Of a stretch of 45,225 nt of DNA, positions 1-45,225 are shown one piece after another (the stretch's first letter is position 1; each line of letters opens with the position of its first letter). Origin of the DNA: Bacteroidota bacterium. Its GTDB lineage: Bacteria; Bacteroidota; Bacteroidia; JAADEI01. Location: NCBI GenBank assembly GCA_026992635.1, contig JALWYU010000078.1, positions 1-45,225 on the forward strand, given 5' to 3'. Position numbers and translations under genes: made by a program. A model generated the notes under the pieces. It did no database searches. It was not told the DNA's origin and was given only the letters and a program-made list of their open reading frames with translations.

Positions 1-1611
1 CCCCTCAACCTCCCGTATCGCCGTCCATCCCTCTTCACTCACCTCCACCACAAAGTGCCGATCCGCAAACCGTGCCACCGCCGGCAAATGCGTAATGACA
101 ATCAACTGGGTAACTCCCGACATTGCCCGAAGAAACTCACCCAGCGCAACCGCCGCCTCTCCAGACAACCCCACATCCGGTTCATCCAACACAAGGCAGG
201 GCACAGACCGAGAACGACCCATTACACTGTACAACGCTAAGAGTATACGCGTCTGCTCACCTCCCGACGCCACCTCCACAACAGATTGCCAGCCCCTCCC
301 CAACAACCGCCGATTCTTGCACAGTAATTGAAACCGATCCATCCCCAGTAAAGTCGGCTCAGCCACCGGCTCATGTTGTATTTTCACCTGAAGATACTGA
401 AGATTGAGCCGGTCAAATACCGACTGCAACGCACGCTCCAGATCCGGCAATGCTTCCAGGCGCTTCGCTCGTAACTGCTCCGCCAGCGCACGCAATCGCG
501 TTTCTATCTGCTCCACCTGAACTTGCAACCGTTCACGTTCCGCTTCCAGCTGATGGTAAGTCTCCAGCTGCCGACTGAGCCGATCACGAAGCGCAATCAA
601 CTCATCTATAGTCCGAACATGATATTTATGCGTCAATGTAAACAGTTGATCGCGCAACTGCTCCAGCTCCTCCCGTTGGGCACTAAATGTTTGCACGTCT
701 TCTTGAACATCTTGCAAAAAGGCAAGAAACTCAGTCAATTGATCTTGCCAGCTCGCAAAGACATCCTGCCACGTCCGGGCTTCATTGTAAAAAGGCGCCA
801 GCCCCTCCATAAGACGAACAAGCCGACTGACACCCTCTTCCAGCGCCACCGCCTCTCCAGAACCCCGAGTCAGCACCTCAATCTCTTGAAGAATTTGCTC
901 CAGCTGCTCTATATGGCGGAGCTTCTCCAGCTGGACAGCCAAATTTTGTGTCTTCCACACATCTAAGGGCTGAGCCCTTAACTCCTCTACTGCACTTTGC
1001 AAGTACGCCACCGACGGAGCCAGCTCCTCCAGCCGCGCCTTAACCTTTTGAAGCGCACCCCTAACCGACTGCCACTCCCGATAAACGCGCTGATACTCCG
1101 AAAGGACAGACGGACGAGCATACCCATCTATCCACGTCAGCAAAAACGAAGAATCCGACAAATGACGAACCGCATCCTGCGTCTGAATCAGAAAAAGACC
1201 CTCACTCAACGCACGAAGCACCTCTAAGGAAACCGGTGTATCATTCACAAAGGCACGCGACCGACCCGACGCCGTCAACTCCCGACGAATCACAATACGC
1301 CGATCCGGCAACGGATCCAGATCGCGAGCCTCCAGCCAGGATACAAACAACCCCCCAGGATCAGCAAACTCCGCCTCTAAAACCGTCTTCCCCTCCCGCG
1401 GAAACCACTTCTTCTCAGCACGAACACCACTTAACAGCCGAAGCGCATTCACAAGCAACGACTTACCGGCACCCGTCTCACCCGTAAACACATGCATACC
1501 CCGCGAAAACGTCAACTCCACATCCCGAAGCATCAGAAAATCCCGAATGCGCAACACCGCAAGATAAGGAAAGCGCACCTCACGACCTCCTCCACCCGCA
1601 GAACTCCCCAT
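1..1611 (-). CDS. recN: DNA repair ATPase RecN, 3' end truncated by the window edge
   Basis: Not in the ORF track because it runs off the edge. Hand translation from ATG at 1611: MGSSAGGGGREVRFPYLAVLRIRDFLMLRDVELTFSRGMHVFTGETGAGKSLLVNALRLLSG (Walker A GETGAGKS). Near the edge: LVLDEPDVGLSGEAAVALGEFLRAMSGVTQLIVITHLPAVARFADRHFVVEV (ABC signature, Walker B and H-loop in RecN arrangement). Frame open to base 1. Confidence 0.9.
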   Translation of the reverse strand, partial: MGSSAGGGGREVRFPYLAVLRIRDFLMLRDVELTFSRGMHVFTGETGAGKSLLVNALRLLSGVRAEKKWFPREGKTVLEAEFADPGGLFVSWLEARDLDPLPDRRIVIRRELTASGRSRAFVNDTPVSLEVLRALSEGLFLIQTQDAVRHLSDSSFLLTWIDGYARPSVLSEYQRVYREWQSVRGALQKVKARLEELAPSVAYLQSAVEELRAQPLDVWKTQNLAVQLEKLRHIEQLEQILQEIEVLTRGSGEAVALEEGVSRLVRLMEGLAPFYNEARTWQDVFASWQDQLTEFLAFLQDVQEDVQTFSAQREELEQLRDQLFTLTHKYHVRTIDELIALRDRLSRQLETYHQLEAERERLQVQVEQIETRLRALAEQLRAKRLEALPDLERALQSVFDRLNLQYLQVKIQHEPVAEPTLLGMDRFQLLCKNRRLLGRGWQSVVEVASGGEQTRILLALYSVMGRSRSVPCLVLDEPDVGLSGEAAVALGEFLRAMSGVTQLIVITHLPAVARFADRHFVVEVSEEGWTAIREVEG

Positions 1612-1738
1612 TGACAGACCTGCACCTTTCCTTCGCCCGTTCCCAAACCCTAAACACACCACAAGCCCACTTCAAATCCCTCCAGCTACTCCATTAACCC
1701 CTGTACCCAACATCCCCGACGCAACCGCCCACTCCCCT

Positions 1739-2407
1739 TCAAGTGGAAATCGGACTTGAATACTCGCTACCTCCCTCGCCCCTCTCCGACTTGCGCTTAC
1801 TGCCCTCCACCAGATAACCAATTAAAATCAGAAGACCACCAACAACCGCCAGAATAATCGTAATCGTCAGATACACTCCCCACTTGAAAAGCGGATTCCC
1901 CGTATACCGGTACAACCGCCACACAAACAACAACGAGTAAATCAAACCAATCACACCCGCCACCAGCATCACCACAACCACCACAGTACCCAGCACCGAC
2001 GTACCAACCATCTCTATTAACATCTCAACCACCGCCGACTGCGATAAAGCCTGTTCACCACTCGCCGCGGCAGATATCACCTCCTTGCTTACCTCAATCA
2101 ACGCATAGAACGCCATAACCAACGCAATGATTGAAGCAACAAGTGCAATAACAGAAGCAAGCACCGCACGCCGAACAATTTGAAATACTCCGGGATCCTC
2201 ATACGCCTGTGCCAAAAACTTCCCCGCCTGCCACCAGAACACCAGCATCAAAATGATGAGCACAACCGAAGCAATCTGCCCTACAAACGGAATGAAACCC
2301 GCCACCGCATTACCCAGCAACAAAATCCCCATCCAGAACACCTTACCCCAGCCTTCACGATAAGCCTGCCAGTCCCGAACCGTGTAAGTCCCCGTCGCCT
2401 CAACCAT
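1739..2407 (-). CDS. Multi-pass membrane protein of unknown function
   Basis: ORF 1739..2539; likely start MVEATGTYTVRDWQAYREGWGKVF at 2407. Several long hydrophobic segments. Confidence 0.6.
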   Translation of the reverse strand: MVEATGTYTVRDWQAYREGWGKVFWMGILLLGNAVAGFIPFVGQIASVVLIILMLVFWWQAGKFLAQAYEDPGVFQIVRRAVLASVIALVASIIALVMAFYALIEVSKEVISAAASGEQALSQSAVVEMLIEMVGTSVLGTVVVVVMLVAGVIGLIYSLLFVWRLYRYTGNPLFKWGVYLTITIILAVVGGLLILIGYLVEGSKRKSERGEGGSEYSSPIST

Positions 2408-2539
2408 GACACCCGGATTTACACACTTACTCTTAACCCCAGCCAATTCCCAGCCCCTCTCCAAAAAAGTTACGATACCCCGCCAAAACAAAAACAAACT
2501 TCTCCAACGCCAAAAACACAAACCACTCCAAATCAGCAA

Positions 2540-2580
2540 GTGGGAAAAAGTGGGGAAAAGTGGGAAAAAGTGGGAAAGTT
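2540..2580 (+). promoter_or_regulatory. MraZ box array: four direct repeats of TGGGN with 10-bp period upstream of mraZ
   Basis: aaG TGGGAaaaag TGGGGaaaag TGGGAaaaag TGGGAaagtt, with TGGG starting at 2541, 2551, 2561 and 2571. Matches the established TGGGN-N5 operator of the dcw repressor MraZ. AT-rich TATATA (~2600) lies between the array and the mraZ ATG. Confidence 0.85.
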
Positions 2581-2637
2581 TCCCAAAAAGGCCTTACCTT
2601 ATATATGCACCTCCCACACAAACAAGAAATAACTCCA

Positions 2638-3186
2638 ATGTTCACAGGCAGATTTACAGGACGACTGGACCACAAAGGACGTATCGCTCTCCCCGCCCCC
2701 CTCTATGAACAATTCCGTGCCTACCTCTCCCAAACCCCAAAACAACCCCACGACTTCAACCTCGTCCTCGTCCGAGACGTAGACCCCTGCCTCGCACTCT
2801 ACCCCCTCCCCATCTGGATCAATTTCCAAAAGCAACTCCTCCAGCGGATCAACTGGGCAAACCCACAGCACCGCCGATTCCTCCGAACCCTCGCACAGGA
2901 CGTCTACCCACTCAAAATTGATGGACACAACCGAATCCTCATCCCAGAACGACTACGACAACACGCTCAACTCCAGGTGCCCGGCGAAGTCGTCATCCTC
3001 GCACTCGCACACCGCGCCGAACTCTGGAACCCCAAACTCTTAGAACAACAGGGTACACTCCCCCACGACGAACTCACCACTCTCGGAACCCAGCTCCTCC
3101 CCTCCGAATTCTTCCCCTTCCTCCCGCAAATCACCATCCACCAACAGCCCCATACCCACCAAAAGCCACAAACCCCTCAAACTTAA
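2638..3186 (+). CDS. mraZ: Transcriptional regulator MraZ
   Basis: Internal ATG of ORF 2560..3186: MFTGRFTGRLDHKGRIALPAPLYEQFRAYL, then ILIPERLRQHAQLQVPGEVVILALAHRAELWNPKLLE. First gene of the dcw cluster. Confidence 0.93.
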   Translation: MFTGRFTGRLDHKGRIALPAPLYEQFRAYLSQTPKQPHDFNLVLVRDVDPCLALYPLPIWINFQKQLLQRINWANPQHRRFLRTLAQDVYPLKIDGHNRILIPERLRQHAQLQVPGEVVILALAHRAELWNPKLLEQQGTLPHDELTTLGTQLLPSEFFPFLPQITIHQQPHTHQKPQTPQT

Positions 3187-3212
3187 CTCCTCAAAAAAAA
3201 CCAGCCACCACC

Positions 3213-4085
3213 ATGACCACCAGCTCCCAACCTCTCACCCACACACCCGTCCTCAAAGAAACCGTCATCACCTACCTCGTCCAAAACCCCAACGGCATCT
3301 ACGTGGACGCTACAATGGGCGCCGCCGGACATACACAAGCTATCCTCAATGCACTGGGAACCAGAGGTAAACTCCTCGCAATGGACGTCTCACCACACGC
3401 CACCCACCACGTGCCCCCAGACCCACGTATCCGATACGTCCGACACAACTTCCGATACCTCATCTTCTTCTTAGAATACCTCAAATGGATTCCCGTCGAC
3501 GGCATCCTCGCCGACCTGGGCGTAACCCTCTCCCACTACTACCAGCCCCAAATGGGCTTCACCTTCCACCAAACCGCACCCCTAGACCTGCGCCTCGACC
3601 CCGACCTCCCCAAAACCGCTCAGCAATTCCTCAAAACCGCCTCCGAACAAACCCTCCAGAAAATCTTTGAAGAATACGGCGACCTCTACCCCGCCAAACG
3701 GCTCGCTCGCGCAATCATTGAAGCACGACAACAACAACCCATCATCACCACCACCGACCTCGTCGCCATCCTCCAGCCCTACGCCCGAGGAAAACGCAAA
3801 CGATTCTTCGCACGCGTATTCCAGGCACTGCGCATCGCCATCAACGATGAATTCACAGCACTTACCGACCTGATCCAGCAAGCCGAACGCATATTGCGCA
3901 TCCACGGACGACTCCTCATCCTCACCTATCACTCCGGCGAAGACCGAATCATCCGCCACTACCTGAAAACCTCCCAACACCTCATCGCACACCCCGACTC
4001 ACCAATAACACCCTCACCACAGGAAATCACCACCAACCCCCACGCACGCTCCGCACGACTCCATATCCTGGAAAAAATCCGATAA
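3213..4085 (+). CDS. rsmH: 16S rRNA (cytosine(1402)-N(4))-methyltransferase RsmH (MraW)
   Basis: THTPVLKETVITYLVQNPNGIYVDATMGAAGHTQAIL, GILADLGVTLSHYYQPQMGFTFHQTAPLDLRLDP, YHSGEDRIIRHYLK; position after mraZ. Confidence 0.95.
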   Translation: MTTSSQPLTHTPVLKETVITYLVQNPNGIYVDATMGAAGHTQAILNALGTRGKLLAMDVSPHATHHVPPDPRIRYVRHNFRYLIFFLEYLKWIPVDGILADLGVTLSHYYQPQMGFTFHQTAPLDLRLDPDLPKTAQQFLKTASEQTLQKIFEEYGDLYPAKRLARAIIEARQQQPIITTTDLVAILQPYARGKRKRFFARVFQALRIAINDEFTALTDLIQQAERILRIHGRLLILTYHSGEDRIIRHYLKTSQHLIAHPDSPITPSPQEITTNPHARSARLHILEKIR

Positions 4086-4150
4086 CCTTCCGCAGACAAC
4101 ACCTCATCCACCAGATCAACTCCCCACCAGAATTAAAACAGCACAACACG

Positions 4151-4459
4151 ATGAAATCCTGGCAATCTATTGTTCTCTGGTGGCAAGCCTGGCGCAGCGA
4201 ATTGCGATCCTGGCGATTCCTCACCTTCCTCTTTACCCTCCTGATCATCTACATCTGGCTCTCCCACGAATACCTCCGCATCTCCATCCACGTACGACAA
4301 CTCCAGCAACGGTATGAAGAAACCCGAACACAATATCTATTCTGGCTCAGCCAGTGGTCCGCACAACAACGCCCCTCACTCCTGGAACAAAAACTCCGGC
4401 AAAAAGGCTACCAACCCCCTGAACACCCACCCTTCCAGCTCGCCAACCCCACCAGATAA
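4151..4459 (+). CDS. FtsL-like cell division protein (short bitopic membrane protein)
   Basis: 102 aa, one TM segment (FLTFLFTLLIIYIWL), following coiled-coil-like region; located between rsmH and ftsI. Confidence 0.65.
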   Translation: MKSWQSIVLWWQAWRSELRSWRFLTFLFTLLIIYIWLSHEYLRISIHVRQLQQRYEETRTQYLFWLSQWSAQQRPSLLEQKLRQKGYQPPEHPPFQLANPTR

Positions 4460-4488
4460 ACCCCAAAAAAAAAAACGACCCACCAACC

Positions 4489-6567
4489 ATGCCGCCAGCG
4501 CATCAAAACCCATCAAAAGTCCGACACCGAATCTTCCTTCGCGTACTCATTGTCGCCCTGATCCTCACAGGATTCGCCATCACCGTCCTTGCCAGCGTAA
4601 TCCACGTCGTCCTCCAAAACAAACCCCTCACCCTCGCAAAACCCCACATAGACACCCTCACACCACCCCGCGGAAACATCTACAGCGAAAACGGGATGCT
4701 CATGGTTACCTCCCTCCCCGCATGGAACGCTTACTTTGACCCATTCGCCGACGGACTCCCCCCAGAAACCCTCTGGACCCAACTCCCCAACCTCGCCAAA
4801 TGCCTCGCCAACACACTGAACACACGTTCCACCACACAATGGCTGGATTACCTCCTCCAGAAAATCCGAACCGGCAACCGCTACATCCACATCGCCTCCA
4901 GCATTGACCTCATCACCATGAAACAACTCAAAACCTGCCCCATATTCCGACGAGGGAGATACCGCGGCGGTCTCATCTTGGAAAACCATATCCGACGACA
5001 CTACGTCTTCGGCGAACTGGCACGTCGTACACTCGGATACGCCTACACCACCTACCAGTCCGGCCTAGAACGATACTTCCACCAGATCCTCGCCGGAAAC
5101 CCCGGACTACAAATCGCCTACAAACTCCCACGCGGCAACCAGCTCATCAAAAACATCCTCCAGAAACCCCAGCCCGGAAACGACCTCATCGTCACACTGG
5201 ACCCCTTCATCCAGGATATCGCACACCACCACCTCCTCCAGATGCTCATCCAAACCCGGGCAGACCACGGCTGCGTGATCGTCATGGAAGTCCCCACCGG
5301 TAAACTCCGTGCAATCGTCAACCTGAAATGCTTACCCAACGGACAGTGCAAAGAATACCACCGAAACTACGCCATCCACGAACGATACGAACCCGGATCC
5401 ACATGGAAAGCCGCCTCCATCTTAGCCGTCCTGGAAGCCACTAACCTCTCCACAACAAGCCCCATACCCACCTTCAACGGCAAATTCAAGTACTACGACC
5501 GTCTCATGGAAGACCACGAACTGCCCCAACAGGACACCGTCCCACTCCGCAAAGCCTTCGCCCACTCCATGAACGTCGCACTCTCCCACTTGGTCTGGGA
5601 AACTTTCCGCGATCAGCCCCACCAATTCATCAATTACCTCCGCCAGTTCGGACTCACCGAACCCACAGGAATTACTTTCCCCAACGAACCCACTCCCCGC
5701 ATCAAAACACCCGACGACCCCACATGGAGCGGAACAACCCTGCCCTGGATGGCAATCGGTTACGAAGTCCAGGTCACACCACTCCAGCTCCTCACCTTCT
5801 ACAACGCCATCGCCAACAACGGAACCCTGATCAAACCCCTCTTAGTCTCAGAAATCCGACAGGGCAACCACACCATAGAACGATTCACAACCCAGATCCT
5901 GCGAAAACAAATCGCTTCACCCAACGCCATCCATAAACTCCAAACCTTACTGCAAGCCGTCGTCCACGAAGGAACCGCCAAAAACATCTACTCACCTTAC
6001 CTGCCCATAGCCGGCAAAACCGGAACCGCACAAATCGCACGCAAAGGCAAATACCTCCGACAGTACGTCTCCTCATTCGTGGGCTACTTCCCTGCTGACC
6101 AGCCCCTCTTCTCATGCATCGTCGTCATCCACAACCCCAAACACGGCTTCTACGGCAGCCAGGTCGCCGCACCCGTCTTCTACGAAATCGCACGACGACT
6201 CCTTGCCAAATATACCACCATCAACCCCTCCACAATCATTCCGCCACAACCACCACACACCTGGCAACACGCCTTCCCAACCTCCTTAGCAATCCTCTTC
6301 CCGGAATTCCTCCCAACCACCACAACCACCACAAACCATACACTGCTCACCTTCCAGGATACCACACCCCACCTCACTACACCTCACCCCGATACAATCC
6401 CCGACGTGCGCAACATGGCACTGAGCGATGCACTCGCCCTCCTCAGCAGCTACGGACTCCAGATCCACATCAAAGGCTCACCCTGGGGACGCATCTCCCA
6501 CCAGTACCCACCACCCGGAAAACCCCGATTCCGATACCGAACCATCACACTCTGGCTACAGCCCTGA
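4489..6567 (+). CDS. ftsI: Septal penicillin-binding protein FtsI/PBP3 (D,D-transpeptidase) with C-terminal PASTA-like domain
   Basis: Active-site motifs STWK (EPGSTWKAASIL), SMN (AHSMNVALSHL), KTGT (IAGKTGTAQIARKG). C-term PDVRNMALSDALALLSSYGLQIHIKG resembles PASTA. Confidence 0.93.
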   Translation: MPPAHQNPSKVRHRIFLRVLIVALILTGFAITVLASVIHVVLQNKPLTLAKPHIDTLTPPRGNIYSENGMLMVTSLPAWNAYFDPFADGLPPETLWTQLPNLAKCLANTLNTRSTTQWLDYLLQKIRTGNRYIHIASSIDLITMKQLKTCPIFRRGRYRGGLILENHIRRHYVFGELARRTLGYAYTTYQSGLERYFHQILAGNPGLQIAYKLPRGNQLIKNILQKPQPGNDLIVTLDPFIQDIAHHHLLQMLIQTRADHGCVIVMEVPTGKLRAIVNLKCLPNGQCKEYHRNYAIHERYEPGSTWKAASILAVLEATNLSTTSPIPTFNGKFKYYDRLMEDHELPQQDTVPLRKAFAHSMNVALSHLVWETFRDQPHQFINYLRQFGLTEPTGITFPNEPTPRIKTPDDPTWSGTTLPWMAIGYEVQVTPLQLLTFYNAIANNGTLIKPLLVSEIRQGNHTIERFTTQILRKQIASPNAIHKLQTLLQAVVHEGTAKNIYSPYLPIAGKTGTAQIARKGKYLRQYVSSFVGYFPADQPLFSCIVVIHNPKHGFYGSQVAAPVFYEIARRLLAKYTTINPSTIIPPQPPHTWQHAFPTSLAILFPEFLPTTTTTTNHTLLTFQDTTPHLTTPHPDTIPDVRNMALSDALALLSSYGLQIHIKGSPWGRISHQYPPPGKPRFRYRTITLWLQP

Positions 6568-6586
6568 ACAAAATCCCAACCAACCC

Positions 6587-8074
6587 ATGACCTGGCAACT
6601 CAACTCCCTGCTCCACGGACTGACCAAACAACAAATCGTCGGACCCTGCATAGACACCATCACAGGATGGACAACCCACGCCCAATCAGTCCAGCCCGGC
6701 AACCTCTTCATCGCTATTCGCGGAACCCACCACGACGGACATAACTGGATTGACGAAGCCATCACACGCGGCGCACGCGTCATCCTTTGCGAAACACTTC
6801 CTCCCACCCAACACCCCCACGTCCTGTACATCCAGGTACCTTCCACACGACTCGCATGGACACACATCGTCCGACAAGCCTACCACAAACCCGATGAACA
6901 CCTGACACTCGTCGCCGTCACAGGCACCAACGGAAAAACCACCACCGTCTACCTCCTCTGGCAATCCCTCCACCACCTGGGCTATCCCTCAGGCATGTTC
7001 TCCACAATCCGCTACGGATGGCACAACCACTGGCAAGACGCCACACTCACCACACCCGACCCCAACACCTTCTTTCCACTCCTGGCAAAAATGCAACAGC
7101 ACGGCATCCAGTACGTATTCCTAGAAGCCAGCTCACACAGCCTCGCCCAACACCGACTCACCTCCGTACGAATCCAGGGCGCTATCTTCCAGAACCTCTC
7201 CCACGACCACCTGGACTACCACGGATCCATAGAAGCCTACCGCGCCGCCAAATTCAAACTGGCACAACTCACCCACCCCTCCGGATTCCTCCTCGCCAAC
7301 TTAGACGACCCCCACGGACAACACTTCCTCCAGGCAGGAAAACACGTCCAGCACCGCGCAGGTTTCGCTATCCATAACCCAGCACAATTCCGTACACGAA
7401 TCATCAGCGCCGAACCCGGCAGCCTCACACTCGCCCTCAACAACCACTGGATCACTCTCCCGCTCACCGGACACTTCCAAGCCTACAACGTACTCGCCAC
7501 CTGGGCAGCCCTCCACTACCTCCTGCCCACCGAAGACCCCATACGTAAACTGGAAGCACTCTCCCAATGCCAGCCCCCACCCGGCAGACTCGAACCCGTC
7601 ATCCACAAACCCTTCTACGCCTTCATAGACTACGCCCACACACCCCACGCACTCCAAACCGTACTCACCACACTCCGCCAGTTCAAACACAACAAACTCA
7701 TCGTGGTCATCGGATGCGGCGGCAATCGCGACACCCAAAAACGACCCAAAATGGGCGCAATCGCAACACAACTGGCAGACCTCGCTATCTTCACCAGCGA
7801 CAACCCAAGAAACGAAGACCCCCTCCACATCATCCAGGAAATGGTCAAAGGCGCTCAGCCCCTCAACAACTACCTCATTGAACCCAACCGAAAACAAGCC
7901 ATATTCCTGGCAGTCAAACTGGCGCAACCCAACGACATCCTCCTGATCGCCGGTAAAGGCCACGAAACCTACCAGGAAATCCAGGGCAAAAAAATCCCCT
8001 TCTCCGACAAAGAAGTACTCCTCAACGCCTACCACACCCTCCTGAAAAAATCCTTCACCTTCACAACCCGCTAA
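6587..8074 (+). CDS. murE: UDP-MurNAc-tripeptide synthetase MurE (probably meso-DAP adding)
   Basis: Start MTWQLNSLLHGLTKQQI at 6587 (internal to ORF 6428..8074). VAVTGTNGKTTTVYLLWQSL; DNPRNEDP motif (DNPR is associated with meso-DAP specificity); IAGKGHETYQEI. Confidence 0.93.
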   Translation: MTWQLNSLLHGLTKQQIVGPCIDTITGWTTHAQSVQPGNLFIAIRGTHHDGHNWIDEAITRGARVILCETLPPTQHPHVLYIQVPSTRLAWTHIVRQAYHKPDEHLTLVAVTGTNGKTTTVYLLWQSLHHLGYPSGMFSTIRYGWHNHWQDATLTTPDPNTFFPLLAKMQQHGIQYVFLEASSHSLAQHRLTSVRIQGAIFQNLSHDHLDYHGSIEAYRAAKFKLAQLTHPSGFLLANLDDPHGQHFLQAGKHVQHRAGFAIHNPAQFRTRIISAEPGSLTLALNNHWITLPLTGHFQAYNVLATWAALHYLLPTEDPIRKLEALSQCQPPPGRLEPVIHKPFYAFIDYAHTPHALQTVLTTLRQFKHNKLIVVIGCGGNRDTQKRPKMGAIATQLADLAIFTSDNPRNEDPLHIIQEMVKGAQPLNNYLIEPNRKQAIFLAVKLAQPNDILLIAGKGHETYQEIQGKKIPFSDKEVLLNAYHTLLKKSFTFTTR

Positions 8075-8103
8075 CCCACACCCTCCCAAAACCCCAAACA
8101 CCC

Positions 8104-9312
8104 ATGCTCTACTACCTCTTCCACTACCTGGACACCCAGTGGGATGTACCTGGCGCCGGCGTCTTCCAGTACATCTCCTTCCGTTCAGTCGGCGCCTTCG
8201 TCCTGGCACTCATGCTCACCATCTGGCTCGGGAAACGCGTCCTCACCCTACTCCAAAAATGGCAAATCCAGGACGAAGGAAGACAACTCGGACTGCCCGA
8301 AGAAGAACGCAAACGCAAAACACCCACGATGGGCGGACTCATGATCATCGGCGCCAGCCTCATCGCTATGCTCCTCTTCGCACGACCCGACAACGTCTAC
8401 GTCCAGCTCTTCCTCTTCACCATCCTCATTATGGGCGCCATCGGCTTCATTGACGACTACATCAAAGTCTTCCACAAAAACAAAGCCGGACTCAAAGCAC
8501 TCAACAAACTGGCAGGACAGGCAATCCTGGGCATCCTCCTCGGCGTCGTCTTAGCCTTCCACCCCGATGTGCGTATCCGAATCTTTCACGACACCCCCAC
8601 ACCCCACCAGCCCCAACCCACCTACACCGACATCCGCGCATTCGTCACTACCATCCCCTTCGTCAAAGAACACGTGTTCCACTACGAATGGATCCTGGAA
8701 GCACTGGGTATAGACACCAGATGGACCTGGCTCCTCTTTATATTCGTCGCTATGCTCGTCAACGTCGCCGTATCCAACTCCGCCAACCTCACCGACGGAC
8801 TGGACGGACTCGCCGCCGGCATCGCCGCCATCGTCCTCTCCACCCTCGCACTCTTCGCCTACGTCTCAGGCAACGCCATCTTCTCCGACTACCTCAACAT
8901 CATGTTTATTCCCGGAACCGGTGAACTCGTCGTCGCCACCGCCGGACTCGTCGGCGCCACCGTCGGCTTCCTCTGGTACAACGCCTACCCCGCCCAGGTC
9001 TTCATGGGCGATACCGGCAGCCTCATGCTCGGATCAGCCATCGGCGTCCTCGCACTCATCCTCCGAAAAGAACTGCTCCTACCACTACTGTGCGGCATCT
9101 TCTTCTTGGAAGCACTTTCCGTCATCCTCCAGGTCGGATACTTCAAATACACACGCTGGCGAACCGGAACCGGACAACGCATCTTCCGAATGGCACCTAT
9201 CCACCACCACTTCCAGCTCAAAGGATGGCACGAAAACGTCGTCGTCGTCCGATTCTGGCTCATCTCCGCAATCCTCGCCGCCGCCACACTCGCCCTCCTC
9301 AAACTCCGTTAA
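8104..9312 (+). CDS. mraY: Phospho-MurNAc-pentapeptide transferase MraY
   Basis: KTPTMGGLMII, FIDDYIKVFHKNKAGL, NSANLTDGLDGLAAG, QVFMGDTGSLMLG, MAPIHHHFQLKGWHE. Confidence 0.97.
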   Translation: MLYYLFHYLDTQWDVPGAGVFQYISFRSVGAFVLALMLTIWLGKRVLTLLQKWQIQDEGRQLGLPEEERKRKTPTMGGLMIIGASLIAMLLFARPDNVYVQLFLFTILIMGAIGFIDDYIKVFHKNKAGLKALNKLAGQAILGILLGVVLAFHPDVRIRIFHDTPTPHQPQPTYTDIRAFVTTIPFVKEHVFHYEWILEALGIDTRWTWLLFIFVAMLVNVAVSNSANLTDGLDGLAAGIAAIVLSTLALFAYVSGNAIFSDYLNIMFIPGTGELVVATAGLVGATVGFLWYNAYPAQVFMGDTGSLMLGSAIGVLALILRKELLLPLLCGIFFLEALSVILQVGYFKYTRWRTGTGQRIFRMAPIHHHFQLKGWHENVVVVRFWLISAILAAATLALLKLR

Positions 9313-9324
9313 ACCCACAAATCC

Positions 9325-10686
9325 ATGACCACAACTTCCCCAACCATGGACGTGCTCATCTGGGGACTGGGACGCAGCGGATGGGGCGCACTCCTCCTGG
9401 CACTCAAAAAAGGTTATCGCGTCGCCGTCTCCGAACAACAACCACTCAACACCCAAACCCGACAATTCCTGCAGCAACACGACATCCCCTACGAAGAAGG
9501 CAAACACACTCCACAATGGTTCGCACAAGCCCCACTCATCGTCAAAAGCCCGGGCATACCCCCACACCACCCACTCTTCCACGAAATTCCCTCCCTATCC
9601 CAACGCGTCATCTCCGACATTGAATGGGGATACCTCCACACCCAAAATACCATCATCGCCATCACCGGAACCAACGGAAAAAGCACCACCACCAAACTCA
9701 TCGCTCACCTCCTCCAAACCGCCAACCTGCCTGCAGCCTTCTCCGGAAACATCGGCAAAAGCTTCTGCCTCCAAATCATAGAATGGGACGCACCCTACCA
9801 CGTCGTAGAAGTGAGCAGCTTCCAGCTGGCACACACCCAAAAATTCCATCCCAAAATCGCCATCATCCTCAACATCGCTCCCGACCACCTGGACTGGCAC
9901 AAAACCATGAACCACTACATCACCGCCAAATGGAAAATCACACAAAACCAAACCCCAAACGACTGGCTGCTCACAGGCTCCGACACCCTCACACAAACCT
10001 ACCTCCAGAACCAAACTACACGAGCACAACACCTCCCCATCCATTACACCTTCAACCCCAAAACCTTAGAGGTTTCCATCCCACTGCCCAATCACACTAC
10101 ACTCACCCTGACACGCAACGACTGGATCCGCGCACTCACGCCCCAGAACGTCGCCGCCGCCACACTCACCGCCTACCTCATGAACATTCCCCCCAAAACC
10201 ATCCAGCACAACCTGTCCACCTTCCAGGGACTGCCCCACAGAATGGAAACCATCGCTGAATACCAGCAAGTCCTGTTCATCAATGACTCCAAAGCCACCA
10301 ACGTCCACGCAACACACTGGGCACTCACCCTCGCCAACCCGCCCATCATCTGGATCATGGGCGGCTACCTAAAAGGCAAACCCGACTGGACACCACTCAT
10401 TGACCTCGCCAAACAAAAAGTCAAAGCCATCATATGCATCGCCAAAGACTGGGAACCCTTCTACCGCGCATTCCACCACCTGAATATCCCCTTCCATACC
10501 GCTGACACCTTCACAGAAGCCATCCACCAAGCCTGGCAATACGCCGAGCCCGGCGCAACCATCCTCTTCTCACCCGCCGCCGCCAGCTACGACCGTTTCC
10601 AAAACTACCAGGAACGCGGAGAACACTTCTGCCAAACCGTCTGGAACTTCGTAGAACACCAGATCTACCAGAAATCCACCGCATAA
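9325..10686 (+). CDS. murD: UDP-MurNAc-L-alanine:D-glutamate ligase MurD
   Basis: IWGLGRSGWGALLLALKKGY, VKSPGIPP, AITGTNGKSTTTKLI, LNIAPDHLDWHKTMNHYITAK, FINDSKATNVHATHWAL. Confidence 0.95.
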   Translation: MTTTSPTMDVLIWGLGRSGWGALLLALKKGYRVAVSEQQPLNTQTRQFLQQHDIPYEEGKHTPQWFAQAPLIVKSPGIPPHHPLFHEIPSLSQRVISDIEWGYLHTQNTIIAITGTNGKSTTTKLIAHLLQTANLPAAFSGNIGKSFCLQIIEWDAPYHVVEVSSFQLAHTQKFHPKIAIILNIAPDHLDWHKTMNHYITAKWKITQNQTPNDWLLTGSDTLTQTYLQNQTTRAQHLPIHYTFNPKTLEVSIPLPNHTTLTLTRNDWIRALTPQNVAAATLTAYLMNIPPKTIQHNLSTFQGLPHRMETIAEYQQVLFINDSKATNVHATHWALTLANPPIIWIMGGYLKGKPDWTPLIDLAKQKVKAIICIAKDWEPFYRAFHHLNIPFHTADTFTEAIHQAWQYAEPGATILFSPAAASYDRFQNYQERGEHFCQTVWNFVEHQIYQKSTA

Positions 10687-12044
10687 TGCATCAACACTGG
10701 CTACGGGGCGACCGACAACTCTGGACCGCTTTCTTCATCCTCCTGGGCATCTCACTCCTGGGCGTATACAGCGCAACGGGAAACCTCGCACTGATCCAGG
10801 GCGGTTCACCCCACAAATACTTCCTCCGCCACTTCGCCTTAGTCGCATCCGGTGCACTCCTCGCCATCGCCATCGCTCGCATCCCTTACACCGCCTTCCG
10901 GAGAATCGCTACACCACTCCTCATTCTCGCCATCTTCCTCCTGACACTCACACTGGTCAAAGGCGTCAAAATCAACGAGGCACGACGATGGCTACTCATC
11001 CCCTTCCTCAACATCACCTTCCAGACCTCCGCATTCGCCCAGTTCGCACTCATCCTCTACTTAGCAAGCACCTTATCCACTATGTACGACCAGTTCATCA
11101 ACCCCAACACACAACCCTTCTGGAAACTCTTCAAACGCATACTCCTCAAAATCGCTCTGCCCACCGGGATCGTCATCGTCCTCATTGCACCCGCTAACCT
11201 CTCCACCGCACTCCTTACCACCGCCATCGCACTCACCCTCATGTTCGTGGGACTGATCCCAATCCGACACCTCCTCCTATCCGGACTCACACTCCTCATC
11301 TTCGGCACACTTATTATTGGCATCGCCCACATCGCAGGCATGGAAACACGGCTCACCACCTGGCAACAACGCATACTCATGTACTTTGCACCCGAAGACC
11401 AGACCCCCTACCAGGTCCAGCAAGCCCAGTACGCACTCCAGCACGGCGGATGGTTCGGACAGGGACCCGGTAAAAGCCTCTTCCGATACTACCTGCCACA
11501 CGTCTACTCCGACTACATCTTCGCACTCATCGTGGAAGAATACGGCGTCGTCGGCGGACTCCTCACACTCGCACTCTACCTGTGGATTCTCTTCCGCGCA
11601 ATCCAGCACTTCCTCCGAATTGAAGGACGTTTCGGCGCACTACTCCTCTTAGGCATCGGAATCGCCCTACCCACCCAGGCACTGACCCACGCCGGCGTCG
11701 TCGCAGGACTCCTCCCACCCACAGGTATACCCCTGCCACTCATCAGCATGGGCGGAACCTCCATCTGGTTCACCTGTATGCTCTACGGACTCCTCTGCAA
11801 CATCAGTGCCTACGCCCTACAACCCAAACCCACAACACAACAACAACAACAACAACCCACAACCAAACCCAAACCAGAACAACATCACGAACAACAACAC
11901 ACACAATCACAACACGACCACGAATGGCACACCAGCTTCCCGCCTGCATCAGAAACCCTTACACCCACAACCCCCCACCCAAACACCAGCACCTCCACTT
12001 CTTCCCAAACCCAAGAACCCGAAATCCTCACACTCTACCCATGA
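10686..12044 (+). CDS. ftsW: Septal peptidoglycan glycosyltransferase FtsW with long low-complexity C-terminal tail
   Basis: SEDS family: GGWFGQGPGKSLFRYYLPHVYSDYIFALIVEEYGVVGG, GIPLPLISMGGTSIW. The tail after ALQPKP is Q/T/H/N-rich (~75 aa). Start overlaps murD stop (TAATG). Confidence 0.93.
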   Translation: MHQHWLRGDRQLWTAFFILLGISLLGVYSATGNLALIQGGSPHKYFLRHFALVASGALLAIAIARIPYTAFRRIATPLLILAIFLLTLTLVKGVKINEARRWLLIPFLNITFQTSAFAQFALILYLASTLSTMYDQFINPNTQPFWKLFKRILLKIALPTGIVIVLIAPANLSTALLTTAIALTLMFVGLIPIRHLLLSGLTLLIFGTLIIGIAHIAGMETRLTTWQQRILMYFAPEDQTPYQVQQAQYALQHGGWFGQGPGKSLFRYYLPHVYSDYIFALIVEEYGVVGGLLTLALYLWILFRAIQHFLRIEGRFGALLLLGIGIALPTQALTHAGVVAGLLPPTGIPLPLISMGGTSIWFTCMLYGLLCNISAYALQPKPTTQQQQQQPTTKPKPEQHHEQQHTQSQHDHEWHTSFPPASETLTPTTPHPNTSTSTSSQTQEPEILTLYP

Positions 12045-13156
12045 ATGCACAAACCTCTCCCCACCGGAAACACCTCCTCATGATCGGCGGCGGAACCGCC
12101 GGACACGTCTTCCCACTGATCGCACTCCACCCCTTCCTCCAAAAACACCAGTGGCACTACGCCATCATCACCGACCCGCGCGGACAACCCCAGCTCCAAA
12201 ACCACTTCCCACCACATCACATCCGAACCATCCGAATCCACGGATGGTACCGGAAAAAATGGTGGAAAAACCTGGATCTCACCTACCTGATACCCTGGGC
12301 ATTCTGGCGTGCCACCTTCTGGCTGGAACGATGGAAACCCACCATAATCTTCGCAACCGGTGGATACGTCCAGGTACCCGTACTCTGGGCAGCACGCCAC
12401 CTCCGAACCATACCCCTCATCCTTTACGAGCCCAACGCCATCCCCGGACTCGCTACACGACTCTTCCTCAGACAGGCAACACGCATCTGCACCTTCCTCC
12501 CCTCAGACCAGCTGCCCAAAGACAAAACCATCCAAACCGGCGTACCACTCCGACCCACTTTCCTCAAAGAAATCCAGTATACACCCCAGCAAGCCCGACA
12601 ACAGCTCAACCTCCCACAGAACCAACCCATCCTCACTATACTGGGCGGATCACTCGGCGCACAATTCTTCAACGAATTCCTCGCACAAACCCTCAAACAC
12701 TGGATCCAGCAAGGCGTCTTCATCATCTGGCAAACCGGGAAACAACCCATCCCCCAGCACGCACGCCACTACCACAACCACCCCCAAATCCGTATGGCTC
12801 CCTTCTTTGACCACATCGGTTTAATCCTCCGAGCCTCCACACTCGCTGTAGTCCGCGCAGGCGCCACCACCCTCGCCGAAATCCTCGCCAGCGGAACACC
12901 CGCTATCGCCGTCCCCTCGCCACACGTGGCTGACAACCACCAGGAAGCCAACGCACGCACCTTAGCAGAACAGGGCGCTATCCACCTCGTCCGCCAGCAA
13001 GAAGGATTTCAATCACTGCGCAAAACCATTGAACACCTCCTCCAAAACCCCCACAAACGCCAGCAACTCGCTAACAAAGCAAAACAACTGGCAATCACCG
13101 ACAGCGCACACCGCCTGTTCCAAACCCTACAGCAATACGCAAATCTCCACACATGA
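12041..13156 (+). CDS. murG: UDP-GlcNAc:lipid I GlcNAc transferase MurG
   Basis: Start MNAQTSPHRKHLLMIGGGTAGHVFPLIALHPFL at 12041 (ATGA overlap with ftsW). ILTILGGSLGAQFFNEFL, VVRAGATTLAEILASGTPAIAVPSPHVADNHQEANA. Confidence 0.95.
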   Translation: MNAQTSPHRKHLLMIGGGTAGHVFPLIALHPFLQKHQWHYAIITDPRGQPQLQNHFPPHHIRTIRIHGWYRKKWWKNLDLTYLIPWAFWRATFWLERWKPTIIFATGGYVQVPVLWAARHLRTIPLILYEPNAIPGLATRLFLRQATRICTFLPSDQLPKDKTIQTGVPLRPTFLKEIQYTPQQARQQLNLPQNQPILTILGGSLGAQFFNEFLAQTLKHWIQQGVFIIWQTGKQPIPQHARHYHNHPQIRMAPFFDHIGLILRASTLAVVRAGATTLAEILASGTPAIAVPSPHVADNHQEANARTLAEQGAIHLVRQQEGFQSLRKTIEHLLQNPHKRQQLANKAKQLAITDSAHRLFQTLQQYANLHT

Positions 13157-15576
13157 CCACCACCCGAAAAATCTTCCTGGCAGGTATTGGCGGCACCGGC
13201 ATGAGTACACTCGCCTGGTTCCTCAAACATCTGGGATACTCCGTAGAAGGCTACGACCGCGCACCCTACACCCTCCAAGACCTGCAAAACGCTTTCCGCG
13301 TAACCCACCACCTGGAAGAAGCTCTCCAATGGCTCAACCACCACACCCACCTCGTCTACACACCCGCACTACCCGATGACCACCCCCTCCTCCAAAAAGC
13401 ACGAAACCTCCACCTCCACATAGAACGACGCGCACAATTCCTGGGCAACCTCCTCCACAACTACCCCCACATCGCCATCGCCGGAACACACGGAAAATCC
13501 TCCACCACACTCCTCACCACAACCATCCTCCGATACTTCCACATCCATGCCACCGCACTCGTCGGGGCACCCATCCAGAACCATACACAAAGCGGATTCC
13601 TGCCAGGCAACCTCCACAACGCTCCCATCATCATAGAAGCCGACGAATACGACCACGCCTTCCTCACACTCACACCCGAAATCAGCGCCATCGTCTCCTT
13701 AGAACACGAACACGTTGACCACTACCCAACCGAAGCAAGCCTCCTGGAAGCCTTCCGACACTTCATCCTGCGCACCCAAAAAGCAGTCCTGATTGACGGA
13801 ACACTCGCACAACGCTACCCATCCTGGATCCAGTCCCTGCCCAGAGAAAAAATCTGGTTCCTCCACTGGCAAACCCACAACCACCCACCACACCACCTCC
13901 CCCCCGACAGAACCTTCCTCCTGAGTAACTACCAGATCCACCGACAGCCCCTTCGCCCACCCACCATCTCCGTACACTGGCACCCCCCACAACAACCCAA
14001 ATCTGTCCAGTGCCTCCTGCCCATACCCGGAAAACACTTCGCATGGAACACCGGAGTCGCTCTCAGCCTAACCTACCTCTACCTGCAAATCCACAACTAC
14101 CATCCCCACAACATCCTGCCTAGCCAATTGGATCTCAGAACCCTCTACCCCGGACTCCACCGACGTATGGAAATCTACTACATGGACCCATTCCGCGCAC
14201 TGATCGACGACTACGCCCACCACCCCACAGAAATCCACGCCACCATAGAAAGCCTCCGAACCCTCTTCCCCGATGACCCCATCTGCATAGTCTTCCAGCC
14301 GCACCTCTACTCACGAACCAGAGCCTTCGCCACACAGTTCGGACAAGCCCTGTCCAGCGCCGAATACGTCTTCGTCACCGACATTGAACCCGCACGCGAA
14401 CCCCACGACCCCAACACCACACCCCACACCATCCTCCAGCACGTCCAGAGCTGGAAACAATACGTCCCCTGGAAAGCCATCCCCGAAACCATACCCCGAA
14501 TCCGACCACGCATCGTCATACTCATGGGCGCCGGACCCCTGAACCTGATCGCCCAACCCCTTCTGTCCAACCTCAAAAAAATCTGGTTCCCAAAAGGGAA
14601 AAAACTGCTCACATCCCACACCTTCGCCCAAACCCTATCCCACTTCGGACGCGTCCTCCCCCACTACCCCTTACGCAAAATCGCTACACTGCGTACAGGC
14701 GGATACGCCCGTTACCTCATCCAGCCCACAAACCGCGAAGCCTTCCTTGCCCTCCTCCAGTTCCTGGATGAAAAAGACATACCCTGGTGGGTCATCGGAC
14801 GCGGATCCAACCTCCTGATCGGAGACTGCCTCTGGAACGCCGTCATCATTGACCCCACCCAGGCACTCAACTACATCCTCTGGGAAAAAAACAACAACCA
14901 CAACGAAGACCAGCCACCTCAAACCTCACTCGTCCAAACCGGCGCAGGCACCAGCTGGCCACAATTCGTCATGGAAACCATCCGACAGGGCTACACAGGC
15001 CTGGAAGAACTCGCCGGAATACCCGGAAGCGTAGGCGGCGCACTCATCATGAACGCCGGCGCCTACGGAAAAGAAGTTTTTGACCTCCTGGTGGACGTCC
15101 TCGTCTACGACCGGAACGAACGAAAAGCCATCCGACTCAAACCCAACGCAATCCCTCACGGCTACCGATTCGCACGATTCCCCGCACAAATCATCATTGA
15201 AGCACGCTTCCAGCTCCACCGCACCGACCCAGAGCAAGCCCGACAAAAACGAAACCAGCTCCTCCAACAACGCAAAGCCACACAACCCGTCCATATGCCC
15301 AACGCCGGATGCTTCTTCAAAAACCTGCCCCACCTCCCCACAGGCAAACTCCTGGACGAACTGGGCTTCAAAGGCTTTACCATAGGCGGCGCCTACGTCA
15401 GCCCCCAGCACGCCAACTTCTTCGTCCACAACGGCTACGCATCCAGCTGGGCATTCCTCCATCTGGTAGAAACCATCCGAACAAAAGTCTACAACCAGCT
15501 GGGCTTACTCCTCCAGATGGAAGTCCAAAAAGCAGGAAATTTCGGCGGCGATGAAACCTGGGAAGTGGCTCCCTAA
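13153..15576 (+). CDS. murC-murB: Fused MurC-MurB (UDP-MurNAc:L-Ala ligase + UDP-N-acetylenolpyruvoylglucosamine reductase)
   Basis: One uninterrupted 807-aa ORF. N-half: KIFLAGIGGTGMSTLAWFLKHLGYSVEGYDR, IAIAGTHGKSSTTLLT, DDYAHHPTEIHATIESL. C-half from ~14600: LRTGGYARYLIQPTN, WWVIGRGSNLLIGD, GLEELAGIPGSVGGALIMNAGAYG, GYRFARF, NAGCFFKNL. ATGA overlap with murG. Confidence 0.93.
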   Translation: MTTTRKIFLAGIGGTGMSTLAWFLKHLGYSVEGYDRAPYTLQDLQNAFRVTHHLEEALQWLNHHTHLVYTPALPDDHPLLQKARNLHLHIERRAQFLGNLLHNYPHIAIAGTHGKSSTTLLTTTILRYFHIHATALVGAPIQNHTQSGFLPGNLHNAPIIIEADEYDHAFLTLTPEISAIVSLEHEHVDHYPTEASLLEAFRHFILRTQKAVLIDGTLAQRYPSWIQSLPREKIWFLHWQTHNHPPHHLPPDRTFLLSNYQIHRQPLRPPTISVHWHPPQQPKSVQCLLPIPGKHFAWNTGVALSLTYLYLQIHNYHPHNILPSQLDLRTLYPGLHRRMEIYYMDPFRALIDDYAHHPTEIHATIESLRTLFPDDPICIVFQPHLYSRTRAFATQFGQALSSAEYVFVTDIEPAREPHDPNTTPHTILQHVQSWKQYVPWKAIPETIPRIRPRIVILMGAGPLNLIAQPLLSNLKKIWFPKGKKLLTSHTFAQTLSHFGRVLPHYPLRKIATLRTGGYARYLIQPTNREAFLALLQFLDEKDIPWWVIGRGSNLLIGDCLWNAVIIDPTQALNYILWEKNNNHNEDQPPQTSLVQTGAGTSWPQFVMETIRQGYTGLEELAGIPGSVGGALIMNAGAYGKEVFDLLVDVLVYDRNERKAIRLKPNAIPHGYRFARFPAQIIIEARFQLHRTDPEQARQKRNQLLQQRKATQPVHMPNAGCFFKNLPHLPTGKLLDELGFKGFTIGGAYVSPQHANFFVHNGYASSWAFLHLVETIRTKVYNQLGLLLQMEVQKAGNFGGDETWEVAP

Positions 15577-16342
15577 CCGAACCCCCACACTACGACGCAT
15601 CCCTTCGCCCACCACACTCTTCACCATCCTGCTCATCATATGCCTCACTATACTCAGCATCAGTGCACTGGGCAATGCCTTCCGCTGGGAACAGTGTACA
15701 ATCCAGGGCTTCTCCATCCACGGACCACTCATCCATACCGACTCGCTCCGCCTGGCCCGACAACTCAACCGACTCCTCGCAAAACAATTCTACCAGATCC
15801 ACAACCTGCCCCTCCAGGAACTCACCACACTCTTCCAGCAATTCCCCGCAATCCAGACCTGGACAATCACCATCAACGAACAGGCACGCATCCACTTCTT
15901 CATCCAGGAACGAAAACCCATCCTCCGCATCATCCTGAACGGAAAAGTCCTCTGCATGGACGAAGAAGGCACCCTCTTCCCCGACCGGCGAAAAGGCATC
16001 CAGTGGCTGCCCACCTGCTGGATCACAACAACAACCACCACTACAACAACCGACTCCGCACTCGCCCCTGTCCGAACCGTACTCCATGCATTCCGTCAGC
16101 TCCACGACCAGCCATGGACACGCTGGATCAGCCACTTCGCCTACGTAGACAGCCAGTGGTGGGCAATCCTCCGCATCGCAAATACGCGCATCCATCTGGG
16201 GACCACCAGCCAGCTCCCCACCTCCCTGAAAAACCTCTCACCCTGGCTCCACTTCCTCGCCCAGAACAACCTCTGGTTACGCTACCGGGAAGCCTCCCTT
16301 GCTTTCCCCGGAAGAATCATCGCCAAAAAACACGAACCATGA
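15551..16342 (+). CDS. ftsQ: FtsQ/DivIB-like cell division protein
   Basis: N-terminal TM anchor (LFTILLIICLTILSISALG), POTRA-like segment (TIQGFSIHGPLIHTDSLRLARQLN ... FQQFPAIQTWTITINEQARIHFFIQERKPILRI); position between murCB and ftsA. Confidence 0.8.
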   Translation: MKPGKWLPNRTPTLRRIPSPTTLFTILLIICLTILSISALGNAFRWEQCTIQGFSIHGPLIHTDSLRLARQLNRLLAKQFYQIHNLPLQELTTLFQQFPAIQTWTITINEQARIHFFIQERKPILRIILNGKVLCMDEEGTLFPDRRKGIQWLPTCWITTTTTTTTTDSALAPVRTVLHAFRQLHDQPWTRWISHFAYVDSQWWAILRIANTRIHLGTTSQLPTSLKNLSPWLHFLAQNNLWLRYREASLAFPGRIIAKKHEP

Positions 16343-17886
16343 CTACGACGCCCGAAGAACTCACAGCCGACGTGGAAACCGCAACAACACATACAACAAC
16401 CAGAAAAGAAGAAAGCCAGCATCCGCTGGACACCAAACGAGAAGCCCGAACACCCCATCCCGACAAAACCAGACTCTCTCCCGTAACCAACGTCTTCGCC
16501 TTAGACCTGGGCTCCTCCTCTATCCGCGCACTCGTCGCAGGCATCTACCGAAAACCAGGACGTACGCAGTTTACGCCCACCAGCTGGAAACTCCTGCCCT
16601 TAGCTATGAGCATCCTCCCCAGTGAAGGCATCCAGGACGGCGAAATCGTCAACGTCCGACAGGTCCGCGAAACCCTGGAACGAACAATCCAGGAACTGCA
16701 TAACCAGCTGCAACCCTTAGGAAAACGATTGCCACGCTACCTGTTCGTCGGCGTGCCCGCCACCTGCGTACAAATGCAGGAAATCTCCGTGCAGGTCCCC
16801 GTAGACCGACGCGTCTCCGAAAAAGAACTGGAAGCGCTCCGCTTCCGAATCCAGAAAGAATACCTCAGTGGAGGAAGACACGGCATCACACAAATCCTCC
16901 CCTTAGAATTCCAGGTCAAACGCGGCGAAAACAAACAACCACTCACTTACCACTCCCCAGAAGAAACCATCGGCGCCGTCGGCAATACACTCCTGGGTTA
17001 CTACCTCCTCATTGATATCCACCCCGAGTTCAAAGAACTGATGGAAGAAGTCTTTCAGGCACTGGGCAACCGCTGGGAAGTCATCTACGTCCTCCAGCCC
17101 TTAGCACTCTACGCCGTTAGCCTCCCCTGGCTACAGCAATTTCCACGCGTTGCCGTCGTGGATATCGGCGCCGCCCTCACCAACCTCTTCCTCGCCGAAC
17201 ACGGCAGACTAAAGAAAATCTACGTACTGCGCGAAGGCGCACACCACGCCACACAAGCCATCGTGGAATCCTTCAAACAACTCCATTGCATGCTCCCCTT
17301 CTCCATCGTGGAAAAAGCCAAAGTCCAGCTCAGCATACAACTGGCAGAACACCACTGGCAACGACACGAAAACAACCACCAGGAAATCCGAATCCAAACC
17401 GAACACCAGGACTATGAATACATCGTCCCCGCCACACCCATGATCCAGATCGTAGACCAGTGGTACGCCAGCCTCGCTGATAAACTCTCCCAGTTTATGG
17501 AACAAGCCCCACCCTACATCATGCTGGTCACCGGCGGCGGAAGTAAATGGCCCACCATCCAGAGTATCTTCTCCGAGCAAACCGGCATCAACCACATCGT
17601 CCTCTTTGCCGGAGAACACTGGCTGCACAACGAAACCCCCGAACACACCTTCCAGGCTTTCACCGACGACGCACACCACCCCCTCAACCGAACACTCACC
17701 ACACTCCTGGGACTCGCACTCCACGGCGCCGCCTACTTAGCACGCACACGAACCACAAACTCCGAAAAACAAAAACACACGCCAGCCAAACAACAATGGA
17801 TACCCTCCCCAACCAAACTCCTCCATCTCTTCCGAAAACTCTTTCAACCCACCTCAGACACACCCTTAGAACCCAGAGAATCATGA
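16339..17886 (+). CDS. ftsA: Divergent cell division protein FtsA
   Basis: Start MTTTPEELTADVETATTHTTTRKEE at 16339 (ATGA overlap with ftsQ). VFALDLGSSSIRALVAG (phosphate-1), EGIQDGEIVNVRQVRETLERTIQEL (FtsA 1C region), VVDIGAALTNLFLAEHG (phosphate-2 position), LVTGGGSKWPTIQSIF (adenosine motif). C-terminal candidate amphipathic helix PTKLLHLFRKLFQP. Confidence 0.87.
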   Translation: MTTTPEELTADVETATTHTTTRKEESQHPLDTKREARTPHPDKTRLSPVTNVFALDLGSSSIRALVAGIYRKPGRTQFTPTSWKLLPLAMSILPSEGIQDGEIVNVRQVRETLERTIQELHNQLQPLGKRLPRYLFVGVPATCVQMQEISVQVPVDRRVSEKELEALRFRIQKEYLSGGRHGITQILPLEFQVKRGENKQPLTYHSPEETIGAVGNTLLGYYLLIDIHPEFKELMEEVFQALGNRWEVIYVLQPLALYAVSLPWLQQFPRVAVVDIGAALTNLFLAEHGRLKKIYVLREGAHHATQAIVESFKQLHCMLPFSIVEKAKVQLSIQLAEHHWQRHENNHQEIRIQTEHQDYEYIVPATPMIQIVDQWYASLADKLSQFMEQAPPYIMLVTGGGSKWPTIQSIFSEQTGINHIVLFAGEHWLHNETPEHTFQAFTDDAHHPLNRTLTTLLGLALHGAAYLARTRTTNSEKQKHTPAKQQWIPSPTKLLHLFRKLFQPTSDTPLEPRES

Positions 17887-19313
17887 GGAAGAAACAGGTT
17901 CAGATCCCCGACCACCACCCAACCATAGAAATCAACGAAAATTCACACACCATGCCCACAACACTCCACAACGAAAAAGAAAAGGAAGCGCTGGTCCCAA
18001 CCATTGAACCCCGACCACCCGACACCCACCATACCTCACCCCAGTTCCTGGTCATCGGCATCGGCGGCGTGGGCATCCACCTCCTGAAAGAATTTCCCAA
18101 TCCCACACCACCCGCCACCTCCTTCCTCATCGTAGACCGCGACCCCCAGGCACTCCGCTACGCCACCCGCGGTAAACAACTGGCAATTTCCTGCTCTCCC
18201 TCCGACAATCCCGAACACCTCCTCAAACAAATCCGACAGTATACCGCAGAGATGATCTTGCCCACCCAGCCCAAAATGATCTTCCTCGTAGGGGGAATGG
18301 GCGGATACACCGCCACTACGCTCCTCCCACTGTTCGCACAGGCAATCCACGAAGCCCTACCCCACTCTATCCGAATCGCACTCCTCGCTCTCCCCTTCCC
18401 CTGGGAAACCGGTAACCTCCTCACACGAACCCACCACGCCATTGAAGCACTCTTTGACCACGTCCACATGGTCATACCCCTGGACCCCATGGAATACTGG
18501 TACTCCACACCCGATCCCGTAGAAAAACAGGTCCACCGCCTCTACCAGAAAGGCCACGACATCATCGCTTCTCTGATCGCTTCACTCCGCCCAGACTTCC
18601 TGCGCAGCTTTTCCGAAGCCGACTTCTTTGACCTCTTCCCCCACAAACCCGATACCAACCACCAAACCCAACTCACACCACCTGCCCACTACCTGTTCCA
18701 CCCCGTCGTCATCCCTTTCACCTTATCTTCTTCGCTATCCCCAACAATGCAAGCCACACCCATCAACCTCCGCGACTACATAGTCTGGACAACCCAGCAC
18801 TCTACACCCAACAACCACCATAACCAGTCCACCACCAACCCCAACCAAACCCCATCCCACAACACCTCTCCCTACATCCTGGGCATCCTGCTGTGGCATC
18901 CCGGCAGTGCTCCCCCCCAAGACATCATCTACCACCTCATTCGCCAAATCCAGCAATACACCCATACGGACTTGCGCTTCGCAATGGGTACCAGCGAGCA
19001 AATCGTTCACGACAACTTCCGATTGGTGCTCTTCTTCCCCTATCCCTGGTCTTCCAACGGACTGATCGCCTACCGCGAAACCATGTTCCACCACCGAACC
19101 CATCCACAAGAACAACCTCAACACCAGCAACAAACCCACAAAGACCAGGAAACCAGCCAGCCACGAGTCAAAGAACAGGAGACCATCCTCGCCCTGCCCC
19201 GCGTACAGCGCACCTCTACGCACACCCGAACCAAAAAACCCCCCAAAACCCAAACGCAAGATCCTCAAAACCAGCAAACCACCACCGATCACCTCTTCTC
19301 CCTGCGCAAATAA
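17883..19313 (+). CDS. ftsZ: Highly divergent FtsZ with degenerate GTP-binding and T7-loop motifs
   Basis: Start MRKKQVQIPDHHPT at 17883 (ATGA overlap with ftsA; alternative Met at 17952). FLVIGIGGVGIHLLKEF, FLIVDRDPQALRYA, MIFLVGGMGGYTATTLLPLFAQAI, LLALPFPWETGNLLTRTHHAIEALFDHVHMVIPLDPMEYW, C-domain RFAMGTSEQIVHDNFRLVLFFPY. Canonical dcw position after ftsA. Confidence 0.8.
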   Translation: MRKKQVQIPDHHPTIEINENSHTMPTTLHNEKEKEALVPTIEPRPPDTHHTSPQFLVIGIGGVGIHLLKEFPNPTPPATSFLIVDRDPQALRYATRGKQLAISCSPSDNPEHLLKQIRQYTAEMILPTQPKMIFLVGGMGGYTATTLLPLFAQAIHEALPHSIRIALLALPFPWETGNLLTRTHHAIEALFDHVHMVIPLDPMEYWYSTPDPVEKQVHRLYQKGHDIIASLIASLRPDFLRSFSEADFFDLFPHKPDTNHQTQLTPPAHYLFHPVVIPFTLSSSLSPTMQATPINLRDYIVWTTQHSTPNNHHNQSTTNPNQTPSHNTSPYILGILLWHPGSAPPQDIIYHLIRQIQQYTHTDLRFAMGTSEQIVHDNFRLVLFFPYPWSSNGLIAYRETMFHHRTHPQEQPQHQQQTHKDQETSQPRVKEQETILALPRVQRTSTHTRTKKPPKTQTQDPQNQQTTTDHLFSLRK

Positions 19314-20458
19314 AGCAAACACTCACGCGGAACCAACCGCCAAAACGCCTTCAAATCTTCCTCCCAGGCAAGCCAGTACGTCTCCAACGGCGCACCCACC
19401 TCCACCAGCATACGTAACCTCTCTGTGCCCGCCAATCGGTCAAAATAGGAATAAAAAGGCTTTTCTCCCTGCCAAACCCACCAGACAAACAACCAGTACC
19501 ACGGCAACCGATCCCAACGACCCACCACAGAATCCGGAATCCCATCCAGCCCATACCCACAACAACGACCCCGCCGATACCGACCCCAACTCCGCTCCAC
19601 ATGCCAGCACTCCTTACCCACTCCCTCACCCGGCATACACACACACGTAAACGGCTGATCCGTCTCCCGACAGGGATTAATCGCCGTCCCCTCTAAAAAC
19701 ACCAGAATCGGATACAAACGAATTGCCAAACACGTGCGCAACGCCGGCGAAGGATTATCGCGCGGACAACCCTCACGACCCCAATCCTCACACTCACCCA
19801 TACACGGTATCACCTTCAATTCTGGCGGCGTATCTATCCAGGCACGCACCATCACACACGCCAGCTCACCAATCGTCAGCCCATACACAAACGGAATCGG
19901 CACCACCGCCACAAACGACTGGAACGACGAATCCACCAGCGGACCATCCACTAAACCCACATTCGGATTCGGACGATCCAGAACAATGACCGGAACACCA
20001 CGACGACCCGCCGCACGCAACGCATAATACATCGTGGAAATGTACGTGTAGGCGCGCACACCCACATCCTGCAAATCAATCACCAGAAGTTCTATATCTG
20101 CCAGTAACGAATCTGGAAACGTCCGATTCCGACCATACAAAGACACAACCGAAATCCCCCGGTAAACCGTATCGGGAACCACTTCACCCGCACGATAACG
20201 ACTCAAAAAGCCATGCTCCGGAACAAATATCCGACGTACACGCACACCCAACGCCAGCAACGTATCCACCAAGTGAACATCCCCTATGCGACTTGCACCA
20301 TGTACCACCACACCCACCGAAGATACCCCTCTCAAATCAGAAAGGTAAGAGCCCAACGCATACGAACCAGGCACACAACCTCCATACCCATACACCAAGC
20401 CCCTCACCAACCAGTACACACCCACCAACCATCCACACAGCTTCACCAACCACCACAT
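19289..20458 (-). CDS. DUF1343 family protein (NamZ/YbbC-like exo-N-acetylmuramidase family), membrane-anchored or exported
   Basis: RIFVPEHGFLSRYRAGEVVPDTVYRGISVVSLYGRNRTFPDSLLADIELLVIDLQDVGVRAYTYISTMYYALRAAGRRGVPVIVLDRPNPNVGLVDGPLVD, VYGLTIGELA; N-terminal hydrophobic segment. Confidence 0.85.
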   Translation of the reverse strand: MWWLVKLCGWLVGVYWLVRGLVYGYGGCVPGSYALGSYLSDLRGVSSVGVVVHGASRIGDVHLVDTLLALGVRVRRIFVPEHGFLSRYRAGEVVPDTVYRGISVVSLYGRNRTFPDSLLADIELLVIDLQDVGVRAYTYISTMYYALRAAGRRGVPVIVLDRPNPNVGLVDGPLVDSSFQSFVAVVPIPFVYGLTIGELACVMVRAWIDTPPELKVIPCMGECEDWGREGCPRDNPSPALRTCLAIRLYPILVFLEGTAINPCRETDQPFTCVCMPGEGVGKECWHVERSWGRYRRGRCCGYGLDGIPDSVVGRWDRLPWYWLFVWWVWQGEKPFYSYFDRLAGTERLRMLVEVGAPLETYWLAWEEDLKAFWRLVPRECLLYLRREKR

Positions 20459-20493
20459 ACACCCACAACCCCCACGCCACCAAACACCCTACA

Positions 20494-20530
20494 AAACAAA
20501 AAATGGGGGGAGCGGAAAGTGCTCCCCCCA
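20494..20530 (-). terminator. Rho-independent terminator downstream of the HU gene
   Basis: Perfect 9-bp inverted repeat ggggggagc (20505-20513) / gctcccccc (20521-20529), 7-nt loop; on the minus strand followed by attttttgtttt. Lies just after the HU stop. Confidence 0.85.
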
Positions 20531-20539
20531 AAACCATCA

Positions 20540-20815
20540 TTACCGGCTAACCGCCTCCTGGAGCTTCTTCCCCGGACGAAAGCGAACCACCTTCTTGCTC
20601 GGAATCAAAATCGGCTCGCCCGTCCGTGGATTCCGACCACGGCGCTCCTTCCGCTCAGCAATGGTAAAGGAACCAAAACCCACCAGCTGAACAGGCTCGC
20701 CCTTCGCCAAACTCTCGCGAATGGCTTCCAGCGTGGCGTCTAAGGTAGCACGCGCAACCGCCTTGCTCGTACCTGCCTTCGCCGCAACCGCCGCAACCAG
20801 CTGCTCCTTGTTCAT
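20540..20815 (-). CDS. HU family DNA-binding protein
   Basis: MNKEQLVAAVAAKAGTSKAVARATLDATLEAIRESLAKGEPVQLVGFGSFTIAERKERRGRNPRTGEPILIPSKKVVRFRPGKKLQEAVSR; an upstream in-frame Met at 20833 is possible. Confidence 0.96.
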   Translation of the reverse strand: MNKEQLVAAVAAKAGTSKAVARATLDATLEAIRESLAKGEPVQLVGFGSFTIAERKERRGRNPRTGEPILIPSKKVVRFRPGKKLQEAVSR

Positions 20816-21156
20816 GGACAACCGGATTTTCATGGGACGCTTACATAAGATAAGATACACACGAATCGGCAAACAAAAGCCATACCCCAGAAAATTCCCC
20901 AGCTCCACCACAACACCCCTGACTTCAAGCCAATACCGAAAACTCGCTCAATACGTGCACTTTAAGACAACAAGCCAATCCAGACCACGACCAAAAAATT
21001 TTTCATTGCCAGAACAACTCGCTTGAAAACCTCCACTTCCACAAAACAACCCCACTTCTCATCCCAGAAAAAAGCACATACCAACCCACCTCCACCAGTA
21101 ACAAACCTCTGAAACACTCCAGATTAGGATTTCTCCACCACCAAGCCCACCCCGCA

Positions 21157-22173
21157 CTAACCCCTCTGATGCTCCCGCAAATATGCTTCACAGAGCCGAT
21201 CCAAAACCTGACGAATCGGACGAAACTGATAACCCAACCTGCTGCGTACCTTCCAGTTATCATAATACACACGCTTGCAAGCCTGACGAACCAACGTACG
21301 CGGCAACCGCGACCGATACCCCGGTACCAATCCCAAAACCCAATCACCCAACCACACCAGATCCATCAACCAGCACGGCATCACCACCCACGGCGAACGC
21401 ACCGACAACCGCTCCGCAATATACCGAAACAAATCCCGCCACAACCAGTTCTCCGCAGAAACGATAAAACGCTCGCCCGTAATACCACGCTCCGCCAACC
21501 GTATCATCACCGACGCCACATCCTCTACATCCACAAAACCCGTGCCACCCGGCGGAACCGCAACCAATCCCCGGGCAACCAAACCCACAACCTGTGAACT
21601 GTCCGTACGCCAATCCCCCTCACCCAAAATCACCGACGGATTCACCACCACCGCCGGCAATCCCTCCGCATGCGCACGCCACACCTCCCTCTCACTCAAC
21701 CACTTGGAATACGCATAAGGATACGTGGGCATACCCGGTTGCCACTCCCAACCCTCATCAATCGGAATACCCGACTCAGACCTGCCCAGCGCCGCCACCG
21801 AACTCACATGAACAAACCGCTCCACACCCGAGCGCATCGCCATCTCCACCACCAACCGCGTGCCACGAACATTCACATCCAGCATCAAATCCCGATGATG
21901 CCCCAGTAACGAAACCTTCGCCGCACAGTGAAACACCCATTCCACACCTCGCATCGCACGCTCCACCACATCCACATCCCGCACATCACCCTGAACCCAC
22001 TCCACCGCCCGATAAACCTCCTCCGAAAACACACTGCGCGGATCACGACGACGCCATAACCCCCGAACCCAATACCCACGCTCTACCAGCTGACGAACCA
22101 CCACACGACCGACCAAGCCCGTCGCACCCGTAACCAGCACGCGAACCTCCCGACCACTACCACCACTTCCCAT
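21157..22173 (-). CDS. NAD-dependent epimerase/dehydratase (extended SDR, dihydroflavonol-4-reductase-like)
   Basis: VRVLVTGATGLVGRVVVRQLVERGYWVRGL (GxxGxxG), GDVRDVDVVERAMRGVEWVFHCAA, YPYAYSKWLSE (YxxxK). Confidence 0.9.
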   Translation of the reverse strand: MGSGGSGREVRVLVTGATGLVGRVVVRQLVERGYWVRGLWRRRDPRSVFSEEVYRAVEWVQGDVRDVDVVERAMRGVEWVFHCAAKVSLLGHHRDLMLDVNVRGTRLVVEMAMRSGVERFVHVSSVAALGRSESGIPIDEGWEWQPGMPTYPYAYSKWLSEREVWRAHAEGLPAVVVNPSVILGEGDWRTDSSQVVGLVARGLVAVPPGGTGFVDVEDVASVMIRLAERGITGERFIVSAENWLWRDLFRYIAERLSVRSPWVVMPCWLMDLVWLGDWVLGLVPGYRSRLPRTLVRQACKRVYYDNWKVRSRLGYQFRPIRQVLDRLCEAYLREHQRG

Positions 22174-22206
22174 GACTTCACCCAGTTCTTCCCAGCCACC
22201 ATCGCA

Positions 22207-24024
22207 TCAATCCTCCTCCCGAACCAGAAAGAAATACCCCTGACGCCGATACGCCCGACCCTCCGACGTCCGCACGTAAACTTCATACAGATATATGCCC
22301 TGAGGCGCCGGCTTACCATTCACCATACCATCCCAACCCTCCTCGTACGAGGTCGTCTCAAACACCGGCGCACCCCACCGATTCACAATCTGAAACCGAT
22401 AATCCACAATCCGACCCCGATATCGCAACCACGGACGAAACACACCTTCCACACCCGGCGCAAACGCATTTGCCACATGCACAATCACATCCTGAACCAC
22501 ACACCGCGTCGGACTACACGAAACCAAACCCGCATGCCCATACGGATTCTGCGCCTCCTCCTCACAAACCCGATAACAAAACTGACCATCCGAAACATCT
22601 ATCGCCCGAACGTCGTCTGTATAACGCAAATCCGAACACGTAAGCGTCGCCAGCACCTGTAACGGACCATCCGAAACACTCCGCCAAACCACACGACGAC
22701 CACATACTCCCGACCACCAATCATACGCCGTCCACTCCAGCAAATGAAGACCTGCCTCCGAAGAACGAACCTCTAAATAAGGATATGCACCCCGCTCCGC
22801 AGTCTCATGCACCTCATCACACGAATCCACCGCATCCACCCAGTAAACATATCGCGCTTCTACAGGATCAATCTGACTGTCCCGAACAAAGTAAAGCGGC
22901 GAATGCTGCGGATCATAAAGAATATGCGCAATGACCTGTGGCGAACTATTTTCCCCCCACCGCTGACGCCACACACGAAAATACTGAACGCCCGCAGGCG
23001 TGTCTATCCACCACTCCACCCGAACCACATTATCCCAATCCACCGTCACACGACGCAGGTAAAACCTGCCCGACAAGCCCGAAACATGACTCCGCAAACA
23101 AATCGGATTGGAATACACCGTATCACCCGACACCAAGCGACCTCCAACACGAAAACAATACCTGCCCGCCTGACCCGGTACCCACCGCCACACACTATCC
23201 CCACCCGAAAACCACTGCAACACCTGCCAAGCCCCAACCCCCTCCTCCCTGTACTCCAGAAAATACGACTGAACCCCAACACCCCTATACCGCGTCCACC
23301 GAAACCGAAACTGACCCGGACAAGACTGCCAGCCACCCCTCAAAAAAATCGTCGTATGCGTACGCACTTGTAACGGACCCGTATTCCCACAACTGTCCAT
23401 CACAGCAATAGAATACGTTTCCGGATGCAGGGTTGCCTCCTGCGGACGCAACGGATGCCCACTCGTGTGCCACCAAACCGTATCTGGAACCCGTACCGTA
23501 TCCAGCGGCAAAAAATTCCCCACACCCGCATCATACACATACACCACATAGGCAAACGCATCCTTCTCCTCAGAAGCACGCCAGCGAACCTCCACACTGT
23601 CCGAATTCCGCACCGACGCCACTACCAGATCTGGAGGCGCCGGCTGACGATTATCCAGAGTATCCGACGAAAGCACTCCACCACTACCACACGCCGGATC
23701 ATCCGTCAAATAATAATACCACGTCTGGTTGTTCCCATTCGCACCCGTGTGCGTAAACGTATTCTGCGGAAATGCCACCACACCGATCTGTGTATACGGC
23801 CCACCCAAACTCGTACTGGCATAAATGTGGACAGGGCCGCAATTCACAGGACGCCACTCCCAAACCAGCTGCACATCCCCATTGTTCAACGTATAAACAC
23901 AACGCAAATACGGCGCCGGAACCTGAGCACCTAACAAACCAAGTCCCAAAACCCACACAGCACCCACAAGCCCAAACACGCGATGCCCACACCTGCTTCC
24001 TGCCACACACCTCAGACACGCCAT
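22207..24024 (-). CDS. Secreted/surface protein with fibronectin-III-like repeats and gliding-motility-associated (type B) T9SS C-terminal domain
   Basis: Likely start MACLRCVAGSRCGHRVFGLVGAVWVLGLGLLGAQ at 24024. C-term NAFAPGVEGVFRPWLRYRGRIVDYRFQIVNRWGAPVFETTSYEEGWDGMVNGKPAPQGIYLYEVYVRT matches the CHU_C/type-B CTD pattern. Confidence 0.85.
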   Translation of the reverse strand: MACLRCVAGSRCGHRVFGLVGAVWVLGLGLLGAQVPAPYLRCVYTLNNGDVQLVWEWRPVNCGPVHIYASTSLGGPYTQIGVVAFPQNTFTHTGANGNNQTWYYYLTDDPACGSGGVLSSDTLDNRQPAPPDLVVASVRNSDSVEVRWRASEEKDAFAYVVYVYDAGVGNFLPLDTVRVPDTVWWHTSGHPLRPQEATLHPETYSIAVMDSCGNTGPLQVRTHTTIFLRGGWQSCPGQFRFRWTRYRGVGVQSYFLEYREEGVGAWQVLQWFSGGDSVWRWVPGQAGRYCFRVGGRLVSGDTVYSNPICLRSHVSGLSGRFYLRRVTVDWDNVVRVEWWIDTPAGVQYFRVWRQRWGENSSPQVIAHILYDPQHSPLYFVRDSQIDPVEARYVYWVDAVDSCDEVHETAERGAYPYLEVRSSEAGLHLLEWTAYDWWSGVCGRRVVWRSVSDGPLQVLATLTCSDLRYTDDVRAIDVSDGQFCYRVCEEEAQNPYGHAGLVSCSPTRCVVQDVIVHVANAFAPGVEGVFRPWLRYRGRIVDYRFQIVNRWGAPVFETTSYEEGWDGMVNGKPAPQGIYLYEVYVRTSEGRAYRRQGYFFLVREED

Positions 24025-24117
24025 CTCCCCTATCTTAATACAACCTTCGCTTTCTTCCCCCTGCCTATTACTCCCAACGAATCCCACCACAAAAAAGTAT
24101 ACACATTTTTCGGCAGG

Positions 24118-24546
24118 CTACCCGGATGAGCGCACGCCACCCTCCCCAGGAAAATACCGCCGGACATACAGGTAAGTGCCATCCTGACGCTCTACATAAA
24201 TCCTATCGCCCGGCTCTAACGGCTGATCCGACCACGCCAGCCATTCCTCCCCCTCCACCTGAACAATGTACTTTCCCGGAGTCGCCGTCCGTTTCTTCAC
24301 TACACCCGTCTTTCCCTGTGCAGAAAACCAGTTCGCCTCCCTGGACCGACTACCACCCCTGCGAACAATCAGCCAGCGCGCAACCAGCAAAATCCCCACA
24401 CTGACCAGCGTCGCCACCACTAAACGAAACCACAAACCCGCATCCACCATCCCCAGCAACGCAAATGTAATAAATCCCCCGCCAATCGCAACCAGCGCAA
24501 AATGCGTGTACACAAACATCTCAGCAATCGCCAGACCAACCCCCAC
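24118..24546 (-). CDS. NfeD-like membrane protein with C-terminal OB-like domain
   Basis: GVGLAIAEMFVYTHFALVAIGGGFITFALL ... GKTGVVKKRTATPGKYIVQVEGEEWLAWSDQPLEPGDRIYVERQDGTYLYVRRY. Start may lie slightly upstream (non-ATG). Confidence 0.75.
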   Translation of the reverse strand: MGVGLAIAEMFVYTHFALVAIGGGFITFALLGMVDAGLWFRLVVATLVSVGILLVARWLIVRRGGSRSREANWFSAQGKTGVVKKRTATPGKYIVQVEGEEWLAWSDQPLEPGDRIYVERQDGTYLYVRRYFPGEGGVRSSG

Positions 24547-24710
24547 AAAAAACAGAACAATGTCTATATCCCGGATGGCTCACTCCTTTTTCACGCCTGC
24601 CCAACCCAACACACGCATTCGCTTCCCCCTCCCCACACCCGCAACAACGCCCTCGCCAAAATCCCAAAACAATCCTACAACCTGCCTGTAAACAACCACC
24701 CGCCTCCCCC

Positions 24711-25907
24711 CTACTCGTGAAGCACCTCCTCCTGCTGGTATTCCGCTTTGAGCTCCTTCAGCGGAACATTCCCATCATAGGGCTCCCACCGATCTTTCAA
24801 GCGCTCGCGAACCTTGGGCAACGTCGTATACTCCAGCTCCTCAGGCGGCAAAATAGACGGCATAAACGGACCATGCCGACGAATGTACAGCGCATACTGC
24901 ATTGCCTGGCGACGAACCTCATCCCAAACCGGATCAGCAAACACATCTACCGGCGTGTGCTCGCCTATACGCGGCTCCGCCTCCGTACCCACAATCCGAC
25001 CATCCTTCACCTGAAAACTCAACGCCACAATCCGTGGCGGACCATCATAAAAGGTCGTATTGGACGCATGCATGGACGACGGCGTCCACGGACCCCAGTG
25101 CGAACCACGCATCCATCCCGAAACCAGCGCAGGAAACGCAAACGGCTGCGTAACCTCCCCTGCCGCAGGCAAACCCGACTGCAACCGAACCAGCGCCACC
25201 GGATCATCCTTACCCACATACTTCCCTGCAATGAACGACAACTTCTCCGTAGAAACTACCGCGGCAATCCCTATGGACTCGTTCTTGGAATAAATGCGCT
25301 TGATCGCATACCGCGTAATATCCCCTATAAACGCCAGTAAATCATGCAGTTCCTCCGGCGTCTTCAGCAAAATCCGCTTGTTCTCATACAGGTCAATCAC
25401 CTCAAAAATAAACCCATCGTGCATCCGCGCGTCAATCACCAGACCCGTCGTCGTAAACGGATCCGCAAAGATCCGGGCAAGCGGCAAATTAAACGCCGAC
25501 GGCTCCGTCTTATCCGCCAATAACGCCATAATCGGCTCAGAAGGACGCTCCTCAAACGTCATCTCCGCAACACCGGGACCCAACCCACGAATGTTCCCCG
25601 AAAAAGCATCTACCAGCAAATCCTGACCCGCTCCATACAAACCTAAGGATTTCGCCACTTCCGCCGCACGCCGAAACGCATTCCAAGCCAGCTCATGAAC
25701 CCGCTCATTGTTCTCACCCTGACGATGCGTCATGATTAAAGAAATGTCATCGCCACACCGCGCCACCATAAAGTCTAAAATAATGCCCTGATCCACGCCC
25801 TTATGAAGCTCCTCCTTCGCCACCGCAAGCATTTTTGGATGTGGCGTCGTATGCCCACCAACACTCCCTACGTCCGCCTTAATGAGCGAAACCGTCACAC
25901 GCGCCAT
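24711..25907 (-). CDS. Bifunctional fructose-1,6-bisphosphate aldolase/phosphatase (archaeal-type, FBPase class V)
   Basis: MARVTVSLIKADVGSVGGHTTPHPKMLAVAKEELHKGVDQGIILDFMVARCGDDISLIMTHRQG, LLVDAFSGNIRGLGPGVAEMTFEERPSEPIMALLADKTEPSAFNLPLARIFADPFTTTGLVIDARMHDGFIFEVID, GPFMPSILPPEELEYTTLP. Confidence 0.95.
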   Translation of the reverse strand: MARVTVSLIKADVGSVGGHTTPHPKMLAVAKEELHKGVDQGIILDFMVARCGDDISLIMTHRQGENNERVHELAWNAFRRAAEVAKSLGLYGAGQDLLVDAFSGNIRGLGPGVAEMTFEERPSEPIMALLADKTEPSAFNLPLARIFADPFTTTGLVIDARMHDGFIFEVIDLYENKRILLKTPEELHDLLAFIGDITRYAIKRIYSKNESIGIAAVVSTEKLSFIAGKYVGKDDPVALVRLQSGLPAAGEVTQPFAFPALVSGWMRGSHWGPWTPSSMHASNTTFYDGPPRIVALSFQVKDGRIVGTEAEPRIGEHTPVDVFADPVWDEVRRQAMQYALYIRRHGPFMPSILPPEELEYTTLPKVRERLKDRWEPYDGNVPLKELKAEYQQEEVLHE

Positions 25908-26040
25908 CCTTCCCCGATTTTCTCACCCTTACGCTTCCTTACAATTCGCCTGTCCTGAATTTTTTTAGAAAACACATCCCCCCGCACAAAAGTTCCCACC
26001 CAAACACCAAAGCTACACAACCACCTGCTCAGCACACCCC

Positions 26041-27795
26041 TCACCACGAAACCATCAACGGAACACGATACACCCGGGAAGTCCCCAACCGCCAGAGAAC
26101 AGCAATATAAAACGACGAACCAGAAACCACAACACCCTCAGGCAACCGAACCCGTACCCCATCACCTGCCAAACCCTCCACACTCCAAACATGCACAACC
26201 CGACCCACTAAATCCGTGAGCTGAACCATCCACCTGCCCGACGACGGTAACCGCAAACAAATCCACGAATCTCCACAACTCCACACACGAATCCCAGACG
26301 CAGACACAACACCCGGCACAACCAGCCCGGTCGACGGCGACGACACCCCACGAATCAACACCGGAATAAACACACTATCACGATTCTGGTCAATCACCTG
26401 AAAAACATGAATCCCATTGGGCACCTCACAAAAAACCGAATCGCCCGACCACACATTCGCCGCAGGATTGTAATAAATATAAGGAGGTGCCCCTCCACGA
26501 ACATGCAACGTGACGCGCGCACCCCACGCACAGCCCGCAGACGAAACCGTCGCCCACGCACGCAACCGATCCGCCGTACGAAATCCTACCCACTGCGCAT
26601 TGTTCACCTGACAGAAATCACGCGCATTGACCGGAAACACCATAACCCGTAACTGTTGATTCAGTGGCAACCCCCGCAAATACGCAAATGTATCTGGCGC
26701 TTCCACCAGCGCCTCCTTTACCACCTGACTCCCCTGAAATACACTCACCACATAAAAATCCGCATTCGCAACCGGCGACCAGTGCACAAGCACCTGATCC
26801 GCACTCACCGCCACCGTACGCGGAACACGAAATACCGCCGTAGACGACAATTCCGGCGTATTATCCGTAATGGACTGAATCCACTGACGCGAACCCCACG
26901 TCTGAATCACTGCACGCATATGCTGCATCTGTTCATTAGAAAAGCGCTGCACACAATAATCATCCGCATACGACATGATCAGCGTATGATCCGGATCCAG
27001 CGTATCCCACGGCAACGGACAAAACGACGGCTCCGTCTCGTCACCCTGATAAGGACACGACCACCGATAATTCAAATAATCCGCTCGCGTATCGCAAAAC
27101 CGATCACCACACGTACTGCAATTACTCCCATCTACACACTCCGTGCAGTCAATTTGCGCAAAGGTGTGGGGTAAGCCCAGCCAGTGCCCAATCTCATGGG
27201 AAAGCGTCGCAGAAGGAACCGGCAAATCCCCATTACAGTTGTTGGCAACCGTCACTTCATCCGCCCCACAACACCCAAAACACCCACAAACACCTGGAAC
27301 ACCACAATACGCATTGCTCCCCATAAAAAACACATGCATGTAATTCGCATGCGTCGCCGCATTCTGAACCAGATTTAGACTCGCAGAAGTATTCCCATTG
27401 TACGCGCTGGTATTTTGATACCAGAAAATCGCTTGCGGCGAAACCAAAAACCGAATGCGCGCAGGCGCAAACCGCGCCGTCGCATCACACAACGCCCGAA
27501 AAATCTCATACAATGGCTCGCAACCCGTCCCATCACTCCGACACAAAATATGCAAAGCAATGGGAATGAAAAACGTATCCGAAGACTGACTCCGATCAAC
27601 AACCAATCCCGCCGTACGACCACGGAGTAATTCCACCTGCCAGCCCTGCAACTCCGAACCACACGGATACCGCCACACCGACTGACCCAAAACCCGATCC
27701 ATCACACCCACCACCAACAACAACAAAGCAAACCCCAGCAAACCCCCAACCCAAACACGCACAACACCAACCCCCTTAGTCCGACACCAAACCAT
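26041..27795 (-). CDS. Secreted M43-family (cytophagalysin/pappalysin-like) zinc metalloprotease with T9SS type-A-like C-terminal domain
   Basis: Start MVWCRTKGVGVVRVWVGGLLGFALLLLVV at 27795. HEIGHWLGLPHTF (HExxHxxGxxH), downstream SYADDYCVQRFSNEQMQHM. C-term WMVQLTDLVGRVVHVWSVEG resembles type-A CTD. Confidence 0.88.
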   Translation of the reverse strand: MVWCRTKGVGVVRVWVGGLLGFALLLLVVGVMDRVLGQSVWRYPCGSELQGWQVELLRGRTAGLVVDRSQSSDTFFIPIALHILCRSDGTGCEPLYEIFRALCDATARFAPARIRFLVSPQAIFWYQNTSAYNGNTSASLNLVQNAATHANYMHVFFMGSNAYCGVPGVCGCFGCCGADEVTVANNCNGDLPVPSATLSHEIGHWLGLPHTFAQIDCTECVDGSNCSTCGDRFCDTRADYLNYRWSCPYQGDETEPSFCPLPWDTLDPDHTLIMSYADDYCVQRFSNEQMQHMRAVIQTWGSRQWIQSITDNTPELSSTAVFRVPRTVAVSADQVLVHWSPVANADFYVVSVFQGSQVVKEALVEAPDTFAYLRGLPLNQQLRVMVFPVNARDFCQVNNAQWVGFRTADRLRAWATVSSAGCAWGARVTLHVRGGAPPYIYYNPAANVWSGDSVFCEVPNGIHVFQVIDQNRDSVFIPVLIRGVSSPSTGLVVPGVVSASGIRVWSCGDSWICLRLPSSGRWMVQLTDLVGRVVHVWSVEGLAGDGVRVRLPEGVVVSGSSFYIAVLWRLGTSRVYRVPLMVSW

Positions 27796-27839
27796 TACTC
27801 TCCCCTTTTGCCAGAAATTTTCCTTTTGAACACATGCCC

Positions 27840-27853
27840 TACCTTTCAAGGTA
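27840..27853. promoter_or_regulatory. Palindrome TACCTT-TC-AAGGTA in a divergent intergenic region (candidate operator)
   Basis: Perfect 6-bp arms, 2-bp spacer, between the divergent M43 protease and lipoprotein/Crp-Fnr genes. Confidence 0.3.
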
Positions 27854-27919
27854 AGGAACTCCTGACAAAATCCAGAAGTTTTTCTCAGTGCAGGGCACAA
27901 ACAGACAAGAACTCCAGCC

Positions 27920-28453
27920 ATGGCGCAAGAACAACCTGTCCACCAACAGAAAAAACACTGGTCCATCCACCTGAAACCCCGCACAACAGCACTCTTCGTC
28001 AGCCTGGCATTGCTGGTCACCTGCCAGAACAACACCAACAACAACAAACCAGAACACCCCACCAAACCCACACCCACCTCCACAATCTCCCCCGCAAAAA
28101 AAGAAGACAACGACGCACCCAGCCAGAAAACTCCCCCTTCCACTCCGCCTTCCCCACACGCTTCCACAAATACACACACGGACGATAAACAGGCAACCCA
28201 CTCCTCCAGCCCCTCTACACACACCTACGCCTGGCAACCACTCATCAATGAATACCACCGCCTATACTGCCAGATGGAGCAACTGGGCGCAATCCAGAAT
28301 AACCCCGCCAACCAGGAAAAAAAGATGGCGCAAATCCGAGCACGCATGGAACAACTCCAAACCCAGATCCACAAAACCATGCAATCCATCCAGGACAGCA
28401 CCGAACAACAAGCCTTCCTCCAGGCAATGGAAAAAATGATTCAATGCCCATAA
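27920..28453 (+). CDS. Putative lipoprotein of unknown function with low-complexity linker and C-terminal helical domain
   Basis: MAQEQPVHQQKKHWSIHLKPRTTALFVSLALLVTCQNN (lipobox-like LVTC, suboptimal -1 residue), T/P/S/H-rich linker, MEQLGAIQNNPANQEKKMAQIRARMEQLQTQIHKTMQ. Overlaps the next gene by 10 nt. Confidence 0.6.
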   Translation: MAQEQPVHQQKKHWSIHLKPRTTALFVSLALLVTCQNNTNNNKPEHPTKPTPTSTISPAKKEDNDAPSQKTPPSTPPSPHASTNTHTDDKQATHSSSPSTHTYAWQPLINEYHRLYCQMEQLGAIQNNPANQEKKMAQIRARMEQLQTQIHKTMQSIQDSTEQQAFLQAMEKMIQCP

Positions 28454-29172
28454 AGAAATCCATTCACGCCCCCATCCCACCCGTCTTCTGCGAAAACTGC
28501 CAGTGCTGGCCCTCCTCCGTCTGGCACCGAATGACACCCGAAGAATACGACCAGCTCATCGTGGAAAAACACTATCAGCGCTTCAAAAAAGGCGAGTACA
28601 TCTTCCGAATCGGACAAACACCGACCGTCCTCTACTGTGTCTACGCCGGAAAAGTCAAACTGGTCCGACACGACGAATATGGCAATATGGTCATTGTCCG
28701 GCTCGCCCGAGAAGGCGACCTCCTGGGCTACCGATCCCTCTTAGGCAATACACCTTACAAAGCCGATGCAATTGCCCTCACCGACGTCTCCGTCTGCACA
28801 ATTCCTGTCCACCTCATCCGAAAAGCCCTCAAAGAAAACCCGGAAGTAACTCAGGCGTTCTTCCAGCGCCTCGCCCAGGACCTCTCCTGGGCAGAAAGCC
28901 GCATCACTGCGATGGCAACCCAATCCGTACGCGAACGCATCATGCATATGCTCCTCTTCCTGGAAATGTTTTTTGGCGTAGACGACGAAGGGTTCATCAA
29001 CCTGCCCCTATCACGCACAGAACTCGCCCAGCTCATCGGAACCGCACCCGAAACACTCATCCGACAACTCCACCGCTTAGAAGAAATGGGTTTCCTTGAA
29101 CTCTCAGGCAAACGACGAATCCGACTCCTCCAAAAAGAAAAAATGCTACAAATCCTGGCACTGGTTGACTAA
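28444..29172 (+). CDS. Crp/Fnr family transcriptional regulator (FNR-like cysteine arrangement)
   Basis: cNMP-binding fold (KKGEYIFRIGQTPTVLYCVYAGKVKLVRHDEYGNMVIVRLAREGDLLGY) plus HTH (LPLSRTELAQLIGTAPETLIRQLHRLEEMGFLEL). N-term FCENCQCW and C118 (VSVCTIPV). Confidence 0.92.
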   Translation: MPIKKSIHAPIPPVFCENCQCWPSSVWHRMTPEEYDQLIVEKHYQRFKKGEYIFRIGQTPTVLYCVYAGKVKLVRHDEYGNMVIVRLAREGDLLGYRSLLGNTPYKADAIALTDVSVCTIPVHLIRKALKENPEVTQAFFQRLAQDLSWAESRITAMATQSVRERIMHMLLFLEMFFGVDDEGFINLPLSRTELAQLIGTAPETLIRQLHRLEEMGFLELSGKRRIRLLQKEKMLQILALVD

Positions 29173-29179
29173 ACCCCTA

Positions 29180-30625
29180 TCACGCAACCAGAGAAGAAGA
29201 CGACGCACGCAACAACACAATATTCTCCACATGCGGCGTGTGCGGAAACATATCTATGGGTTGAATGGTCTGAATCGTATACCCCCCTTCATGAACCAGA
29301 TAAGCACAATCCCGGGCTTGCGTAACCGGATTACAACTCACGTACACAATCCGCGACGGACGAACCTGACACAACACCTGTAACACACTGCGCGTCATGC
29401 CACTGCGCGCCGGATCCGTAACCACCAGCGTGGGACGCCAGCCCTCACGAATCAACCGCGGCAACACACGCTTCACATCACCTGCATAAAACACAGCATT
29501 GGGCAAATTATTGAGCTGGGCGTTTTCCCGGGCGCGCTCCACCGCCTCCTGGACAATCTCCACACCGGCAACGCGCCGAACATGCGGGGCAAACAACAGC
29601 GTGAACGTCCCCGTACCACAGTACAAATCCAGAACCGTATCCGTCGGCTCAGGCTGCGCAATCTCTAAGACCCGATCAAACAGCCGATCCACCTGGTACA
29701 AATTCGTCTGAAAAAAGGAACGAGGACCAATCCGAAAGCGCAAACCCAGCACACGCTCCTCAATATATCGCTCGCCCCACAAATGAAAAAACGTAACCCC
29801 CTGACTCAGCGATTCATTCCGTTTGGGATTCACCGCTGTATACCAGGACACCACATGACGTAACCCCGGATACAACTCCTGCTTCATCAATTGAATGACC
29901 GACTCATCCCGACGCGTCAACACCAAAACCACCATCAACGCCTTCTCCTTCGTAATACGTAAAAGCAGAGTTCGCGCCAATCCCCGATGATAATGAGGAT
30001 TATAACCCGGAATCCGATGCCGACGCAAAAACTCCGCAAACGCCGAACGCACCTCCTCCATCTCCACAGGAATAATCCGGCATACCTCTAAGGGAAGAAC
30101 ACGTTCCCACGAACCCCTAGGATGCAACCCCAGAACCGGCTCACCACGAACATCCCCAATAGAAAACTCCATCTTATTGCGAAACCCTTCCGTTACCGGC
30201 GAAGGTAAAACATGTGGAATTGCCAAACCCGTAAATCCACCCACCTGAACAAACGCATCCTCTACAATCGCACGCTTCAACTCCAGCTGAACACTGTACG
30301 GAATATCCTGCCAGGCACAGCCCCCACAAACCCCAAAATGCGGACAAAATGCCTTTTGCCGCCTAGGATGCGCACGAACCACCTCCTCCACAACCGCTTC
30401 TATATAATCACGGCGCTCACGCTGAACACGCACAACCACCTCTTCACCCGGATAACCCCCTTCCACCAAAACCACCTTCCCATTGGGTAAGTGACCCAGC
30501 ATCTTACCGCCAGGCACAACACGCTCTAAACGCAACCGATATCGCGTAACACGACGACCACCACGAACCCCCGAAGAAGAGACAGACCCCCTCCCTGCCG
30601 ACATACCCGACGCCTTCTCAGACAT
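29180..30625 (-). CDS. 23S rRNA (uracil(1939)-C(5))-methyltransferase RlmD/RumA-like
   Basis: TRAM region, Fe-S motif CPHFGVCGGCAWQ, FFQTNLYQVDRLFDRVLEIA, VLDLYCGTGTFTLLFA, VVTDPARSGM, IVYVSCNPVTQARD. ORF opens at 30661; Met at 30625 limits overlap with the upstream ALDH gene. Confidence 0.9.
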   Translation of the reverse strand: MSEKASGMSAGRGSVSSSGVRGGRRVTRYRLRLERVVPGGKMLGHLPNGKVVLVEGGYPGEEVVVRVQRERRDYIEAVVEEVVRAHPRRQKAFCPHFGVCGGCAWQDIPYSVQLELKRAIVEDAFVQVGGFTGLAIPHVLPSPVTEGFRNKMEFSIGDVRGEPVLGLHPRGSWERVLPLEVCRIIPVEMEEVRSAFAEFLRRHRIPGYNPHYHRGLARTLLLRITKEKALMVVLVLTRRDESVIQLMKQELYPGLRHVVSWYTAVNPKRNESLSQGVTFFHLWGERYIEERVLGLRFRIGPRSFFQTNLYQVDRLFDRVLEIAQPEPTDTVLDLYCGTGTFTLLFAPHVRRVAGVEIVQEAVERARENAQLNNLPNAVFYAGDVKRVLPRLIREGWRPTLVVTDPARSGMTRSVLQVLCQVRPSRIVYVSCNPVTQARDCAYLVHEGGYTIQTIQPIDMFPHTPHVENIVLLRASSSSLVA

Positions 30626-32201
30626 CAAACCGAATTCCCTGAGCCAGCGGCAATGACTCACCCCAGTTGATCGTTACCGTCTGCCTGCGCATGTACGCTT
30701 TCCAGGCATCGCTCCCGGCTTCTCTACCTCCACCCGTGTCCTTCTCGCCGCCAAACGCACCACCAATCTCCGCACCCGACGTGCCCGTATTCACATTGGC
30801 AATCCCACAATCCGAACCCTTCGCAGACAAAAACAACTCCACCTCCCGAAGATCCGTACTGAAAATCGCTGAAGACAACCCCTGCGGCACACCATTGTTC
30901 AACGCAATCGCCTCTTCTATCTCCCGATAACGAAACACATACAGCAATGGCGCAAAGGTTTCTTCACAGGTAATGGGACATACCGCCGGTGCATACCCAA
31001 TCGCCGGACGAACATACAACCGCGAAGGATAACCCTCTAAAACCTCACCACCATACAACAGCCGACCACCCTCCGCACGCAACTGCTCCTGAGCCGTTAG
31101 AAACGTCTGAACTGCCTCGCCTCCCACTAACGGACCCACATGCACACCTTCCTCTAAGGGATTCCCAATGCGCAACTGCCGATACACCTTAATCAACCGC
31201 TCTACAAACGTATCGTAAATAGACTCGTGCAGGATCAGGCGACGCAACGTCGTACAGCGCTGACCCGCAGTTCCCACCGCCGCAAACACCACAGCACGCA
31301 ACGCCAGATCTAAGTTCGCCGACGGCGTAACAATCGCCGCATTATTCCCGCCCAGCTCCAAGATCGTCCTCCCCAAGCGCGCCGCCACACGTTCCGCCAC
31401 CTTCCTCCCCGCAGAAATAGAACCCGTAAACGACACCAGCGGCACGTCCTTACTGTCCACAAGCACTGAACCAATCGCACCCGACGTGCCCGCCACCACA
31501 TTCACCACACCCTCGGGCAACGACCACCGACGCAAAACACGCGCAACAATCTGCTGAACCGCTAACGCACAAAACGGCGTAACCGACGAAGGCTTCCACA
31601 CCACCGTATCCCCACACACCAAAGCAATCATTGCATTCCACGACCAGACCGCCACCGGAAAATTAAACGCCGTAATCACCGCAACCACACCCAGTGGATG
31701 CCACTGCTCGTACAGCCGATGATGTTCACGCTCCGAAGCCATCGTCAACCCATACAACTGACGCGATAAACCCACGGCAAAATCACACATGTCAATCCAC
31801 TCCTGAACCTCACCCCGTGCCTCCTCTATGATCTTGCCCATCTCCAGAGTGACCAGCCGTGCCAGCTGCTCTTTGTGCCGACGCACTTCATCGGCAATCT
31901 CCCGCACCAGCTGACCACGCTTGGGCGCAGGAATCATTCGCCACACATTAAACGCTTCCTTCGCCCTGCTAACCACCTCTTCCACCTGCTCAGGCGTGGG
32001 CTGATTCACCGTACCCAGCAACTCACCCGTAATCGGCGTATACGACGGCAAAGGCTCTCCCTGCGCATCCAGCCAATCCACACCAGTACTCAACCCCGAC
32101 TGCCCCTCCCTGCGCAACTCAAAATACCGCAAGACGTCCTCCCACACCGCCTGAACCTGCTGACGAACCGATTCCACCGACGACGACGAACCCACCTGCA
32201 T
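30618..32201 (-). CDS. Aldehyde dehydrogenase, ALDH7/antiquitin-like (alpha-aminoadipic semialdehyde dehydrogenase family)
   Basis: GVVAVITAFNFPVAVWSWNAMIALVCGDTVVWKPS, ILELGGNNAAIVTPSANLDLALRAVVFAAVGTAGQRCTTLRRL, NVNTGTSGAEIGGAFGGEKDTGGGREAGSDAWKAYMRRQT. Confidence 0.94.
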   Translation of the reverse strand: MQVGSSSSVESVRQQVQAVWEDVLRYFELRREGQSGLSTGVDWLDAQGEPLPSYTPITGELLGTVNQPTPEQVEEVVSRAKEAFNVWRMIPAPKRGQLVREIADEVRRHKEQLARLVTLEMGKIIEEARGEVQEWIDMCDFAVGLSRQLYGLTMASEREHHRLYEQWHPLGVVAVITAFNFPVAVWSWNAMIALVCGDTVVWKPSSVTPFCALAVQQIVARVLRRWSLPEGVVNVVAGTSGAIGSVLVDSKDVPLVSFTGSISAGRKVAERVAARLGRTILELGGNNAAIVTPSANLDLALRAVVFAAVGTAGQRCTTLRRLILHESIYDTFVERLIKVYRQLRIGNPLEEGVHVGPLVGGEAVQTFLTAQEQLRAEGGRLLYGGEVLEGYPSRLYVRPAIGYAPAVCPITCEETFAPLLYVFRYREIEEAIALNNGVPQGLSSAIFSTDLREVELFLSAKGSDCGIANVNTGTSGAEIGGAFGGEKDTGGGREAGSDAWKAYMRRQTVTINWGESLPLAQGIRFDV

Positions 32202-32286
32202 TCCTTACCTGGATTTTGCATGAAAACGATTGGCAAAACCCGGAAAGTTCCGCTCTCCCACGACCGACTCCCCACCACACCCCCGC

Positions 32287-35205
32287 CTAACGCGTGAACA
32301 AAAACTCACGCGTCAATGGAATCACCTCCCGATCCAGCAACTCCGTAAACGGATTCTCCGGAGCAACCAGAATCAACTGATATGCACCCTCTTGAATCCA
32401 CCGCCGATGCCAGCTGCGCAAACTACCCAGCTGCAACGTATCCAAACGAATAGCCCAATCCAGCGAACCCCCATACACCCACGAACGAAACGCATACCAC
32501 ACCGCCTCCTCCGGATCCGAAGGAACCATTGCCTCAGCAAGCGTCGCCGTCACCCACGCCCACTCAAGTAACTCCATCTGATACGAGGGCTCGGTGATCA
32601 ACCGGGCAGTCTGCGCCCAGGCTTCCTGAACCTCCTCAGCCGGCACCATCAACTCACACACACAATAAACAGGCGCCTCCGACCACATCGGCTCCGTATA
32701 CCCACACTCCAGAGGATACACCGAAAACCGCTGAAACAACAAATTGAGAAACACTTCATGCGCACGCACCACAGGAATATACTCCCGCTTGTACTGAACC
32801 GGCTGAAAATACACCGCTAAATATGCCGTATCATTCTTCGCCCGATAATAGAACAGGGCAGGCGTGCGCTGCGCAACCAGCACCTCACGCAGACGCATAG
32901 CAGGCAAGCGCCACTGAAACCGCTTCGGATAAAACGAGGTACGCACCCACTGAAGCAACGCCCTGCCATCCACCTCTCCCCAAACCAAAATAAACGGAAA
33001 CGACGCAAGAATACTATCCCGGTACAACGCCATCAAATGCGGAGACAAATACTGCAGCTGATCATCCGTGGGACGATACCGATACCGAGAATACTCCCCA
33101 TACAGCACAAACTGCAATGCCGCATCCGCAACCACCCCTATAGAACGTTCTTCCTTTGCCCGGCGTGCCTTCTCCTCATCCTGCAAATACGTGAAGACAT
33201 CCGGACCCAAAACAGGACTGAAAAACACCGCACGAAACGCCACTAAACACGCTGAAACCTCCTCGGGCGGCGCCGTCACCGCCACATGAAACCCTAAGTC
33301 ATCGGCAGAAAATTGAATCGCACACTCATGTTGCGCCAGCCACCGTTGGAACGCCTCGGGCGGCAACGTATCCGCACCTGCACTGTTCCAGGCTTCCGCC
33401 AGTAACGACAACCAGGGATTGTCCAGCGTCCCATAGGGAAACAGAAAATGAATATGGGCGTTGCCATCGGGCGACTGACCCACCCTGAACACAACCGGAA
33501 CACTATCCAGACAAAGCGTATCTACCTGAAAACCCGAAGCCCTCAAATCAGGACGACGCCTCAGCCATTCAACCAACTCCTGCGCACGACGCAAATAACC
33601 CAATGCCTCTTCCGAAAACATCGTCTGTGCCAGCGGCAAAGCAACCGATGGCGGCGAAGACACATCCTCTAACTCCAGTGGCACACCTGGCGACGACGAA
33701 TTCACCGCATAATAGCGAAGGGAAGGCGCCTCCAGCAACCGCCTCGCAACACGACGAACCGCCTCTTCATTCAATGCACTCAGCCTCTGCAAAAACTGCT
33801 CATAGTGCTTCCAGCCCTGACCAAACACCACCTCCGACAAAATATACTCCCAGGACGAAGGATCCGTCAAATCCCGCTGAAAATCACTAATTAACTGACG
33901 GTGCGCCCACGCAAACCGCGCCCGCGAAAACCGACCCTCCGCAACCATCTCCAGTACATTCCGAACAATCCGATACGCACCATTCAACGACTTCTCACCA
34001 TAAGGCTCCTGAGGCACAAAGAAAATCGCAAAGACCCCAGACCGACTCAGCGGAACATAATGCGCATACGCCGAAGTAACCAAGCCCAAAAGCATCAACG
34101 AATCCAGCAACCCCGCATACGCATCATTGTTCAACAAATAACTCAGCAAATAATACGCAGGCGCTTCCTCCGACAAAAGCGGCGCGGCAACCATACCCCA
34201 CATCCCCATCGCATAAGTCGCCCACTTCTCACGAACGACACGTTCACCCTGCCAGCCCGGAGAAAACGCCGGCACCTCCGGAAATGCACGCTGACCACTA
34301 CCGGCACGCCTCCCACCAGAAGACGACTCACCACGAAGCACACCATCTATCACCTGAAACAGCGCACCCGGATCCCGTAACCACTCCCGCGGAAACCCGC
34401 CAATCAAATAAACCACAGTGTTCTGAGGGATATACGCCTGCTCCACAAACCGGTAAATGTGCTTGAGCGTATACGTGGGCAGCGCACGAACCACACCATG
34501 AACGTCCACACTGTAAGGATGACCCCGAAAGAAATGATACAAAAACCGCTCCTGAAAATACGCTACCTCATCCGAACGCAACCGACTAAGCCCCTGATAC
34601 TGAACCTGCAATGCCTCCGGTAAACGCGCATAGCTCCCCGACCACCACAACTTGAGCAACATCTCTAAGGCAAGCAAACTGCTCACTGCAGGCACCTCCA
34701 CCGAAAACATACTCACCTCCTGATCCACAGTAGAATACACCTCCGAAGCACCCAGCAGCTGAAACGACTGATCCACCTCCTGCGGCAACAACACATCATA
34801 AAACTGATTCCAAACCTCCAGATTTGCATACGGAGACTCCGACATCACCAGCTCCCGAGCACCCACAAACGACGACGGACTCGTCACGCCCCACTGACCC
34901 GTCCCACTCCAGAACAAAAAGCGCATCAACGAAGCCGTACCCACCGGAACCCCCGCCAGACTATCCGACGATAACCCCGCACGAACCAGCACACCCACAC
35001 GCACAAAACGTACATGCGGAAGATACACCAGATACACACGCAATCCCGACGAATGCATATGCTCCACCACCTCTAACCCCACAGGCAACCGAAACGACTG
35101 ACTCCACACCCGCCACCCAACCAACAAACCATACACCACAACACAACTCCAAACAACCCACTTACCCATACGTACAAGCCACCCGCTACAAGACCTGCCC
35201 ATCAC
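32287..35205 (-). CDS. M16-like (insulinase/pitrilysin-fold) exported protein lacking HxxEH; probable pseudo-peptidase
   Basis: 972 aa. VGVLVRAGLSSDSLAGVPVGTASLMRFLFWSGTGQWG at the M16 active-site position; GHPYSVDVHG and YIPQNTVVYLIGGF (M16-like); second half FLFPYGTLDNPWLSLLAEAWNSAGADTLPPEAFQRWLAQH. No HxxEH or HxxxH/E inverzincin motif found by eye. Confidence 0.75.
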   Translation of the reverse strand: MMGRSCSGWLVRMGKWVVWSCVVVYGLLVGWRVWSQSFRLPVGLEVVEHMHSSGLRVYLVYLPHVRFVRVGVLVRAGLSSDSLAGVPVGTASLMRFLFWSGTGQWGVTSPSSFVGARELVMSESPYANLEVWNQFYDVLLPQEVDQSFQLLGASEVYSTVDQEVSMFSVEVPAVSSLLALEMLLKLWWSGSYARLPEALQVQYQGLSRLRSDEVAYFQERFLYHFFRGHPYSVDVHGVVRALPTYTLKHIYRFVEQAYIPQNTVVYLIGGFPREWLRDPGALFQVIDGVLRGESSSGGRRAGSGQRAFPEVPAFSPGWQGERVVREKWATYAMGMWGMVAAPLLSEEAPAYYLLSYLLNNDAYAGLLDSLMLLGLVTSAYAHYVPLSRSGVFAIFFVPQEPYGEKSLNGAYRIVRNVLEMVAEGRFSRARFAWAHRQLISDFQRDLTDPSSWEYILSEVVFGQGWKHYEQFLQRLSALNEEAVRRVARRLLEAPSLRYYAVNSSSPGVPLELEDVSSPPSVALPLAQTMFSEEALGYLRRAQELVEWLRRRPDLRASGFQVDTLCLDSVPVVFRVGQSPDGNAHIHFLFPYGTLDNPWLSLLAEAWNSAGADTLPPEAFQRWLAQHECAIQFSADDLGFHVAVTAPPEEVSACLVAFRAVFFSPVLGPDVFTYLQDEEKARRAKEERSIGVVADAALQFVLYGEYSRYRYRPTDDQLQYLSPHLMALYRDSILASFPFILVWGEVDGRALLQWVRTSFYPKRFQWRLPAMRLREVLVAQRTPALFYYRAKNDTAYLAVYFQPVQYKREYIPVVRAHEVFLNLLFQRFSVYPLECGYTEPMWSEAPVYCVCELMVPAEEVQEAWAQTARLITEPSYQMELLEWAWVTATLAEAMVPSDPEEAVWYAFRSWVYGGSLDWAIRLDTLQLGSLRSWHRRWIQEGAYQLILVAPENPFTELLDREVIPLTREFLFTR

Positions 35206-35243
35206 CCATTACTTTTGCTGAATAACTTACGCTATCCAGCCAT

Positions 35244-37643
35244 TTAAAAACGCACCCGATAGTAAAAAATGGGCAGAAACCCGATCTGGTACACATAGCG
35301 CAAAGGCGGATTACCGCCCGTATACGTAATCATAAACACATTTCTGTGGTTGGTCAAATTCACCAGATCCAAACCCCATTCATGTTGAACACGAACACCC
35401 AGCACACGAAGACGCAACTTCACATCCAGACGAAAATACGGCGGCAACTGAAGCGAATACGCCAGCGAGTCAATCCAGACCAGCTCACCTCGCTCAACCG
35501 TAGCCTGTGTATCAATCGGTGTATACCGCTTGTTGCCCAGCCACGTCACGCGAAGACCTATCGCGGGCAACCACATCCTCTCCTTCTTCCGACTGCGCAC
35601 AGTGGGCTCCCACACCACCACACCCTTCAACGCATACCGCCCATTGAACACCGTCGGATACCACTTCCCATCACTCGCCTGATACCGCGAATCGTACAAT
35701 GACACCGCCATAAAGCCATACACATTCTTGCCAAAGAAGTATTCGGCACCCAGATCAATACCCGTATTCACGCCACGACCACGATTCACCAGTGGACCCG
35801 GCCAAAACCGATTCAGGTCAAAGCCCTCATTCAACAAACTGTACGCAGACGGCTCCCGCTCAACCGGTACACGAAACAAATGCTGGAAATACCCCTCAGC
35901 AAACACACGCCAAACCGACCGCTGCCAACGTACACCTCCAATCACATGCCAGCTCCGATAAGGCGCAACACGCCGGTTCGGAAAAATATACCCCGTATCC
36001 GTTAACTGCCGCGCCGTGTACAAATAAAAGGGAAGCGTTTGCGTGTAAATGCCTGTGGCAAACGTAAGCGTCCACGCACTATCCACACGATAAGTAAGAC
36101 GCAACCGGGGATCCACCGCAAAATGATTGCCTGAAAGCGTAAAGAACAATGCATGTCCGCCAGCCTGAACCGTCCACCGACGCCACAACAACCCACCCAT
36201 TTCCACATATCCCTGAACCAGTCCAAAACAACCCCGAAATGCCTGGCGCACCTCAAAGCCACCCAGCCCCTCCCGATAAATGGAATCGTACAGATTGCCA
36301 AAATACAGGTCGGGTTGAATGCCCCACCGTAACCACAGATCCTTACCCACAAACCCAGCAGGATGTTTGCCCTCAGTCCATAACCCAATCCGCGAGTACG
36401 CAAACCGATAGAGCAGAAAATCCCGAAACGAATCTATCACGAACCGACCCTGCTCCACATGCCGAAATACACGAATCTGATGATTGGATTGCATCTCATA
36501 AGACACCACCAGTGTGGATTGAACCCGATGCCCCTTACGGCGCACCCATTGCCAGCCCAAACCCGAGGCACCCATTGCCGTCCGATAGTACTCATCCAGA
36601 CCATACGTTCCGTACAGATCCACATCTTCGGGATCCGTCTTCTGACTCTGCAGAATGTCTATCGCGCTGTTCCCCACAACCCCCCACCATTGCCACTTAC
36701 CACCCTTCACATTCCAGGCAAAATCCTGATAGCGCGGCACCGCATCCGTACCAATATCTATACCCAGCCAGTGAAAAATCGCCACCGTAGAATACCTGTA
36801 GCTGGCAAGCAACGACGTCCGACCACGAACTATCGGACCCTCCACCTGAACACGCATACCCAGAAAAGAAGGCTCCACCATCGCATGCCACCGGTGCAAA
36901 TCGCCGGTCCGAAACCGAAGGGCAAACACCCCCGCTACACTGTTGCCATACCGGCTGGGAAATCCCCCGGCATAAAACCAGGACGAACCCAGCATCTGCG
37001 GATCCAGCATACTGAGCGGACCGCCACGCGCACCCGGCACGCCAAAATGATTGGGATTGGGTATCGCAACCCCCTCCAGATACCACTGAACACCCAGGGG
37101 ACTGTTCCCACGAACAATCAAATCATTGGAGGCGTCGTTATTGATGATGACGCCCGGAAGAATCCCCGCCATCCGTGCTGGATCACCACGACTGCCCGCA
37201 TACCGCTCCGTCCGCTCCACAGAAAACGGATACGTACTGGCACGCGCACTGAACTCTGAATGCACTCGCGGACGAACCTGAACCGACGCCAGCGTCCGAA
37301 CCTCCGCCGCTAAGCGCACTTCAATAAACACGCCACCCGAAACCACCACACGCTCACGCACATACCGCGCATACCCGGGGGCATCCACCACTAAGCGATA
37401 CACTCCTGGACGAACGCCCGAAAACCCAAACCGACCCACCGAATCCGCAAACGTACTTGCCCGCCAGAGAACCTCTCCACCCGAACCTATCCCCTCCAGA
37501 TGAACACGCGCATACGGCACACGACTCCCATCCTCTGCAAGAACCATCCCCTCCACACGAAGGCTCCCATCATCTGCTGACAATGACGTCTGTGCCTGCG
37601 TCCAGACCAACCAGCCCTCCCCAACCAGCAACAACATAACCAT
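35244..37643 (-). CDS. TonB-dependent receptor with N-terminal carboxypeptidase-regulatory-like domain
   Basis: VEGMVLAEDGSRVPYARVHLEG...GRFGFSGVRPGVYRLVVDAPGYA, plug SRGDPARMAGILPGVIINNDASNDLIVRGNSPLGVQWYLEGVAIPNPNHFG, C-term aromatic IGFLPIFYYRVRF. Confidence 0.9.
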   Translation of the reverse strand: MVMLLLVGEGWLVWTQAQTSLSADDGSLRVEGMVLAEDGSRVPYARVHLEGIGSGGEVLWRASTFADSVGRFGFSGVRPGVYRLVVDAPGYARYVRERVVVSGGVFIEVRLAAEVRTLASVQVRPRVHSEFSARASTYPFSVERTERYAGSRGDPARMAGILPGVIINNDASNDLIVRGNSPLGVQWYLEGVAIPNPNHFGVPGARGGPLSMLDPQMLGSSWFYAGGFPSRYGNSVAGVFALRFRTGDLHRWHAMVEPSFLGMRVQVEGPIVRGRTSLLASYRYSTVAIFHWLGIDIGTDAVPRYQDFAWNVKGGKWQWWGVVGNSAIDILQSQKTDPEDVDLYGTYGLDEYYRTAMGASGLGWQWVRRKGHRVQSTLVVSYEMQSNHQIRVFRHVEQGRFVIDSFRDFLLYRFAYSRIGLWTEGKHPAGFVGKDLWLRWGIQPDLYFGNLYDSIYREGLGGFEVRQAFRGCFGLVQGYVEMGGLLWRRWTVQAGGHALFFTLSGNHFAVDPRLRLTYRVDSAWTLTFATGIYTQTLPFYLYTARQLTDTGYIFPNRRVAPYRSWHVIGGVRWQRSVWRVFAEGYFQHLFRVPVEREPSAYSLLNEGFDLNRFWPGPLVNRGRGVNTGIDLGAEYFFGKNVYGFMAVSLYDSRYQASDGKWYPTVFNGRYALKGVVVWEPTVRSRKKERMWLPAIGLRVTWLGNKRYTPIDTQATVERGELVWIDSLAYSLQLPPYFRLDVKLRLRVLGVRVQHEWGLDLVNLTNHRNVFMITYTGGNPPLRYVYQIGFLPIFYYRVRF

Positions 37644-37702
37644 CGGTATGCACCAACCCAGCCGTACACTCCAGATTTTCCACCTCTTATCCCGTACCGC
37701 AT

Positions 37703-39322
37703 CTAAGCATAAAGCCCGGAATCGCGCACTTCCCCAAATGGCTCAGGGAATTTTTCCTGGAACCTTCCAGCATTTTCTTCAAGGTAAAAACAACCGGCAT
37801 TTTCCCGACGTGCCAAGCTCCACTCCACAATTGCCCTGCCCACAACAACCCGGACATGCCAGTAGAACTCCTGGAGTGTGCACCAGGGCACTCCCTCACC
37901 ACTGCACACTTCCTGCCAGGCAGGCAACGCCTGTTCCTCCGCACGAAGCCAGGCACGCAACCAGTGTAATCCCGCCCGCGTCCGAATAATGCCTGCATGC
38001 CGCTGAAAATACGTCCGAAACCGATTCACATGCTCCACATACCAACCGTAATCTCCAGACACCCGCTCCATCTTCTGAGAGAATTCCTGGATAGAAACCG
38101 CCTGACTCGCCCGCAACATATGCAACATAGCATGGATACGCTGGGCACAACGCCTGCCCATCACCATCAACTCCAGCAACGAATTGGAAGCAAGCCGATT
38201 CGCACCATGCAACCCCGTACACGCACACTCGCCTACTGCAAACAATCCGGGACAGGTGGTCTCGCCCCACCGATCCGTCCGAATCCCTCCACAGTGATAA
38301 TGAGCAACTGGCACAACGGGTATCCACTCACGACGCGGGTCAATCCCATGTTGCCGGCACAACGCAAATACCTGGGGAAAGCGCGTCCAATCCCTGATGC
38401 CCGTGGCATCCAGCCAGACATGCTCACTGCCCGTCCGAAGCAACTCGCGAAATATCGCACGCGACACCACATCACGTGGCGCCAGATCTCCCTGCTCATG
38501 ATACCGGTGCATAAAAGGTTTGCCCGTCCGATCCAGCAGACGGGCACCCGACCCACGGAGCGCCTCCGTAACCAGCGGCTGAAACCGCGCATCCGGTACA
38601 TACAAGCCTGTCGGATGAAACTGAACAAACTCCAGGTCGCGCAGTCGTGCCCCAGCCTGCATCGCCAAGAACAAGCCCGAACCAATCGCCTCCGGCGGAT
38701 TGGACGTATACCGGTACAGCGCACCGATCCCGCCCGTGGCAAGCACAACCACAGGCACCACCAGCCGAACTAAAGTCCCCTCATCCTGATGCACTAAGTC
38801 ACACGCCCATCCCTGACGAGTACGGCGCAACCGAAGGACTTCCCAACCACGCCACCACCAGACCCGATCACGAACCTGCTCCAGCTGATCATATAAAAAG
38901 GTAAGGAGATCCCGACCCGTATGATCCCGAATGTGCACGATTCGCCGCCGACGATGACCACCTTCCAAGCCCAGCTCAAAATGCCCGGATACGTCCCGGT
39001 CAAAGTGAAGACCCCGACACGTCAGCCAGCCCAACACAGTAGGTCCCTCCCGAACAATCTCTTCCACAATCTGCACATCACACAATCCATCCCCTGCAAT
39101 AAGCGTATCGGCAATGTGAAAATCAGGGTTGTCCCGGGCATCCACGACCACAGCAATCCCCCCCTGCGCATAATACGTATTGGTGGTTCGCGGGTCCTGA
39201 CGTGCCACCAAGTGCACGCCAATGCCCTGCTCCGCTAAGAGCAATGCCACTAACGCCCCTGCCCCGCCACCACCAATCACCACAACGTGCGCTTCCCGAC
39301 TCCCTCTCCTTTGCACGCTCAT
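37703..39322 (-). CDS. nadB: L-aspartate oxidase NadB
   Basis: HVVVIGGGGAGALVALLLAEQGIGVHLVAR, TYYAQGGIAVV, LGLEGGHRRRRIVHIRDHTGRDLL, PTGLYVPDARFQPLVTEALRGSGARL, PVAHYHCGGIRTDRWGETTCPGLFAVGECACTGLHGANRLASNSLLE. Confidence 0.96.
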   Translation of the reverse strand: MSVQRRGSREAHVVVIGGGGAGALVALLLAEQGIGVHLVARQDPRTTNTYYAQGGIAVVVDARDNPDFHIADTLIAGDGLCDVQIVEEIVREGPTVLGWLTCRGLHFDRDVSGHFELGLEGGHRRRRIVHIRDHTGRDLLTFLYDQLEQVRDRVWWWRGWEVLRLRRTRQGWACDLVHQDEGTLVRLVVPVVVLATGGIGALYRYTSNPPEAIGSGLFLAMQAGARLRDLEFVQFHPTGLYVPDARFQPLVTEALRGSGARLLDRTGKPFMHRYHEQGDLAPRDVVSRAIFRELLRTGSEHVWLDATGIRDWTRFPQVFALCRQHGIDPRREWIPVVPVAHYHCGGIRTDRWGETTCPGLFAVGECACTGLHGANRLASNSLLELMVMGRRCAQRIHAMLHMLRASQAVSIQEFSQKMERVSGDYGWYVEHVNRFRTYFQRHAGIIRTRAGLHWLRAWLRAEEQALPAWQEVCSGEGVPWCTLQEFYWHVRVVVGRAIVEWSLARRENAGCFYLEENAGRFQEKFPEPFGEVRDSGLYA

Positions 39323-39326
39323 GGGT

Positions 39327-40403
39327 TTACTGGGCAGTGGTCCATGCCAGCATCCGCTCTAAGGGACGACGCGCACGCCACAACAATTCCTCATCAATCA
39401 CAATCTCGGGTTCTTCCCGCACCAGCGTCCAGTACAGCTTCTCCAGCGTGTTCATCTTCATGTAAGGGCATTGCTGACAGGCGACACACCCCGTAATCGG
39501 CGGCACCAGAATGAATTCCTTGTGGGGCGCCGCCCGCTTCATCTGATGCAGAATCCCTTCTTCCGTACCCACAATGTAAACAGGTGCCTCGTCCGTCTGC
39601 ACAAACCGGAGTAACGCACTGGTAGAACCCACAAAATCCGCCACCTCAATCAAATGCTCATTGCATTCGGGATGGACAATCACCTTGGAGCCCGGATACC
39701 GGCGCTTCAACGCCAGTACTTCATCCGCCTGAAACTCCTCATGCACAATGCATCGTCCCTTCCAGATTTCCATTCGCCGCCTGCCAGAAACCCGCTGCAA
39801 AAACCGACCTAAGTGCTCATCGGGCGCAAACAGCAACATCTTATCTTCCGGAACCTTCTGAATCAACTTGAGCGCATTGGACGAAGTGCACACAATATCA
39901 CTCATCGCTTTGATTTCCACCGACGAGTTGATGTACACCATCACAAAACGTTCCGAAGGATCATACCGGTCTATCCACCGGCGAAACGCTGCGGGCGGAC
40001 ACGCCTCCACTAAGGAACAACCTGCATACCGATCGGGAATCAACACCTTCCGCGTCGGATTCAAAATCTTCGCCGTTTCCGCCATGAACACCACACCACA
40101 CAGGACAATAATTTCCGCCTGACTGCGATGGGCATATTGCGCCAGCGCTAAACTATCCCCTACAAAATCAGCCAGATCCTGAATGGCGGGCTCCTGATAA
40201 AAATGCGCCAGAATCACCGCATTCTTCTTACGGCGCAACGCATCAATCGCTTCCATTAATGCTTCCCGCGAAGCAAACGGCACTTCCTCCGAATGCACAC
40301 CCTCACGACGCCCATCCATAACCAGCGCCTCCCCACCCCTGTTCTCTTCCACCACCCCACCAGAAGGAACTTCCTCTACAGGATGAAGCGTTCCTTCACC
40401 CAT
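39327..40403 (-). CDS. nadA: Quinolinate synthase NadA
   Basis: AVILAHFYQEPAIQDLADFVGDSLALAQYA, VLCGVVFMAETAKILNPTRKVLIPDRYAGCSLVEACP, VYINSSVEIKAMSDIVCTSSNALK, VHPECNEHLIEVADFVGSTSALL, CVACQQCPYMKMNTLEKLY. First ATG at 40403; the true start may be further in. Confidence 0.96.
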   Translation of the reverse strand: MGEGTLHPVEEVPSGGVVEENRGGEALVMDGRREGVHSEEVPFASREALMEAIDALRRKKNAVILAHFYQEPAIQDLADFVGDSLALAQYAHRSQAEIIVLCGVVFMAETAKILNPTRKVLIPDRYAGCSLVEACPPAAFRRWIDRYDPSERFVMVYINSSVEIKAMSDIVCTSSNALKLIQKVPEDKMLLFAPDEHLGRFLQRVSGRRRMEIWKGRCIVHEEFQADEVLALKRRYPGSKVIVHPECNEHLIEVADFVGSTSALLRFVQTDEAPVYIVGTEEGILHQMKRAAPHKEFILVPPITGCVACQQCPYMKMNTLEKLYWTLVREEPEIVIDEELLWRARRPLERMLAWTTAQ

Positions 40404-42093
40404 GAGCAAAATGTTTCACAGGATAGGCTTCTCGTTGACCCCAACCCCCAAAGTGCAACGTGGACAAACCGGGCAAAATTGTTCCATACCCTGTGGTGGC
40501 GCGCCCAGGCAATTGCTTCCGGTTTTTCTGGTTGGGCTCACGCTCCTCACTGGCTGCGCACAAATTACCCCACCTGGTGGCGGACCCATTGACCAGACCC
40601 CACCTACAATCATCCAGGTCCTGCCTCCGTGCAATTCGGCGGTTCCTACCCAAATCCGACTGCGCTTCTCGGAACCCATCCAGATTCGTCCTGCCCATCC
40701 GCCTTTCTTTACACCTGCCCTCCCCTACTCCCTAACCATTTTTCGCAAAGAGATGTTCCTGACACTCCATTCAGACACATTGGCAGGGCACCGACGCCCT
40801 TCCTTCCTGATGTTAACGCTGAAGGGTTCCGTTGTTGACGCCACTGAAGGCAACCCCCTCCCCTTCTGGACCTGTCTGTGGGCAGACTCCTCCGTCGTAC
40901 TGGAAACCCTCTTTGTACAGATTCGTCCTTTTCCCAGGTCAGGAAGTATGGCATCTTCCCGGAAGCGGACGCCCGACGTTTTCCTCCAGCTGGTAGATTC
41001 CCTGGATTCGCTGGTCTTCCTCCTGCCATCTACCTCTATTTCTGAGCCACAGATTATTGTAGCACCTCGCCAAACCAGACAAACCCCGTTCGCATGGATA
41101 GACCGCATACCCAACCAGCGGTACGACCCATCAGAACCCGCCGGCATTCCATGTACCCCCAGCGACACACTCTTCATTCCCGTCGCAGAAATTCCCCGAT
41201 GGCAAATCCAGATCATGCATCACATCATCTTCCCCGCGACAAAACAAGACCAGACCATCCTCTTCCATCAAATTGCCGGATGGGTTTCTATTCCTCCTGC
41301 CTGGCAACTGAAAGCGTTTTTGCCAGTTCTGAGCGTGGACACCCTCACCCTTCTCCGTTTTGGCGACACCCTCTACTTCTGGATACACACTTCAGAGCTC
41401 GCGCAGGTGGTGGACTCCCTCGTGCTTCGCATTCGCGGGCACACCCAGCCCAACACCAGAATCCACAACCCCTCCCGCTTTTCCGATACCACTTTCACAT
41501 GGACCATTCCCCTGCCAAAACCAGACACTGTTCACAACCTGTGCACATCGTGGTGGAGCGCACCTCCACATTCCAGCACGTACGCACTCTGTCAAACCTG
41601 CTTTCCAGATACCTTCTGGCTTCACTATGCCGATTCTGTCCCACAAATCCTGATACGTACTGCATGGACACTGCCCTCTTCATGTTTATACCGGGCAGAA
41701 AGCCTTTCTTCTCCATCTCACTCAGGACAGACGACCCTTGTCGTCGCTTCTGCTTCTTCCGGACCGCTTTCCCCCACTGCCTGTGCCGCGCTTTTTGTTC
41801 ATGTAACTGCGAAGGACGCACCCTGGTGGTATACTCTGCGCTGTGGAAGGATGGTGTTTCGGGGCGCTATCGCCACGACCACCGACACAACTTTGCACTT
41901 TCCCTGTATCCCTGCGGGGACGTGCACCTGGGAAGCAGGCATAGACTGGTATGGGGACGGAGGCTATTCACGCCCTTCGTTTACACGGTGTGGGGAGCCA
42001 CCGCCTGTCCGCCGGACCTTCCGCGTGTTTCCCGGATGGATCCATCATGAGCGCATCGCCCTATCCACCACACCCCAACCCCCAGCTCAATGA
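40402..42093 (+). CDS. Lipoprotein with bacterial Ig-like (Big_5-type) domain
   Basis: Lipobox LLPVFLVGLTLLTGCAQITPPGGGPIDQTPPTIIQVLPPCNSAVPTQIRLRFSEPIQI, typical of Bacteroidota Ig-like lipoproteins. Start uncertain (first ATG overlaps the nadA ATG; alternative GTG near 40453). Confidence 0.75.
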   Translation: MSKMFHRIGFSLTPTPKVQRGQTGQNCSIPCGGAPRQLLPVFLVGLTLLTGCAQITPPGGGPIDQTPPTIIQVLPPCNSAVPTQIRLRFSEPIQIRPAHPPFFTPALPYSLTIFRKEMFLTLHSDTLAGHRRPSFLMLTLKGSVVDATEGNPLPFWTCLWADSSVVLETLFVQIRPFPRSGSMASSRKRTPDVFLQLVDSLDSLVFLLPSTSISEPQIIVAPRQTRQTPFAWIDRIPNQRYDPSEPAGIPCTPSDTLFIPVAEIPRWQIQIMHHIIFPATKQDQTILFHQIAGWVSIPPAWQLKAFLPVLSVDTLTLLRFGDTLYFWIHTSELAQVVDSLVLRIRGHTQPNTRIHNPSRFSDTTFTWTIPLPKPDTVHNLCTSWWSAPPHSSTYALCQTCFPDTFWLHYADSVPQILIRTAWTLPSSCLYRAESLSSPSHSGQTTLVVASASSGPLSPTACAALFVHVTAKDAPWWYTLRCGRMVFRGAIATTTDTTLHFPCIPAGTCTWEAGIDWYGDGGYSRPSFTRCGEPPPVRRTFRVFPGWIHHERIALSTTPQPPAQ

Positions 42094-42209
42094 AAACAAC
42101 TCGCTTTAAACAAGCAATTTAAGACAAACACCAAAAATTTGAACCCGGTTTGGAACGAAATTTGCATAATCCCCGTTCATGAAGAGCAAACCGACAAAAT
42201 CCCGGAACC

Positions 42210-42923
42210 ATGCAAATGGTCAACCTTCTCAAACGGGCTGGATTCACCGCGCTGGTCTTCATGCTGGGTACTGCACTTCTCCAGACCGACTACTTCTACG
42301 CACAGAGCGTAACCCAGGCAAGCCGCAAGAAAGCCGAGAAGAGCTGCCGGTACAAATCCGCGAAGAAACAAGCCAAACGACTCCGGAAACAGGGCTGGCA
42401 GGAAGTGCCTGGCGACCAACCCCTCGTGGACCAGCTCCACGAACGTTGCGTCAAATCACGCATGACCGACGAAAAGGGCATGAACCTCTACATCTTCGCC
42501 ACAGGTAACGCCGTTGCCGAACAACAGGCGGTCGCCATCCGACACGCCATCCACGCGGCAAAGGTCCAGCTGGCGCAAACCGTGCAGGGGCGCATCGTGG
42601 GGATCGTCAAGGACATGCAGGCAAACCAGCAACTGGACCAGAAAACCGCTGTCTCCATCAATGAAATGCTCAGTGCCACACGGGATATCCTCGTTCAACG
42701 GCTCGGGTACACCGAACCCGTCATCAAGATGATCCGTTACCTGCCCGACAACAACGTGGAAGCCCAGGTCATCATCGCTTACAACATCCGGAACGCAATG
42801 GAAATCACGCGCCAGCTCATGCGCGAAGAGCTGCGCAAGCGCTTGGAGAAAACCGAAGAGGAAGTAGACCGGCTCCTCAACCGGATTCTGGGTCCTGCCG
42901 AAGAGCAGCTCCGTGCTCAGTAA
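42210..42923 (+). CDS. Exported conserved protein of unknown function (Bacteroidota-type)
   Basis: Signal peptide MQMVNLLKRAGFTALVFMLGTALLQTDYFYAQS; KKQAKRLRKQGWQEVPGDQPLVDQLHERCVKSRMTDEKGMNLYIFATG; helical C-terminus. Confidence 0.65.
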   Translation: MQMVNLLKRAGFTALVFMLGTALLQTDYFYAQSVTQASRKKAEKSCRYKSAKKQAKRLRKQGWQEVPGDQPLVDQLHERCVKSRMTDEKGMNLYIFATGNAVAEQQAVAIRHAIHAAKVQLAQTVQGRIVGIVKDMQANQQLDQKTAVSINEMLSATRDILVQRLGYTEPVIKMIRYLPDNNVEAQVIIAYNIRNAMEITRQLMREELRKRLEKTEEEVDRLLNRILGPAEEQLRAQ

Positions 42924-42999
42924 TAAATCCAACCTGCCAACCCAGCCAATGCAAATTGGCACGAGAACGTCTACAGGAGGCACACAGAACGACGACCCG

Positions 43000-43015
43000 G
43001 TTTCCCGCCGGAAAC
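43000..43015. other. Stem-loop in leader of the glycosyltransferase gene (GTTTCC-CGCC-GGAAAC)
   Basis: Perfect 6-bp inverted repeat with 4-nt loop; one of several stem-loops in 42945-43120. Confidence 0.35.
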
Positions 43016-43175
43016 TTATCCTGACTGCTCATTCCCCAGTACACAACACCTGTGCCAAAAAGGTGCGGGTGCGGGTGGGGCTCGGGGAGGGGGCTCCCCT
43101 TTCCAACTATCCCTCGGACACACACATTAATGCACCGTGTAAAAGCCAGGTAGTGAGATTGGGGCTGTTCATCCA

Positions 43176-44888
43176 ATGACAAAGTCCGCCACAACGCACC
43201 ACAGTCCGCAAGATCAACTCCGGCACACCACTACGGCAACCCCTGATCTTCCCGACCCCGCCCAGTCCCAATCACCGCAACATACTGCACACCTTTCGCA
43301 CGCTGTCCAGACCGCAGTGAACTATCTGCGGTGGCGCCTCCGAAAAACCGCAACCTCCGTCCTCACAGCTTTGCTCAACACTCTGCCAGGTCAACGACAC
43401 CGAACACGCATCCTCCCCAATGTCCGCTATCCCGATCCACTGGTTTCTGTGATCATCCCCTGCTACAATTACGGAGCATATCTCTGGGAAGCCATCCAGT
43501 CCATCCAGGCACAAACCCTCAAAAGCGTGGAAATCATCATTGTGGACGACGAATCCACCGACCCCCATACGCGCAACATTCTGAACGATATTGAACGGAA
43601 CCATCCCGATCTTCTGGTGATCCGCCAGTCCAACCGCGGGGTCGCTGCCGCCCGGAACCTGGGTATCCGATATGCCCATGGTAAGTACATCTGTTGCTTA
43701 GATGCGGACGACCGGCTCCTGCCCACCTACTTAGAAAAAGCCGTGATGGTCCTGGAAAGCGATCCTTCTATTGGATTTGTCTATGGATGGGTTCGGATGT
43801 TTGGTGCAGAAGAAGGGTTTTGGCAAGTGCCACCCTTTGATTTCTTTCAGGTGCTCAACACCCGGTACAACTACGTGCCCACAACGGCAGTGTTCCGCCG
43901 GTGTGCCTGGCAACAGGTTGGAGGCTACGACGAAACCTTTCGCCAGGGCTACGAAGACTGGGAATTCTGGCTGCGCTTAACGCGAAAAGGATGGCGGGGC
44001 TTCCTCATCCCCGAAGTATTCATGGAATACCGCCAGCACACAGGTACTTCCCTTAACAAACGCGCAATGCAAAAACACCAGATGCTCATCCAGCAAATCC
44101 GACGCAAACACCCGCCTTTCCGCCTGAAATGGACTGCCCTCCGCTGGACATGCCACTACCAGTGGTTTCGCTATCGGTATGACCGCCCGTGGCACAACCT
44201 GACTGCCGATCGCTTCCATCCCATCCCCTCACCGCACACTTCCTCCTCTACTACTGATCGGAACCGGCGCCTGCTCCTTGTGGTCAATACGTGGTCAGAG
44301 AAAGCAGCACTTCCTCCCCCGATTCACGATTGGCTACACCAGCAGAGACACGCTTCCACTTCCACAGAACTCTTTGTGGTTACAGGTCAGACAACCAAAG
44401 ATTTGCTTCGGACTGGCTTCACTCCTCCGTCCGCCAATACCTTCCCTGGCAAAATTTACCATCTCCTTGCTTATCAGGGATATGAATCCACCTTCAAACC
44501 AGTGGACCTGCTAATCCGCTTCATAGCAATACACCGCATCACACACCTGATCCTGCTGGACAACTCCCCTTTTCTGACCGGCGTTCCCCATCTTCGGGAA
44601 CACTTTCCTCACCTGCCCATTGCAGTGGTTGCATCTCCACATCCTTCTCAAAATAAAGAACTTGCCGCAATTGTTCCGTGGCTATCACTGATCCTTACGC
44701 CCAACCCTGAAACGGCAACCCACCTGCACGAAAACCTTGACATCCCCCCCGACAAAATCCAGCAGCTCACACCGGCAACTCTTCAGTACCTGCTAACCCT
44801 TGCAAGTGGTTGCGCCAGAGAAAGGTTGGTTGACGAGCCGCCAGAGCCACAAGACACGGGAGTACAGGTCGGATATAGTGTGAGATAG
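43176..44888 (+). CDS. Glycosyltransferase: GT2-type N-terminal domain plus partial GT-B-like C-terminal region
   Basis: VSVIIPCYNYGAYLWEAIQSIQAQTLKSVEIIIVDDESTDPHTRNIL, ICCLDADDRLLPTYLEKAV, GYDETFRQGYEDWEFWLRLTRKGW. Second region RRLLLVVNTWSEKAALPPPIHDWL...LILTPNPETATHLHENLDIPPDKIQQLT resembles a GT4 N-terminal half and ends abruptly. Confidence 0.85.
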   Translation: MTKSATTHHSPQDQLRHTTTATPDLPDPAQSQSPQHTAHLSHAVQTAVNYLRWRLRKTATSVLTALLNTLPGQRHRTRILPNVRYPDPLVSVIIPCYNYGAYLWEAIQSIQAQTLKSVEIIIVDDESTDPHTRNILNDIERNHPDLLVIRQSNRGVAAARNLGIRYAHGKYICCLDADDRLLPTYLEKAVMVLESDPSIGFVYGWVRMFGAEEGFWQVPPFDFFQVLNTRYNYVPTTAVFRRCAWQQVGGYDETFRQGYEDWEFWLRLTRKGWRGFLIPEVFMEYRQHTGTSLNKRAMQKHQMLIQQIRRKHPPFRLKWTALRWTCHYQWFRYRYDRPWHNLTADRFHPIPSPHTSSSTTDRNRRLLLVVNTWSEKAALPPPIHDWLHQQRHASTSTELFVVTGQTTKDLLRTGFTPPSANTFPGKIYHLLAYQGYESTFKPVDLLIRFIAIHRITHLILLDNSPFLTGVPHLREHFPHLPIAVVASPHPSQNKELAAIVPWLSLILTPNPETATHLHENLDIPPDKIQQLTPATLQYLLTLASGCARERLVDEPPEPQDTGVQVGYSVR

Positions 44889-45110
44889 AAGACGGGAGGT
44901 TAAGAGTTGGGTTAGGGCGGGGGCGGGGCGAAGCGGACGGGCAAGGCAAAGCAGACGAGCCAACAGGACACAAACAGCAGGTGAACAGCTGGGTCGCGCT
45001 TAGACTGGAGGCGAGATTAGGCGGGACAAGCAGTGGTTGAGTGGACGGAGCGGAATAGGCAGGCATTGGTTGGGGGTTGGGCTGAAGTGGGCTGGAGTGA
45101 GAGCAGGGTG

Positions 45111-45220
45111 CTGGAGCAGAGAGCTGGGGGCGGAGTACTGGGGCAGGATACTGGGACAGGATACTGGGGCGGGGCGCTGGGACAGGGAGCTGGGACAGGG
45201 AGCTGGGGTTCAGGGAGTTA
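45111..45220. repeat. 13-bp tandem repeat (minisatellite), consensus ~CTGGGRCAGGGAG, ~8 degenerate copies reaching the window edge
   Basis: CTGG starts at 45111, 45124, 45138, 45151, 45164, 45177, 45190 and 45203 (spacing 13,14,13,13,13,13,13). Units include ctggggcaggata, ctgggacaggata, ctgggacagggag x2. Confidence 0.85.
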
Positions 45221-45225
45221 TGGCG

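Follow-up and report, generated by a model that had tools for sequence, protein, structure and literature searches.

We propose, with a probability that we put at roughly 55%, that the gene closing the dcw cluster of a Bacteroidota draft genome is the single-copy orthologous FtsZ of a small Bacteroidota-group order, which by stepwise decay has become a folded, FtsA-anchored pseudo-GTPase that acts as a scaffold for septal synthesis. It has lost most of the residues required for binding and hydrolysing GTP, and its closest relatives, although they retain the gene, are missing the hydrolytic residues as well; together this suggests a small lineage whose division motor is "dead" or nearly so. The gene lies in a 45,225-nucleotide stretch of DNA, the whole of which we call the window and to which all positions refer (Table 1). 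The order comprises five genomes: the present one (G000), which is the single genome of its genus in the collections; three of a sister genus (G001-G003), which together with it constitute family f1; and one of a sister family (G004).

The open reading frame map and family scans show the gene to be the last of the dcw cluster, behind ftsA, with its ATG sharing bases with the ftsA stop codon (ATGA overlap). On the same strand, the cluster runs from rsmH/mraW (MraW methylase) through genes for an FtsI-type penicillin-binding protein, murE, mraY, murD, ftsW, murG, a murC-murB fusion and ftsQ to ftsA. MurC and MurB are likewise joined in one fused protein in G001 and G003. The PASTA domain of the FtsI-type protein is C-terminal, the C-terminal tail of FtsW is of low complexity and rich in Thr, Pro, His and Gln, and the MurE frame (6428-8074) has a long N-terminal stretch overlapping ftsI; the true starts of MurE and FtsW may lie downstream of those given by the ORF caller. 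Convergent with ftsZ and overlapping its final codons is a NamZ exo-beta-N-acetylmuramidase (19289-20458, minus strand), and two more minus-strand genes encode a protein carrying the CHU_C domain of type IX secretion (22207-24090) and an M43-like metallopeptidase (26041-28224). The type IX secretion domain and the FtsZ tail NNSFLHDNVD of the class would suggest the Bacteroidota group.

The translated frame of ftsZ is uninterrupted over its 476 codons. Because its strand is rich in C and A and poor in stops, with about 3 expected by chance (P(0)=0.04), an open frame is weak evidence by itself, and the case rests on homology and codon-position composition. In the globular regions, the first two codon positions depart widely from the neutral composition of the strand, whereas in the tail the first position stays close to it; with the frame open and the globular codon positions non-neutral, the loss of coding constraint that would mark a pseudogene was not seen. 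The initial annotation, made from the sequence alone, had placed an FtsZ at the canonical ftsA-ftsZ site, with an intact frame coupled to ftsA, and had argued that it is no simple pseudogene; the ORF map, family scans with PF00091 and codon-position composition bear out each of these points.

Homology to the tubulin/FtsZ GTPase domain was recovered both with PF00091 and by a sequence search of the PDB. PF00091 scores 30-31 bits against the protein (E 4.6e-7 to 7e-7) and 34.5 bits when the ORF is taken with its neighbours in frame (cut-off 33), and all PDB matches at E<=1 are FtsZ. An HMM made from 40 canonical FtsZ sequences belonging to the class scores 29 bits, far above the maximum of 3 reached in 2000 shuffles, so the match is not due to chance. 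Of the profile check that the initial annotation had proposed, the Pfam part thus succeeded, but the NCBIfam FtsZ equivalog TIGR00065 gave 25.1 bits, below its threshold of 295. The AF2 model has a pTM of 0.64, with pLDDT mostly 80-93 in the core and 72-79 in the C-domain. In a fold search it retrieves FtsZ at E 1e-16, with TM 0.62-0.69 for most top matches, and the model of the G001 FtsZ reaches TM 0.87 against FtsZ structures; the input alignments of both models held canonical FtsZ rows, and the C-domain confidence is only moderate for the FtsZ studied here. A different family, looked for by profile, PDB search and predicted fold, did not emerge, as all three point to FtsZ, which supports the assignment as a dcw-encoded FtsZ orthologue rather than a member of another family. 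No relatives of the protein (P0001) were found in the genome-contig and viral-contig collections.

Table 1. Features of the window discussed in the text (positions in the window; alignments are to canonical FtsZ).
Feature	Position	Strand	Basis or remark
ftsI-type penicillin-binding protein with PASTA	4489..6567	+	SxxK and KTGT present
ftsW	10686..12044	+	Control; 46% identity to G001
murC-murB fusion	13153..15576	+	Control; P-loop GTHGKS intact
ftsQ, diverged	15551..16342	+	23% identity to G001 FtsQ
ftsA, strongly diverged, 515 aa	16339..17886	+	TIGR01174, 41 bits
Eroded ftsZ, 476 aa, single copy	17883..19313	+	PF00091, TIGR00065, PDB sequence matches, AF2 fold
T1 remnant GIGGVGIH	18057..18080	+	Alignments; GxGGxG kept, Asn to His
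T2 remnant DRDPQAL (for NTDxQAL)	18135..18155	+	Alignments; Asp and Gln kept, Asn lost
T3 remnant SCSPSDNP	18189..18212	+	Alignments; GAG lost, loop about 6 residues shorter
T4 tubulin signature GMGGYTATT	18294..18320	+	GMGG and Thr kept, three Gly lost
T5 PFPWE	18393..18407	+	Alignments; Glu kept, Arg four residues on is Leu
T6 IPLD	18474..18485	+	Alignments; Asn lost
Probable T7 SFSEAD	18606..18623	+	hhalign, alignment uncertain; canonical NVDFED, sister genus SIKPGE
C-domain core	18888..19007	+	LWHP[SG] common to sister genus
Disordered tail	19089..19310	+	pLDDT below 50; base composition near neutral

The nucleotide-contacting and catalytic residues of FtsZ are assigned from established FtsZ structures. 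Against these, alignment confirms that motifs are broken, as the initial annotation had claimed; the broken loops are T2, T3 (unmentioned there), T4, T6 and T7. Its readings of T2 (DRDPQAL) and T6 (IPLD) hold. For T1, which it had counted as broken (GGVGIH), the loss of Asn is real but GxGGxG is retained. T4 is indeed GMGGYTATT, with its start corrected from 18297 to 18294; the GGGTGTG tubulin signature is absent, its place being taken by GGYTATT (18300-18320). T7, described as not recognisable, has lost its Asn and first Asp in the profile alignment and no longer conforms to NxDxxD, but SFSEAD can weakly be recognised on NVDFED and its last Asp may remain, this alignment being uncertain. The tail ends in DHLFSLRK, which bears no convincing likeness to the C-terminal FtsA-binding peptide, either as NNSFLHDNVD, the tail of FtsZ in the class, or as the TIPYxxxKPD-like ends of the sister-genus FtsZ. 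Alignments and model support an FtsZ whose nucleotide and catalytic loops are eroded, with the reading frame and, by prediction, the fold retained.

In its own genome, a metagenome-type draft of 114 contigs (2.13 Mb, 82.6% complete), this FtsZ is the only protein matched by PF00091, so a role as regulatory partner beside a second FtsZ finds no support. G001, G003 and G004 (94-100% complete) encode one FtsZ each, and in G002 there are two fragments, both at contig ends and apparently parts of a single split gene. The order presents a graded series: PF00091 scores 126 bits in G004, 109 in G003, 108 in G001 and 31 here (mostly about 148-178 in the listed intact members of the class), and the class-specific HMM scores 254 in G004, 141 in G001, 128 in G003 and 29 here, with 413 for a clostridial and 360 for a gammaproteobacterial FtsZ from other phyla. 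The G004 FtsZ is near-canonical, keeping T1, T4 and NVDIND; those of G001-G003 keep GVGxGTGSG and DND, with the GTP pocket largely retained and T7 reading SIKPGE (SxKxxE for NxDxxD). Across 388 genomes of the class, ours has the lowest score of any full-length FtsZ; two further very low scorers (G362 and G218) proved on examination to be fragments at contig ends, and the outliers that are intact, G292 and G285, retain a canonical T4 as well as the two aspartates of T7. By parsimony, the loss of two T7 residues out of three probably dates to the ancestor of family f1, and the decay of the pocket came later, in the present genus.

The FtsZ core is 90% identical in amino acids between G001 and G002 and 76% between G001 and G003, with synonymous sites saturated (pS of 0.78 for the G001-G002 core). 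Judged by these comparisons, the T7-altered FtsZ of the sister genus is under strong purifying selection, and an FtsZ lacking key catalytic residues is therefore still needed there. For the present gene, indirect evidence of constraint comes from its codon-position composition and from the predicted FtsZ fold. The initial annotation had suggested testing orthologues in this way by dN/dS; the strong constraint on the sister-genus core emerged, but the saturation precludes a dN/dS figure. Along the cluster, pS between G001 and G002 climbs from 0.42 in murCB through 0.58 in ftsQ and 0.71 in ftsA to 0.80 in the whole ftsZ gene (L062, L065, L066), perhaps through recombination or locally faster evolution.

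The genome further displays an extreme compositional bias. GC skew in the window goes down to -0.46 and AT skew up to +0.36, whatever the direction of the genes, and |GC skew| reaches 0.47 in 20 further contig stretches of the same genome (L072-L091); sampled stretches of G001, G003 and G004 have a skew of about 0.06-0.12 overall. The bias is probably linked to the replication strand; loss of uracil-DNA glycosylase was rejected as its cause, as the genome has two matches to the UDG family. Fourfold sites of the dcw genes have a GC skew of about -0.77. Glycine is lower than in G001 in all seven dcw genes compared, with the largest drop in ftsZ (0.074 to 0.031), and makes up 6.8% of the FtsZ core versus 12.9-17% in canonical FtsZ. 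This glycine-depleting bias probably drove the decay of FtsZ along. MreB and the Mur ligases were not eroded by the bias alone, and we infer that it supplied mutations which relaxed or changed selection on FtsZ allowed to fix.

FtsA scores about 190 bits in G001-G003, 124 in G004 and 275-404 in 25 other genomes of the class, all well above its score here (Table 1). In its translation the phosphate-1 motif and TGGGS persist, and the C-terminal part has an amphipathic stretch, TKLLHLFRKLF, a putative membrane anchor. ZapA-like matches score 22-40 bits in family f1 versus 40-75 otherwise, and none was found in G004. Between G001 and G003, FtsZ, FtsA and FtsQ are 57-64% identical and MurD, MurG, MurCB and FtsW 82-85%. 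MreB scores 388 bits here versus 387-390 in G001-G003, although its gene also sits on the C-rich strand, where the bias is locally milder; on the ftsZ strand, MurC, MurD and MurE have intact P-loops and FtsI has intact motifs. At the sequence level, FtsA and ZapA diverge alongside FtsZ, whereas MreB does not. General rapid evolution is insufficient as the sole cause, given that the conservation of MreB equals that seen in the sister genus and that the P-loops of the Mur ligases have survived. This co-divergence, the loss of T3, the loss of T7 already in the sister genus and the extreme, replication-strand-like bias go beyond the initial annotation.

We posit that the decay took place in two steps. 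In the ancestor of family f1, T7, which completes the active site of the neighbouring subunit, would have lost its Asn and first Asp, so that GTP hydrolysis was slowed or abolished and GTP binding probably kept. In the lineage of the present genome, the nucleotide pocket (T2, T3, T4 and T6) would then have decayed, pushed by the strong strand-specific bias that depletes glycine codons. The resulting FtsZ, predicted to be folded, probably devoid of GTPase activity and tethered by a co-diverged FtsA, would form a slow or static scaffold that shows FtsQ and FtsW-FtsI where the septum lies, and constriction would be driven by their wall synthesis. A bolder version, in which the single FtsZ of the whole family does not hydrolyse GTP and that of one genus does not bind it, making a nucleotide-independent, non-treadmilling Z scaffold partly shaped by the bias, is one that we hold tentatively and somewhat against the odds. 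Several points weigh against a pseudo-GTPase scaffold: the FtsA-binding C-terminal peptide is not recognisable, ring assembly and the start of constriction need GTP-driven treadmilling in model bacteria (PMC8079713), purifying selection on the gene itself is not directly measurable with one genome in the genus, and the structural model drew on an alignment holding canonical FtsZ, with no more than moderate confidence for the C-domain.

This FtsZ shares with canonical FtsZ (PF00091, TIGR00065) the dcw position, predicted fold, GxGGxG, GMGG, PFxxE and C-domain layout, but differs in lacking T3, the second half of T4, the T6 Asn and the T7 Asn and Asp. Chloroplast ARC3 is an FtsZ-fold protein missing motifs. 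Both it and archaeal FtsZ/CetZ paralogues are extra copies beside a canonical FtsZ, whereas none such was found beside this one. The archaeal paralogues without motifs have been noted (PMC2875224). The nearest natural case, the FtsZ of Candidatus Thiosymbion oneisti, is a weak GTPase whose polymerisation is undetectable in vitro, properties only predicted for the present protein; however, its GTP-binding and catalytic residues are conserved, unlike those lost here (PMC8953583). Loops hit here also carry the lesions of the GTPase-deficient B. subtilis D213A, whose rings condense only partly and in which constriction is still possible, treadmilling being required in this species for ring condensation and the start of constriction (PMC8079713); of E. 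coli FtsZ84 (G105S in T4), with lowered GTP affinity and turnover (PMC4603965); and of S. aureus T7 mutants (PDB 3wgl/3wgm). These engineered mutants are single laboratory lesions, whereas this FtsZ is natural, single-copy and multiply eroded. If our reading is right, the lineage resembles the FtsZ-less Planctomycetes and Chlamydiae (PMC5147048) in dividing without a working FtsZ GTPase, but differs in that ftsZ and ftsA remain in place. A limited literature search found no FtsZ termed a pseudo-GTPase.

The main rival to the scaffold reading is that FtsZ is a relic: division would now be FtsZ-independent, through wall synthesis by FtsW-FtsI and MreB, with ftsZ and ftsA decaying and too little time elapsed for their loss. 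The joint divergence of the pocket, catalytic loop, C-terminal peptide, FtsA, FtsQ and ZapA would fit such a state, and bacteria without FtsZ exist (PMC5147048); yet the frame, operon overlap and globular composition have been retained despite very large amino-acid divergence, and the sister-genus core is under purifying selection, and we regard a relic as unlikely. Less probable again is that the active site has been rewired and that GTPase activity persists. The retained residues (GxGGxG, GMGG, the T2 Asp and Gln, the T5 Glu and the acidic residue ending T7) would have to suffice, and a natural low-GTPase FtsZ does still make rings in E. coli (PMC8953583), but the protein has lost three T4 glycines, the T3 loop, the T6 Asn, the T5 Arg and, in T7, two residues out of three, and the single T4 change G105S already impairs GTP affinity and turnover of E. 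coli FtsZ (PMC4603965).

With 82.6% of the genome at hand, a canonical second FtsZ might lie in the unsequenced 17%, the present copy being a divergent paralogue or regulator; we consider this very improbable given the standard dcw position of the present copy and the single FtsZ of the relatives, including the apparently split gene of G002. An assembly or sequencing error, to which a metagenome-type draft of so many contigs is open, is scarcely credible: the 476-codon frame is intact with a consistent codon-position bias, the changes are scattered amino-acid replacements without frameshifts, the Mur ligases on the same contig are intact and the skew of the contig is that of the rest of the bin.

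If the FtsZ described here is indeed a pseudo-GTPase scaffold, the graded series from the near-canonical protein of G004 through those of G001-G003 to the nearly dead one of G000, with the sister-genus copies under purifying selection, would constitute a natural test of the roles of FtsZ beyond GTP hydrolysis. It would also mean that a strand-specific mutation bias can help erode an otherwise near-universal glycine-rich active site.
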